This document shows, one piece after another, positions 1-64,000 of a DNA stretch of 64,000 nt; position 1 is the first letter of the stretch; each line of letters begins with the position of its first letter. This DNA is from Pochonia chlamydosporia 170 (lineage: Eukaryota > Ascomycota > Sordariomycetes > Hypocreales > Clavicipitaceae), in the NCBI RefSeq assembly GCF_001653235.2, contig NC_035790.1, positions 8,370,001 to 8,434,000 of the forward strand, given 5' to 3'. The translations under genes and the position numbers were made by a program. The notes beneath the pieces are model-generated. The model searched no databases, had not been told where the DNA came from, and was given only the letters and a program-made list of their open reading frames with translations.

Positions 1-849
1 GCTGTCAGTGGAAAGAGGGTGTTTTTGGTAACTGGGCCGGCGGGTTCAACTGATACACCGGACGCCAAGGGGCATCTTTATGCTCTAGAGGCCGGCCCAA
101 ATGGAGTAAAAATTGTCTTCACGGCTCCGTACGACGCCGGAAGTGGCATCAAAAAGGGTGCACTCTCCCGTGGATCAGGAGCATCACCTTCATTACTGGG
201 TCACAAATATGTGGCTGTTACCGACAACGCCGACGACCAAATCCGTATCAATATTTTCAAGCAACACCCTGACAAGACCGAAGATGTCAAACCTATTTGC
301 AGGGTCCCCATATTCGAGGCTGGAGAGGGCGCGGTCGAAAATGCAATGGTTTCTCATTGGGATGGGGCGTCTACATACAGTGTGATTGCAAACAATTTCT
401 TCAACGCTCCAGCTGCCTTTCAACTATTTACTGGTCGCAACTGGCCGCTTGACGACTCGCTTCTTAATGCCCCGTTCAACAATCTCACGCAACTCGCTCC
501 TGGAATGGTCAGGGTGGATCTGGATGAAGAAACAATGTCTTGCACAACACGCTGGTACAACAAGGATATCCGGACTCACCTGTCACCAATTCTATCCACG
601 CGTACTGGCTTGCTGTACGTGAGCACCCAGGATTTTGATCTTGCTGTGAAGGGCAGTTATCAATATTACCTTGCGGCATTTGACTTCCAATCTGGCAAGG
701 AAGTTTGGAGGGTCAGAAAAGGTGCTGGTGGTTCATTCCTTGCAACTTTACCACCAGTGTTGACGAGCGATGGAGGTGTTGGTCAATGTGTGGTCAGAGG
801 ATTTGTGAAGACTAGAGATAGCCGTGTGAGCCAAGTAGAGAGTCCTTAG
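1..849 (+). CDS. Beta-propeller/PQQ-like secreted protein, 5' partial
   Basis: The reading frame is open from base 1 and runs to the TAG at 847-849. No ATG occurs near the left edge, so the gene enters from outside the window and only the C-terminal ~282 residues are present. Phrases such as GHLYALEAG, LLYVSTQDFDLA and YYLAAFDFQSGKEVWRVRKG resemble blades of PQQ/WD40-like beta-propellers, in which a value is fetched and compared strand by strand. The sequence is hydrophilic with no membrane segment. I recognise it as a type of fungal hypothetical, probably extracellular, protein but cannot name a substrate. The neighbouring sulfotransferase-like gene is convergent, with about 180 bp between the two stop codons. 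The coding call is sound; the function is not established. Confidence 0.75.
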   Translation, partial: AVSGKRVFLVTGPAGSTDTPDAKGHLYALEAGPNGVKIVFTAPYDAGSGIKKGALSRGSGASPSLLGHKYVAVTDNADDQIRINIFKQHPDKTEDVKPICRVPIFEAGEGAVENAMVSHWDGASTYSVIANNFFNAPAAFQLFTGRNWPLDDSLLNAPFNNLTQLAPGMVRVDLDEETMSCTTRWYNKDIRTHLSPILSTRTGLLYVSTQDFDLAVKGSYQYYLAAFDFQSGKEVWRVRKGAGGSFLATLPPVLTSDGGVGQCVVRGFVKTRDSRVSQVESP

Positions 850-1026
850 GGATCCAGTAGTACACAGCTTATGCCTTACCATATGATTGATTACTTCTCT
901 TCTCCATCCATGTCACTGGTTGGATGTTCCTTATTGGTAATAACTCTTTACTTGTGAACCATTATATTGCCTATCTGTCTCACACCTATATAACTCTAGT
1001 TTCTCGAAACCCATCTTGCCTTTCGA

Positions 1027-1926
1027 CTATTGCAAAATTTTGGTAATACTCCCAGTTTGAAACGCATTTCGAGTAGAGTTGAGGAAGACATTGTTGAGAA
1101 TATCCAAATTCGTCAGCTCCGAGTACGTCGTCAGTCTCATGTACATGGCAAAGCCAATGACAACTAGTGCGAATAGCCATGGAAAAGACTTCTTCGCCGC
1201 GCGTTTTGCATCCCTGTTGATGATTTCCACAATTTTCGCCTGGATAGCCGCTCTCTCATTTACCCTTGGGAAGGGCACGTTGGGTACCGGCCTCTGGAGA
1301 AATTCGCAAAGAGGGCCCCAACCTGTCTTCAAATCGAAAATGAGAAGCTCAGACGGATCCTTCATCTTTCGTATCTGAGCGTGCTGGCGATCATAGAGGG
1401 ACCTGGCATTCGCGCGAATCTCATGCACATTCCTGGCGTTGAACATACCCAGGACTATCTTGCGACAACCGCCCAGATACTGCGAACCAAACAGCGGCTC
1501 CAAAAAAGAACAATAGAAGTCCGCCGGCCAGCCGAACAAGTACTTGAAGACGCCATCATTCAAGCTCTCGTACCATTGATCGAAAGGCCGGATGACAAGG
1601 ATAACTTTGGCATTTGGGTAGCACTTGATGAGCTGAGTTGCAAACATCCCGGCCACGTCTGTGCTGGCTTCGCAATTCCAGTATATCTCTTCCCACTCCT
1701 CCAGAGTAAAATCTGTCCCTCTGTAGGTTGGGAGGACTGGGAAAGATGCATCCGCAGCGCGGGCAAGCGGCGCAATGAGCCCGGGATTTTTATCAACAAT
1801 GTCTACCCCATGACAAACATTTTCGTAGCCCAAGATTGTTAAAGCTTTTGCAATAGAAGCCGATCCAGTTCGAGGTAGTCCTAGAGAGAGGACCTTCATC
1901 CTGGGGTTGCTTGGTGATGGTAACAT
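1027..1926 (-). CDS. P-loop sulfotransferase-family protein with C-terminal membrane segment
   Basis: A single exon of 299 residues. The N-terminus has the nucleotide (PAPS-type) binding loop GLPRTGSASIAKAL close after the start, followed by features of the fungal 'sulfotransfer_4'/P-loop NTPase family: YRGTDFTLEEWEE, a conserved D-V-A-G stretch and VILVIRPFDQWYESL, which corresponds to the 3'-phosphate-binding region. The last ~60 residues contain a hydrophobic helix (FPWLFALVVIGFAMYM), so the protein is probably tail-anchored or membrane-associated. The ATG at 1926 is used; a second ATG nine codons in, just before the P-loop, is an equally plausible start. This family is common in fungi and its acceptor substrates are mostly unknown. 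Family assignment is good; a real sulfotransfer reaction is inference. Confidence 0.8.
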   Translation of the reverse strand: MLPSPSNPRMKVLSLGLPRTGSASIAKALTILGYENVCHGVDIVDKNPGLIAPLARAADASFPVLPTYRGTDFTLEEWEEIYWNCEASTDVAGMFATQLIKCYPNAKVILVIRPFDQWYESLNDGVFKYLFGWPADFYCSFLEPLFGSQYLGGCRKIVLGMFNARNVHEIRANARSLYDRQHAQIRKMKDPSELLIFDLKTGWGPLCEFLQRPVPNVPFPRVNERAAIQAKIVEIINRDAKRAAKKSFPWLFALVVIGFAMYMRLTTYSELTNLDILNNVFLNSTRNAFQTGSITKILQ

Positions 1927-4220
1927 GTTCAGTCTTTGTGAAATTTTGTTCTAAATTTGACAATGAAGTTGCGAGACTGTCGTCTGTAATTGGTAGTTGG
2001 GGTGTCAGCAAAGTCGCTATCCGATACTTTCTCGGTATTTATGTTGAAGTTGACCCTCAATTGTAACGATACGATGTCACAACTAAGCCCAAGCTGGGTA
2101 GTCTTTGGGGCGGCCGGTTTCTGTTTTTCCTGCCAAAGTTTGTCTTGTCGTATGCTCAACTTGTATTTGACGCTATCGCATTTGTGATAGATTTGATTGT
2201 TGTAGCATCAAGTGGAGTTCATAACTTCAAGGGTATATCATCCAGCAGGGCACGGCCCTTTCCAAGGATGCATATTAGATTAGCAGCATATTGACTGATG
2301 ACAAGTAACCTGCCATCCCGTCCCATGTTTGTAGACAACCATGAGGCCGCATATACATGCTGTTGAGACACGGCGGACGGCACGGCGGACGGCACGGCTC
2401 GTCGCGTCTAAGGGTGTATACGCAGTGGTCAAACCGCAGCTGAAGATATGCAAGTAATAATTCTTGTCTCAGCTGACTGGGTACTCTTTGTAAAGTTCAG
2501 CTTGCATCTAGTTAATGCCAAGGTTCTATCCGCACTCCATATGTCTCTTGTTGATGCTTGATACACCGCTAGATTGTGAAGACATTCGCCCACCACGAAT
2601 GATGCGAAGTGAGGTTCTTTCTTTCGCCACTATCCATAACCCCCCAGCAAGGACTTTCAGGACATGCGCTCTGGAATTGTCCCAAATGCAGGACGTTACA
2701 TACACAGTGCCCGGTGCAAGCTCCGTGGATTGGGTAGCAACTCCTAGCCGCCTTGCCGGTGCTACCCTGCCACCAGACCCTTCTCTAGGCGAAGTGTTCT
2801 TTGTACTGTTGATCGAAGACTGCTCCAGAACACCTATTGTCAAGTATGGATGGAGAATTGACTAGCAATTCGCTATCACCCTGAGATCAATTATGTCTTC
2901 GTAAAGGTGAGGGCCAAAGTCGCATCTATCCGACACCGAGGCTCTGTCAGTGCCGACATTACCCAACTGCTATATCCTATGTGAACCCTAAATCTTTCAC
3001 ATCGCAACCGTCTCCTGAGAGTTTTATCTGGTAAGTTTTAGTATCTGCCTTGCTTAAGAGGCTTCAATTCTGTCCCAGGGGTTGTAAGAGCCGCCTCTCT
3101 CAGTCCCCTACGGGAAAGCCAAAACCCGATATATTGGACAGCACGCTTTGGGATGCCCAAGGGGACCGTAGATGCCATAGCCTACGGCGGCATTGGTACC
3201 AACAATATTAATGACGGTTTGCAGTGTCACCAAAGCAATAGTGCCAGCCCCTTGTCAACAGACGGAAAGAGGAAGAGAACGGCTGTGACTATAACCACAA
3301 TGATGTCTTTACGTTCTTACTTCTATCTCTGGTTAGCCCTTTTCACAACGCCGCGCCCATGTTCTGTACATCAGCATTTAGTGATATGGCCGATAGAAGG
3401 AGGGTGTTCACAATATCACTGTGAGTAATGCTATGATTTCAATCATGCATGAAAAGCGGTATCTTGGTATGCCTAAGTTGAGAGCCACCAAATAACCTTA
3501 CCTCTGACCGCGCCCTAAATAAATCAGTGCTGTTCCATAAGGTCCCCATCCACCAAGAATGCATGGTATATCTTAGACTCTCTAGCAAACGTTAGGTACG
3601 AGTTGTCTGGCATATACCCGTTTCTGTGGGTTCAGAATGCGAAATGGCAATGTAGTCCTACTGCACGACTCATCTAGCCCACCATATGCCCGTTGGCGAG
3701 GACACAAGAACATAGACTATCAATGGAGTTATGATGTTGTGAGATATCCGTCCCAGTATCCCAAGTCGAAGTGAAAGGCTGCACATGTCGATACAAAGTA
3801 AGGTCGGCTGATCTGGCGCCTTCGGCGGTGAGATTCCCCGTATGTACTGTCCCTATCGCTCAAACCACATTTGACGGCGCCGTAGGTCACATTTAGATAC
3901 ATGGAATTGAAGATGTCCCAGTACTATGCAGAATCTAGCATATTCTGAACAGAAGCAATTACATTAGTTGCTCGGTGTTACCATAAAACAACCAATATTG
4001 CCATTTCTCGATTTCAAGGCTCCTTATTGGTAACACAGCCAACCGACCAACCACAAGTTGAGTGGAAGTTGGGCCACCCCCAAGATGTTGGGCCCTAGAG
4101 GAACGTGCTTTGGCGAAGGCATTTCAACCTTACGCCTGCAATATTGTTCAGCAAGACAGAAATTTGTGCATCCAAACGTCTGGTAAAAGTGCCATCGCGG
4201 GGCACAAGCAGGCTTAAACA
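1927..4220. other. Intergenic, 2.3 kb, no supportable gene
   Basis: Short open frames exist on both strands (for example about 116 codons at 2515-2865 opposed by 105 codons on the other strand). None shows a recognisable domain, signal peptide or splice pattern. A short GC-rich tandem duplication lies at 2371-2397. The end of the interval is the promoter region of the ankyrin gene. Confidence 0.6.
2371..2397. repeat. GC-rich 12-bp tandem duplication
   Basis: The unit CGGCGGACGGCA occurs twice head to tail (2371-2382 and 2383-2394), followed by a further CGG. It lies in otherwise unremarkable intergenic DNA. Confidence 0.8.
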
Positions 4221-6467
4221 ATGTTTCAACTTCCAGTTGAGTTGCTTAGGCAAATCGCTCGAAATCTTCAGCGAGAGAGAGATATTAGCGCCCTGGCTCG
4301 GACGAACCGCCGACTCTACGAATGTGTCAACGATGTTCTTTACCAATATAACGTACGGGAAAACAAAAGTTCGTCACTGTTCTGGGCAGCAGCCAGCGAT
4401 ACCGCCCAAACTGCAAAACTCGTGATCACAGCTGGGGCATCACAGCTCGGTGAAGCCTTGTGTTTATCGGCGAAAAATGAATGTTGGCAGGTGACGAAAG
4501 TTGTGCTAGCCAGCTGTGGCGACCAGGTCAATTTCAAGGATGAAAGCGGTAGATCTGCTTTGCACTGGTCCGTCTCAAAACAACATCTAGACACCATCAA
4601 GCTGCTACTTGCAACTGAAGGGGTGGAAATGGAGCTCCACGACGAAAATGGCCAAACTCCTTTGATACTAGCGGCACATCTGGGTCATATACCCGCGGTC
4701 AGGCTTTTGTTAGAAGCCGGAGCCGATGTGAACACTTCAGCCGCCGATGATATGGACGCTTTTGAAGCCGCCATAACTTCCGGACACGAGGATATTGCCT
4801 TGATTCTGCTCGAAACGGGGCAAGTGAAGTCAGAGGCCAGAGGTGCCACGTTAACGACGCCGCTGATAAGAGTGGCAGAGCTTGGGCTTTCCTCTGTTGC
4901 TAAATACTTGGTTGGCGAAGCGGGCGTTGATATTAACTCAAAGGATCGGGATGGCCAGTGTGCACTGTCAATGTCTGCAATGCATGGCAGGGAGCCAGTG
5001 GTTCAGCTGCTGATCAACTCTCCGGGAGTCGAGATAGAGGCAAGGGACAGTAAAGGCCGACCGCCATTTTGGCGAGCTGCAATGAATGGTCATATAGACA
5101 TTGTGAAATTACTCATTGACACTGGTAAAGTGGATATCAACTCGAAGAGTAAGACTGGAGGGACGTTATTGGCATGTGTTGCTTTTGATGGCAACGAAAT
5201 CGTTTTTAAGCTTCTCCTCGAGAATGGCGCCCAAGTAGACGTACGAGATGATGATGGTTGGACGCCACTCAAAAGAGCCGCGCAGTCTGGCAATGCAGGC
5301 ATCGTACAGCTACTACTTGATACGGGAAAAGTCGAAGTCGTCCCGGGTAATGATAGTGGGAGCCGGACAGCATTATCTTGGGCTGCTAGAAACGGACATG
5401 AAAACGTCCTCAAGCTTTTACTTGCCAATGGAGCAGACCCCAGTCGCGAGAACCCTGACCACACAACGACGCTTTGCAGCGCCGCCCAAGGCGGGCATAT
5501 CGGGAGCGTGCAGCTACTGTTAGATACAGGTAAGGTGGATGTCAACGCAATAATGCCATGGAATATGACAGCCATAGGAGTAGCCGCGTTGAAGGGACAT
5601 ACGCCGGTAGTAGCTCTTTTGCTCGCGTCTGGTGCATACGCCAACATTAGGTGTCAGGGAGGCTTCACACCACTGGCCCTGGCGGCCATGCAGGGATATG
5701 AACAGACTGTAGATTTCTTGCTGAACTCTGGATCCGTCGATATCGATATCAACACATTATGCGAGATCGAAGGGACACCTATCTCTTGGGCTGCTGCGAG
5801 AGATCATGTCAAAGTTGTTGAGCGCCTCTTGCAGGATCCTAATATTGATGTCAACATGGCAGATAGGGAGAATGTTACGCCGCTATTTCTCGCAGTTTCT
5901 GGTCGCAGCATAGACATAGCTCGGTTGCTAATGAGGACTAAGGGGATTGATATGAACACCAAAGATAAATCGAACGGGTGGTCGCCCCTATCATGTGCCG
6001 TGGGTGGCAACCATATCTCTATGGTTGGACTTCTATTGAGCTCCCACAGCATAGATATCAACTCCGAGGACAAATCTAACCGGACACCATCAACGCTTGC
6101 TTCGTTGAATCCAAGTCCTCGCTTGGCCACATTACTACTGAAGACCGGGAAGGTAAATCTAGGTTACAACCCAGACAGAGACAATGAGCTGCTCTTTTGG
6201 GCTGCGGAATACAACCACGGGGGTGTCATGCGGCTTCTCCTAGACTCCAAGAAGGTGAATGTCAACGCTCGGGACGAGGAGGGCCGGACAACTCTTTCTC
6301 TAGCCACGTCCAAGGGGCATCGCCGGATGGTTAGTCTCTTGCTACGACGAAGCAACGTCGATGTCCATGCTGAGGACATTCATGGCAAGACAGCATTGGC
6401 GTTGGCAATGGAACGGGGGGACGGACCGACGTCTGATCTGCTCCGGGTTTACGGAGCCCGACAATGA
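4221..6467 (+). CDS. F-box-like protein with about 19 ankyrin repeats
   Basis: A single exon of 748 residues starting at ATG 4221. Residues ~1-45 look like an F-box (FQLPVELLRQIARNLQ...DISALARTNRRLY), the module that docks on Skp1 in SCF ubiquitin ligases. From ~residue 50 to the end, ankyrin repeats follow in an unbroken series of about 19, each with the TPL-x-x-A-x-x-GH...V-x-LLL pattern (for example GQTPLILAAHLGHIPAV). Many repeats end in the same phrase, L-L-L/I-D-T-G-K-V, which points to recent internal duplication. No catalytic or membrane segment is present. Likely role: substrate receptor of an SCF-type E3 ligase, or a scaffold. In filamentous fungi such F-box-ankyrin proteins form large lineage-expanded families, often in variable regions. 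The target is unknown. Confidence 0.85.
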   Translation: MFQLPVELLRQIARNLQRERDISALARTNRRLYECVNDVLYQYNVRENKSSSLFWAAASDTAQTAKLVITAGASQLGEALCLSAKNECWQVTKVVLASCGDQVNFKDESGRSALHWSVSKQHLDTIKLLLATEGVEMELHDENGQTPLILAAHLGHIPAVRLLLEAGADVNTSAADDMDAFEAAITSGHEDIALILLETGQVKSEARGATLTTPLIRVAELGLSSVAKYLVGEAGVDINSKDRDGQCALSMSAMHGREPVVQLLINSPGVEIEARDSKGRPPFWRAAMNGHIDIVKLLIDTGKVDINSKSKTGGTLLACVAFDGNEIVFKLLLENGAQVDVRDDDGWTPLKRAAQSGNAGIVQLLLDTGKVEVVPGNDSGSRTALSWAARNGHENVLKLLLANGADPSRENPDHTTTLCSAAQGGHIGSVQLLLDTGKVDVNAIMPWNMTAIGVAALKGHTPVVALLLASGAYANIRCQGGFTPLALAAMQGYEQTVDFLLNSGSVDIDINTLCEIEGTPISWAAARDHVKVVERLLQDPNIDVNMADRENVTPLFLAVSGRSIDIARLLMRTKGIDMNTKDKSNGWSPLSCAVGGNHISMVGLLLSSHSIDINSEDKSNRTPSTLASLNPSPRLATLLLKTGKVNLGYNPDRDNELLFWAAEYNHGGVMRLLLDSKKVNVNARDEEGRTTLSLATSKGHRRMVSLLLRRSNVDVHAEDIHGKTALALAMERGDGPTSDLLRVYGARQ

Positions 6468-6922
6468 TTCTGTAGAATGGGAAATCAATAATATGTCTAC
6501 ATTCGTTGTTTGGAAAGCCAAGCAAGATGGGGATAATCATTACAAATCACGAGTAAATTGAGACAGAGACCTGGACCTGGAGCCATATACTAGATTTGAA
6601 TGAAGTTGTCAATTTGAGTATTCCTGCTAGTCCAAACTGCAAAAAAAGTCATTTAGTGGTTTGTAGTTGATACAAATCCCACGCCACGCAAAACTTCTTC
6701 TGCTGAGACACGGTAACCCGGGTTATTCAGCACCATTATCGGTCACAAACCGGTAATAACTCATCCCAAGAGGCTTTAGTTGATAAAGAAATCCCCTTTG
6801 TACCACATATTGCCCTCTCACAGCCCTCAATACCGTCTCAAGGCGCTGTTAAAACACTGCAGGCCGTTTTTCTGTTAGCTGACTGATTTCAGCTACTCAG
6901 AACTTCCTTTCTGGGGTCCCTC
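6468..6922. other. Intergenic between convergent genes
   Basis: This 455-bp gap separates the stop codons of the ankyrin gene and the small gene on the opposite strand. I see no gene or clear element in it; it holds the 3' untranslated regions of both. Confidence 0.6.
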
Positions 6923-7274
6923 TCAGTAGTACCGAAGCATGTGATAGGTCGAGCTCTCAATTTTAGACAAGTCTTCGGTGGGCGAGTCCTGCGGGTTGCC
7001 GGAACCCTGCGATGTGGTGACCTTGCTCGAGTCTTCGACTTCTGCGGCCTTTTCAGGCGTCTTCTCTGTTGCTTTTTTTACCCGCAGGAGACTTTTCCCG
7101 CCGTTGTTGAGAAAAAGTGTCGGTCGAATCTTCCACTTTGGGCGATTCAACGGTACCCTCGTTTTTCTCATCAGAGCTCGTTGCGGGAGCAGCTCGCCTG
7201 TGCCGAGAATAGTCGGCAGTGTTGAGGCTCATGTTCGCAAACTCAGTCAATCGACTCTTCTTGGAGGACGACAT
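6923..7274 (-). CDS. Small disordered Ser/Lys/Glu-rich protein, two overlapping frames
   Basis: ATG 7274 sits in a good fungal context (CCAACCATGTC). The first frame encodes 73 residues (MSSSKKSRLTEFANMSLNT...) and stops at 7053. The next frame stays open to 6923 with the same Ser/Thr/Glu/Asp-rich composition. A 40-nt GT...AG segment, donor GTAAAA and acceptor CCGCAG, would join them in frame after residue ~64, giving a protein of roughly 103 residues that ends in Leu-Arg-Tyr-Tyr. That intron would be short for a fungus. A frameshift at the run of seven A is the other explanation. The protein looks intrinsically disordered, with no signal peptide or membrane segment, and I recognise no family. 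Expression is not proven. Confidence 0.45.
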
Positions 7275-10019
7275 GGTTGGCTTCTTGGTAGCAGATGTAC
7301 GACGTTTTTTTTTTTTTGGAGTAAGTTATTTGAAGTGATTTGAAAGCTTTTGAGAAAGATGATGACGAGACATCGAAAACCGTCGTGCCCCAGGGAGGCT
7401 TTTATCATCGTTTGGCCTCTCACTTGGACCACCCAGCAAGCAGCCAGAGGAAACCGAACAAGCTGCGAATAGGGAGAGTTTCCACGTCTACAGCTGTCAT
7501 CATTTGATTTTAACAATAGGAATTATAGCAGAATGCGTCGTGGTCCGTCATGTGAGGTAAAAAAATACGTGTAGGGGGGTATGAACAACCGTCGTATCCT
7601 GCTGTGGGCCATTAGGATCCAGCATGTGGCGACCCAACCTGCCTCAATTCCGGGTTCATAACTGCCACGATCACTATTAATCTTTCTGTTCATTAACTCT
7701 TCGAACTTTGTCGCCGAGAGCATCATGCAGAGTTGTTGCTATATGAGATGTTCACCAGTCGAGGCTGTCAGATATCTCACGATGACCACCTACACGTCAT
7801 CATCTAGGAAGAAACTATTAGAAGCACCTACCACTAACTGCTCCAAAGACAGATGAACACTTTTCTATAGCTTCAAAATGTAGTCTTGTGACAGAACAAC
7901 CTAATGAACATCGTAGTTGAACATCAATGTTGGTCTAGGGGCAATTTCTCCTAGCCGCGCTGGCCGACAACGAACAGAACGGCGGGCACAACCTGAGTCC
8001 ATCCGTCCAAGTTCAGTCGGGCATTCTCCAATTGAGACGTTTTGAACAAGTAGACTGGAATCAATTCCTAAGCCTTGTATCTGAAGAGCGTAGTGTAACG
8101 TAATACGAGTGTAACCACAAGGGGAGTTGTTCAGGGAGTGAGTTCTGACCACAGCACAGTTGAACTTCCTTACCGAACATGTCATTGGAAGAAACATCTA
8201 CCAGAAGAAGATGTATTCGCACATGACACGCGCATTTCTAACCATTGCTGTAGATTAAAAGACTCACCAAAGTACTTCGAACAGCGCAACGCAGCATGCA
8301 CTGACCATCGTCGTTCCATCGCTATCAAGCAGTTCAAGGGATGAACAACCTGGCACCAGTATATGTGCGCTGCTATGACTGGCCAAACATAAAGCAAGGT
8401 TGTTCGCGGCGGATTCTGCCTCCCTTGGAGAGCATGGGGAGTTCCAGGGTGGCTCTTCTCTGGCAACAACAGTTTTCATTGAGTCCAAACACACCTGCCT
8501 GAAGCACGTCCATGTATCTGGCATTGAAAGTGGCGAGATTGAAGCACGCATGACCCCTGGTGAGTTCAGACAACCTAAAAACAAATTGCATCATTGGCTT
8601 TGCGATATGCCTCACTGGCCACGTCGGCTCCTGAGGCATGGTTCTTGGATCGTCGGGCTTGTCTGTCCTTGTACTAGTTCAGTTCTGCTTGCTGAAGGCA
8701 GATGTTTGGTGTGATCCGCTGCCCCACATCCCTCTACTCCCCAGATTACTTTCTCGCGGTGTTACCAAACATTCATTCTCCTTAGCATCTACGAGACGTC
8801 GTGCAAACACAGCTTACTTCTCGAACCGGCTCGTACCATCGCATGGTAGAGGCGAGTTGTCCACAATGTTTCTACATGGAAAGTCGTGTTCCATTCTGAC
8901 CCTTTCTTTTCGGTCAAACTTTGCTGACAACATCAGGTACTGCGAGTAGGATCTTTAAACAGCATAAGCTGGAGTCGGAATGCTTTGTTTATGAAGCAGA
9001 TAGTCGGTACCACCAGCACATCACCGACACCCGGCCGAAACTAGGGCGGAGCGCGCACCTCGACGGCTACACGATTCCATTGAAACTACCTTCGACGCCA
9101 ATATATGTAAGCATCAGAGAATGGCTTTTTAGCTTTACGTTTACGCAACGAGGCAGCATGAAGCTAGCTACATGCTTGCTTACGACATTGCAAATTACGG
9201 GTCATCGCCGAAGTACAACGATAAGGATCGTAAGTTATCCATCATATACTTTTCAAGCCATCAAGCCGATAATGGCAGGCCGAAAGCAGTATTCAACGCG
9301 GAACAGGCCTAATAGCGAAAGCGTCCTAAGGCGGGCCTCTGATCTCTCAGCCATCAAAGGTATTATGAGCTAACCATCACACCAATAGCGTCATGGGAGA
9401 GTAGCGCTGGCAAAATACCTCCTTACCTCTTTGCCGCTCTACTTTTTCACTCTTATTTCTTTTTTCTTTCATTTCTTGGGATTTTGGATTGATACAGCAA
9501 GGTTACAAGGTATAAGACCTTTGACACTGGTAGTTCACTGCAGCGGCGTACAGTAGATAAAGGACCGTTTTTCGACCAGCATGAACAACGCAACCGGAAT
9601 TTCCTCGATTTAGACCGAAGTTCGTTAGTATTGGGTGATAGTAAGACTCTTGCCTCGCCTGCAGATCGCTGACAAAGTTGATCATGGGCAAGGGCAGCCG
9701 ACACCGAGCTGCGACAGAAACGACACCGACATACGCAAAAGCAGTTGCGTTAATTGATGTATTTATATTGAATGTATGAGCAAGAATTAAGATTTTATCC
9801 CCTGAGACGTGAAGTTCTTCAGTCTTGCTCTTTTGATGTTGTCAGCCACAGTTACAACCTGCTAGGAGGATGACACAAGCTCAATTTAAGGTTGGATTTA
9901 AGGTTACGGTTGTGGAGACAACTTTTGCCAGAAAAGGAAAAGTCCGTTGCAACACAAGCCCTACACAAAACCATACCAACCAAGACGAAATGGACTGCCT
10001 TGACACATGATGGCCGGGA
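7275..10019. other. Intergenic, 2.7 kb, no supportable gene
   Basis: Many short overlapping open frames on both strands (up to 150 codons at 8921-9373) lack domain, signal or splice evidence, and opposing frames are equally long. A 13-T homopolymer lies at 7305-7317 just upstream of the small minus-strand gene. Nothing else stands out. Confidence 0.55.
7305..7317. repeat. T13 homopolymer
   Basis: Thirteen consecutive T, which is poly(dA) on the coding strand of the minus-strand small gene, lie about 30 bp upstream of its ATG. Poly(dA:dT) tracts commonly exclude nucleosomes in fungal promoters. Confidence 0.7.
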
Positions 10020-12140
10020 TCATGCATGTGTACATTCTTTGTGCTCTGTAGGCTCCCATCCCGCTTGATCTTCCGACCACAGAGTCGGAACCCTGCGGTA
10101 CACCCCGACGACTGTTAGTTCAGCGACCGTTGCAACCAAACCTACCAAGAAGCGGACAAAGGCGCTCGCCTCACTTGTGCCACAACACCACAGGCTGTAT
10201 GCCGCGCTCTCCAGCAAAATATTTTCTAGAACAACTTTATCGCGTACTGCACATTGCCCAAATTTCCGCTCCGGTGCTACAAATATTGCTGGCCAGTCAA
10301 GCGCGCTCAACACCAGCATTTCCACACTGTCATATATCATTGTCGAGTCACCTCCCAAGCTTTTTACTGCTGGCTCGGCAACAGGCCACAATTGTCGGAG
10401 TAACTGTGACACGACAGCTCTGTCGTAAGTCATCGACTCGGCATACCGTTCCACAACATGGTTGATCAGGTGTTCGCCTGGTCCCGTTTGAGCCAACCAG
10501 CCACAACGAGCTTTCCATGATTGATTTGCGGCCTCCAGGTTGATGTCAGCCGGAACCTCCGTAGTGAGCGGGCTCCAGTCCTCGTTGTATGGCACTTGGG
10601 GCCATTCATCCCTAGAGCCGCCTCTAATGAGCCACCCCCTTCGCGCGACGCCATGAATCTCCTCTTTGCGCGCCAGCCATGCATTTTCAAAACCTCGGTA
10701 CCTGAAAGCTAAAGCGTACATGGCGATGAAACCGACTGCAATATCGGCCCCGACCTCGTGGCGGTGCGATCCACACGAGCACTCACAAACTCGATCAATC
10801 ACATCTGAACAGAAATCCGCCAAGATAGCGGGATTCGATTTTCCCGACTGGCTCAGTGCGTAGACCAGGGAATTCCCGCCCTCGCCAATCGTCCGATCCA
10901 AAGCGTAGTCGCCTAGGTCATTGAGCCAGATTGTAATGTTGTAACACGCATCGACAAGATGGCATTCCTTCTGGGTATTGAGTCGGCGCATTTGAGGCGG
11001 AAGCGACCAGTCGTGGCAAACAAAGTACGGGATTACTCCTCCATCATACCAACGCATGTGAAGCCACGTACTCCTGTCAATCTTGTTTGTCAGTTTCCCT
11101 GTCGCTTCCGTCATGTCTTCCCCAAAGTCGAGCTCCGAGGCATCAGTATACCTCCCGTACCCTGGTCTTGTCAGGGCCGCCGCAATCATTTCCGCGCCAG
11201 CCTTGCCTTTCTCATTGTGCCTGGCTATAACTTCGAATCCCTTCGCCGATCCCTTCAAGGCCCCAGCCACATATTTGTCATCCTCGCCGTCCGGGGTCCC
11301 CGAGTAGTCGGGGATTGTGCAGCCCATTGCTGCTTGTGGGAAGGCCAGAACCGGTTGCATTCCTGAACTCCTGTGTAGCGAGACGACACTGAAAGTCAAC
11401 CAGACGCTTGTCATTAAGTCATAAAGCGCCCACATGCCCTTTGAACCAGTTATTTTGGAAAAGCTTTGAACTTGTACATCTCTGCTGGCACCTTTAACGG
11501 CGTGGGTTCCTCCGCCACTAGCCTTCTTCCCAGACAATGCAACTGACATTCTGAGGGCAGCGTAGTCTTTGTTGAATGCGTACACCTCAGGTTGCTGTAG
11601 GCGATGAGCAGTCCAACTGCCCAGGTCATCCCAGCTAGGAACTGGTATCTCAGAAGGGTCTGGAAGTGGAAGTGAACAACCATCTCCATTGCACACATAG
11701 CAGGCTCTGTACTCCATCCCAAAGTTGGATGTTGCCGTTGTGGTGCTTGTGACTGGTGATGATGGGCCAGAACGACACTCATTATCACTATCCAAGCTGC
11801 CTCCGTCAGCCCCCGGGGTGGATGTACAAGAGGATGTCGACTCAATTCGCATGGCAGATTCGACAGTCTCATCCGCACACAAGATTTTGGGCGTCTCAAG
11901 CGGCCAGTCATGGCTCTGTAACTTTGCACCGAGCTTTTCCCAGAGTCTAACATACAGAGGTTGTGTTTCAAATGTTCGCCCTGCTTCGTTCGCATATTCG
12001 TGCCAACCTTTTAGCAAGGCCACTCTCTTCAACAGAATTTCTTCTAATTCTGTTTTTTCGTGCACGGTGTTTGTGTGGTTTGTACAGGCTAAACAACCAC
12101 TTAGCCGCTGAACAAGAAAGTTTCGTAGGGTTGAAAACAT
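10020..12140 (-). CDS. Large protein with terpene-synthase-like helix H motif; unassigned family
   Basis: A single exon of 706 residues from ATG 12140. Residues 100-140 are Ser/Thr-rich and probably disordered; a Cys-containing segment (ACYVCNGDGC) follows at ~146-155. Residues ~355-430 read like helices G and H of class I terpene cyclases. An aromatic/proline stretch (PYFVCHDWSLPP) leads into NDLGDYALDRTIGEGGN (407-423), which lines up with the NDxxSxxxE metal-binding motif and the Gly-x-x-N that follows it, but with Asp411 in place of Ser and Asp415 in place of Glu. About 120 residues upstream is a weak acidic patch, GEDDKY (D287, D288), instead of a clear DDxxD. No membrane segment or signal peptide is seen. 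It lies next to a DUF1254 protein and two P450s. The gene is certain; the cyclase reading is inference from one motif region and could be wrong. Confidence 0.45.
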   Translation of the reverse strand: MFSTLRNFLVQRLSGCLACTNHTNTVHEKTELEEILLKRVALLKGWHEYANEAGRTFETQPLYVRLWEKLGAKLQSHDWPLETPKILCADETVESAMRIESTSSCTSTPGADGGSLDSDNECRSGPSSPVTSTTTATSNFGMEYRACYVCNGDGCSLPLPDPSEIPVPSWDDLGSWTAHRLQQPEVYAFNKDYAALRMSVALSGKKASGGGTHAVKGASRDVQVQSFSKITGSKGMWALYDLMTSVWLTFSVVSLHRSSGMQPVLAFPQAAMGCTIPDYSGTPDGEDDKYVAGALKGSAKGFEVIARHNEKGKAGAEMIAAALTRPGYGRYTDASELDFGEDMTEATGKLTNKIDRSTWLHMRWYDGGVIPYFVCHDWSLPPQMRRLNTQKECHLVDACYNITIWLNDLGDYALDRTIGEGGNSLVYALSQSGKSNPAILADFCSDVIDRVCECSCGSHRHEVGADIAVGFIAMYALAFRYRGFENAWLARKEEIHGVARRGWLIRGGSRDEWPQVPYNEDWSPLTTEVPADINLEAANQSWKARCGWLAQTGPGEHLINHVVERYAESMTYDRAVVSQLLRQLWPVAEPAVKSLGGDSTMIYDSVEMLVLSALDWPAIFVAPERKFGQCAVRDKVVLENILLESAAYSLWCCGTSEASAFVRFLVGLVATVAELTVVGVYRRVPTLWSEDQAGWEPTEHKECTHA

Positions 12141-13568
12141 TGTAGGACAAAATCCAGAGATATTTTGAGCAACTACGTAATCGATGATGTATGAAAGGTC
12201 CCTTAATCCACACAGTTGAAGTGTTGGATGGCTTTATACTTGATTCCCTCTTCACTTACAAGTTTTATACTGAATTCATACTCATAGTAGCACCAACACA
12301 TCCCGAAAACACTCCAACGTGTTGCCTACACGCCTACTCTGTATTCAGTTTTTCCATGTCGCCAGTTGTTTCAGCATCCACCCCCCTGTCCCCGACATAT
12401 AGAACCATTGCCATGATACATGAGCCCACAAGGATAGCTCGAGCTATACAATCTGCGTTATGTTACAGATACGATCGAAAAAAGCTGTTCTTCGGCTTGC
12501 CTGATCTGGCACTTGATGTAGTTGCATTAACACCCTGTACGACTCCTTACTTACGCTTGCAATCCAGATTTGCCAAGTGTTTTTGTATATGTCAGCTACT
12601 ACGACCACACTGCAATCAACTGGGTCGCTGAAATGCACTCAATTTAGGACAGTGAGAGACCAGCTGAAGGTACTCTATAGATATGATATATGATAAATCG
12701 AGACGGGATATTCATACATGGTGACCTCAACAACTACCGAGCTTCAGCTACTCCACTTCTCCTTGATAGAGAGACGGATGGGCCGGTGGATTCGGCACTG
12801 GAGCTAATATAGCATACATTATATGACAGCGGGCTAGTAATGTACCCGCAGATTGCCGGTTTAATTAATGAAACACAGTACGAGATACGTGGCTGAGTCT
12901 AGTTATGATACATCACAAGGGCTCACAATCCGTACTTGGGCATTAATATTTACAACTCCGCACACATCAACCATCTTACGGGGTGTACGGGTGTGATCGT
13001 GCAAGGCAAGGACGCCCTCGCCCCATAGCTTGTTTTCAATCGTAGGAATAAGTCACGAAATCGACGATTCGAGTGATTCATAACTCGAGCGTACCTTGGC
13101 TTGGCTCTGCAGATGCTGACCTCGGCTTTGCCGCAATGCCGTCAAGAACAGGCTCGTGGGCAATACAAACAACTTGACTAGCCATGTAGCGGCAACACTG
13201 AAGCCATGTCATACTATACAAACTGTTGCTGGTTCTGCCATCCAGAAGCTCTTAACTCTTCCTTCTCATACAAAAGTCTCCAGGAAAGCGTCTTGCTTCT
13301 CTTATTCTGGCTCACTTTGACAGTCCTTCGCTCAGTATGGCAAGTAAAGGCTGACAAGGCGGTGTGGTGTCAGACGGGTACCACAGAGAACTTCAGGTCA
13401 AGTCGTAGTTTAGAACCCACACCCCAATAAGAATTCCATAAATTGGTCTACGAGTCCAGAAAAGATACTCAATCTGCTAGCATCTCGCATCTGTGTGCTT
13501 CTGCATACAATCTGATGATGAAGTTGAAAATACGTGAACGGCAAAGGGAAAACACATGTACCGAAGCC
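12141..13568. other. Divergent intergenic region, 1.4 kb
   Basis: This region lies between the 5' ends of the minus-strand TS-like gene and the plus-strand DUF1254 gene and would hold both promoters. An in-frame extension of the downstream gene up to 13443 has no ATG at its start. No further gene is supported. Confidence 0.6.
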
Positions 13569-14990
13569 ATGATTCGTCTTCTTCAAGTCTTTATTTTTGC
13601 AATGGTATTTTCTGCAGCATCTGCAGAGAATGACTTGCTTACCCTGAAAGATCAGCATGATCTAGATGCCCTTGCTATCTCACTACACTCGCAAAACCCT
13701 TACGGAGATATCAAACAAGAAGCACGGAACCAGTTTTTGTCAACAGCTCAACGTTATGGCTACAAAGTTGAGACAAAGTATATAAAACACCGGCTTGAAT
13801 CGGCTGCGGATGAGCTGTCGTTCAGCTTTTTGCAGCAGGCAATCAACAATGATCCCTCCCGCCCCAAAGTCTACAGGATGATTACACCACCTCGACCCAG
13901 GGACTGGGATGGCTTGCCGGTTCCTAATGGACGGCTTTCATACGACAATCCCGATTGCATTTATCGTATCATTCCAGTAAGCGATTCACACAGTTACGTC
14001 ATATATGGTACGCGCACTGGAGTTGGTGCCTCGGATATCACATTCTCCCTTCATACCAGCATCACGGCAAGCACCATCGCCATTGTGGCAGGCAAAGATA
14101 TTGTCACGGATCAAGACGGCTCCTTTACCATTACAGTTAACTCAAGTGCTTCTTCGTCTCCCAACCATATCCAAAGCACACCAGCCGCGAAAGTGCTCTT
14201 TATTCGCCATAATATCGGTGACTGGCTTGTGGAAACTCCAGATACGCTCCGGGTAAAGCGGATAGGAGGGCCTTCTACCGAAGCCCCAACAAACGATACA
14301 GTTATTGCAAACGCCAGGGAATCCTTGCGAAGAAACATATTTCTTGCAAATTTTCTTCTTGGAAATCTAACGCTGTCTCGACCTGTGAACTTTATGGTTC
14401 CGCCGTCTCAGTCAACGGGGATGGGCTTGGCCACCCAGGCGCTTGTGTTATCGCACTACAACTTGAAGCAAAACGACGCCTTGGTGGTGACTGTTGAGGC
14501 TGGACCGTCAACATATTGGAGTGTCAACATCTACGACTTATTTATGCTTACTGATAACCCACGAAACAGGCTAGTGAGCTTGAACCACAAACAGGCGATT
14601 GCCAATAGAAATGGTTCACATACCTTCGTCGTTAGCACAGTCGACCCAGGTGTTTTCAACTGGCTCAATACTACGGAGCAGGGAGTGGGCACAATTGTGG
14701 CCAGATTTCAAGGACTTCCCCTGGGCGGCGACGCCCTCGGCAAAATCCAAATTTGGACACAACTCGTCTCCCGGGATATCTTGCACCAGGTTCTTCCAAG
14801 CGACACTACATACACGACACCCGAGCAGCGGACAAAACAAATGAAGATTAGGGCACAGGGGTATGACAGGATCCATTCATTCTTCGGGTCCTATTCCGCC
14901 CGTACAGGGCTTCAATGTGCTCCACAGAGGTTTCCAACGGGTTTGCAGGTGGATCGGATGGAACATGGTCCCTGTTGCCCGTCAGTGTAG
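13569..14990 (+). CDS. Secreted DUF1254/DUF1214 domain protein
   Basis: The ATG at 13569 gives 473 residues beginning with a clean signal peptide (MIRLLQVFIFAMVFSAASA); two earlier in-frame ATGs at 13515 and 13518 would bury it and are less likely. The N-terminal half carries DUF1254-like sequence. The C-terminal half carries the DUF1214 signature: a Tyr-Trp-Ser-Val-Asn-Ile-Tyr-Asp core, then LVSLNHKQA and a late FNWLNT...GTIVARFQGLP stretch. Several N-x-S/T sites fit passage through the secretory pathway. The family occurs widely in bacteria and fungi without an agreed reaction. It is divergent from the TS-like gene and in line with the two P450s, so it may belong to the same pathway; co-regulation is inference. 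Confidence 0.8.
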   Translation: MIRLLQVFIFAMVFSAASAENDLLTLKDQHDLDALAISLHSQNPYGDIKQEARNQFLSTAQRYGYKVETKYIKHRLESAADELSFSFLQQAINNDPSRPKVYRMITPPRPRDWDGLPVPNGRLSYDNPDCIYRIIPVSDSHSYVIYGTRTGVGASDITFSLHTSITASTIAIVAGKDIVTDQDGSFTITVNSSASSSPNHIQSTPAAKVLFIRHNIGDWLVETPDTLRVKRIGGPSTEAPTNDTVIANARESLRRNIFLANFLLGNLTLSRPVNFMVPPSQSTGMGLATQALVLSHYNLKQNDALVVTVEAGPSTYWSVNIYDLFMLTDNPRNRLVSLNHKQAIANRNGSHTFVVSTVDPGVFNWLNTTEQGVGTIVARFQGLPLGGDALGKIQIWTQLVSRDILHQVLPSDTTYTTPEQRTKQMKIRAQGYDRIHSFFGSYSARTGLQCAPQRFPTGLQVDRMEHGPCCPSV

Positions 14991-15707
14991 TAAAGACGAC
15001 AGACGCTTCAGTAGGCAGGAATTGCGGTAAAGGCAGAGGTTGCATCTGGTCTCAGTTTGATATGTGGAGCTGCAGGAGGCGGACAACATTTGGAGCTGGA
15101 CACCCTGGGATGTAACCAGGCAGGGGTGAACGCAATGATCTGGAGCCATTAATCTATAGTCTGTACGACAGATGCGGAATGTATTCGGGTAGAATGTTCT
15201 TCTGAATTCGCCACTTGGCTTCCTATATGCACGAAACTTGTGTGAAGCTGTTGAGAAAATTGCCCAAGTCTCGCTTGTTGCATACGCCGTTGGCGACAGG
15301 CCCTCGGGCTAGCCAAGTTTCCCAAGAAGCATCTTTGGAGGGTATACTTGGTAAAATGTAGTCGGATAGCCTGCAATAAGCTGTTGCAGTGTGGAGACAG
15401 CGTTTTTCCATGCTGAGTAGCTCGTTGATATGACAGTTTCCGCCTCCAATGTAGCATGACCAGATCTAGATTGCTCACACACCGAGTTTTGACATAAATA
15501 CCACAAACATATCATTGTGAATGTATTGGCTTCGCATAATATGACGTGGCAAGCTTATACATGCCACCTAAGAGAATTCGTAAAATTTATTTTTAACGAA
15601 GAGCCATACTAGGCGAAGTGAATCCCCCATCACGTTTGCAACCTTACTACTCTACACGCTCTCTTCCAGCAATACATTTTTTGCACTAGGAGATAACTCA
15701 ACCGACA
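14991..15707. other. Intergenic, promoter of first P450
   Basis: These 717 bp lie between the DUF1254 stop and the P450 start. Short opposite-strand open frames (up to 109 codons) show no domain. I see no distinct regulatory motif that I can defend. Confidence 0.55.
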
Positions 15708-17414
15708 ATGTCGCAACTCCTAATACTGAAGGCCGTTACTATTGCCATAATCGGGCTCCTCATTTATCGGCAATACTTCCGAAAAAGACCCAGCTTACCT
15801 CTTCCCCCAGGGCCGAAGCCATTACCCATTGTTGGGAATATTAAGGATCTCCCACCGTCAGATGTTCCAGAGTTCCAGCATTGGCTTAAGCATAAAGATG
15901 CTTACGGCCCTGTCAGCTCTGTCTCAGTACTGGGGCTGACAATCGTTCTCCTTCATGACAAGCAGGCTGCCCGCGCCCTCCTGGAAAAGCAGTCCAAAGC
16001 GTGCTCTGGCCGGCCAAGTACACTTTTTGGTGGCAAATTGTGCGGTTACGGGAAATGGATTGTCATGCAGCAGAATGACGATAACCTCCGTCGATCTCGC
16101 AAGCTCATGCACCAGCAGCTTGGTACGAAGTCGCTGGTTGCAGCCGAGTTCTCCAAGATTCAAGAGGCGGAGGTGCATCGGTTTCTGTACAGAATGCTCA
16201 AGAATCCAGACACTTTGGTTCAACACCTAAAAACGTAAGTTCGATTATTCATCGGGCGGTGGGAGAGAAAGAAACGAGCAGTACTGCGATAAACATGTCC
16301 AATTAACAGTCAACTAACAATTGTTTACAGCAAGGCCAGCGCCATCATATCCAAGGTCGTTTATGGTTATACAATTGAGCCACACAAACATGATCCCCTG
16401 GTAGAGTTGGTCGAACTTAATATGGCCAACGCTCAAAGTGCCTCAACACCAGGCGCTTGGATGGTCGATCTCATTCCCGCTCTCAACTATCTACCCAGTG
16501 GTCTCCCTGGCACAGGTTTTAAGAGGATAGCCCGCCAATGGAGTAAGATCAACCAGATGTCAACAGAGGTTCCGTACAAATTTGTTCAACGCCAGGTTGC
16601 GGCTGGAAGCCACAGCAAGTCATTTGTGTCCAAGCTGGTCGAGCAACAGGTTCAGAAAGGCAGTACAGACGGCCTCAAGTTTAGCCGCGACGAAGACGAT
16701 ATTCAATGGTCCGCTGCAATGTTATACAATGGAGGACTCGATACCACGGTCGCCATCTTAAGTGGCTTTTTTATGGCCATGGCCATGTTTCCTCAGGTGC
16801 AGCACAAAGCCCAAGAGGAGATTGACCGTGTCATAGGCGTGGATAGGCTCCCGGGGTTTGCAGATCGGCACAAGTTGCCTTATATTGATGCTGTTGTTCA
16901 AGAAGCATTTCGCTGGAACCCTACTGCTCCGCTAGGGTTTCCTCATATGGCCTCCGAGGACACAACTTACAATGGCAACTTGATACCCAAGGGAGCAATT
17001 CTGTTTGCCAACATATGGTGGTTTTGTCACGATCCCGAAATATACGCAGATCCTGACGTATTCAACCCTGAAAGGTACTTGGAGCCGCGTAATGAGCCTA
17101 ATCCTGTCCCAGAAATTTTCGGATTTGGGCGAAGAGTTTGTCCAGGACAGCATTTGGCAGAGTCGAGCGTGTTCCTCACCGTTGCTCAAACTCTGGCGGC
17201 TTTCAGGATCAGCAAGGCAACTGATCAGCAGGGTAGGGAGATTGATATTCAGCTCAACACCAATACTGGCTTAATCAACCGTCCAGTAAACTTCCCTTAC
17301 AAGCTCTCGGCCAGAAGCAAAGGATATGCCGATCTCGTCAACAGCATGGAAGTACAGCATCCTTGGGAGAAGAGCGATGCTGATCTGCTCGAGCTCGAAG
17401 GTCTCCATCACTGA
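15708..17414 (+). CDS. Cytochrome P450 monooxygenase, first of tandem pair
   Basis: Two exons, 15708-16234 and 16331-17414, joined across a 96-bp GT-AG intron in phase 2, give 536 residues. An N-terminal membrane anchor (LLILKAVTIAIIGLLIY) is followed by the proline hinge LPLPPGPKPLP. The I-helix has GGLDTT. The K-helix ExxR reads EAFRWNP, the PERF region NPERY, and the haem loop FGFGRRVCPG with Cys446 as thiolate ligand. All functional P450 landmarks are therefore intact and the length is normal for a microsomal fungal enzyme. It most resembles P450s of the O-methylsterigmatocystin oxidoreductase type, which usually act in secondary metabolism. Expected reaction: NADPH-dependent hydroxylation or further oxidation of a small lipophilic substrate at the ER face. 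Substrate unknown. Confidence 0.92.
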
Positions 17415-18701
17415 TACGAATGTTCTAAATTAGTCTGAGTAGTATTGAGGATAGATGAATAAAACAGCCGAATCAAGTCATGATCTAGGTTCTACTTTTT
17501 AAAATATTCTACCGCTTTAGCGCTCTCCTTCTTGCTACCCCGAATAAAGATTTGGACCTGATGGCAAACGACATTTGCATCATGACTCTAGAGCACGTCT
17601 CTTCATAGTGCAATATGAAATCAACTTGATACAAATTTATAACTTCATGTCCATAGCATGAATGTGATGGCCACTTCCCAGCATATTGCTACAATGTCGA
17701 CCCAAGTGTGCTCCAAAGATGTCTATATTCTCATCGACCAAACAAAGATCATGAATTTTCATGCAACTCCTCTTGGCAAAATTGCACCTCTAATTATGTT
17801 CTGTTGTTTTCCCCGTCCCTCTTTCTCTCCGTCAGGGAGACCAACAAGCCCAACTTCCGCGCCTTATCCAACGCTCCGCGTTCTGTTCAACGCCAGACAC
17901 CTATCCTAGTGACAGAAGTGTCCACGCTAGATGCAGTACATCGACGAACAAATAGGAAATGCTTTTAACCGCTAGCTTTCGCCACATTACAAACCCCCCG
18001 TCATCTGATAATATATTCTCAGCCAGCCTCGTTCTGTCTGGCCATATGATTTGTCATTTCTGCATGATGCGGCCCAAGACGGCCTGCATAGTCAGCCGGA
18101 CCCCTTATGCCTGTCCTATCTATGCAGGTTATAGAGACACCAAACGAAATTTTGACGCCAGACAATTTGCAGTGCAGCTAAACACCACATCCAGGGTAGT
18201 CTTTCGACTAAGTCCAGGCTATCTCGACGCGGCCCCTTGTGGGTATTTCTCAGGCCTCACTGCGTCCTCGCCATAGGCACAGAGTTTCTCTTTTGATCTG
18301 ACTCTCAAAGTATAGGTTATATATCATCTTTCAACCGCAAATTGACATGCCCGTCTCTGCATAAATCCCACCCCCCGTACATGCGGCCGGGAGACAAGAC
18401 CAGCAGAGTACGTCAGTATGTGGTATTTAAACTTGACTACTAGTTTGCTTGTCTCGGAACCATGTTAGGCCCCGTTTCATCAGCGCAGACGACGGCAGCT
18501 GGAATCCGGCATGCTGCTTCCGTTCATATACTGGGCTCATTGTTTAGAGGGAGACGCCGCGTAGCCTCCTAACCCGTTGAGATAGCACTCATAACGAAGT
18601 GTTGTGTTAAATAGAGCAAATAAACGCAACGGCCCAAAAGAGTTGAAGAAACCGCATTGCATGCATCCCCATTCTTGGGTTGTTATAATTTCATTCTCAC
18701 T
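17415..18701. other. Intergenic between the two P450s
   Basis: These 1.3 kb separate the tandem P450 genes. Open frames up to 105 codons are present without recognisable domains. The upstream in-frame TTG at 18657 is not a start; the first ATG of the second P450 is at 18702. Confidence 0.55.
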
Positions 18702-20409
18702 ATGGCACATTTGGTCGCCATTGCATCTTGTCTAACCGTTGCGATATATGTTGTTTGTCGATACTATCTTCACAACTATGCCTCCAAACGTCTTCCGCTT
18801 CCTCCAGGGCCAAAAGGCCTACCCGTACTTGGAAACATCCTGGACCTTCCGAAAAAAGGACAGCCAGAATTCCAGCATTTCCTCAAACATAGAGAGCTGT
18901 ATGGGCCGATTAGCTCGACTACTGTGCTAGGCAAGACATTTATTTTGTTGCATGACCGACAGGTTGCGCAGGACCTCTTGCAAAAGGAATCATTGAAGAC
19001 TTCGGATCGTCCGATAACCGAGTTCGCTTTTACTATGTGTCGTCTTGACGAGTTCATGGTCAGCCGGTGCAACGCAGACTTCCGTCACAGACGCAAGCTC
19101 TTGCATCAGCAGTTGGGCACTGCAAAATTGGTTGGGCGATTTGACGATTCCCAAGAGTCTGCGTCACTTGAGTTCCTGCTCCGGGTATTAAATGAACCAA
19201 ATGCCACGGTAGAGCATTTAAAATGGTAAGTTTATTGCATACAGTCCGAGTATGAGACTAAACCCATATCATACACCATTTACCAACACAAGTAGCTAAC
19301 CAGAACAAACCTCTAGCTCCATGGGCTCTCTCATTCTGAAAATGACCTACGGCTATGCAGTTGGGTCAAGCAACACGGATCCGCTGGTAGATTTGGTTGA
19401 CAGGATGGCGAACAACCTGGTCGAGGCTACAGTTCCGTGGTTGGTAGATTTCTTTCCTGCCTTGAGACATCTTCCAAACGGATTTCCCGGCGCCGGATTT
19501 AAAAGAACAGCGCGTAAGTTTAAGAGGGTCAATCTGGCTGTAGTCAACATACCATACAGCTTTGTCCGACGGCAAATGGCAGTAGGAAACCATCGGCCAT
19601 CATACGTTTCACAGTTAGTCGAGGAATGCAGCACTGGTGACACGGACTACAAGCTTCGTGATGTGGATGAATACGCAATCAAGCGAACGGCCGCAGCACT
19701 GTACCTAGGAGGTGCAGAGACGACGGTGACCGCCTTGACTGGCTTTCTTTTGGCGATGGCCAAGTTTCCAGAGGTGCAGAAAAAAGCCCAAGAGGCTATT
19801 GACTTGGTGATTGGTACCGACAGGCTTCCCAGCTTGGCCGATAGAGAAAGGCTACCATACGTCGACGCGATGGTAAAAGAGGTGTTCCGGTGGTCACCAG
19901 TTGCGCCATTGGCATTTCCGCACGGAGTAGGCGAAGATATAGAGTACAGGGGACACCTAATTCCCAAAGGCTCTGTACTTCTACCTATGGTATGGTGGTT
20001 TTTGAACGATCCCGAGATACACTTCGATCCGAGGTCGTTTAACCCGGATCGCTTTCTCGCCCCTCAAAACGAGCCTGACCCGAAAGCTGTGGTCTTTGGC
20101 TATGGCCGTAGAGTCTGCCCTGGAAAGTACTTCTCGGATAGCAACATCTTCATTGTTGTCGCTCAGCTATTGGCAGCGTTCAATATTAGAAAGGATGTTG
20201 ATGAGAATGGTGTGGAAATTGAGCCTGAACTCGATGCTCTGCCGGGGCTGATTACTCATTTGAAGAAGTTTCCTTTCAAAATCGAAGTGAGGAGCCCAAA
20301 GCATGCAGAGCTTATTAGGCAAGCTGGGCTGAAGCTTCCGCAGCAGGATGGTGACCGCCATATTATTGATCATGCGGCAATAAAAGAATGTTTGGAATAC
20401 CGGGGATGA
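18702..20409 (+). CDS. Cytochrome P450 monooxygenase, second of tandem pair
   Basis: Two exons, 18702-19225 and 19317-20409, with a 91-bp intron in phase 2 at exactly the position used by the upstream P450 (just after the VEHLK/VQHLK residues), give 538 residues. Anchor helix MAHLVAIASCLTVAIYVVC, hinge LPLPPGPKGLP, I-helix GGAETT, ExxR in EVFRWSP, NPDRF, and haem loop FGYGRRVCPG with Cys442. Side by side the two proteins share long matching stretches (for example LHQQLGT/MHQQLGT and VPYKF/IPYSF regions). They are clearly paralogues from a tandem duplication, but differ enough to have separate substrates or to catalyse successive steps. Function in a secondary-metabolite pathway is inference from family and neighbours. 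Confidence 0.92.
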
Positions 20410-21512
20410 TAGGATGACGGCGTGACAGGACGACAGGGGAAGACGAGCAGCAGTAGGCGAATAGCGGGATTCTCGATCTCTTTCGACTATTCCATGAAGT
20501 CCGACTGTGGCAGTACCATGACGTCGTTTGTCTTGTTTCTACGAGCACCTTTGATAGCCACAGATAGCAGACGATGAGCTAATGACATATTATTTGTCGC
20601 AATTTTAAAGCAAAATACGTTCCAAGAAACGTAAGGAGAGAATATAAATACTATGTTTCAGAAGTAGGTCCACGTTTTGTATAGGAATATTCTAAAAAGA
20701 TAGATACAATTTGCCATGCAGCTATAATAGCCTTGCCTATATGCCTGTTAGATTTGAAGTACCAGACCACACTAATTCACAGCTAGCACCTGATGCTTGG
20801 GCGGCAATGCTACTGCCCGTGCGAACATTGAAGTCTTTTAGTCTGAAAGGATTCTAGGCCTAGTGCCTCAACAATCCACTTAAGTACATTTAAAGATAGA
20901 GTAGAAGTCTCTCAGCAATACTACAGTACCATCGTATTTCCGATAATACCCTACAATTAACAACGGGGTAACGCATGTTTTCAACGTGGGCATGGCGTGA
21001 GCAAGACGCGCCAAAAAGACATGGACGCTTAATTCAGCTCTGAAGCAGCCAGCGGGCCTCAAAGCAGCAATGCAAAATCAGCCCATCCTCTTATATACCT
21101 TTTTGGTATTTATGCACTAGAGTCCTTGGCACTGCTTGGCAGCAACTAGTAATTAACCCTAACCTTAGCCTTAGTTCTTAAAAGTCTCTGCTTTTTCTTG
21201 TTGCTTGCCTACCTTTTAACTAGAGTAAGTTTAAGAATGGTATTAGCGACGGGCATAATACCTAATAGACTATAGTCCGACGCTTACCGGCAGAAGCGCA
21301 CGCTGCTAACCGCAACTTGGCTCGTGCAGGCAGCATAATGTGGCCATATCATATATGATATGATCTTCGGAAATCTAATCACATATGGTGATATCACACT
21401 ATTGCACACACTGGGCATGACTCCCTTCCGGCATTTTTTCCGCTTTGCTGAATGCCTCCATATTCGCACAGCCGAAGAAAGGGAACAAATAGCTCATCTG
21501 CGACGAGTCTGC
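20410..21512. other. Intergenic, becoming AT-rich
   Basis: No supportable gene. From about 21,080 the sequence gains TA-rich tracts (for example many CTTAG and TTAAG words) that look like mutated repeat DNA and lead up to the MITE. Confidence 0.5.
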
Positions 21513-21514
21513 TA

Positions 21515-21562
21515 CAGTGCCACTTCAAAAGTCTGTTAAATCCCCACTATTACACCAAAACC
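21515..21562 (+). repeat. Left terminal inverted repeat of MITE
   Basis: Starts CAGTGCCACTTCAAAAGT and ends ACACCAAAACC. It pairs with the right end at 39 of 48 positions. Confidence 0.85.
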
Positions 21563-21930
21563 TTAGCCAAATACTCCTTACTAAATCTAGTACAACTAAA
21601 TAGATTTTTTTAAATTCTGTTCTTTTTAGTTAATAATTACTAATATTTTAATATTATATTTTTTTATTTCTTATATAGTAAGTTCTTTTTAAGATATCTA
21701 GATTTAAAGATAGTATAAAATTTACTATTCTCTATAAGCCCTACTATAATCCACGATAAGAGAATTTAAAAGATAAGAGAATCTAGAAATAAATATAGTT
21801 AAATAATAAAAATATATATAGAAAATATAATCTAAGAATTATACTATTTTACTAATAAATAATATAGTATAAAATTCTTAGCTATTATCTTTTAGTACTA
21901 GTATTATTTTTTCTACTAGTTAAGATGGTG

Positions 21931-21978
21931 GGTTTTGGTGTAAAAGTGGGAATTTGACAAACTTTTGGGGTGGAGCTT
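21931..21978 (-). repeat. Right terminal inverted repeat of MITE
   Basis: Read on the minus strand it starts AAGCTCCACCCCAAAAGT and ends ACACCAAAACC, matching the left end. Confidence 0.85.
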
Positions 21979-21980
21979 TA

Positions 21981-23024
21981 CGTAAATGCTGCGCCCTTCC
22001 AGCCACGAAACAGGGTTCTCCCCATGCACCGCACCCCGCAAAAAGCCTTACCGTACACACTGCCACAAGTGGAAACTGAAAATCGAATGCCGCATTGCGG
22101 GGAACTTACTCGCTCGTGGGCTCGCTTCGCCATGTGGCTAACTAGCCTTATACTTAATAGGCGACAGATAGCCGTACCAATTATCTGAAGTTGTCATGAC
22201 ACCCCCTCGAAGGCGACTTGTAAAGAGCTAAGATCGGCAAGTGTGTAGCCCAATCGCACCCAGATGTACAATACTAATCAGGGCCAGGGGTTACAGGAAC
22301 TTTACCTTCAACAATGCAGAGCGCTGAGAGCATTCTTGATTGTCATTCCATCACAAGAAGTCAAACTCAGGCTTACAACCAAGCCGACCGATAATTTGGA
22401 AGGAACATAGGGTTACTATTTCCTTCTTGGCGCTATGTGACCCTTCTTTGGCGGTTTGAAGCTCTGCAAGCTTCACGATAAACCTCCGCTTAAATACTCA
22501 CTAAAGGAAATGTTCGCATCGGCTCCGACTCCCCCGGCGGTCCTGGTCAAGTTTAACTTGAATACTGTAAAAAGGGTAATAAGACCTGGAACTTTTGCAA
22601 GCCATTGCGGCTACACAATTCTAATGCGTGGCAGCAACTTGCGCGGCTGCTTAGACCTGCAAAGAGCATGGAACACGACCGCTTTTGACCACGGCCCCGA
22701 GGCCCCCGGCTGTTTCTAGAACCTTTCTTCGTCTACTCCGTACAGCCAAGCCAATAGTTGCGACTGTCATTAGACTAGGCCGACACAGACCATGACAAGT
22801 AGCCTGGTATGCCATGTGGATAGCAACATGGGGCAGAGTTTATGGGGCCCCGCAATGTCCAAGTACTCCGACGGCTTACACGAAATGCCGTGAGAAGCTG
22901 AGCATTAAATGACATGGGATGAATTAAGTACCTTAAGAAAGTCTATAAATAATCGACAGCACTCCCTTCCAAGACGGAATTCCAGGGCACTACCTTAGCA
23001 ACTGGACTCTCAACCGCTCTCGCA
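21981..23024. other. Intergenic, promoter side of GH43 gene
   Basis: Normal GC content returns after the MITE. Open frames up to 87 codons show no domain. The final ~100 bp hold the core promoter of the GH43 gene, including a TATA element. Confidence 0.6.
22944..22950 (+). promoter_or_regulatory. TATA box of GH43 gene
   Basis: TATAAAT about 80 bp upstream of the GH43 ATG at 23025. Confidence 0.5.
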
Positions 23025-24654
23025 ATGGCTATTCTTACTTCGATTTTCCTGACTGTTCTTGCAGCGTGCAAAGCGCAAGCTGCTGCCCTGCAGATCATTC
23101 CTGGAGCCGCTTGGACTGCTGTACGTGTTTTGTCAGATATTCTCAAGCACGTTGATCAATGTTTAACCACCAGTCTTGACAGACCAACACCGGGCAGCAC
23201 ATTCAGGCCCACGGCGCTGGTATTATGTAAGTTGAATGGTCCTCATTCTATGTCTCGACTTCCGGTAAACTAACGCAACTTCAGTGAAGCCAACGGAATC
23301 TACTACATGATAGGCGAGGACAAAACCAACGGCGCTCTGTTTCAGAACGTGAATTGCTATTCATCCAGCAACTTGGTCGATTGGAAGTACGAAGGCGCTC
23401 TCCTCTCCCGAACGGACGCAGACGTCCAGAAGGTTGCCTCGTTAGCCGACCCGAACAGCCTTGTCGAGAGACCCAAGGTCGTGTTCAATGAGAGAACCAA
23501 AAAATATGTCATGTACTTCCACCTCGATATCAAATACGAAATCGCTGAGGTGGGCATCGCCACCAGTGACACCGTGTGCGGAAAGTATACATTCCATAGT
23601 AGCTTTAGGCCAGGTGGCAGGCAAATCCGAGACATAGGCCTCTTTAAAGATGACGACGGGTCTGCATATCTTTTGGCCGAAAATGTAAGATAACCCTGTG
23701 TCTCAGTACCCGATGGATGATCAACTGACAGGTAACAGCGCCAGTTTGGGACAAACGAAGAAGTGCGTTCCATAACTTACATTATGTCCTTGGACTCTGA
23801 GTATCTTAATGTCACCGGAATCGTCCATACGTTCGAGAACCACGCCGCTGAATCTCCGGCTATGCTGAAGAAGGACGGGTACTACTTTATCTTCAGCTCT
23901 ACACTATCAGGCTGGGACCCAAATGACAACGTGAGTGACTTTAGCGGCTTGTTTTAGGGCTTGGCTTTGCTAACACATTTAACCATTCCAGTATTACAGC
24001 TACGCACCATCTCTCGCTGGCCCTTGGTCTAGCTGGAAGCTGTTTGCGGACGAAGGCTCCCTCACATACAGGTCTCAAACCACCTATATCTTGCCATTTG
24101 GCGACTCTGCAATTTATATGGGTGATCGCTGGCAGGAGCATAGTTTGGGGTCCAGCACTTATATCTGGCTGCCACTTGAATTCAAAGGTACCGAGGTTTC
24201 AATGCCATATAGAGATGTTTGGTCTCTGGATCCGATATCCAAGACTTGGTCTGGTTCTAAAACCACCGTTCTTGAACCTCAAGACGCCAAATTATCTAAT
24301 GGCGCTAGATTGGTAGGCTGTGACGGGTGCAGCTCCAGGTCGGCAGCAGGTTATCTAGGCGGACCTGAGCGTGGCGCCGTAACTTTTAGTGGTGGGCTTA
24401 GTAAATGCTGTAAAAAGGCAACCATTGTCCTGGTATACGTTAATGGAGATCTAACATCTCGATTTGCTTTAGTCACAGTTAATGGTAAAAAGCAAAAGGT
24501 TGAGTTCCCGCCATCATTTAATGATCAGCAAATTTCTAACGTTGTTATCTACGGAAATTTTCATTCAGGATCTGACAACACCATCGTTGTTGAAGGGGAT
24601 GACGGAGGCTGGGCCCCAAATATTGATAAGATTATTCTAGCTTGCGCCGTTTAA
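23025..24654 (+). CDS. Secreted GH43 galactan exo-1,3-beta-galactosidase-like enzyme with CBM35-like domain
   Basis: Five exons read in phase: 23025-23120, 23183-23226, 23285-23684, 23739-23930 and 23992-24654, giving 464 residues. Signal peptide MAILTSIFLTVLAACKAQA. The catalytic beta-propeller opens with TNTGQHIQAHGAGI, assembled across introns 1 and 2, then YYMIGEDKTNG, the strand ERPKVVFNERTKKYVMYFH and SPAMLKKDGYYFIFSS. These are landmarks of the GH43 subfamily that includes fungal exo-beta-1,3-galactanases. From ~residue 330 a CBM35-like galactan-binding domain follows, with a typical late GGWAPNIDKIIL. Established role of the family: release of galactose units from the beta-1,3-galactan backbone of arabinogalactan proteins outside the cell. 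All four introns are 50-65 bp, normal for fungi. Precise specificity is inferred. Confidence 0.88.
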
Positions 24655-27600
24655 AGGCAAGGACAATACAATCACAACAGCCAAGTTTAAGGGTGCGTTC
24701 GATCTTGTGGTGTGTGCTTTAGCTGCCCGCGGGGACTGTGGTTTCGAATTGTATTACTAAATTTAGTTTTTAATCTAGTGTTTAGGGTTTTAAACGCTTT
24801 TTTTTAAGTCGTGACCCAATTTGGCTTCCGGCACCTACCAGTGATCCTATGTTCAAAATACAAGAGAGCTTAAAGGTTGACCATCAAAGCCACATCCATG
24901 TCAATATCGACTTTCATTCAGTACAGAATAGGTCATAAGGCATCTGTGCATAAGTGCCTTACGACACATATCGTCTTGGACGTTCTTTGCTCGTCCAGCT
25001 CCGTACCGGGCCTTAGGTTATCCGTCAATCAAGTGGAGTACAAGTGGACAATAAGGTATAGTTACTAATAATTATTTCTTTCTCTGAAATAGCCTCCTCT
25101 AATGCTCTCTTATTTGATAGCAACCCCGCCGGGGTCTTACACACTAGCACTTCCCACGTCCACTATACTAGCAGGCGGCTTACGGATCTTCACAAAGCTA
25201 TAGGTTAAAGGGTGCGCGATCTGCACTAGTAATTTTGAAATAGCTATTAAATATTATCTAAATGACTGGGTTTAACCTGGTAGAGTTGCTAAAGACGGCT
25301 AATATAGATAAAGAAGGCATATTTTTAGTTTCCAAGTGCTATCTTTAAAATTAAAGGACTAACTGCTGTAGATGGGAAACAGGTAGTACTAGAAGAAAGC
25401 TCTATCCTAACTGCAAAGAGAATAAAGTTGGAGAAAGATACGGCGCACTAAACGGATAATAAGCTAGTAGATGTTAACTAAAGATTAAAGTGCAGCTTAG
25501 TAGCAATAGCAAGAGGTCCTATGCTGTATATCTAACTGCCCTATTATATGCTTAAGTTTTTCTTGTTTGTGCAAAAGAATTTATAAGAGCACTAGAGTAT
25601 AGCTAAAGTTAGTATAATAATAATAGCGGCTTAAGCCTAACTTAGTTTATAGTTATAGGTACCTTAGATACTACACCTATAAGGGAGCTCCTTACTTGTG
25701 CAAGTTAACCTTAGCGGATTATTTAAATACCTTATCCTCCTTATAATAGCACGCATAATACGATGTGTATAGAGAAGAGTATATTAGATCTATTTGCAGC
25801 GACTAGAAGTTAATAATTTATTTGCTAATTCTCTATAGTTTAATGTGATGATTATATAGATCTATCTTACTGTCTTATATGTCTTTACTAAATTTACTTA
25901 TTATAAGCTTCTTAGCTTCTTTTAAGGCCCTAGGTTCCTAAAGATTCTTAAAAGTTCCTAAAGTTAATTTCTAATAAGTCTTAAAGTAAAGTTTAGATCT
26001 AAATCTATTATATAATAGCTGTAAGTGCAAGTACTTAAATAATTGTTATCTGCTAACTAGCGCTTACTTCTTTTGGATATAATTGCAATTTCCGCTAGTA
26101 ACTCTATGCTTGTTCTTTATGGTTTTCTTATTGCCTAGCTGGGTCCCTCCTGTGGTTGCTGTATTATCTGCTACAGGCGGTATAGTATCTTCTAAATTAG
26201 TCTCTAGACTTACAGTTATAGATGCTAAATTAACTAAGGTTAAAGACGAGTCTTTAATATCGCAATTAAGTTAGGGGCAGGATGTTTGTGACTCTCTAAG
26301 GTGCTGTTAGTAACGGAGTTGTTATATACTAGAGCTTGTATGCTGGGACTAAATTGAGTAAAGGTAGCACTGCGATAAGTCTTCTTAAGAACAATAGTAT
26401 TCTAATAAGCTATGATGGAATTTGCATTATTACTAGAAATAGTGAGCGTGTATGAGATTAAGAATGGGATCTAGAATATTGGAAAGCGGTAAATCTAATA
26501 GTTAGGACTTAGGTCCCTTAGGGGTGGGAAAAGGAAGGCTGTTCTATTACTAAGAGAAGATAGAAGTAAGTGACAGAGGAGTTAAAGAATTATAAGCTTA
26601 GAGTAGAGGTTAAAAATAGCTTAAATCTATCTAGGCTTTAGAGGAGAGCATAAACCCTTTTATGGTTTAACGGCCATTTATAAGTCACGGTTTAGACTAA
26701 TAACCTTTATTCTCTCCTCTATGCTAAACTGCTGCAAGTAGCTTCCCTTACATGTGTGTAACCAACACGTATTTTGTTGGCCCAAAACGAACACACTCAA
26801 GAGCTCAGAGTGGCCCGCGAAATACCGCACTTACACGCAGCTTATTAGCAATTTAGTCTAGATTATTACTTCCCTTTAGTCTAAATAGTTAGAATCCTTC
26901 TAATTGCCTAGATTAAATAGTATTTAATCTTTAATTGCTTTAGTCTTTCTGGAAGACTTTAGCAGTATTATTTGGTGGTGTACCTCTGTGAGGTACAGCT
27001 AGCAGCAAAGGAAGGTACCCTTGGTTAACAAGAAATTTAGTAAATAAGCATTAGATGCACCAAGTAAATAGCTCTTATTAAGAAAATCGCGGTTAAGTCT
27101 GTTAATTAAATGTCTGGCTAAAGGGGGAAGAACCTCCCTTTTATCTGTGTGCTAGCTACAAGATCAAATGAAAACTCTAAGTCCCTTTTTCCTATCCCCT
27201 TGTCAGGCCCCCAAGTGTGAGCAATTCCGCCCACATAGTATTATGAACTAACTGCTGGGAGTGTTTAGATAACGTTGCTAATAACAAATCTAAAGGGGTA
27301 TAAAGGCACTTTAGTTATGTACCTAGACTAGGCTACTGTGTTTAGCTTGCTAGTTACCTAGCCCTTAAGACAGGCTGGAACTCTTTGTGGTCTGTGTCTA
27401 AAATAGTTAGATTGTGACTTCTTAATAATAAGTATTCTAGCTTCTTGCAGAAAGGTAAGGCAGACTTTAGTATGTACAGTTTTATGGAGGCAGAATAAGC
27501 TGATCTATAGCGTACGTTTAAGGGAATATCCTATGTAGGCTATAGCGAAGTAAATATGCCATGCATGTAGCTTTAAAATCGTAGGTATGGCAGGCAGACT

Positions 27601-29233
27601 TTGTTACGCAACTATAATGGCAAGGCAGCTTATGGCAAAGTCTATTATATGTGTGCCTGGTGTATCCCCATTAGAGCTTATAGCATAAGTGAGCGTGTAA
27701 GATGAAAAAGGTACCAACTAGTCATAAGGGCAGAGAGGTATCGCGGCTTATTGAGCAACTTCGCACGTTCATAAGGCGCAAAACATTAGATATAGAACGG
27801 AGAAGCGCATGTGTCGACGAATTGAGACATGCTGACTCTGGAATATGAGTCTAGATAATATACCGTCTCGTTCTTGTAAACTTTGGTAACAATATCCATT
27901 GTATGAGCAACCTTGTCAAATGTCGCGCTGTGGCCTTGCGTAAGCAAAGTCGCGCGGTTAAGCTGGAGAGGAAGTTATGGGTATCGTTGATTGCGTGCCA
28001 GTCGTCACTGTGGTAGAACTTTTCGAAAACATCTTCCGGCTCTGTGAGGGTCCATATACGTTGGACCACGGTGCATGAGATAGCCGCCATGGGTGAAAAA
28101 GGTCACGTGATAATACACGGGAACTATAGGATGCTTAGTTAGATTACTAGTGCTAAGGCAGATTAGACTAAGCACAACTAAGCAAGAAAAGCAGGACTAA
28201 TTAATAAAGAGATAGAAAAATAATATATATAGGACAGTTATTATCGAGATATCTAGCTAGCCTAGAGCTTTAGTGATTAATCTAAGCATTTAATTTACAA
28301 TTAATTGGGATAAACTCCTAACAATCTAAGCTCTCCGTTTAACAGCTTGTAAAGGTCTTCTTCACTTACAACCTAAGTTACCTACCCTAAGCAACAGAAC
28401 AATCTCTGATTGCCTTACTTGACCCTGTCAATATGCCGATCGTTACATGCCACTGCCGATGGTCTGGGTTAGACACCTAGGAGCCCAAAGGGCGAACAAA
28501 TGGCACCAAACTGTTACTTGCCGCCATTGTATCTTGGCAGTGGCCACTAACCAGTATTAGCCATCCAATGACTGTGGTGGCTGCCTAAAATGTGAACCAA
28601 TCAACATTGGCTGCAGATCCCTAGGAGGCAGTAGACAAGGAGAATCGGGCCACTTTGTACATTCCCGAGTTGCATGGCGTAGATTCCATACCAAAGCCTA
28701 TCTCATCAGGTATTACGGCACACATTGCCTCACAGGAGCTTTATTCAAGCCCAGGAAAGGAGCACACATACTGTAATCCAGGGCCGTAGAGATGTCTTAG
28801 CATGGTTTTTAACACTGTGTGGGTGGCTCTATCTAAAACGGCATCAAATGCAATGTGGCACATGCAGCAAGACCGGCCATAAAGCGCGCACTTGTTAAGT
28901 CACTGTAGAAATATTTAGCGTAGGGATGATACCTGATTTTAGTTTAATTCTGGCGTTGTGGTTTTTTTTTTTTTTGGTATAGCCTTTGCAAGAAGTTGGT
29001 TTGGGTGGCATGCTCGCTCGTAGAGTGCGCTACCCCAATAGGGTTGTAGCCGCATGCAATTAGACGTTGAAAAGCTTTGGTAAGTATGGTACGGCATGGT
29101 CACTACCCGTGCTCCGGATACATGAGTTAGGAGTTGTGTATGAGCCATATTCCGAGGGAACAATTGCTACAATATGGAAGGGGGGAGGGGATGGCACCGC
29201 CATTGTCTGCGGATCCTCATAGAATTGTTCCCG
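24655..29233. other. 4.6-kb gene-free block with AT-rich repeat relic
   Basis: No supportable gene over 4.6 kb. From ~25,060 to ~28,420 the DNA is strongly AT-rich with stop codons in all frames and abundant TA dinucleotides; GC returns at ~27,650-28,100 and after 28,430. A 79-codon frame at 27851-28090 (minus) is the best local open frame but matches no family I recognise. A T14 run occurs at 28962-28975. The block separates the GH43 gene from a membrane-protein gene and looks like one or more dead, mutated mobile elements; I could not find clear ends or a transposase motif. Confidence 0.5.
25060..28420. repeat. AT-rich degenerate repeat, probably RIP-mutated
   Basis: Composition shifts sharply from the flanking genes. 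Words such as TTAAG, CTTAG and TAGCTA recur, and even short open frames are rare. This is the usual look of fungal transposon DNA after repeat-induced point mutation. The element type is not identifiable by eye. Confidence 0.45.
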
Positions 29234-31123
29234 CTAGACATCCGAACTCTGCATCTGGCTGTGCTCATCTTGGGCTCCTATACAGCGAGGATCCATGGGA
29301 ACCACGTCGGAGCCCTGAAGGACAATTGCATTTCCAGAGACAGTAATAACCCCCCCGTGCGCCCCCGTTGACAGTTCGACACTTGGAGGATTGACCATGT
29401 ACCCGGCCTTTGACTTCACACCGCTTTGTTCTGAAATGCTATGCAACAGGCTCGATAAGAACGTGTTGGACCACGGCGCAGGCGCGAAGGTGCCCAGCAA
29501 AACCCATGCAGCTCCCGCCAAGACCACTGAGAGTATGCTCAGCAAAAGCTGCAGGCCGGACATGGCGACGATCAACTTATCGACGGTAATTGAGACAAGG
29601 GTAGGGTCGACACTGACGGCATAACCTCTCGCGACAAGTAGGCCTTCGATCGTTGCGGACGTGTTCCAGATCCAAGACATGATTGTGTCGTCGAGGGACT
29701 CAGAGCTTACATTAGAGCGACCACTGCCAAGGCCGTATGTTATCAGAACTGCAGCAGTGTCCACTTGCCCAAGAAAGCCTGTACTGTTGGTATCGAGCTT
29801 TGGCGCAGCACAATCAGTCTGGGTGACCCGGCCCCCAAACGCCTCATTCTGGAACCATCCATTGTCGCAGCCTTCAAAAGGTGTTGGCGGGCTGTCCATG
29901 GTTTCGGATCTTATCAGAGTAATGTTCGTCGAAGTGAGGCTGATGAGGGAGTACAAATCTTCCCCGCTATTGAAGTTTGCAGCGGTGAAGTAAGCCCAAT
30001 TTGACTGAAACACAGTGAGGTTTCCATTGTCGACACTGTTGAATCCGAATTGATAGCTCAGGTTTTGTGCCTGCGCACTCATAATATCTCCCACGATCCT
30101 GCCAAGAACAGGATTGTTCCTTTCCGTCTCGTTTGTGCTCGCGGTTCGTCGTACGAGATCTTTAACTTCTTGCACGGCGAATGGAGCCCCCATCTTCGTC
30201 AGCATAGTGGCCCGGAGTACGGACTCTACAAAGGTATGGCGCCGCTTCCCCTTGGTTACCGTAAAAACTTGCGTCATTGTTGCAGAACCACCACCGGCGC
30301 CGAAAGAAGCCCAAATATTGTCGACTCTATTTGGTTTAACGTATCTCGAATCTAACTTCAGGTCCGATTTGTCATCCCAATGTACCTCTGGCTTTCCGAT
30401 GACTCTTTGCACCATCGCCAGCGAGAACGTGTTGTTGAAGGTGCAGTTCCAGGCCATGGAGCGTTCACGGTAGTAAATGCAGAGAGGGAATTCCGGACCG
30501 CCAGCCCACACGTTGGGTATCATCGCTGCACTGTCTGCCGAAACTGAGAAGCCATCGCTGTCGAGCCAGATTCTAGCCCCGACTTCATGTTGCCTTGTCG
30601 GTGCTACGGTTTCAGGAGCGCCCCTCTGAACGTCGCCAGTCAATGTATAGTTGAGACCTGGCTTGAATAGTTCGGATCCCACAATCTGTGCGAGCGATTC
30701 CTCAGTACTTTTCAGATTACCGCGGCCCAGGTGTAGTTGAACAATATAAGGAGGATCAGTTTTGCGCAAATTCCCGTACTCGGCGACTGTGGCGTTAGTC
30801 TTCTTGAAGATATATCCTGGTGAATCCAACGCCCAGAGTAGTGTCCCATACAGAGACGCAAGCGCGTGAAGGATACTGAAGAGCAGGACAATAACGCCGG
30901 CTCTTGAGAGGCCTCTTGACGAAAAGAAGAACCAGCGTTGTATGTAGTCTTCGCTGAACATCAGGTACGATGTGAATTGGCTCGACCGTGCTGCAACGAG
31001 GGAAAGGAATTTCAATGCGAAGAAGGCCATGAGAAGCTCGGACACTTTGAAAATGACGGATTTCACCGCATTGTGGAGGAGAGGAATTGATGATACGATA
31101 AATGAGGATGACGAATCTATCAT
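29234..31123 (-). CDS. Large fungal membrane glycoprotein, unknown function
   Basis: A single exon of 629 residues from ATG 31123; the frame extends two codons upstream only through a GTG. Two hydrophobic segments lie near the N-terminus (SELLMAFFALKFLSLVAA and VIVLLFSILHALASLYGTLL) and one near residue 530-555 (GLQLLLSILSVVLAGAAWVLL). Between them is a ~400-residue loop with at least ten N-x-S/T sites and several paired Cys (for example FEGCDNGW and TDCAAPKL), so the loop is probably luminal or extracellular. The C-terminal tail after the last segment is ~80 residues and polar. This layout matches a lineage-rich class of fungal hypothetical membrane proteins with no assigned role. The gene is well supported; function unknown. 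Confidence 0.82.
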   Translation of the reverse strand: MIDSSSSFIVSSIPLLHNAVKSVIFKVSELLMAFFALKFLSLVAARSSQFTSYLMFSEDYIQRWFFFSSRGLSRAGVIVLLFSILHALASLYGTLLWALDSPGYIFKKTNATVAEYGNLRKTDPPYIVQLHLGRGNLKSTEESLAQIVGSELFKPGLNYTLTGDVQRGAPETVAPTRQHEVGARIWLDSDGFSVSADSAAMIPNVWAGGPEFPLCIYYRERSMAWNCTFNNTFSLAMVQRVIGKPEVHWDDKSDLKLDSRYVKPNRVDNIWASFGAGGGSATMTQVFTVTKGKRRHTFVESVLRATMLTKMGAPFAVQEVKDLVRRTASTNETERNNPVLGRIVGDIMSAQAQNLSYQFGFNSVDNGNLTVFQSNWAYFTAANFNSGEDLYSLISLTSTNITLIRSETMDSPPTPFEGCDNGWFQNEAFGGRVTQTDCAAPKLDTNSTGFLGQVDTAAVLITYGLGSGRSNVSSESLDDTIMSWIWNTSATIEGLLVARGYAVSVDPTLVSITVDKLIVAMSGLQLLLSILSVVLAGAAWVLLGTFAPAPWSNTFLSSLLHSISEQSGVKSKAGYMVNPPSVELSTGAHGGVITVSGNAIVLQGSDVVPMDPRCIGAQDEHSQMQSSDV

Positions 31124-32821
31124 GGCCACGGTTTTTCAGCGCAAAATGTTGAGGTTGTGAATACACAGTGTTGATCGATCGCCGCCTCCATGCTCGACTG
31201 CCTAGAGTTATATAGCCTCCACGGCAATGCTTCTGTTTTGGTTCGGTTGACTCGTACGAGTAGGGTCACCGAGCGCAGTCGAGTTCTGTCATCCTGGGCG
31301 AAAGATGGGCATGGGTTAACGGCAGTTCGGTGTCGAAGGCTGAGAGTGTCTGGTCGGTACGGCAGCAGCGGGCTGGGGTTCTGGGGTCATTGACAGACAC
31401 GGATGTGACAACATTGAAGCACATCTACGAGCTGAGGCGGCTGTGGCTTTGACAATATTGTAATGTTTCGAGCAGGGTCCTCGATTGGACTTGTCATCTG
31501 GAGAATACTCCCGCAACTCGGCGCGAAATGCAGGCTCCTGTGCTCCGACTAAGTCCTGCTTGGGCGACATCCCGATATAGAACGCATTGACGCTATCAGG
31601 TTCTTAGGACACTCTGCCACCTCATCGTCGGCCGGCGAGACCTCATGGAGCTGAGGTCGAGCTGCTCCCCTTGCCCAGACACCTTACTTGAGAGACCGGA
31701 ACATGCGCTCCGGGCGGGCGGCCGCCCTTGCAAGCCACATGCCGACTTCACCAGCCTGAAGCTCGGAAACTAACCTTAGTGCTCGGGAGAGTCGCCGTGG
31801 CGCCGTGACTGGAGCTATGGCGGCGGCGGCCCGGGACAATAGTGAAGGGTGGTCCCTGTATTGAGGTTCTTCAGATCCATGGAGCCTCCCTCTTTTCCAA
31901 AGTGAGTCATGCGATGCACTACTTGCTCGACTATTGAACCAATTCACTGTCACGCGCCAGTGGGTAGCGGCATGTGTGCAAGTCGCAGTAATATGACCAA
32001 GCCTGGCAAATCTAGAACAAATGTGCAGAGTCAGCCGCAGGCTACATCGGGGATTTACTGTGTCACTCATTCACTGCACAAAACACCAGACCATGCCCTG
32101 TATCCGGTGGCGAAACCACTATTCATGTACCCTTGCACCGCTGACAATCAGGCAATTGGGCTGACCGGCCAAACGGTTGCAAATAATATTTAATTTTTAC
32201 CGATAGACCTGGGATTTTCTTTTTCTTGGCCGCGAAACCCAGAATAGACCTAGCGCGATGTGACCGCACAAACCGAAATAGGCTATGTGCAACGTCCGCC
32301 ATATCCCAAAGAGAAGTCGATACAGCTTGGGGTTTGCGCAAGTTGGCCGGGAAATCTGAAAATGACTAGTGCGGCGATGACCGCAGAACTCCTAAATGGG
32401 AAATTTGAAGTTTAAGCGGACCTGAAGTTTCGACCAACTTAAACCCCAGCGGGGGGAGAGAATAACATATTCCTCGGACCATGGGAGGCCCGGGCCCGCG
32501 GAGAAGCGAGAAAGCAATCCAAAGATCAATAAGCCTGGCATGGCTCGGCAGTTCAGTTACGGACGGCTGAGGCGCCAAGGCGTGAATGCTAAGTGCATTC
32601 CTTACCAAACTCGTACGTCCAACAAGCCATCCCATGTAAAAGCCGGGCTGACACATGGCGCTAAGGAACCAGACATTTGTCCAGTCAAAACGACTAAATT
32701 GCAAACACGAGCTGAAAGGTGATTAAACACATGTATGGATAGTCTTTCCACAGGGCTGACAGTCAATCCGAGCCAGCTTCCTTTAATTGGCACCCCAACA
32801 CTCAGCCATGAATGGGAATTG
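31124..32821. other. Intergenic, 1.7 kb, no supportable gene
   Basis: GC-rich open frames up to 128 codons (31684-32070, minus) have an Arg/Ala/Ser-rich composition typical of chance frames in GC-rich DNA. A 112-codon minus frame at 32366-32704 lies in the direction of the flavodoxin fragment but shows no flavodoxin motif. Confidence 0.5.
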
Positions 32822-33004
32822 CTAGACGGGTATGACACCTTCAATGTTGGCTTTACAGGCGCTGCTAGACAGAAGAGGCGCGACGGCTGTAGGGATGCAG
32901 TCCACTTGAACAGGTGCTACTTGCTGGGACAGACACCGGGCTATCCTCTCTGCTATTTCTCGAGTTGAGCTATGGGAAGTCGCGTAAGTTACCAAAATGG
33001 CCAT
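32822..33004 (-). pseudogene. Truncated flavodoxin-like fragment
   Basis: From ATG 33004 the frame encodes 60 residues and stops at 32822. The first ~45 look like the N-terminal beta-alpha-beta of a flavodoxin domain: strand AILVTYA, then the FMN-phosphate loop TSHSSTREIAERIARCL, then a second strand around VQVDCIP. In intact relatives the loop usually reads as RHGST; here Arg and Gly are both replaced by Ser. The conserved second FMN loop and the remaining ~100 residues are missing. A GT after the codon for Ser52-Ala could be a splice donor, but I found no downstream exon carrying a flavodoxin core. Best read as a 5' remnant of a flavodoxin/protoporphyrinogen-oxidase-like gene, or less likely as the first exon of a very diverged one. 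Confidence 0.5.
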
Positions 33005-35647
33005 TATGGTAAGTCTGCTTGTCCTTTGTAGGTACAATTGTGGTCGGAGTTAAACTTAGAAAGTCCGGTGGGGGAATAGTTGCGTCTAGATACAGGATAT
33101 CTCTTGTATAAGTAGAAATAATAACTTAAGTGTTCTAAATATTGAGAGCAGTGAGCAATGGAAATATATTTCTTGAGTCACGCAGGTACATGGTTTGCAA
33201 CATGGAGGATTGGCTGAGCGTGCTGACATTGACCGATAATGGCACTATATCACATCACGCCACCAAGACCAAAGTCATACGTTTAGGGGTGGCTGTCTAG
33301 TAATACCAAGTTGCAGTGAAAGCCACATCAAACTCTCTTATCATGACTGTCAGTCTAGATCTTCCCACTGACGCACCAAACAATGGATGTACAGGCTACA
33401 TGATGCCAAGCAAGGTAGCCTGGGGTGGGTCGCACAGCCTACAAGAAGATTCATGTTTTATTTCAGTGAGCAACTGAACCGCTGCTTCCAATACACTCTC
33501 GGCCGCTGTATCCCTCCAACAGCCGGTCACATTCCGCTAGAAGCGACTCTACAAATGAATTACGGAACTCCAGATTTGTAAGTAAGCGTTCTCTCCGAGA
33601 AGGCTACGAGGACGAAGGTGCGCTTCTATGCATGGCATTTACAAACAAGATCGGATCAATAGGTTGCCGATAATGCTACCAGGTCCTTCTCCGGTGTACA
33701 TCACCACCAATACAAAATCTAGTCCTCCACAATCATTGCAACACGCCTGATGGTCTACTCTGGTGCTTGTCTAGGGATATCCAATTATTAAGATATCGAA
33801 TATTAATGTATCGGCCTCTACCGTGTCAAGATCAAGCCGCTCGTTCACTGACAATTTCCGTCATTGCACGGGATTCATTTTATATATACAAACCAAAATC
33901 GTGCATAGATAGGAAAACCAAGAGTCTCTTGTTGCCCAATCGTTGCTCAGTTATGCAAAGCAATCGTAACGCGTAACACAGCGCATCATTGCAAAATAGT
34001 TAGGCAAGGACCTTCTGTTGCGTCCAACTTTGCCAGATACAGTGATCGTGTGTGTTAGACTTTGCGTGAAATTAACTTCTGGGTACGGCATGATGTATCT
34101 TATCATGCCAAACCCGGTCCGGTACAACTGGCAATGTGAGCTATTGGCGCTTGGGCTGCAGTTGACCATCAGGATTAGTAGTCACCCGGTATGGCTTGTT
34201 GTCATTAGCAGTTGATTGCGCATGTTCGCTGCCGATAACATTAGCTCGACGTTGGACATCTTCGAGCTGGGTCTGCCAACAATTCAAAGGGTGAAGTCGT
34301 GGCATCGCCCCAAGTGTAAGATAGGGCTCGATAGGCTGGGCAAATGTTTAGTGAGGTCTTGACTAAGTTGCACCTGATTTCTGCCGACTAGGGCCCTGGT
34401 GCAATACTCAACAGTCTGATCTCACGATATGCTGGGTTTAAGGTGAGACTGGTGTATAATTGGGCGACAGAGTTGCGGGTTATCTATCTCCCAAACTGGT
34501 CCATTGTAAGGTTGATTACATGAGTGTTTAGGTTTGGTTTGGATGGTTTAAGCATAACGGGCGGGGTGGACCATCACAACTCAACGCGGCCGTGGTGGGC
34601 GAGTAATAATCTGGCTAAAATTCCTGAAGTGTTTAGCTGCAGGACAGGGTCTCGCCGCAGTTCAATTACGATTGGGTTGCTCGTGGATTACATGGCACAA
34701 ACCGGTCTTGCCCGACGAAATGTCCAGGAGCTGTGCCTCAAATTCACATTAATAGCGACTGCGCCTGGATTGAATGACCACTTTAGTACTGAACTAGCCT
34801 GACACGGCCAAGTTGAAAGACTCTTTGGGCAAATAGCGACGAGTCATGCATTTCGTTAACATTTATCAATAGCTGGAAGTCAATACCCAAGATCCACCCA
34901 TACAATCCCTGCGCCATGGTTCGGCGACTCTCCGAGTACGACATATTTAAGTTGACATAGCCACGGTAACATAAATATTAACATTGATATTGACGTTAAG
35001 TACAAAGTACGGTCGTCGAGTTCGGCGTAATGGAGCCTGTGATCCAGACCCGGTTTGGCCGCGTGGTAAGGTACGACGATTTCAAGTCTTCCTATGTTTT
35101 CTTCGTACCCGCAATGATGGAACCGGTATACATAGAATAGGTAGCATGATACGAGGTTTGTCGTTTGTCGGAGTGATATACCAGCGGTGTCCCTGATTTC
35201 GCTGCTTGACTGTGCCGAACTGTGTCACTGTGAACAGTGAGCCATGTACATCCGTAACTCTGCTTTGGTTGGAACCCTGCCAGGTGGACTATTGCTCGTG
35301 GTGAAAATGATACATGAAAGTTAAAATTACCAAAGTTGCACCGTTGAGGCAATGCCGCTGAGAGACACAGCCAGCGTAGCAGCAATGCCACCGAAGGTCG
35401 CTGGGCGAGTCACGTTGGACCATGTAGACTCTTGCATCCACAGAAACTTGATTTCATGTGCCGATCTTGCGATACAGCCACGAAGCACGTTCGGGCACTT
35501 GCAGAGCAGGCGTATATATATGCCAACCCTTCATCCAGTGGCCGTTGTTCAATTTTCTGTCTTCCCAAAACACTCACATCTTAAACATTTCTCAGCTACT
35601 TTTATCTTCACCCTTAATGTACTGAACATTGTACTATACTAGACAAC
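33005..35647. other. Intergenic, 2.6 kb, no supportable gene
   Basis: Open frames up to 99 codons on both strands without domains. The last ~150 bp form the promoter of the small GPI-protein gene and contain a TATA element. Confidence 0.55.
35513..35520 (+). promoter_or_regulatory. TATA box of small GPI-protein gene
   Basis: TATATATA about 130 bp upstream of the ATG at 35648, followed by a pyrimidine-rich leader, a common fungal arrangement. Confidence 0.5.
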
Positions 35648-35965
35648 ATGAAGCTCGCTACTATTCTTCTTGTGGCCGCAGCTGCTGGTGTTCAATGCCA
35701 GACGTTAAGCAGCGCCACTTCTACTTCATCCACTGCGAGGGTCACTGGACAACCTACGTGAGTATTTGTACGGCTCAATGAATATTCGAAGCAACTGCTG
35801 AACGGGATACTACATAGGACCACCACTGCTAGCGGCCGCTCAAGCTCTACCACTTCGGCTCGTCCATCCTCTACCACAGTGGTTAAAGCTGGGGCCGGAA
35901 GAAATGCCATCGCCTCCGGAGCTGGCTTGGCTGCCGTGATGGCCCTTGGTGCCTATGTCGCGTGA
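35648..35965 (+). CDS. Small Ser/Thr-rich GPI-anchored cell-surface protein
   Basis: Two exons, 35648-35757 and 35818-35965, joined over a 60-bp GTGAGT...CATAG intron in phase 2, give 85 residues; neither exon makes a long open frame alone. The N-terminus is a signal peptide (MKLATILLVAAAAGVQC). The mature part is almost only Ser, Thr, Ala, Gly and Arg, suited to dense O-glycosylation. The C-terminus GAGRNAIASGAGLAAVMALG-AYVA is the small-residue omega site plus hydrophobic tail of a GPI-attachment signal, with the stop directly after it. A TATA box lies upstream. Expected location: plasma membrane or cell wall. Such tiny GPI proteins evolve fast and have no assigned activity; the role may be structural or surface masking, which is inference. 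Confidence 0.8.
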
Positions 35966-36347
35966 GATATCTTGCTCTGAGTCAACGCCAATGGCATGTG
36001 TTGTGACCGCCGAATGAAGTCTCTCTGTATGACCGTTTATAATTGCGGTCAGCGCAGAGCCGTCGTTGCGTGGGCGTGAAGAAATGGATCGGATATTTGA
36101 GAGAGAATTGCTACACGGGCATGACTTTTACCACTTCTGATTGGTCGCATTATGGCTGTTAAGGTAGTTAGATTCTGCCAGCCCAGCGGCAAGTACCTTG
36201 GCTGTCTCTAACCTTGCTTCTTGTGTATATTACTTCATTTCGCCCAAGCCGCCACGCAGCAACCATATGGTTGCGTCGTCGAGCGTGACCCTTGAGCTTT
36301 CCTTCTCCTTTTACCTAGCTTTTAGATAAACCATAGTACGGCACCTT
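35966..36347. other. Intergenic, 382 bp
   Basis: 3' region of the GPI-protein gene and leader of the next frame. Nothing further seen. Confidence 0.5.
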
Positions 36348-37076
36348 ATGCTGAAGAAACCGCGGCCATCTCTTTCACATACAGACGCTGATCCTATTCC
36401 CAAGACGTGCAAGGACGCATTCGCAATGTCTATGTCTACATCAGGACTTTCACCTTGCGCGAATCTTCGCAAACAGCAAAGCCCCAGTCCCGGCGATCAA
36501 TTACACCGACAAGAGCGAGAACGATTCAGTCGGCAAGGTAGATCTAGCCCTTCACCAGTCGGAGACCGACCAAAATCCGCGGGTAGCTCTATGACTAGTA
36601 TTGGTCGGTTCTACGGACTTGGAGACGAAAATGCGCTTGATAACCAGTTTGCTGCATTTCCGCAAACATTTTCCAGTCTCCCACAGCCTCATAGCTCACA
36701 AGGCCACCATGAGCCTGCATGGGACCTTCGATCCGATTATGAGATATATCTGCAAAATGACTTCTTCCATGAAACCAGACGGGTCCTGCGAGTCAGAACT
36801 CTCATACCTGGCCCAGAGTGTGATTCATTCGCCTCGGAACCGGAATCGCACCCATCCGCCCAGCAACCCCAAACTAGGACAAGAGCCGAGTTCGAATCCG
36901 CGTTGAGTATAGTGCGAGAGGTTATCGGCGAAGGCCACAAGTTAACTATAGATCTTGCTCGATCATACGAACGGGAGCCCATTGCATGTACATCCTTGGT
37001 AACTTCCACCTTGTCACTAAATTTGTATCTATTGCTCTATATTATTATAAGCACACACTCCCTGACATATGGTTAG
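36348..37076 (+). CDS. Hypothetical protein, 3' structure uncertain
   Basis: ATG 36348 opens a frame of 242 codons. Residues 1-210 are polar, Ser/Pro/Gln/Arg-rich and plausible as protein (for example SIGRFYGLGDENALDNQFAAFPQ and SALSIVREVIGEGHKLTIDLA). The last ~30 codons turn abruptly hydrophobic (LSLNLYLLLYIIIS), which suggests reading into an intron or untranslated DNA. An alternative model ends exon 1 at 36987 and adds 37267-37358; phases agree and the second exon reads NFHTGFPKLTPNFEQPFGTG, giving 243 residues, but the intron would be ~280 bp. No signal peptide, domain or family recognised. Confidence 0.35.
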   Translation: MLKKPRPSLSHTDADPIPKTCKDAFAMSMSTSGLSPCANLRKQQSPSPGDQLHRQERERFSRQGRSSPSPVGDRPKSAGSSMTSIGRFYGLGDENALDNQFAAFPQTFSSLPQPHSSQGHHEPAWDLRSDYEIYLQNDFFHETRRVLRVRTLIPGPECDSFASEPESHPSAQQPQTRTRAEFESALSIVREVIGEGHKLTIDLARSYEREPIACTSLVTSTLSLNLYLLLYIIISTHSLTYG

Positions 37077-40000
37077 AATGGGCTATTAGATACACCGGGG
37101 TTGTTCTAATTCACGATAGGTTATGTAAGGCGAACCTTCAGCGGCGGTGGATGATCGAAATGCTTTTTTAGAATCACGGAGTTGGTCGCGTGATATTCTT
37201 TTCGATGTATTCCTGCATCGGCTGTCTTCGCCACCAATTCATCTATTCTTCTATATAGGGTTGTAGCCAATTTTCACACGGGGTTTCCAAAGTTGACACC
37301 CAACTTTGAGCAACCCTTCGGGACTGGTGAAGATCCTAACAAGCAGGCGGGTCAATGACATATCTCGGGTGCTGAAACGTTACGGGAAAAGAGCTGTATT
37401 CAACAATACTAATCAGTTGATGCTTTATCACGCCGCCACTAGGCATCAGTCTGTACTTCAGGTGGATATGCTTGTTTCAATGAGTACAATTGAGGCGCAC
37501 ATATCCCTGAACGTGCCACTGACGAAGTAGAATAAATACTTGATATACCCAATGGAAGCTGATCTGGGTATTCCTGTATAGCCCATAACACTATTGCGTT
37601 CATATCGCTTGCTATTCAAGTCCCTCGGATACCTATTTCTCTTTACTTTGATCCCCATAACCTAGAAACCTGTCCGGTCTGAAGATGTCTGAATCAAATG
37701 TTGACCAATCAGTAGGCACACAACATAGGGCAACTGCACATATCAGCGAAAGGTTTCAGGTCACGGGAACAACTCATATCTAGGGCCTAGGATGAATTCG
37801 ATATGGCCAACTCATCCATAGCATGTGCAAAAAGGTCCTGAATGGCAACCCGTACGCAATATGGCAGCCCGCGCACCCACGGCGTAGCATTTGATACAAT
37901 CGGCATCATAACCATCTCACTAATAAGAAGATAATTCTGTCAGTAGCAATGCACAAAGCATGTTATATCTAGTTTAAGGACGCACCTACCTCTCTCCATT
38001 CAATAAGATCTGCAACATTCGCTTTGCCACCTGCGACGGCTGCAAAACTGGTAATATAAACCCGGGTGCTTGATGGTCAATGCCTTCGAACATCTTTGTT
38101 GCAAAGGTTGGGCTGCATTAGTGATCCGGAGCGATATGGAGAGGAAACACCCAGCTGGGCTATGATACCACTAGGAGGCAGAGGATAAAGGACTGGGGGT
38201 CCACATCTACAAACTGGAGCTGGAGCAATAGGCTACGGGTGAGACGTGGCCGTAGTAGTCTACGGCATCATAGGTGCGGAAGCGCTATATCCTTAGTTTA
38301 GAGGATATTGGTCTTGCGTTATTAAGTGGACACTAGATTGCAGGGCGGGCTGTGATGTCTCCTGGTAGTAAGGCACGTTTGTGGCTGGGTTTGGTGTATT
38401 GGGAGTGCTAGGTGTTTGAGACGTGTACGGGGTATTGCTAGAGAGAGGCTGTAAAGGGGCGGCAGAGTCTAAGGAAGTAGTAATCCGGTTAGAAGCTGGT
38501 TTGGAGGGATCGCGTTGGGAGAAAGACATGTCTGTGCCGCAGAGGTCCCATGCAAACTATTGGTCACATAGGGAGAACCGTCTATATTCTATTGCGACAA
38601 GCCTGGTTGGTGATATGAAGGCACGTCTATGAGGACCCGGATAGAGACTGGGTGGACATGGATCCTGGAGTTGTTAGCCTTGGGAAACCAAGGCATGACC
38701 TACTGCTAACAAACAAGCTACCACGTTACGTGATTCCGGGAAATATCGTCGCATTGTTGCCGTGGACGTATCCTGTTTTCTACAACCTGGGCTGCTCGCG
38801 ATGAAGACTTTGAAGAGAAGACCTGATTCTGGGGGCTTGGTGTGACGGTACAAGGGCACGAGCGAGGATATATGCGACTTGGATAAAGCGGTTGTTCACA
38901 AGGAGATAAAAAGAACCCCTAAAGGGAACTCCGGCTAAAGCTATGTCGCATATCAAGCTGTCAGCTATCACGACTTCAAGACCGGGTAAGTCGTTGCTTT
39001 TTACAATGCTACAATGCCGCGACGCGGCATTATATCACCAACGACTCCAGGTCTTGAGATTGTGTCAGATATGGGTACTTATTACAGCTTCGCCGCTCGG
39101 CGAAGCTCCTCGCAAGATAAACAGCTGCATTTATTCCTTTCTTTCATTTGTTCTTCAGATAATTCTCATTCAATACAATTGGCATTTTCGTTGTCGTCAT
39201 ACTCGATCTCATGTGACCCGGAGTTGTGTGACAAACAAGCTATGCGTGGTGTTTTGATGACGGACAGATGTCAAGGCTCTGTACAAATACAACGGGATGA
39301 GAGAATGGGCTAAAGAAGAGATGATGGCTTATCTGGACTGGACCAAGGCACACCGCGGAGCAGGTCGTTGCGGAGATTGCAGGCAATGAGACTCCAAGGA
39401 GCAAGGGAAGAGGCGAAAGAAAAGCTGAGGAACAAGATGGCCTATACTCGGCGGGGAGGGAGGAACAGTGCATTGTATTCAAGCTGTAGCGCAGTGGAAT
39501 AATAATAAGCTGAATTGCCCGAACGCACTAGATTTTGGTGAAAACATGCGAGAGCAAAGTCGTGACACCTTGGGAGGAAGTCCCAAAATTGACAACCGTC
39601 AACTGTAATGAACCAGTTGCTTCACTGTTAAAGCTTGGTGTAGTGCGCTATCTTCACCGGCTTGTGGGGACTGGTTGATTGACTAGTTGAGTCTGGGGTC
39701 AATGAGGAGCGCTAAAAGTGCGGCGTGCGTATCGGAGTCGTGCTACGTCCCTATCAATTGCCTTCCAGCAGGCCTAGAAGTCATTTGCTACCCTTCGTCC
39801 AGACAGCCACTGGCCAGAGTATGAATTTGCCCGGCTTTAGTGGCACCTAATATTCTAAAGTTACCTCCCCTATTACATGACATCTGGTCCAACAGTGGCG
39901 AAAGAAGTGATTAGACAGGCATGGTTCCATTTTGGTGACGGGGAGCCTAGCCTGGTGGCCCGCTTGCGTTAGTGTTGGGTAAGTATTGGTAGCCAACCCC

Positions 40001-40226
40001 ACGGGGAAATGCGGGGGTAGCAGTCGTACCAGACTCCACTCAATTTATCTTGGCAACAGATGCGCCTCCCTGAGCGGTGCCGCACCAGTAAAACAAGGGC
40101 AAGTGGTAGTTCACATGCCGAAGTCTGCTTATTGGCTATTTTGACTTCCATCAGCTTCAATAGGTTATCAGACGCCACAGATCTCGAACGTCATGTGTCG
40201 CCTTGGTGAGATATTTAGCTTAAACG

Positions 40227-40242
40227 GCTCCGGCTTCCCCGC
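40227..40242 (+). promoter_or_regulatory. Promoter repeat copy 1 (GCTCCGGCTTCCCCGC)
   Basis: A 16-bp element repeated exactly 105 bp downstream, in the GH30 promoter about 265 bp before the ATG. Its last six bases, CCCCGC, read GCGGGG on the other strand and fit the CreA consensus SYGGRG. Confidence 0.55.
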
Positions 40243-40331
40243 CCGTCAAGTTTCTCTTTACCTGACGCATACAGAGGCCTAGCTACCGAGCAAGACATCG
40301 TGCCTTGATGAAACTTGTAGCTATAGTCCAC

Positions 40332-40347
40332 GCTCCGGCTTCCCCGC
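40332..40347 (+). promoter_or_regulatory. Promoter repeat copy 2 (GCTCCGGCTTCCCCGC)
   Basis: Second perfect copy of the 16-bp element, about 160 bp before the GH30 ATG, with the same embedded CreA-type core. Confidence 0.55.
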
Positions 40348-40431
40348 ACCTCTCATTCTTCTTTCAATGGCCATCGAAAGCCACGCGTTGCTCTTGGAAT
40401 AACATGGCGGGGTTCTGGAACCGTTTGCCCA

Positions 40432-40439
40432 GTATATAA
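40432..40439 (+). promoter_or_regulatory. TATA box of GH30 gene
   Basis: GTATATAAA-type element about 70 bp upstream of the ATG at 40507. Confidence 0.6.
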
Positions 40440-40506
40440 AGCATAGAGATATATCCGAATTTATCTGACATGACAACTTCCTCAGAGCCTTCAAGTACTT
40501 TTGATC

Positions 40507-41946
40507 ATGTTTCTCGCTATTTTATCTTCGATTATCGCTCTTGCCAACCTCTCAACTGTTGATGCAGACACTGTGACAACAGTTGATCCCTCTACATGGG
40601 GTGTTTGGGAAGGCTGGGGGGTGTCACTGGCCTGGTGGGCCAAAGCTTTTGGCGATCGTGAGGATCTCGCTGATGCTTTATTCACTACTAACTGGCAATC
40701 TTTCCAAGGCCAAAGTCTACCTGGCCTCGGTTTTAACATTGCACGATACAATGCTGGAGCTTCCAGTACAAAAGCCTACAACGGAAGCAGCATGGTTGTT
40801 TCTCCCAATATTAAGCCATCTCGTCAAATTGATGGCTTCTGGCTCGATTGGGCAAGCTCTGATCCTTCGTCCTCTAGTTGGGACTGGTCGGTTGACGCGA
40901 AGCAGCGCCTCATGTTGCAAAACGCTAGGATGAAGGGTGCTGACACGTTTGAGCTTTTCTCAAATTCTCCGATGTGGTGGATGTGTTATAACCATAATCC
41001 ATCCGGGGCTTCAGATGCCTCCAAGGACAATCTACAGTCCTGGAACTATGAACAGCATGCCGCATATTTGGCCAACATCGACCAATATGCACGCCAGCAT
41101 TGGGATATTGACTTCCAATCTGTGGAGGCTTTTAATGAGCCATCATCAGATTACTGGAGCGCCATGGGGGGGCAAGAGGGTTGCCATTTTGATGTCAGTA
41201 CAATGGACAAGGTGACTGCATTTTTGAGGACCGAACTCAGTAAACGGGGATCGAACAGTTTTATCGCAGCTTCGGATGAAACGAGCTATGATGCCGCGGT
41301 AAACACTTGGAAAATGATGGCTAGCGCATCCAAGGACGCCATCCGTCGTATCAACGTTCATGGCTATCAAGGAGGCGGTGGACGCCGCGATCAACTCTAC
41401 TCCCTGGCTAAGCAGTCGAACAAAGTCCTGTGGAATAGTGAATATGGCGACAACGATGGTAGTGGCAAGCAAATGGCTGCGAACATACTCCTGGACTTCT
41501 ACTGGCTACATCCTACTGCTTGGGTCTATTGGCAAGCGGTCGACATACCTGGTTGGGGACTTATAGTTGGCGACAATGATGCAAAAACACTCGATTCAGT
41601 ATCCACAAAGTACTTCGTGCTTGCACAATTTTCCCGCCACATTCGAACAGGAATGACTATCTTAGGCGGCGGTAACGCTGACACGGTTGCAGCTTACAAT
41701 GCTAAGAATAAGACACTAGTAGTCGTAGCCGCAAACTGGGCTTCGGCTCAGTATATAAACTTTGACCTTTCCCGCTTTACGAAAACTTGGAAGGATGGAG
41801 ATCTAGTAAAACGATGGCATACTGTGGTCGATGGTAGTGAGAATTACGCTGAGCACAACGATACGTTCATGCAGGGATCCCGTTTCTGGTCATGGTTTGA
41901 CACTGGTTCTGTGCAAACATTTGAAATCAACGGTGTGGATCTGTGA
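40507..41946 (+). CDS. Secreted GH30 endo-beta-1,6-galactanase
   Basis: An intronless gene of 479 residues; the ATG at 40507 is preceded in frame only by TTG-ATC. Signal peptide MFLAILSSIIALANLSTVDA. The TIM barrel begins with WGVWEGWGVSLAWWAKAFG and contains the phrase FELFSNSPMWWMCYNHNPSG, both characteristic of fungal endo-beta-1,6-galactanases in GH30 (subfamily 5 type). The acid/base Glu211 lies in EAFNEPSS and the nucleophile Glu312 in LWNSEYGD; both catalytic residues are present. The C-terminal ~80 residues form the usual beta-sandwich. Length equals that of known family members. Established role: cutting inside the beta-1,6-galactan side chains of arabinogalactan proteins, outside the cell. 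Regulation by carbon source is suggested by the duplicated CreA-like promoter element. Confidence 0.93.
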   Translation: MFLAILSSIIALANLSTVDADTVTTVDPSTWGVWEGWGVSLAWWAKAFGDREDLADALFTTNWQSFQGQSLPGLGFNIARYNAGASSTKAYNGSSMVVSPNIKPSRQIDGFWLDWASSDPSSSSWDWSVDAKQRLMLQNARMKGADTFELFSNSPMWWMCYNHNPSGASDASKDNLQSWNYEQHAAYLANIDQYARQHWDIDFQSVEAFNEPSSDYWSAMGGQEGCHFDVSTMDKVTAFLRTELSKRGSNSFIAASDETSYDAAVNTWKMMASASKDAIRRINVHGYQGGGGRRDQLYSLAKQSNKVLWNSEYGDNDGSGKQMAANILLDFYWLHPTAWVYWQAVDIPGWGLIVGDNDAKTLDSVSTKYFVLAQFSRHIRTGMTILGGGNADTVAAYNAKNKTLVVVAANWASAQYINFDLSRFTKTWKDGDLVKRWHTVVDGSENYAEHNDTFMQGSRFWSWFDTGSVQTFEINGVDL

Positions 41947-42308
41947 AACAAAGTCGCCACAGACTCGATATTCGCAATTTTCCGCCGCTTGAATATTATG
42001 TTAACAATGGAGAATAGTAGCGTAGCTTTATCTACCTTTCTGCCACATAGCGTCGGTTCAATTTTAATTTCATATGGAACAGCTTCTGGTTTCAGTCCTT
42101 CTGGGGAGCACAAACACAGACAGGTTCTCGCATCCCTAAATCAGTGTCGTAAATAGTGTGGCCGTATATGTCGGATAAAACTGCCTCTGTTGATAGAACA
42201 AGCAAACTTGATGTAAATGCTGGCTGTCATGACGTCGGCAATGAGAACTGAGAATAGCTGGAAAAAGCAATTATTTGCTTCAGACGAATGGGAGGTTTTC
42301 TAGTATAG
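41947..42308. other. Intergenic, possible lost first exon of next gene
   Basis: 362 bp between the GH30 stop and the first coding-like codon of the Cys-repeat gene. An ATG at ~42075 starts a short hydrophobic frame (MEQLLVSVLLGS) but no canonical donor joins it to the next exon. No other start exon is visible. Confidence 0.45.
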
Positions 42309-43770
42309 TTTGACAGGCGTCAGGCAGGCAAGGGCCAAGAAGCTCTTCAAAAATACTGCAGCGAACCTGGGTATAACGCTGGCAACATTACGGAAACCGA
42401 TGAAGGGCTTACAGGAACCTGTCTCGACAAAGCTGGTTCTAACTCTGCCCTGAGTACTCCTAAGGCTGGGGTAGATTTTTGCAATGCATTCACCAGACCT
42501 TTTGGTGGCGCGGCAGCTGTTACCGGAACTGCTGCGTGGACAGTAAGTTTTTCCCCAAAGTTTAATCTGAGGAGGAGCACTTGAGAGCAGAGATTTGCAG
42601 CCACTAACAACGACTCGGTAGGTTTGGTGTGGGCGAGCAGGAGAGGGTGTTGTCCAGCGAGAAAAGGCCACGGGTATGGCTCTTGTCAACAAGATCGTGG
42701 CCGAATCAGATGGTGATAAAGAGAAACTAAAGACCACGATTATGAGCTTGACAGGAACTTCACCTGAGTTAGTGACCGGCATGTACAACGCCCTCAAAGC
42801 CGCACCCTCGTCGGTCATGGGCAGCCTGGGTCTGGGTGGTGCAGCCGCTGGTGTGGCCAGCGTGGCTACCATGGTATATGACTTCATCAGCGCAAACACA
42901 GAGCAAGGGGGCTTATTTGGCCCCGAAACCAAGATCGGTCAATGGCTTCGAATCAACCCAATCAGAGGAAAGACGGGAACGCAGCCATCTCCTCAGTACC
43001 AGCCAGGAATCGTATATTCGGAACAACACACTCCCACACAAATGTGCTGGCCCTTTAAAGATCAGAGTGAGTGGTATTGGATTCAGACCGTGAAGAGATG
43101 CAGATACTGGCACGACGAGAAGCAATGCGACACATCATATTCCTACGACGACAAATCGAGGTCGGGAAAGATCCAAGCCAAAGTATGCAAGAACGAGCAA
43201 GCGCAAGCCCAATTGACGCCCGAGGCCAAGGCGGAGCTGTTGAAAAAGGAAGAGGGCAATTGTTTTCGTCCTCGGCGAATGTGCTCCAAACCTGATGGCG
43301 CAGCGTCAAGCTTCATGTACTGCATGGACGACACCACGGAAGATATCCAAGTGTGTGAGGCCAACGGCTTTACGTCGTCACCCATGAAGGACAAGGATGA
43401 AGCCCAGATTGAAAAGGAGAAGGAACAGGATAAGAAGAATGACGAGGCTGGCTGCTTCAGTCCCAGGTGGGCTTGCCGCAATGCTAGAGGTGACTTTCTA
43501 TACTGCATGGACGGCGACGAGACATCGCTGGAAACTTGCAAGAAGAGCCAGTGGTATCCCGAGCGGGAGCCGGAGCGCAAAACCAACCAAGACTGGTCTT
43601 GGCGAGCGAGCTGGATAACATTGAAGTTCTTTATTTCGTGTATACTTGCTTGTATGATTGTTCTTTTCGCCTTACTGGTCATTTTGGATATTTCGATGGG
43701 TGAACTCGAGGCTAACCTGGAGTTTGCTTTCATCTCTCCTCTGTCCTTCGCTTTATGTATTATTAGATAG
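42309..43770 (+). CDS. Cys-rich repeat protein with C-terminal membrane segment, 5' end unresolved
   Basis: Two coding exons are clear: one open from 42309 to 42542, then a 79-bp GTAAGT...GGTAG intron, then 42622-43770. They join in phase and read through the internal ATG at 42676, so that ATG is not the true start. The first exon encodes GQEALQKYCSEPGYNAGNIT, typical of a secreted fungal protein, but is preceded by an in-frame TAG at 42306 with no ATG. A missing upstream exon or 5' truncation is implied. Downstream, two copies of a Cys module occur (C-F-x-P-R-x-x-C ... F-x-Y-C-M-D ... C), near residues ~290 and ~345 of the joined frame, separated by a Lys/Glu-rich linker. A single membrane helix (FFISCILACMIVLFALLVIL) lies near the end. 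Family not recognised by name. Confidence 0.6.
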
Positions 43771-44854
43771 ACAAATTTAACGGCCTCGGCCTCATTTGAC
43801 AAACATGGGATTACTGGAGATTAACGAAGCCGAAAAATATCACCTATCGCGCAAGAATAAGTTAAAACTTAATAAATTAGGGCTCTCGACCAAGAGGGCC
43901 GACTGGCTAACACCCCTTGAGGCGCAACCTGTTTCAGAATCGGACTGCGGACGTCAAAAACGGCCACAAACAGGTAGCGCCGTTCTTTCAAACACGATGC
44001 GTTTCTGGAGATCGACAGCAAGGTACCCCAGATGGAGATCGCATACAATATTTCCGCCAGGTTGCCATTGTTGTCAATTCCGCGCGCACACATCATTCTT
44101 CGGAACTATTCTTCTGGCCTGCTCTCTCAACGGACGAAACCGAGCGGCCCACAGACACTATTGGATGAAGAAAGGACGAAAGTGACATGAGATTGCGTCT
44201 CTCAAGCTATAACAGGCAGAGGCATTGAGTCTAGCTGTTATGTTGATGGCCTCCAAAGTCGGCTGGGCTGGCAATGCTTAAGGCGCCACAACGCAGTCTT
44301 AATATGTAGGCTATTTTTATGCCAATCAATGCAGCACTGCTGGGCGCTTGGCGCAACTCAAATTGATGCCGACATAGCCGTTTACGTGTCGGGCCAGAAA
44401 CTCACCAAGTTGGCTTGCATGGCCTATCGCGCGACCCGGAGGAGTGTAAGAGGCTGCCGTCATAGCCGCCATGTGGTGACGATATGGTTGGATACGGTTA
44501 CAGGTTACCATTCTCAAGGGCTTTGCATGCGTTTGCCTACCAATCAAGTGTCTTGATGCCCGAGTTAGTCTGTTTGAGGAACTAAAACGATCGAAACGCG
44601 GCCGCATCATCGGCTCGCTTCGCAGTAACCAGCCAGCTACAGACTACATTGCCGTTTATCCGCATCGAAAAGGTTGAGCATCTTGTAAGTCAACTCACAA
44701 AGACAATCCATCTATATAAGTCGACGCGAGGACCGACAATGTAACACCTTTTGTATATCTATATCGCTTCAAACTCTCATTCTTTTTGTCTCAACTTCTT
44801 TGTTCACTCTATTATCTCTTCTAAGCTTCTTTTTCCGCGAATAACGGCATCGGG
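43771..44854. other. Intergenic, 1.1 kb
   Basis: Frames of 83-129 codons near 43,800-44,180 have some coding-like stretches but no start, splice or domain support; they may be debris of a former gene. The final 150 bp hold the promoter of the Egh16-like gene. Confidence 0.5.
44713..44720 (+). promoter_or_regulatory. TATA box of Egh16-like gene
   Basis: TATATAAG about 135 bp upstream of the ATG at 44855, followed by a CT-rich leader. Confidence 0.6.
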
Positions 44855-45931
44855 ATGCATTCTTCAACTCTTTACGTAGCCCTGGCGGCTCTTACTTCTA
44901 ACCTCGTCAATGCCCACGGCAAGATTAGCGTTGCTGTAAGTTCATACACACCATTCGAATAATGCTGTTCCTAACGATCACGTTTAAGACTGGTGATGCC
45001 GGCGGCAACACCACTGCACTTGGCATCATGGGCGGTGTCGTGCCGGGGGCAGGTCCCAATCGACAAACCGAAGTCGACACGACAGTTTTCCGCTCCAGAA
45101 AAGCTGCTTCTGATGGCCTTGGCCGGACCAAAGGCAATGGCCAGAATACCCTGGATGACATGAGTCGCATTGTTGCCATGTCTGGCTCAACCCTTCCACA
45201 GGTCAGCAACAATGGGGGGTACATCTCTGCTACCTACCATATTGTTACTACCGTACGTAAAGCACTCATGATATTTCATGTTACTGAGAAAACTGACTCA
45301 GTCACCAGGACGGGGCTGGACCCGTGCAAGCCATTGTTGATCCTACGGGAACGGGTAAGTTCTCTCAGGGCACAAAGGCACAAGTCGTCACGCAGGTACC
45401 AGGGAGAAATGGCAACATCGCCCCCGGACCTTTAAGCAATAACCGCCCACAGAAAGGCCAAGGCGGCGGTGGTTTGCTCGGTGGGCTACTTGGGAAGCGA
45501 GCATTAAACGTTGATTCAGATTATGTGAGTTGCATTCCCAATGCCTTGCGGTTCAATGTACTAATGCTAATGATCTCGTTTCTACGCAGCCTCTCAAAGT
45601 TGCCATCCCAGCCGGGACTACTTGCCAGGGTTCCATGGGCGGCATGTCCAACGTTTGTCTTCTAAAGGTTGCTAATCCCAGTGGCGCTGGTCCGTTTGGC
45701 GGCGTGATTGCCTTCCAGATGGCTGGTAACGGTGGGAATACGACTGATACCAACGGAAATGCCTCTAATGGCGAGGGTTCAAGTGATAATGGGGATAGCA
45801 GCAATGGCAATAACTCTGGCAATGGGGCGAACAACCAAGGAAACGGCAATTCTGCTAATAACGAGGCCAGCAACAACTCGAACGGCAATGACGATAACAA
45901 CGAGAAACGTGCCGTCAGGTTCCATTCGTGA
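44855..45931 (+). CDS. Egh16/GAS1-like secreted protein (DUF3129)
   Basis: Four exons, 44855-44935, 44989-45252, 45309-45524 and 45590-45931, all phase 0, give 300 residues. Signal peptide MHSSTLYVALAALTSNLVNA ends just before HGKISVATGDAGGN, the conserved start of mature Egh16-like (DUF3129) proteins. The further landmarks TALGIMGGVVPG, DGAGPVQAIVDPTGTG and CQGSMGGMSNVCLLKVANPS with its Cys pair are all present. The C-terminal ~70 residues are an Asn/Gly/Ser-rich low-complexity tail ending KRAVRFHS; KR sites here and at GKRALN may be Kex2 sites. Relatives include Magnaporthe GAS1/GAS2 and Blumeria gEgh16, expressed during appressorium formation, and homologues in insect pathogens. Expected location: secreted or cell surface at host contact. 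The Asn-rich tail is less usual. Confidence 0.9.
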
Positions 45932-47001
45932 GAGACATTTGCGCCCTTAGTTCTGAGGGCACATTCATTTCACAACTCAATTATATTGTTGGTCAATTAG
46001 ATAGACGCCTGCGTACGCAAGGGAATAAGAATTACATCGCCGGCCAGACACACATGAGACTAATACTGATTCCCAAGTGCCCACGCTTTCATTCTTCATT
46101 ATAGATGTCAAAAGTCAACACACCATTAGTCACATGGTGGAAAACTGGGAAAGGTAAGGGAGAAAAGACTTGTTGCAACTGCCGCTGGGCCTTGGTCGGC
46201 CAAGAATTTGGTGAACGTGAACACCCGTTTCCAATTCTGGCGTAAGACTCAACCTCGCCTTTATTTAATCCCCCTTCGTCTTGAAGCTAAAATTTGAACC
46301 GATACCGCCGCTTTCTAAAAGTCGCACAGGTCCTTACCATGTCAAAGTTCCCCTTAGTATTTAACAAAATTTTGCGCAAATTCACACAATTTCTCTACAA
46401 AGAACACTCCTACGCTTATACTCCAACGTTTTTATCTAGTTTGCATAACAGTTATTGGGAGAGCAGATGGAGGGCAGGCCGCTTATAGTGCTACCATCAA
46501 GCAGGAGAGCCATTCACTACAGCCACCATTCTAACCCAAACTACTAACGTCAAATGAAGAAATCAACGCAACAAGGCTATCTCTCAAACAATAGCTTGTA
46601 AATTCTCTAAATTCGAGGTTATCGGCCGCTCGCCTAATCATGGTCAAGCTTGGCTCACCCTCGGGCCAACATCCGCCCGTTGCAAGTTCCTCCGCATCCC
46701 GAACGGCGCATCGTGGCGTCTCAAAAAGACATTTCTTAAACGTCGGCTCTGCCAACATGCATTTCAAGGGCCAATCATCCCCCCTGTGAGCTGCTCTGCA
46801 TTGATGGCATCAATTTTGTCCGTGGTTTCAAGCTGTATTCTTATTCCCCGCTGGGGCTAGACGAGGTGATTCCTTCGCTTACATTGCCCCAGCATCACGG
46901 CAATTTATAAATGAAGCATATGCTCCAATAGCTGTGGACGAATGCCCAGTCCTTAGACTGGGGTAGTGCAAGTCATTGTATGAAGGATGAGCGCAGTGAA
47001 C
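45932..47001. other. Intergenic, 1.1 kb
   Basis: Short frames below 80 codons only. I see no element. Confidence 0.55.
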
Positions 47002-47379
47002 ATGAATGCACCACCTTTCAGACTTCGTCTCTGTACGGTACTCAGCCGCTTTGGGGACCAGCTGATTATTCGGTCCATGGACGTCATGGTCACCTATGCG
47101 CAGGTATGTTACTCTTTAGTGTCTATCTAGTTTGTTGTTCAGACACAACATGGCGTGTTGCTGATACATCTCCAGGGTTACCAGTATCACTTCATCTCGG
47201 CACAGGACGAAGTTTACGTCGCTGGAGTCAAAAGCGGTTGCCACGTCTTACCGCGTCTTGACATGTTTTCAATTGAGGACTTCGACAAATGGAGTTCGAT
47301 TCGCTACGATGACTACGAGTCCGGTTCCAGCGGAGGGAGTGTCGACACAAACATACGGCATATAGACGTCTCACATTAG
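47002..47379 (+). CDS. Small conserved-looking two-exon hypothetical protein
   Basis: Exons 47002-47103 and 47176-47379, with a 72-bp GTATGT...CTCCAG intron in phase 0, give 101 residues. The joined protein reads smoothly across the junction (VMVTYAQ|GYQYHFISAQDE) and has a balanced globular composition (SIEDFDKWSSIRYDDYE). There is no signal peptide or membrane segment. The two in-frame Met codons and clean splice sites argue for a real gene, but the family is not recognised. It is convergent with the permease gene, with about 100 bp between the stop codons. Confidence 0.55.
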
Positions 47380-47483
47380 ATCTATCGCATGGGTATCTAT
47401 TTATCCAAACAACAAGTCCAACACCTTTTCAAATCGGTTGCTATAAAAGTTAGCCGGGGATTGTTAAAAGGTCAGAAGGAATC

Positions 47484-49295
47484 TTACGCTGGTGGCTTGG
47501 GAATATAATTGCGCTCATACTCCTCAATGACATCAAGGTCCTTCACAAGGTCAACATCCTCTGGCCTGATGATTTTGGTCCCGCGGATGAACTTGTACCC
47601 AAAGTAAAGAATTGGGAAGACAGCAAGCATTGTGTATCTATCAAATTAGCATGCTTCCTCCGCAAGTGGTATAGAAATACTTACGAGAATAGAAAGTCCG
47701 GAATGCTCCATTGTCCAGGCAGGAAAACAGAGTAACCGCCAACAAAAACCATAATGGTCGTGGCTGTCAAGGCGTAATACGCACCGTAAGGCATAAACCA
47801 GGCCTTGTATGGCAGAGAGTCGCGGCTAATCCCTTGCACTTTGAGAGCACGGTAGAAGCACAAGTATGAGATGCATACACAGCTAAAATTGAGAAGTTGC
47901 GAGGCTGTCACAAGCGAAACGAGCCAGTTTAGGACCACGGCTGCGTTTGAAGACAACTGTAGGAAGGCGAGAAGCGCAAGTAGCAGCACAAAACCGACGC
48001 AGTAAATAGGGACGCCTTTCTTCGTGCACGTCGTCATGAACTTGGGTGCCTTGCCTTCCAGAGCTAGCCCGTATAGAGATCGGGATGCACAGTAAACGTA
48101 GGAGTTGCCCGCGGAAAAGGCAGCAGTCAACACCATGGCGTTGACAATGTGAGGCAATACTTTGATGCCCAGGCGATTCATCGCAACGACGTAGGGTGAG
48201 CCAGCTGCGCCAGGAGCAGAGCTTTTGAAAGCGGCAATCAGCTCCTTGTCGTTGTAAGGCACAAGAATGCCAACGCACAGCGATCCCAGAACAAAAAAAG
48301 CTGTGAGTCGATAAAACACGGCATTGTAAGCACGCGGCATGACTTTTCTAGGATTCTCGGCTTCACCAGCTGCCATTGAAACGTAATCTGGCCCGGCAAT
48401 CGTGAAGGCCGCTTGAATCAGACACTGCAAGAAACCAAGCCATTGACCGAGAGATCCTTCGTAGTACAAGGCAGCAAATGCGCCGGGTTCTTTCCAAAAC
48501 CGGAATCCGAATCGATCTCCCAGCGGGTTGCCTCCAACCATGACAATGAATGTGAAGATGATGAGTCCTACGATGAGTAAAACCTTACCAATGGCAGCCC
48601 AAAATTCCGACTCTCCATACCACTTGACAGCTAGGAGATTGATCAGGGCATATAGGACAATAACAATGACAATGACGGCCGCAGTCGGTATAGCATCAGT
48701 CCAGAAATGCAGGATGAAATTGCAGGCAACAACTTCAAACGGCACCAGTGCAGCCTCTAAGACGAAAAAGTTCCAACCAGCGGCGAATCCGAAAGCCTCG
48801 TCGACATAACGACCAGCGAAGCGGATAAAGGGTGAAGAAATGGGTAAGTAGGTAACCATCTCAGCCATGCACAAGGTGATTGCGAGAACAAACGTGCACC
48901 AAAAGCTGAAGGCAATAAACAAGCTGCCTGGGCCGCCATTCAAAAGGCCCTTACCGATTTGAACCTACAAAGGGGCACGACATGACCATGAGCACTTGAC
49001 GAACTGAACGGAGAATAAATCAAACGCTGGGAGAGAATAATCAAGGATTGTACAATTGTTTACGCACATAAAGGGCGGTGCCAATGGTACCACCAATGCC
49101 AATGAGCTGAATATGCCGGGACTTGAGTTGGCGATGAGTAGAGTCGTACTTTGATCCGGAAGAAAGCGAAAGTCGGTGGGAAGTCACTGGCTCGAGTTGA
49201 GTACCGTCTTTGGCCTCGCCCTGGACGGCAGTAGTTTTCTCTTGGTCAGAGGAATAGTTGGGCGGCGTGGGCCGGTCGACGCCAGTTGAAGTCAT
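47484..49295 (-). CDS. Amino-acid permease, yeast-type APC family (YAT)
   Basis: Three exons on the minus strand, 49295-49068, 48964-47685 and 47637-47484, give 553 residues. The cytosolic N-terminus carries HRQLKSRHIQLIGIGGTIGT, the hallmark before and in the unwound first helix that contacts the substrate carboxylate. About twelve hydrophobic segments follow, with typical APC phrases such as GPDYVSMAAGEAENPRKVMP and SAGNSYVYCASRSLYGLALEGKAP. The C-terminal tail is acidic and then basic (RPEDVDLVKDLDVIEEYE), as in fungal permeases subject to ubiquitin control. Function: proton-coupled uptake of amino acids across the plasma membrane. Substrate range cannot be read from sequence. Intron 1 (103 bp) falls inside the first membrane helix and intron 2 (47 bp) near the last. 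Confidence 0.92.
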
Positions 49296-51689
49296 GGTCT
49301 GCTGTGGTGAAGAGCGAAGGGGTTGACTGAGCCGGAACTGGTAGACGATTGCCTCACAAGATCGGTATTAAAACGCACTGCGGGACCCTCAATATGTCAC
49401 GAGCGAACTGATTCGACAGGTGAAGCACAATGGCTGAGCCGTGAAATCGATCGTTGCCGGGAGCAAGCTTTAACTGAGGGCTTCACAAGACAAGGCTCAG
49501 TCGCAAAACACCCAAATTGGGTGTGGGTAGGAATGCGGTGTGTAGGCAAGACACTGAGGTTAGCCACAATAAGAGACAATGCGAATGAACGAAATCACGC
49601 GACGATCAAGCACGTAGTCCATACGTGGCCAACACAGTCAGTGTTTTTCTCGTCAATTCTGAGCAGCGTTTGCCAGAAATGCCTGTTGAGATTTTGAAGT
49701 CGAGTGTGAGGGAGAAAGAACAGGGTTACATCGAACGATGGGTGAGCGAAAAAAAGAGAACCAAACAAAATCCAAGGTTGAAGACCCCAGACCAAGGAAC
49801 CACCATGGAACCACTGGTTTCTTGGTATTTAGTGTCTTGTGGACCAAGTCTCACATTTATGAGCCAAATTGACGGCGGGTCCCTGGAGAAGCGCGATATA
49901 CGGAGTCAGGATGGATGGATTTCGGCGGCGTGAGAGGAAGATCGTTTGTGCCAGCCTTGGCCGGGGCCATCGACTCGCGTAGTACGTTGTGTGGCGAAGA
50001 CAGCAAGTGACTGACACGGCGCAAATATCGCTGTTGAACGATCGGCCATACAATACATATATGGGATGTTGTGCAACGATTCATCAGACGCATGCAAACA
50101 ATTTGTTGGGTGGATCATGTTTGGTCTGATCAGAAGCATCAAATGTCACCAAATTCCAGCTGCCAGCTGTCATCCACGGTCGCGCCTGCCATTTTCAGCT
50201 ACCTTGTTTCGGAGAACCTTTGCCGAGAACATAAATCGATGATATTGATTAACCCAATTTCTGACTTCTTCTTCTTCTTCCAGACACAGAAAGACGAACC
50301 CTCCTGGAGCGCTGTTCTCGCAGAAGGTCAACTGGTCATTCAGACTTTCAATACAGGGCAGGGGTACCTTCTAGTACATGAGAATCAGGCTTGGCCAACG
50401 AACCACCGCCTGTCTGTGAGATTCGCTGCATTGGACCCATCACCAAAAGATTGACTGCCTGCAGGTGATCGACGAGCAAGCCACCAGCACGTGAGAAGCA
50501 AGGCAAATGTCCGACGGCGACACCGAACACAACCAGGTTTATTCAACGCATGGCGTGCCATATCAAAGCAGCAGTAATCGTGCGATATGCTGTGAAAATT
50601 GGCTTTCAGGAACCAGCAACCAGCCAAGGTGCTGACGGGCCGAGAAGCAGCCACCAAGCCACCGGGCAGGAATCGTCCTCGGCTCGTCGCTTGGAAATGA
50701 GGCAGGGCATTTTTGGGCACAGGTCAAAAGAGCATCTGCTGACATACAGCCACAGTACCAAATCTACCGAGCCTACGGAGTATTCCCTGCCATATCAGTT
50801 GATTGCCGCCAGTTTCCGATTGACTCAATCTTGTGTCAAGGGCGGCGAGACGAGGTCTCTGACAAGTAAGGCAGAGCCCTCCATCACATGAAGTCAATAT
50901 CGGGCGTGTCCGAAAAGAACTTGACTTGACTCCATCCATTCTCCATGCTGTGGTCGCTCCACCACTCGGCGAAAAGAAAAAAAAATCATCAACGCTAAGA
51001 CCCTGACAAGGCCAAGGCTGTGTTTCCCTGTGGAGGTGGAGCCGCCGCAACTGAACTGACAAGCGGTTGGAAGCTCCATCAAGCCTGATGGTCGAGCAAA
51101 ATAAGGTCAACTACGCAGAAGAAGATGAATCTTCAGCCATAGTCACTAGCTGTACTAGATGGGAAACATCTCTCAATACTTTGGGTACAGACTTTTGGGT
51201 ACAGCCGAGTCACGACGTGCACGTAACAAACAACCTGATGTGCTCCTTCACCGCCTCATTCCGTACACAACGCACAGAGTAGAAATACAGACAAACTGAA
51301 TTATCAAGTACAAAAAGTACAATATATCCGTACCCGTTTTGTACCAGCGCTGATCACAAATTCGTGTTCCCACCATTCGCCGTCATCAAAATCATGACAT
51401 GGCCCATAATAGCGCTCGTTACATATGTAGGTCTTGAGCTCCCGTTTTTGCTTGCTCATGATAGAAACAAGAACACAACACACCCACCATCATCCGTCCA
51501 ATCCAACCCGTCATGACACAGTACTTTTACCAACCACACTAGCCAATACTAGCCCATTTTCCCTCATGCAACGACATCGAATGACAGTTGGGTATCGTCC
51601 AAAAATGATATATAATGAAATCTCGCCCCATCCAACCCTCCTCACTTCCATTTCGTTTCTTTCTTGCCCTGTCTTCGCCGATATACTGG
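49296..51689. other. Intergenic, 2.4 kb, permease promoter side
   Basis: Many short frames on both strands (up to 128 codons) without domains. The interval is long for a single promoter, but I cannot support a gene in it. Confidence 0.55.
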
Positions 51690-54600
51690 TTACAATTCGT
51701 CTCGTACTTGCTCAACTGATTCTTTGACGGCCTGGGTTGCCTGGCTGGCTGCACTGCCGACCTTGTCCCCGACAGATGCGGCCGCAGCACTGGCTTCGCT
51801 GGCCATGCTTCCAACATTAGACGTTGCCGTGGCATAAACAGCGCTGAGTCTTGACATGACGCTCTCGCTGAACGTGGGTTCTTTCCCGACTATCAGCTCC
51901 GATACAATCTTGTTCACCGCCTCAAACCGTTTCACTGCCGCGTCTGATGCAGCAGCAGCAGAGTCGGCAGCCGCTCCGGTGGCAGCAGCCACGGCAGAAC
52001 TGGCGGTTTGCGTCGCGCCTTCATACCACCCAATGGCTGTAGGCTGGCCGTACACGTCAATGCTCAGCTGGGAGACAACTACATCCCAAGTGTCCGCGAC
52101 CACACCAGCAACGTTGACGACCTGCTCTGCGGCGGAATCTGCAACCTTCCCAATTGCATCCTCAGCATCTTGGGCTGCAGACATCACTCCTTCGCTGGCC
52201 GCTGAGTAGGCCGATTTGACAGCATCATCGGCAGCACCTGCTACAGACCTCGCCGACTCCCCGGCGACCGAGGCCATTGAAGACGCAGACCCAACAAAGT
52301 CGGTTGGAGTAGGTGTCGCTGTCACCGATGACCACGCCGACGACGCCGCCGACATGAAACTCGAGTATCGATCTTGCGCCATTCCTAGTCCTGCGTAATA
52401 GTGATACTTGGCCTGTTCGTAGTACTTGTCGGGCGATGATGTTGGTGTAGGCGTTGCAGCGCCCAGTGCCATCAACACACTTTGGTATTGGATCTCTGCC
52501 CACAGCTTGCCTTCGTTTAATCTCTGTGCAGCAATAGACTCCACTCGTTTCCAGTCAGGAATGTTGCTGGCCTTTGTCGGTGTCGGACTGGCTTTATAAA
52601 CCCCAGAAGATGCGGCTGCAACTGCGTCGCTAAACTTCTGATTGGCGGCAGAAACGGCACCATCATAGGCGGCGGAAACGGAAGAGAAGAGTTGTTCGTG
52701 AACTGGTTTAGACGTGCTTTCCACTTGCGCTGAAACGACGGAGAAAGCACTTGAGTATCGATCAGCAGCAAGGGCCACGGCACTCGAGTACGCTGCGGCA
52801 GCGGCACTCGTCACGCTGGCAAAGGCGTCAGAATCGGAGTCGTCATCCAAAATTGGACCATGTCCTGACACCGACTGTGCAGCTGCTCCAAACATGACCG
52901 GGTTGACGGCGGTGCTGTGGTCATTGAACACGGCTGTAGTTTGCTCCTCCTCGTCAGCCGTGGCCGTGGCCGTGACCTCATCTTCGGCTGCGTCCGATGT
53001 CTGCGTAGGGATGGCTTCAGCGTCACTGGTAGCCTCACCCAAAATGATGGTGGTTTCCTCAGGCTCGGCAGCTGGGGAACTGTCACCAGCATCCGCGATG
53101 ATGACTGGGGTATCCTCAGCAGGCAGAACAGTCAGCTCCTCAGGAGGCTCTGGGGTTGAGGGTTCGCCCTGAGGAGTAGGTTCCTTGGCAACAGTTTCCG
53201 CAGGATCTTTGTCATCTTGCCGGTCACCAGTGTCTCGTGGGACATTGTCATTGGAGACTGGCTCGCCATGGCTTTGTTCGTTGGCCGCCCTCGCCTCCTC
53301 CTCCTGTTTGGCCGCGGCGGCAGCTGCATCTATCTTGGCTTGCTCAGCTGCCTCTGCGGCGAGTCGCATGTCCTCGGAGTCAAAGTTGTCAGTGAAGTCG
53401 TTTGCCAGTATCTTCCAGCCTGACACTTCCTTCAGTCTTGCCAACTCCTTGGCAGCGGCGGCAGCCATCGTCATGCCGTCATCTTCAATCTGGTGGGACA
53501 GCTCCTGGGCTTCAAGAAGAGTTGGGTGAGTGACGATGAGCTGTTTCAATTCATCAGTCCAGTCGTTAAGTGCGCCTTTCAGCTCATGGTACTTCTGCCA
53601 GTCTTTATAAGTGATACCATCAGTCCAAGCCCACTTCATACCGATATTTGATAATGCGAGGCTGCGGGTTTCATCGAGAATCTGGAAATGAACATCAGCC
53701 GCGCCAAGCACAGTTTCTTCAAGCTCCGCATCATAATCCTCTCGCCATCCACGGATCAGCTGCGCTTTCTTCTTAATGGCCACTCCAGCTGATCGAATGG
53801 CAGAAATAGCATCCTGCTGGGCATCGGCGCTGCCAGATTCTATAACTTTGGAAACCTTTTGCCTCATGCTAGCAATCTCGGCTGCGATCGTGTCCTGGAG
53901 CTGTTGAAGCAGTCCCTTTCCGGTCACCTTGGCGTTCTCTTCCATAACTCTACGCGCGATTTCGTCTACCTGGTCCTCCATGGCGCTAGCGCCTTCCTCG
54001 GCTTGTGCAGCGAACTTGTTTTGCCAGGTCGCAAGGTCATTGGTGACCATTTCTCGTGCAATTCTGCGCTGTTCGTCTTCATTTTCTGCTATAATCGGGG
54101 CTTCGACGGGGTTCCAGTAGTGAACCGGCTCTGCCGTGGCTGGTTTTGTCTCGAAGGGTTCGAAAGTCTCGGTACTTGTGACGGCGGAGGACGAAGTAGA
54201 CGGGCTCTGGGGCGGAGGCTTGCTGAAGGAGGACGAAATAGATATCGAAGAGCTGGCTCTTTCCTTGGTGTTAGTACTGTAAATTAAAGCGGAGCTGCGA
54301 GAGTAACATACCCTTCGACAGGAACCTCCTCAGAGACAACCTTAGCTGTCGAGTTTGACTTTGTTTTATATCGAGCAAGTCGTTCTCCAATCCGAACAAG
54401 TTGCGGTTCTACATTCTCCACGTAGACAACTCGCAATTGTGGCCATACGGCTGTATCTACAAAAGCGTTTGCCTTGCTCCAAGCCCAGTAGGTGGCTGGT
54501 AGTGCCTTGGTAGTTGTGAAGTCGGCAGCCACGTCGTACCCGCGCATGGCATAGGGACGAGCAAACTCATAGCCGGGTAGAACATAAGCGTTGTAGACCT

Positions 54601-55242
54601 TTTGAGAATGTCGCTGAGCAGTATTGTAGTACGGGCCAACTATTTCTCCAGCCATGGCTAGGTGCGGAGCTATCGACTTGTCGTAATGACCCTTGGCCAC
54701 AGCCTGAAGTCGCATGAGTTGAGGTTGCCCATTGGATTCCCACTGTGCGCGGGCGAATTCTTGTCCCTTGTTGACCCAGGGGGTTCCATACAGGATGACA
54801 TATTGGCGTGTCGGTTCCAGGACGTGACTGTTCAAGGTATCGTAGTACGGCCGGGCAACATCCACGTAAGGTGCTGCGTATTGATCGAAATACGGCTGAA
54901 CATGAGGCGTTACTGCGTTCTTGACGCGAAAATATGGCCCGCATATGAAGGGCGAGGTTTCGTCACAGGCCTCAAGCGTCGGTGGACAACGAAAGAGAAT
55001 GGTGAATATAGCAGCCCATGTGGCAAGTCTAGAGAACAGAGACCGGTTAGTGGCATTCCACAGTATTGCCAACGGTCCGAAAACCGGTGCGCGACAATCT
55101 GGGGGATTTCATACCTAGCTAAAGAGCTGAAAGCCCATTGGAAAAGGCCTCGTTGTTGCTTTGATGTCCTCCTTTTGGTGGTGGCCCGGCCGTTCAGATT
55201 GCCATTGGCAGACCGATTGCCCTTGGGATCGGCGACCGTCAT
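51690..55242 (-). CDS. Ala-rich amphipathic-repeat ER protein ending in RDEL
   Basis: Three exons, 55242-55115, 55028-54312 and 54252-51690, give 1135 residues. Intron 2 is best read as GTATGT...TACTAAC...CCAG (59 nt); the nearer AG would leave only 35 nt. A basic N-terminus (TTKRRTSKQQRG) precedes one hydrophobic segment, LATWAAIFTILF, so the protein enters or is anchored in the ER. Next come Tyr/Pro-rich repeats of the form Y-x-x-x-A-x-P-Y (VQPYFDQYAAPYVDVARPYY), then long coiled-coil-like sequence, an acidic disordered linker, and ~350 residues of Ala/Ser-rich amphipathic helix similar in style to LEA or apolipoprotein proteins. The last four residues are R-D-E-L, a KDEL-type ER retrieval signal. 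Relatives are sometimes labelled 'hoxa13 transcription factor' in fungal genomes, which this architecture does not support. Function unknown. Confidence 0.85.
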
Positions 55243-57761
55243 GGCTGGTGGTATCTGCCCTAATTTCGACTTGTTCTCAATCGACGATACGAATACCGGC
55301 GCAGGTTCAATGAAAGGCTTCGCGTTGTCTGTTGAGTTCGTCGTCCCGCCCGCGACACACTGGCCAGAGTGCAAGTGGAGAGAGAGACAAGCCAAAAGCT
55401 AGGCAAGTCGAACCTGGCTGGCTACGACGACGTAGGAGAGTCGAGAATCAAGAAACAAATAACAAAAGGCAAGAAAAATCAACAGCTTGCAGCAGCTGTG
55501 CTGATGGCGAGGTTCAAGTTCGTCCCGAGACGAAACAAAACAAGGAAGACGGACGGGAAGTCGGGATGATAACAATGTGTGTGGCACTCCACTCAAGCAG
55601 TCTCAATGGTCTCAAGCTGTCTCTACTGCATGTGGTCAATCGATAGCCTGAGTTGTAGCAGAACATGCATGTGCCAGGCCCCCATCCAGCCAGGCTGCAG
55701 AGAGCGTCACAGACCAGGGCACCCGTTGACAAGAACCAAGATATTTCAGACAGGAGCAAGAGCGCCGTGGAAGAGCCTAGCGTCCGCGACCAGGGTCAAG
55801 AACTGCAAACTGGACCTGATTTAGTTTATTGACCTGGCGTTTTGTAAGATTGGCGTTGACAGCGTGGAGGAAATGGCGGTGTTTTGCGACCAGACTTGTT
55901 GCTGGAGACTGTCAACTGAGGATCCACAGCCATGCGACGAGACAGACAGCCAGCTGGAGCTCTGATCTGGTCTGGTCTCTTCGAAACCTCCGCAGGTAAC
56001 GACCAGACTGGACGCGACGGAAATGGAGCCAGTGTCTGGAACTACTGTTTCAGCACAATCCAGCGCAGCCGACAACCCGGATTAAAAGACAGACGGAGTT
56101 CAAAAACGTTCACAAGTGATGTTGAGGGAAAGGGAGATGGAGAGGAGGCGTTGCATCATTCTTTTCAAAGAGTCAAGAAGTGCATCTTGTTCAAAAGTGA
56201 GATCAATCGCGCAAATGCAGTTTGGTCTGCATTGTATGACATCAAATATCAACGGAGACCTCACCACACATCAATTGATGGGTCCAACCAAAACTCTCAA
56301 TGTGCTGGTGTCACTGCGTCCAGATGTCAGCTCAGCTTCCAAGTTCAGTTCGAGGCACGTCATGGTTCAGCGCCATCGTTGCTCCAAAAATTCCAAGGCT
56401 TGCTTTTGGCTGCGTCTGTCCTTGGACCCCATCTCTTGTACACCAATTATACAATAAAAAATGCAGATCATCCATCCATCTTGAACCAAAGATTTCTCGC
56501 ATTGCACGACACAGATGCCCGAGGCCACGCCAGCCACTATCACGACATGCATGACCCAGTCAGTGAGTTCCTTGGCAGCGACGCACCAGACCAGATATCA
56601 TCTATGACGGGAAAATGCACATGGGCCAAGTTTTGGTTCGAGTTTGCCTGGTGTTTGCAGGCTCGCACGTCTGACTTGTCCCTTTCCTCTGCATGTGTGT
56701 TTATGGCCATTAAAACATTTACCTGCATCTGCATGCCCACATCCCAGATTTCTGGCCACCTAGAATCGTTGCTGAAAGTCATTTGATGTTATGACGTGCT
56801 TGAATGCTCTCGAGCAACCTCGAACAAGAGGATAGCCATAAACCCCCCATTCCATGAGACGGAGCACTCTGACGATACCGAGTAACATGTGTCATCTTTA
56901 AAACGTGACAGAACTGCATCAAAAACGAATCGCGTCTATATGGTGATGCACGCCTCGCTAGATTTGCCCTTCGCCTCGCTAGATTTGCCCTTCGCCTCGC
57001 TAGATTTGCCCTTCGCCTCGCTGAACTTTTAATCTAGAGTCGAGATTTTATTTTCCCCTTCAAACTGAACTGGCTCAAAAGATCAATATGGCTTTCTTCA
57101 CGGTCAAAGCCTCTTTGATGCCAACCGAGCTGGAGCAATCAATCTTTCAAACGCGGAGGAAGATACTTTGTATCTACTTGTCAGTCTGCTGTTTACTGTC
57201 TTCCATATCTCGTCTCCTGCATGTACCGTGACTGTGGCAATCAAAGGCCCCACTTTAATCCACCATCCGCCACCAAACCCGAATGTCTTGTCTGGTGCCT
57301 CGCGCCGCAGTCTAGAGTCGGTGGCACAGAACCTTCATTCTGCCGCTGACGATGCAGTTTTATAATATCGACCACGCTTACTCTCCCTCCGCATGACCAA
57401 ATTATCTCGGAATTGCAGTTCGCCCTTCACACATTCTTTGATCATCCATTGTGATGCTTCCTATTCGTTAATTTCAACCCTCCTATCAGTCTGACTGCTT
57501 TCGAACCAGAGACCTACCTCGTTCCTGATCCACAACCTCCGTTCCCCAACGTAATTCTCTACGCCGTTACGACCCTCCCCCTCGACGATAACGACATAGC
57601 GAATCTCATATATTATTGCATTCCCGAAGCAATCTCAAACCGGGGGTCAAAGTTTGCTCATGATTTCAACACCTCCCCGCCCTCAATAGGCTCCCTAGTT
57701 CGGCAACGGCCACCCTTCGAAGCTCAACGCCCGCGCCAGCCCCAGCCGCTTCAACATCACG
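55243..57761. other. Divergent intergenic region, 2.5 kb
   Basis: Separates the divergent RDEL-protein and Doa10 genes. An unusually long open frame without domain support (284 codons, 55932-56786, plus) lies here, as does a 21-bp tandem repeat at 56951-57022. The ~350 bp before the Doa10 ATG are CT-rich leader sequence. Confidence 0.55.
56951..57022. repeat. 21-bp minisatellite, 3.4 copies
   Basis: The unit CGCCTCGCTAGATTTGCCC plus TT is repeated perfectly at 56951-56971, 56972-56992 and 56993-57013, followed by a 9-bp partial copy. Perfect identity implies recent expansion. Confidence 0.9.
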
Positions 57762-60700
57762 ATGAACGACCCCGTTCATACGCCTCAGCGGCGAGAATTA
57801 TTCCCATCGATACCCGAAGACCGTTCGAAATCCAGTTCACAACAGCCCGATGCAGCACTTGCCATCTGCCGCATTTGTCGCGGCGAAGGAACTTCGGCCG
57901 AGCCGTTATTCTACCCGTGCAAGTGCAGTGGCAGTATCAAATATGTTCATCAGGACTGCCTGATGGAATGGCTCTCACATTCACAAAAGAAATACTGTGA
58001 GCTGTGCAAGACTTCTTTCCGGTTCACCAAGCTATATGCTCCGGACATGCCGCAGTCGCTTCCAGTTCACATTTTTCTGGAGCACATGGCCAAATATCTC
58101 GTACGCAATGTATTGTTATGGCTCCGTGCTGTCGTTACCATTAGTGTGTGGGTATGCTGGTTGCCATACTTCATGAGAGTTGTCTGGGCCTTTATGTTTT
58201 GGGTCAGCGATGAAGGCTTAGGTGCTGGACCGTTCATATCATCGCCGCCTTCACCCAGCGCTGCCATACCGCTTGATCCCACAGGCATAACTACAGCCGG
58301 CCATTCGCAAATATTCAGTCCCCAATCTTGCTCCCTTAACGAACAGGTTGTGTTCATAAACAGCAAAGTCGGGTCTCAATCACCAACCTTACTGAGCGAC
58401 GTGGGATTTCTGAGGAATCTCACTCGCAGTTCCACCGTCAATCGCACAGTAATTACAGTCGTTGAGGGTCAGATCATCACGGTTCTAGTTATCGTTTGTT
58501 TCATCTTGGTTATTCTGGTCCGAGACTATGTCGTCCAACAACAGCCGGAGATTAACATGCGAGCTGCGTTTGCGGATCAAGAGAACAATAACCCACCTGC
58601 ACCCGTGCAGCAACCGCTTGAACCGGAGCTTGACCACGACAATCCGCCTGAATCCGACGGATTGGGCTCCGATGACGAGACACTGGATGCAGGGGCACAG
58701 GTGAATGACCCATTCGAAATCAACTTGGACCGTCACGCAGATATCGACGAACCAACGCATTCACCAGCACCGGCAGACATGGACGAGACTATGGAATTCG
58801 AACCGAGAATTCCTGACTTCGCAACGGAACTGCGAGACCCACAGGATGCTATCTCGGGGGATTTAGAGGTTGAAGGCTTAGACGATAGGGCCAGCGTCAT
58901 CGACTACTTGCGAGTGTACCGCCTGGCCGGTGGTAACCTCGAAAAGATTCTACAAATTGTTGAAGAAGAAGGGTTGGAAGACAAGCTCCGATATTGGGTC
59001 GATGTTACTCGGCGTTCCATACGAGAGCGCGAGGTCACGGAGGATTCATCAGGGCCTTCCAACTTCCAAGCAAACTCTCAAAACAAAATACCTATGTCTC
59101 CAATTCTAGATCTCAACGAGTTTGGTGCTGTGGATCAGCCGGCACAGACTTCAGACAGACAAGGGGCTGCACAAGACCGCAGTAAGGGGAAAGAGCGAGA
59201 ATGGCTACCAATGTCCCCGGACTTGTCGCCCAGTCCTACGACACCCAAGTCCAACGTCGCCTCTGGTCCATCTAGGCCCCGGGCTCGATCCGACGGCCCC
59301 GAACCCAACAATACGACGAACCCATTGGCAAATAACAGCTGGACATTTAACAGCCTCCCTACGGCAGATGAGGAAGATCAAGAATCAACGGACCAAGGCC
59401 ATGATTCAGTTTTGCCATCAACAATGCCTATCCAGATTGATGACAGCGGCATGTCAGGCCTCAACGAAGGTCCTGACGATGCTCTTCACTCTGATCACGA
59501 CGACGATGCAGCATCAGTCAATCATGACAGTGATTCGTCCCATGTTGGAAGAGATGAGCCAGCCGTCCCTGAACCGGAGCAGAGGGGATTAGTCGGACGT
59601 GTCGCCAACTTCATGTGGGGCGATCTGGATCAACGACAGGTAGTTGACGAAGACCAACATGAAGCGGCAATTAACGGTGCTGCCGTAGCTGGCGAAGAAG
59701 GGGCTGCAGAAGATCCATGGATCGACGTCGCTATTGCTGAACCGGCCGATGCCAACGGAGAGATAAATGCTGGCGAAGTCGACGCCGCCGCTGCAGCTGC
59801 GGGCATGGATGCCGAGGCCATGGAGGACCTCGAGGATTTCGAGGGTGTAATGGAACTTCTGGGAATGCGTGGTCCCATTGCCGGTCTGTTCCAAAACGCC
59901 ATATTCTGTGCCGTCCTCGTCTCGGTAACGATATTTACTTGCATTTTTATCCCTTATAACATAGGACGCTTCTCCGTTTGGATCATCGCCAATCCCATCT
60001 TGCTGGTTCGAATGCTTATGGGACTCTCCAAAGTCATCCAAGATGCAGCCATGATGGTTGGTGGATTTGGTTCATGGTGTGCATTGAACATTATAGATAT
60101 GTTTACTGGTATTATCGGCGGTGCCATGGGCGCGCAGGTTGTTTCTGCCAGAAAAGCATCCTGGGGCCTTTGGACCGGCGCCGGAACCAGAGTCGTGGAA
60201 TATGCACTCATGGAATTTCCTCTCACTGCTTCTGAAGTACAAAATTTCTCTGCCATCAGTCACGATGCTCTAAACACTGTCAAGGGGAACATTGGCTGGG
60301 TTCTTGGGCAGGCTGACCATGGTCTCAAGGCCCTGGCTGGACCTGACTTCACTGCTTTGGTTGACGGGCGATTTGTTGCCGCGGCTTCCATCATCATCCA
60401 GTCGTCAATTTCTTCCATCATCAGCTGGGTATCGGTGCTCTTTGACCCAAGCTCTTGGGTCATTGACTTGGGTGAAGTCGCCACCAAGGCTCCAGTTGAT
60501 GCAGGCCTTGCATATTGGTCAGGATTAGATCGATTTTGGGCAATTCTCGTCGGCTACATGACCGTTTTCGCTGTTGGCGCTTTATACCTGAAACGAGGCA
60601 GTCCGTTTTCACGCGGTGACATGATGCAAGCCTGGGAAGCTGGAGTCATCGACAGCCTTCACCAGGCAAGTGGGATCATGAAGGTCATTCTCATCATCAG

Positions 60701-62734
60701 CATCGAAATGCTCGTTTTCCCCCTTTATTGCGGCTTGTTGCTAGACGGCGCCTTGCTCCCTCTGTTCGAAGACACAACCTTCAAATCGCGAATCCTGTTT
60801 ACCTGCAACTACCCTTTGACGTCCATATTTGTCCACTGGTTTGTGGGAACTGGCTACATGTTCCACTTCGCTCTTTTCGTTTCCATGTGCCGCAAGATCA
60901 TGCGGCCTGGCGTCTTGTGTAAGTCACGGCAATTTGATTGTTTTTCGACTTCTTCGACAGAGTGACTGACACCATTTTTTGTGTAGATTTTATTAGAGAT
61001 CCAGATGATCCCGAGTTCCATCCTGTCCGAGATGTTTTGGAGCGAAACCTGACAACTCAGCTACGCAAGATTCTTTTCTCAGCTTTCGTGTATGGCGCGT
61101 TGGTCATTGTTTGTCTTGGTGGCGTAGTTTGGGGTCTCTATTACACCATGCCTGGCGTGCTACCAATTCATTACTCCTCCAACGAACCGGTTTTGGAGTT
61201 TCCGGTTGACCTTCTCTTCTACAATTTCCTGATGCCGCTGGCTGTGAAGTTTTTCAAGCCCAGCGACGGGTTGCACGCCATGTATACGTGGTGGTTCCGG
61301 AAATGCGCCCGTGGGCTTCGATTGACGTACTTTTTGTTCGGCGAGCGACGCATAGACGAAGAAGGCATTCTTCAGCTCAGTTCAGAGACAAAGAGTAAAG
61401 TCCCACCACATAAGTGGCTCCTCCTCGAACTCGATGAAAACAATACCGTTATACCCAAGACTTGGAGAGACACCTTTGACGGTGGTGATGCAAAGCCGAA
61501 CCCATCAATTTCAAGGCAGGAGATGAAGGATATGAGACACAAAAAGGCGCATCTTGTTAATACAGGGCAACTCGAGAAAACCGGCAGGTTTGTACGGGCT
61601 CCTGCGTCTGACCGGGTCAAGATACCGAAGGGTCAAAAGGTCTTCCTCACGGTCTCTGAACGAAACCATCGCAAAGACGGGAAGGACGACACGGGTTTGT
61701 ACAAGTCTCCTCAATACCAACTCGTCTATGTGCCGCCAAATTTCCGCGCCAGGGTATTCTTATTCATCCTATTCATCTGGCTGTTTGCCGCTGTCACAGG
61801 TGTTGGCTTCACCATTGCACCATTGGTACTTGGCAGAACCATGTTTAAAACGTTGATCCCTGCCCACATCCGCACCAATGATATTTATGCGTTCAGTATC
61901 GGCATTTATGTTTTAGGATCACTGGCATATGGATTGTTTCGCCTCCGCCAACTTAGCGCAAAGTTTCGAGAGTGGACAGGCAAGCTCCGCAACGAGATTA
62001 CGAGTGGGAATAGCAGCAAGCGAGCCTTCAGCGGGATGGCGCACGGCGCCAAGCTTTCCTACGCATATTTCTTCCTTCTCATCGTGTTTCCGCTGATGGT
62101 CTCGATGTTGTTGGAGCTCTATGTCATTATTCCTTTACACACTTACATGAACCCGCCCACGCAGCAACAGGGAATGGCGCCTTACCCCGGTAAGGACGGA
62201 GAATCCGGTCGCCACACAGTTCGGATTATTCAATCATGGACTCTTGGTCTGCTCTATCTAAACCTGGCAACTAGGTTGATTACATCCCTATTTCCTGACA
62301 CCCGCGTGGCAATAGCAGTGCGGACGGTCATGCGGCGGGGTTACTTCAAACCCGACGTTGAAGTGCTTACCAGAGCATTCATCGTTCCTTGTATTGTTGT
62401 GTCCACACTCGCAACTTTTGGTCCGCCTACAACTGCGAGGCTTTTGCTCCGTTTCGGCCTTGTCTCACCCGCGCAGCTCATGGGCGCCTCGGCTGGGGCA
62501 CCCAACACTGCCAATTTGTCTTTGATTTTTAGATATTCATACCCAGCGGCTGCAGTGGCGGCTGTTTTGGTCAGATATGCGGTTGGAATGACTAGAGTTT
62601 TCAACCGATGGACGGCAGGGGTTCGGGACGAAGCATACTTGATTGGAGAGCGTCTGCACAACTTTGGCGCAGCGACAGCAGGATCCAGGAAGGCCAGGAA
62701 GGCATGGGGTGCTGCTGGAGGGGGAAGACTCTGA
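57762..62734 (+). CDS. SSM4: ERAD RING-CH ubiquitin ligase Doa10/SSM4 (MARCH6 type)
   Basis: Two exons, 57762-60918 and 60987-62734, with a 68-bp intron in phase 1 inside the conserved GVLYFIRDPDDPEFHPVRDV block, give 1634 residues. The N-terminal RING-CH domain has all eight zinc ligands: C36, C39, C53, C55, H63, C66, C79 and C82. About fourteen hydrophobic segments are expected; the central conserved TD region follows DLEDFEGVMELLGMRGP. A ~380-residue acidic, disordered cytosolic loop lies between the first membrane pair and this region, and the conserved C-terminal element RDEAYLIGERLHNF is present. Established role: E3 ligase of the ER and inner nuclear membrane that ubiquitylates misfolded cytosolic and membrane proteins with C-degrons (ERAD-C), with Ubc6/Ubc7. 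Single copy and essential to quality control in fungi. Confidence 0.95.
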
Positions 62735-64000
62735 ACGGCGTTTTAATTTCGACGCCCGCATTTTTTTGTGTACATCATGTATGATATGGAGTGAGATGAT
62801 CACATTCACATGGGACAAATCACGATACCACCTTGCGGCCTGTTTGGCCTTGCAGCATGAGCTACTTATATCCGTAGAATATGAATCAAGATTTTAATGA
62901 GATTATCGGTTTCCCAAATTTGCTTTCTTTGCAGGAGGTAGAAACAGAGGTGAAGTGTCTCCGAGGTCGAATCACAAAATTGTCTACCCTATATGGAGGA
63001 TGGCTTGCCTGCTCAGCATCAAACTTGTCCTCTTGTAGGCATTTAGCGATGCAACATCTACAATAATATCAAGATGCAAATTGAAGAGCATCCAACTTTC
63101 GATTTTGTGACGGATAGATTCAGGACGCGGTCATAGCAAGGGGTGAGATGTTTAATTTGGCACTCTTTCAGTCCCAACAAGGCGCATATCGGACTTTGCC
63201 CACACGAACTTCAATCTGTTTGAAACTAAAAATTTGCATAATCGGCCGATTTATGCAGGACGTCCGTTCGTTCATGCACCAAGCTGCTGTGCAAAGGGTC
63301 CGATGTCAGGCATCCCTGGTCTAGGAGACATAAGACGAACAATGCGCGTCTGAGGTTTTCGCGCCCCTTTGTCTTGGTTCCTTGATGGGTGTGACTGTGT
63401 GAGACCCTTATTTGGGAGCCCAACGGAATGTCTCACGGGTTGGGCTTTTAATTGTTTGCGCGGGGGATTTGTTTCCTCTGTACTCCGTACCATGCAATTG
63501 ATCTCTTTCTAACTACAATTTTGACAAATCTAGAGTACATATGTAGCATTTACATTGGCACAGGGTGTGAAGATCACCCTCCTGGCGACATCCGCGTCTT
63601 GTCTTCGACCACACGTGACTTATAGAGGGGCGGGTGGCTCTTGCCGCCATATTTTTAGGAGTCCTGGCCTTGTTGCCCATGACGCCAGGGTCTAAGCCAA
63701 AAACAGCATAGCGGTTGCTCGGGCAGTGTGTTCTGGGGGAGGAGTGTTGGCCAAGGACCCATATTTGGAGGCATTCAACACTGGTCATTGGGTCATTTCG
63801 GTCATTGGCCAAGTGTCGCATCAACAGTCACAGGCCAAAACATGCAACAGGCACTTCAACCGCACCGTTCTGGCTTGCGGCCTTCAACATCCCAAGGTAA
63901 GGCAGATAGACATAGGTAAGTCTTGCTGTTTGCTGCGAAGAGCAGCGATACGCACGTCGCGCGCAGCTCCAGCAACGAGACCTGCACTGGAGGTCTTTTT
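62735..64000. other. Intergenic, right end of window
   Basis: Open frames up to 103 codons, none with a domain. Contains the 3' region of Doa10 and possibly the start of a gene beyond the window. Confidence 0.5.

What the first reader, a model, noticed from the sequence alone, without database searches (positions are those of the whole stretch)
10020..20409. Candidate small terpenoid-type gene cluster without a canonical backbone enzyme
A 706-residue protein with a terpene-cyclase-like helix H, a secreted DUF1254/DUF1214 protein and two paralogous P450s sit together in ~10 kb flanked by gene-poor DNA. No PKS, NRPS, DMAT or standard terpene synthase is present, so cluster-finding rules would likely miss it. 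The sequence shows the neighbours and motifs; the shared pathway is inference.
Basis: partly seen in the sequence, partly recalled or inferred. Interest (0 to 1): 0.75.

Follow-up and report, generated by a model that had tools for sequence, protein, structure and literature searches.

The report
Divergent fungal terpene synthase gene cluster
A fungal gene for a strange, unnamed relative of terpene-making enzymes sits with two oxygenases and a secreted protein of unknown function, and close relatives of the set turn up in the same few other fungi, so it looks like a small inherited pathway for a terpene compound that standard searches would overlook.

Summary
The four genes are real: a single-exon 706-aa protein (minus strand), a secreted 473-aa DUF1214 protein and two P450s with one intron each. 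The search for the 706-aa protein found 5 relatives, 62-67% identical. It scores below Pfam's terpene-synthase cut-off, yet 6 of 6 members hit that family and no other. Profile-profile alignment to 18 class I terpene synthases scores 37.3; 200 shuffled controls reach at most 25.3. The signal is confined to about 94 columns: the Arg-x-x-Asp-Gly sensor and a helix-H motif (N-x3-D-x3-D instead of N-x3-S-x3-E). There is no DDxxD. The named species with this family (M. rileyi, Hirsutella minnesotensis, Daldinia vernicosa, Seiridium cardinale) are the same four that have close DUF1214 and first-P450 relatives. Contig lengths suggest all three genes together in Daldinia and partial linkage in the others; Hirsutella's synthase-like gene is on another contig. 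I read it as a small terpenoid cluster with a divergent, probably active class I synthase, analogous to but not the same as the Botrytis abscisic-acid cluster. Fold, activity, product and DUF1214 role are not shown.

The parts
10020..12140 (-). Divergent class I terpene-synthase-like protein, 706 aa, single exon; stop at 10020-10022
   Evidence: ORF; 5 relatives at 62-67% identity; sub-threshold PF19086 in 6 of 6 members; profile-profile score 37.3 against at most 25.3 in 200 shuffles
11040..11054 (-). Sensor/effector segment R363-W-Y-D366-G367
   Evidence: coordinates checked; invariant in 6 of 6; aligned to the sensor segment of class I TS
10896..10922 (-). Helix-H metal motif variant N407-D-L-G-D411-Y-A-L-D415
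   Evidence: coordinates checked; N407, D411, D415 invariant in 6 of 6; aligned to the NSE region
11280..11309 (-). Candidate replacement of the aspartate-rich motif: D278-Y-x-G-T-x-D284-G-E286-D287
   Evidence: coordinates checked; D278, D284, E286, D287 invariant, D278 120-131 residues before N407; its placement over DDxxD is at chance level
12141..13568 (.). 1.4 kb divergent upstream region between the TS-like and DUF1214 genes
   Evidence: gene orientations; no repeats of 12 bases or more found
13569..14990 (+). Secreted DUF1214 protein, 473 aa, single exon, conserved cluster member
   Evidence: PF06742 E 9.9e-9; close relatives in the same four named species
15708..17414 (+). Cytochrome P450 'a', 536 aa, intron 16235-16330; conserved cluster member
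   Evidence: splice model; PF00067 in both exons; 100/100 clade with one protein each of M. rileyi, Hirsutella, Daldinia and Seiridium
18702..20409 (+). Cytochrome P450 'b', 538 aa, intron 19226-19316; paralogue of 'a' (48%), accessory
   Evidence: splice model; PF00067 in both exons; 100/100 clade with M. rileyi and Seiridium only

Best explanation
This is a small, co-inherited terpenoid biosynthetic cluster. Its backbone enzyme is the 706-aa protein, a highly divergent class I terpene synthase relative. Proposed working: it binds a prenyl diphosphate (most likely farnesyl diphosphate from primary metabolism, since no prenyl transferase gene was seen beside it) through Mg2+ held by N407, D411 and D415 on helix H, plus an unusual acidic segment (perhaps D278-D287) in place of DDxxD. 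R363 senses the diphosphate, with D366 and G367 as the effector pair, and ionisation starts cyclisation. P450a, helped by P450b where present, oxidises the hydrocarbon at the ER membrane. The DUF1214 protein enters the secretory route and acts on, carries or stores the product there. Shown: the genes, the remote homology over the sensor-to-helix-H stretch, the conserved residues, the co-distribution and partial linkage. Inferred: activity, metal ligands, substrate, product class, order of steps, DUF1214 role.
For: Homology: PF19086 is the only Pfam family hit, by 6 of 6 members, best E 6.6e-4 (the six are related, so not independent). hhalign to a profile of 18 class I TS scores 37.3, E 5e-4, aligning the sensor Arg and the N-D-L motif in register; 0 of 200 column shuffles exceed 25.3; reversed profiles 17.8 and 17.6; P450 and DUF1214 pairings 13.0-18.3. 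R-to-N spacing is 44-45 in 6 of 6, and an Arg stands 46 before N in 13 of 18 TS. R363, D366, G367, N407, D411, D415 are invariant in 6 of 6. Co-inheritance: TS-like, DUF1214 and P450a relatives in the same four named species, from two subclasses of Sordariomycetes. Gene trees agree in pairing Daldinia with Seiridium; TS-like and P450a trees also pair the window with M. rileyi. One match each for TS-like and DUF1214 in this genome.
Against: No DDxxD; strict NSE consensus not met (D for S, D for E). Pieces of the family outside the sensor-to-helix-H stretch show no similarity to the TS profile (scores 13.6-15.3). Neither AlphaFold model is usable (pLDDT 37 and 32); the Foldseek search gave 0 of 256 matches at E <= 0.001. 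The acidic segment's placement is at chance level (41 of 100 flank shuffles do as well), and RY on RY occurs in 9 of 100. Hirsutella's TS-like gene is on another contig (265,656) than its DUF1214/P450a pair (81,749). M. rileyi's TS-like record is from a 115,003 contig with another locus-tag series, and Seiridium's P450 records from contigs of at most 785,932, so linkage there is incomplete. The DUF1214 tree does not pair the window with M. rileyi (conflicting split, support 43). P450b orthologues were not seen in Hirsutella or Daldinia.
Confidence: 0.7

Rival explanations
1. The 706-aa protein descends from a class I terpene synthase but no longer cyclises: it is a prenyl-diphosphate-binding or regulatory protein, and the pathway uses a hydrocarbon made elsewhere in the genome by one of the canonical synthases.
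For: No DDxxD and altered NSE; canonical TS loci exist elsewhere in the genome (8 PF19086 matches on 6 contigs).
Against: The sensor R-x2-D-G and N-x3-D-x3-D residues are invariant in 6 of 6 members although the relatives are only 62-67% identical to the window protein, which suggests a working active site. Described synthases lacking DDxxD are active (PMC11234867, part 1 of 3 and passages read).
Confidence: 0.17
2. The four genes are unrelated neighbours; only DUF1214 and P450a, or none, share a function.
For: Hirsutella's TS-like gene is on another contig; P450b was found in 2 of 4 other species; DUF1214 relatives at about 43% occur where no TS-like protein was found; expression data were not available.
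Confidence: 0.07
3. The helix-H resemblance is convergence and the protein is an unrelated all-helical enzyme of another pathway.
For: Sub-threshold Pfam score (17.9 against 23.7); signal confined to one stretch; unusable structure models; no relevant PDB sequence match.
Against: Profile-profile score well above 200 shuffles, with two motifs in register at near-canonical spacing; PF19086 is the only Pfam family hit, in 6 of 6.
Confidence: 0.06

Closest known systems
Abscisic-acid cluster of Botrytis cinerea (bcaba1-4)
   Same: Four genes, two of them P450s, plus a protein without recognised motifs which proved to cyclise FPP (PMC6876084, passages read).
   Different: That cluster has a short-chain dehydrogenase (bcaba4), and the passages read mention no DUF1214 gene. 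BcABA3 was described as without known motifs, whereas this protein keeps a recognisable sensor and helix H. Whether the two proteins are related was not tested.
Canonical class I terpene synthases, Pfam PF19086 (Terpene_syn_C_2)
   Same: Sensor R-x2-D-G (as in bacterial locus L070), N-D-L helix H in register, R-to-N spacing 44-45 against 46 in 13 of 18.
   Different: Below the family cut-off, no DDxxD, D for S and D for E in the NSE motif; longer at both ends, with no TS similarity in the C-terminal part.
Non-canonical class I synthases: BalTS (IB), AsR6 (IC), PeuTPS-type (ID), IE, IF
   Same: Class I-type reaction with replaced metal motifs (PMC11234867, part 1 of 3 and passages read).
   Different: Motifs differ: DYLDNLXD and DY(F,L,W)IDXXED in IB; Asp/Lys in IC; D(N/D), ND, RXXKD in ID. 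The family profile found no terpene synthase among 19 PDB sequences at E <= 10. IE and IF motifs were not read.
Fungal bacterial-type synthases (BTPSL) of Metarhizium and Ophiocordyceps
   Same: Terpene synthases found in a few entomopathogenic Hypocreales (PMC6592883, abstract and passages read).
   Different: Eight of nine BTPSLs carry DDxxxD and NDxxSxxxE by that paper; this family has neither in that form.

Membership tests
Class I terpene synthase (PF19086) | Profile score over the curated cut-off | tested here: not met
   17.9 bits against 23.7, E 0.0027 for the window protein; 6 of 6 members hit it, best E 6.6e-4
Class I terpene synthase (PF19086) | Remote homology by profile-profile alignment above controls | tested here: met
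   score 37.3, E 5e-4 over 94 columns; 0 of 200 shuffles above 25.3; other parts of the protein 13.6-15.3
Class I terpene synthase (PF19086) | Aspartate-rich DDxxD/E motif | tested here: not met
   no such conserved motif in the alignment of 6; acidic D278-D287 segment near the expected distance, but its placement is not above chance
Class I terpene synthase (PF19086) | NSE/DTE motif (N,D)DxxSxxxE | tested here: not met
   N-D-L-(S/G)-D-Y-A-L-D: aligned in register, with D at the S position and D at the E position
Class I terpene synthase (PF19086) | Effector triad Arg, Asp, Gly about 46 residues before the NSE motif | tested here: met
   R363, D366, G367 invariant; 44-45 residues before N407 in 6 of 6; that the triad is R, D, G is from PMC11234867, its R-x2-D-G spacing is recalled
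Class I terpene synthase (PF19086) | Alpha-helical class I fold | tested here: inconclusive
Class I terpene synthase (PF19086) | Cyclises a prenyl diphosphate | not testable with these tools
   needs an enzyme assay
Fungal chimeric prenyltransferase-terpene synthase (about 700 aa, recalled) | C-terminal prenyltransferase domain | tested here: not met
   no prenyltransferase Pfam hit up to E = 10 in any of 6 members
Botrytis ABA-type cluster | Two P450s + motif-poor synthase + short-chain dehydrogenase | tested here: not met
   two P450s and a divergent synthase present; no dehydrogenase in the 34 of 64 ORFs scanned, among them all 14 overlapping 10020-20409
Botrytis ABA-type cluster | Synthase homologous to BcABA3 | not tested
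   the BcABA3 sequence was not fetched in any call
AsR6/BalTS (classes IC, IB) | Sequence similarity to the solved members | tested here: not met
   no terpene synthase among 19 PDB sequences at E <= 10; sequence comparison only, structures not compared
DUF1214 (PF06742) | Profile score over cut-off | tested here: met
   36.2 bits against 25; 11 of 11 aligned members match at E <= 1
DUF1254 | Profile match | tested here: not met
   no match up to E = 10
Cytochrome P450 (PF00067) | Profile score and heme-Cys motif FGxGRRxCPG | tested here: met
   183.3 and 177.5 bits over second exons, 40.8 and 35.9 over first exons; FGFGRRVCPG and FGYGRRVCPG read from sequence; motif recalled

The most novel reading that the evidence does not exclude
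A new fungal subclass of class I terpene synthases: DDxxD replaced by an invariant D-Y-x-G-T-x-D-G-E-D segment, NSE replaced by N-x3-D-x3-D, with extra conserved regions at both ends. It is tied across two subclasses of Sordariomycetes to a secreted DUF1214 protein that would be the first DUF1214 member with a biosynthetic role that I know of.
Probability: 0.5. Interest if true: 0.72.

Novelty: new variant of a known kind. Interest (0 to 1): 0.58.

Why it matters
It would add a synthase family that searches at the Pfam threshold skip (the 5 relatives are all named 'hypothetical protein'), point to an uncharacterised terpenoid pathway shared by Hypocreales and Xylariomycetidae, and make a role of an unknown domain (DUF1214) testable. 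It also gives a natural test of how far the metal-binding motifs of class I synthases can change while activity survives.

Tried and rejected
AlphaFold on the full protein (pLDDT 37) and on residues 160-530 (pLDDT 32): six sequences are too shallow. The second model was not searched, being too poor.

Direct sequence search of PDB with the protein (4 rows) and the profile (19 rows): nothing relevant. The 19 are a leucine-rich-repeat protein and interleukin-1 beta entries at E 0.24-0.84, taken as chance.

Prokaryotic relatives of the 706-aa family: 30 pattern stretches, none a relative.

Chimeric prenyltransferase-synthase: rejected for lack of a second domain hit. DUF1254: not found.

The claim that D278-D287 sits where DDxxD should be is kept as a guess only: 41 of 100 flank shuffles also put an invariant acidic residue there; R480-Y481 landing on the RY pair happened in 9 of 100.

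A first small TS profile of own-genome sequences gave a weak hit (E 0.076) and was replaced by the 18-sequence profile.

Promoter, repeat, tRNA and Rfam scans gave nothing useful.

Papers: 9 searches. Three listed nothing: DUF1254 with terpene and P450 terms, DUF1214 with 'biosynthetic gene cluster', six locus tags of relatives; so did on non-canonical class I terms. One search listed three papers, none of them read. So I found no report of this family in the held library; subscription papers are mostly not held.

Full report
OBSERVATION. The window lies at G000:C1:8370001-8434000 of a 44.2-Mb genome in 49 contigs. The species is not told and I did not establish it; introns and relatives say fungal. 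The four genes exist. The minus-strand ORF 12140-10020 codes 706 aa without an intron. 13569-14990 codes a 473-aa protein with a signal-like start (read by eye) and a PF06742 DUF1214 match of 36.2 bits. P450a (15708-16234 + 16331-17414, 536 aa) and P450b (18702-19225 + 19317-20409, 538 aa) splice with GT-AG introns, match PF00067 in both exons and are 48% identical to each other. DUF1254 was not found up to E = 10.

NEIGHBOURS. One search lists 64 stop-to-stop ORFs of at least 120 aa. I scanned 34 of them, in whole or part, with Pfam, among them all 14 that overlap 10020-20409. The nearest with a hit outside the four genes are an F-box/ankyrin protein at 4218-6467 and a GH43-like ORF at 23274-23693. 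No PKS, NRPS, prenyl transferase or over-threshold terpene synthase was hit. Genes in short exons could have been missed, since no gene finder was run.

THE 706-AA FAMILY. A search of about 5.8 billion clustered proteins returned 6 rows: the window protein and 5 relatives at 62-67% identity: Metarhizium rileyi, Daldinia vernicosa, Seiridium cardinale, Hirsutella minnesotensis and one JGI protein. Only the 7,996 candidates sharing most words were scored, so remoter relatives may exist. A scan of prokaryote genomes found no relative. One match was found in its own genome.

IS IT A TERPENE SYNTHASE? The only Pfam family that any of the 6 members hits up to E = 10 is PF19086, hit by 6 of 6, best E 6.6e-4, the window protein at 17.9 bits against a cut-off of 23.7. 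The six are related, so these are not six independent tests. Among NCBIfam models, 4-epi-cubebol synthase is hit by 3 of 6 at best E 0.029, and an unrelated sorting-system model by 1 of 6 at 0.022. I built a profile of 18 class I synthases: 17 actinobacterial sequences (20 fetched, 3 dropped because the motif pattern was not found in an ORF over the match) and one from this genome. hhalign gives score 37.3, E 5e-4 over 94 columns, with W-L-H-M-R363-W-Y-D366-G367 on the sensor segment and I-W-L-N407-D-L on the helix-H motif. Controls: reversed profiles 17.8 and 17.6; 100 column shuffles of the family at most 25.3; 100 of the synthase profile at most 21.7; DUF1214 and P450 profiles against synthases 13.0 and 15.8; the family against P450 and DUF1214 profiles 14.4 and 18.3. 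Cutting the family into pieces, columns 156-520 score 37.6, but columns 156-340, 431-end and 506-end score only 15.3, 13.6 and 13.8: the resemblance rests on one stretch. R363 to N407 is 44 residues (45 in one relative); an Arg stands 46 before the motif in 13 of 18 synthases.

ACTIVE-SITE DIFFERENCES. The canonical N-D-x-x-S-x-x-x-E appears as N-D-L-(S/G)-D-Y-A-L-D, invariant at N407, D411 and D415. There is no DDxxD. An acidic run D278-Y-x-G-T-x-D284-G-E286-D287, invariant at the named acids, has D278 120-131 residues before N407, where a simple pattern finds an acidic motif at 135-149 in 12 of 18 synthases. A forced long alignment puts D278 in the DDxxD window and R480-Y481 over the canonical RY pair, but shuffling the flanks puts an invariant acid there in 41 of 100 runs and RY on RY in 9 of 100. 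These two placements are suggestions only.

STRUCTURE. Two AlphaFold jobs failed to give usable models: pLDDT 37.0, pTM 0.42 for the full protein; 32.3 and 0.30 for residues 160-530. The Foldseek search gave 256 matches, 0 at E <= 0.001. The fold is therefore untested.

IS IT A CLUSTER? The DUF1214 search gave 21 rows; the close ones (59-64% identity) that carry a species name are Daldinia, M. rileyi, Hirsutella and Seiridium, the same four. Searching with both P450s (393 hits at E <= 1e-150, best 120 listed), the best 6 rows are M. rileyi twice, Hirsutella, Daldinia and Seiridium twice. P450a forms a 100/100 clade with one protein of each of the four species plus P0114; P450b forms a 100/100 clade with M. 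rileyi and Seiridium only (21 rows in the tree). The four belong to Hypocreales (two families) and to two orders of Xylariomycetidae.

LINKAGE is judged from equal contig lengths in the tables, an inference and not a reading of gene order. Daldinia: TS-like, DUF1214 and P450a on 578,473. M. rileyi: DUF1214 and two P450s on 284,438; its TS-like record is on 115,003 with another locus-tag series. Seiridium: TS-like and DUF1214 on 10,588,016; its P450 records on contigs of at most 785,932. Hirsutella: DUF1214 and P450a numbered HIM_09778 and HIM_09779 on 81,749; its TS-like gene HIM_08174 on 265,656. A near-identical unnamed source has DUF1214 (96%) and a P450a piece (99.7%) both on 50,870.

TREES (re-read). 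Small trees agree in pairing Daldinia with Seiridium: support 100 in TS-like and P450a; in DUF1214 62 for the pair and 78 for the pair plus an ENA row. The window pairs with M. rileyi in TS-like (70) and P450a (95). In DUF1214 it does not: M. rileyi falls on the Daldinia/Seiridium side with support 43, too weak to decide. DUF1214 also has relatives at about 43% in fungi for which no TS-like protein was found, for example a Lecanicillium, so the domain is not confined to this cluster. One DUF1214 match was found in this genome, while the P450 family has three further close copies on contigs C8, C6 and C3 (49-52% to the Daldinia protein).

MECHANISM. See Best explanation. A sesquiterpene is my first guess because no prenyl transferase gene was seen and because some P450 relatives carry names such as CLM2 and fmaG, which I recall as sesquiterpene oxidases; the commonest name there, O-methylsterigmatocystin oxidoreductase, points elsewhere, so these are weak hints. 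For the DUF1214 protein the only solved relative found is an uncharacterised protein, 6ans; a role in the secretory route follows only from the signal-like start.

COMPARISON. The Botrytis abscisic-acid cluster is the nearest precedent in logic: two P450s, a dehydrogenase and a protein without known motifs that cyclises FPP (PMC6876084, passages). Non-canonical class I synthases with other replaced motifs are active (PMC11234867, part 1 of 3 and passages). This family differs from those read in motif and, as far as tested, in sequence. Searches of the held library on DUF1254, on DUF1214 with 'biosynthetic gene cluster' and on six locus tags of relatives listed nothing.

VERDICT. My odds: co-inherited unit about 0.9; class I synthase ancestry about 0.85-0.9; active cyclase as described 0.7; sesquiterpene about 0.5.

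Noticed in passing
window 1027-1950 (-): Sulfotransferase-domain ORF (PF17784, E 1.5e-55) about 8 kb left of the cluster; whether it belongs to the pathway is not known.
   Followed up: no
window 4218-6467 (+): 749-aa ORF with F-box-like and ankyrin-repeat matches next to the cluster.
   Followed up: no
window 20001-22000 and 24001-28000: AT-rich stretches (GC 0.39-0.40 against 0.48-0.49 beside them) to the right of the cluster, perhaps repeat-derived.
   Followed up: no
window 44929-45435 (+): Egh16-like domain ORF (PF11327, E 3.7e-13).
   Followed up: no
window 29234-31135 (-), 40474-41946 (+), 51690-54329 (-): Long ORFs of 633, 490 and 879 aa without any Pfam match at E <= 0.01.
   Followed up: no
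window 57699-62734 (+): Two overlapping ORFs with RINGv/DUF7889 and MARCHF6_C matches, probably one membrane ubiquitin ligase gene with an intron.
   Followed up: no
window 10020-12140, C-terminus of the 706-aa protein: The tail E-H-x-x-C-T-H is invariant at the named residues in 6 of 6; in the window protein it ends C-T-H-A, but 4 of 5 relatives run on further, so a prenylation box is unlikely.
   Followed up: partly
L010-L034: Records labelled mostly Mycobacterium or Mycolicibacterium encode relatives of P0026, a longer Ig-like plus DUF1214 protein that is 29% identical to the window's DUF1214 protein.
   Followed up: no
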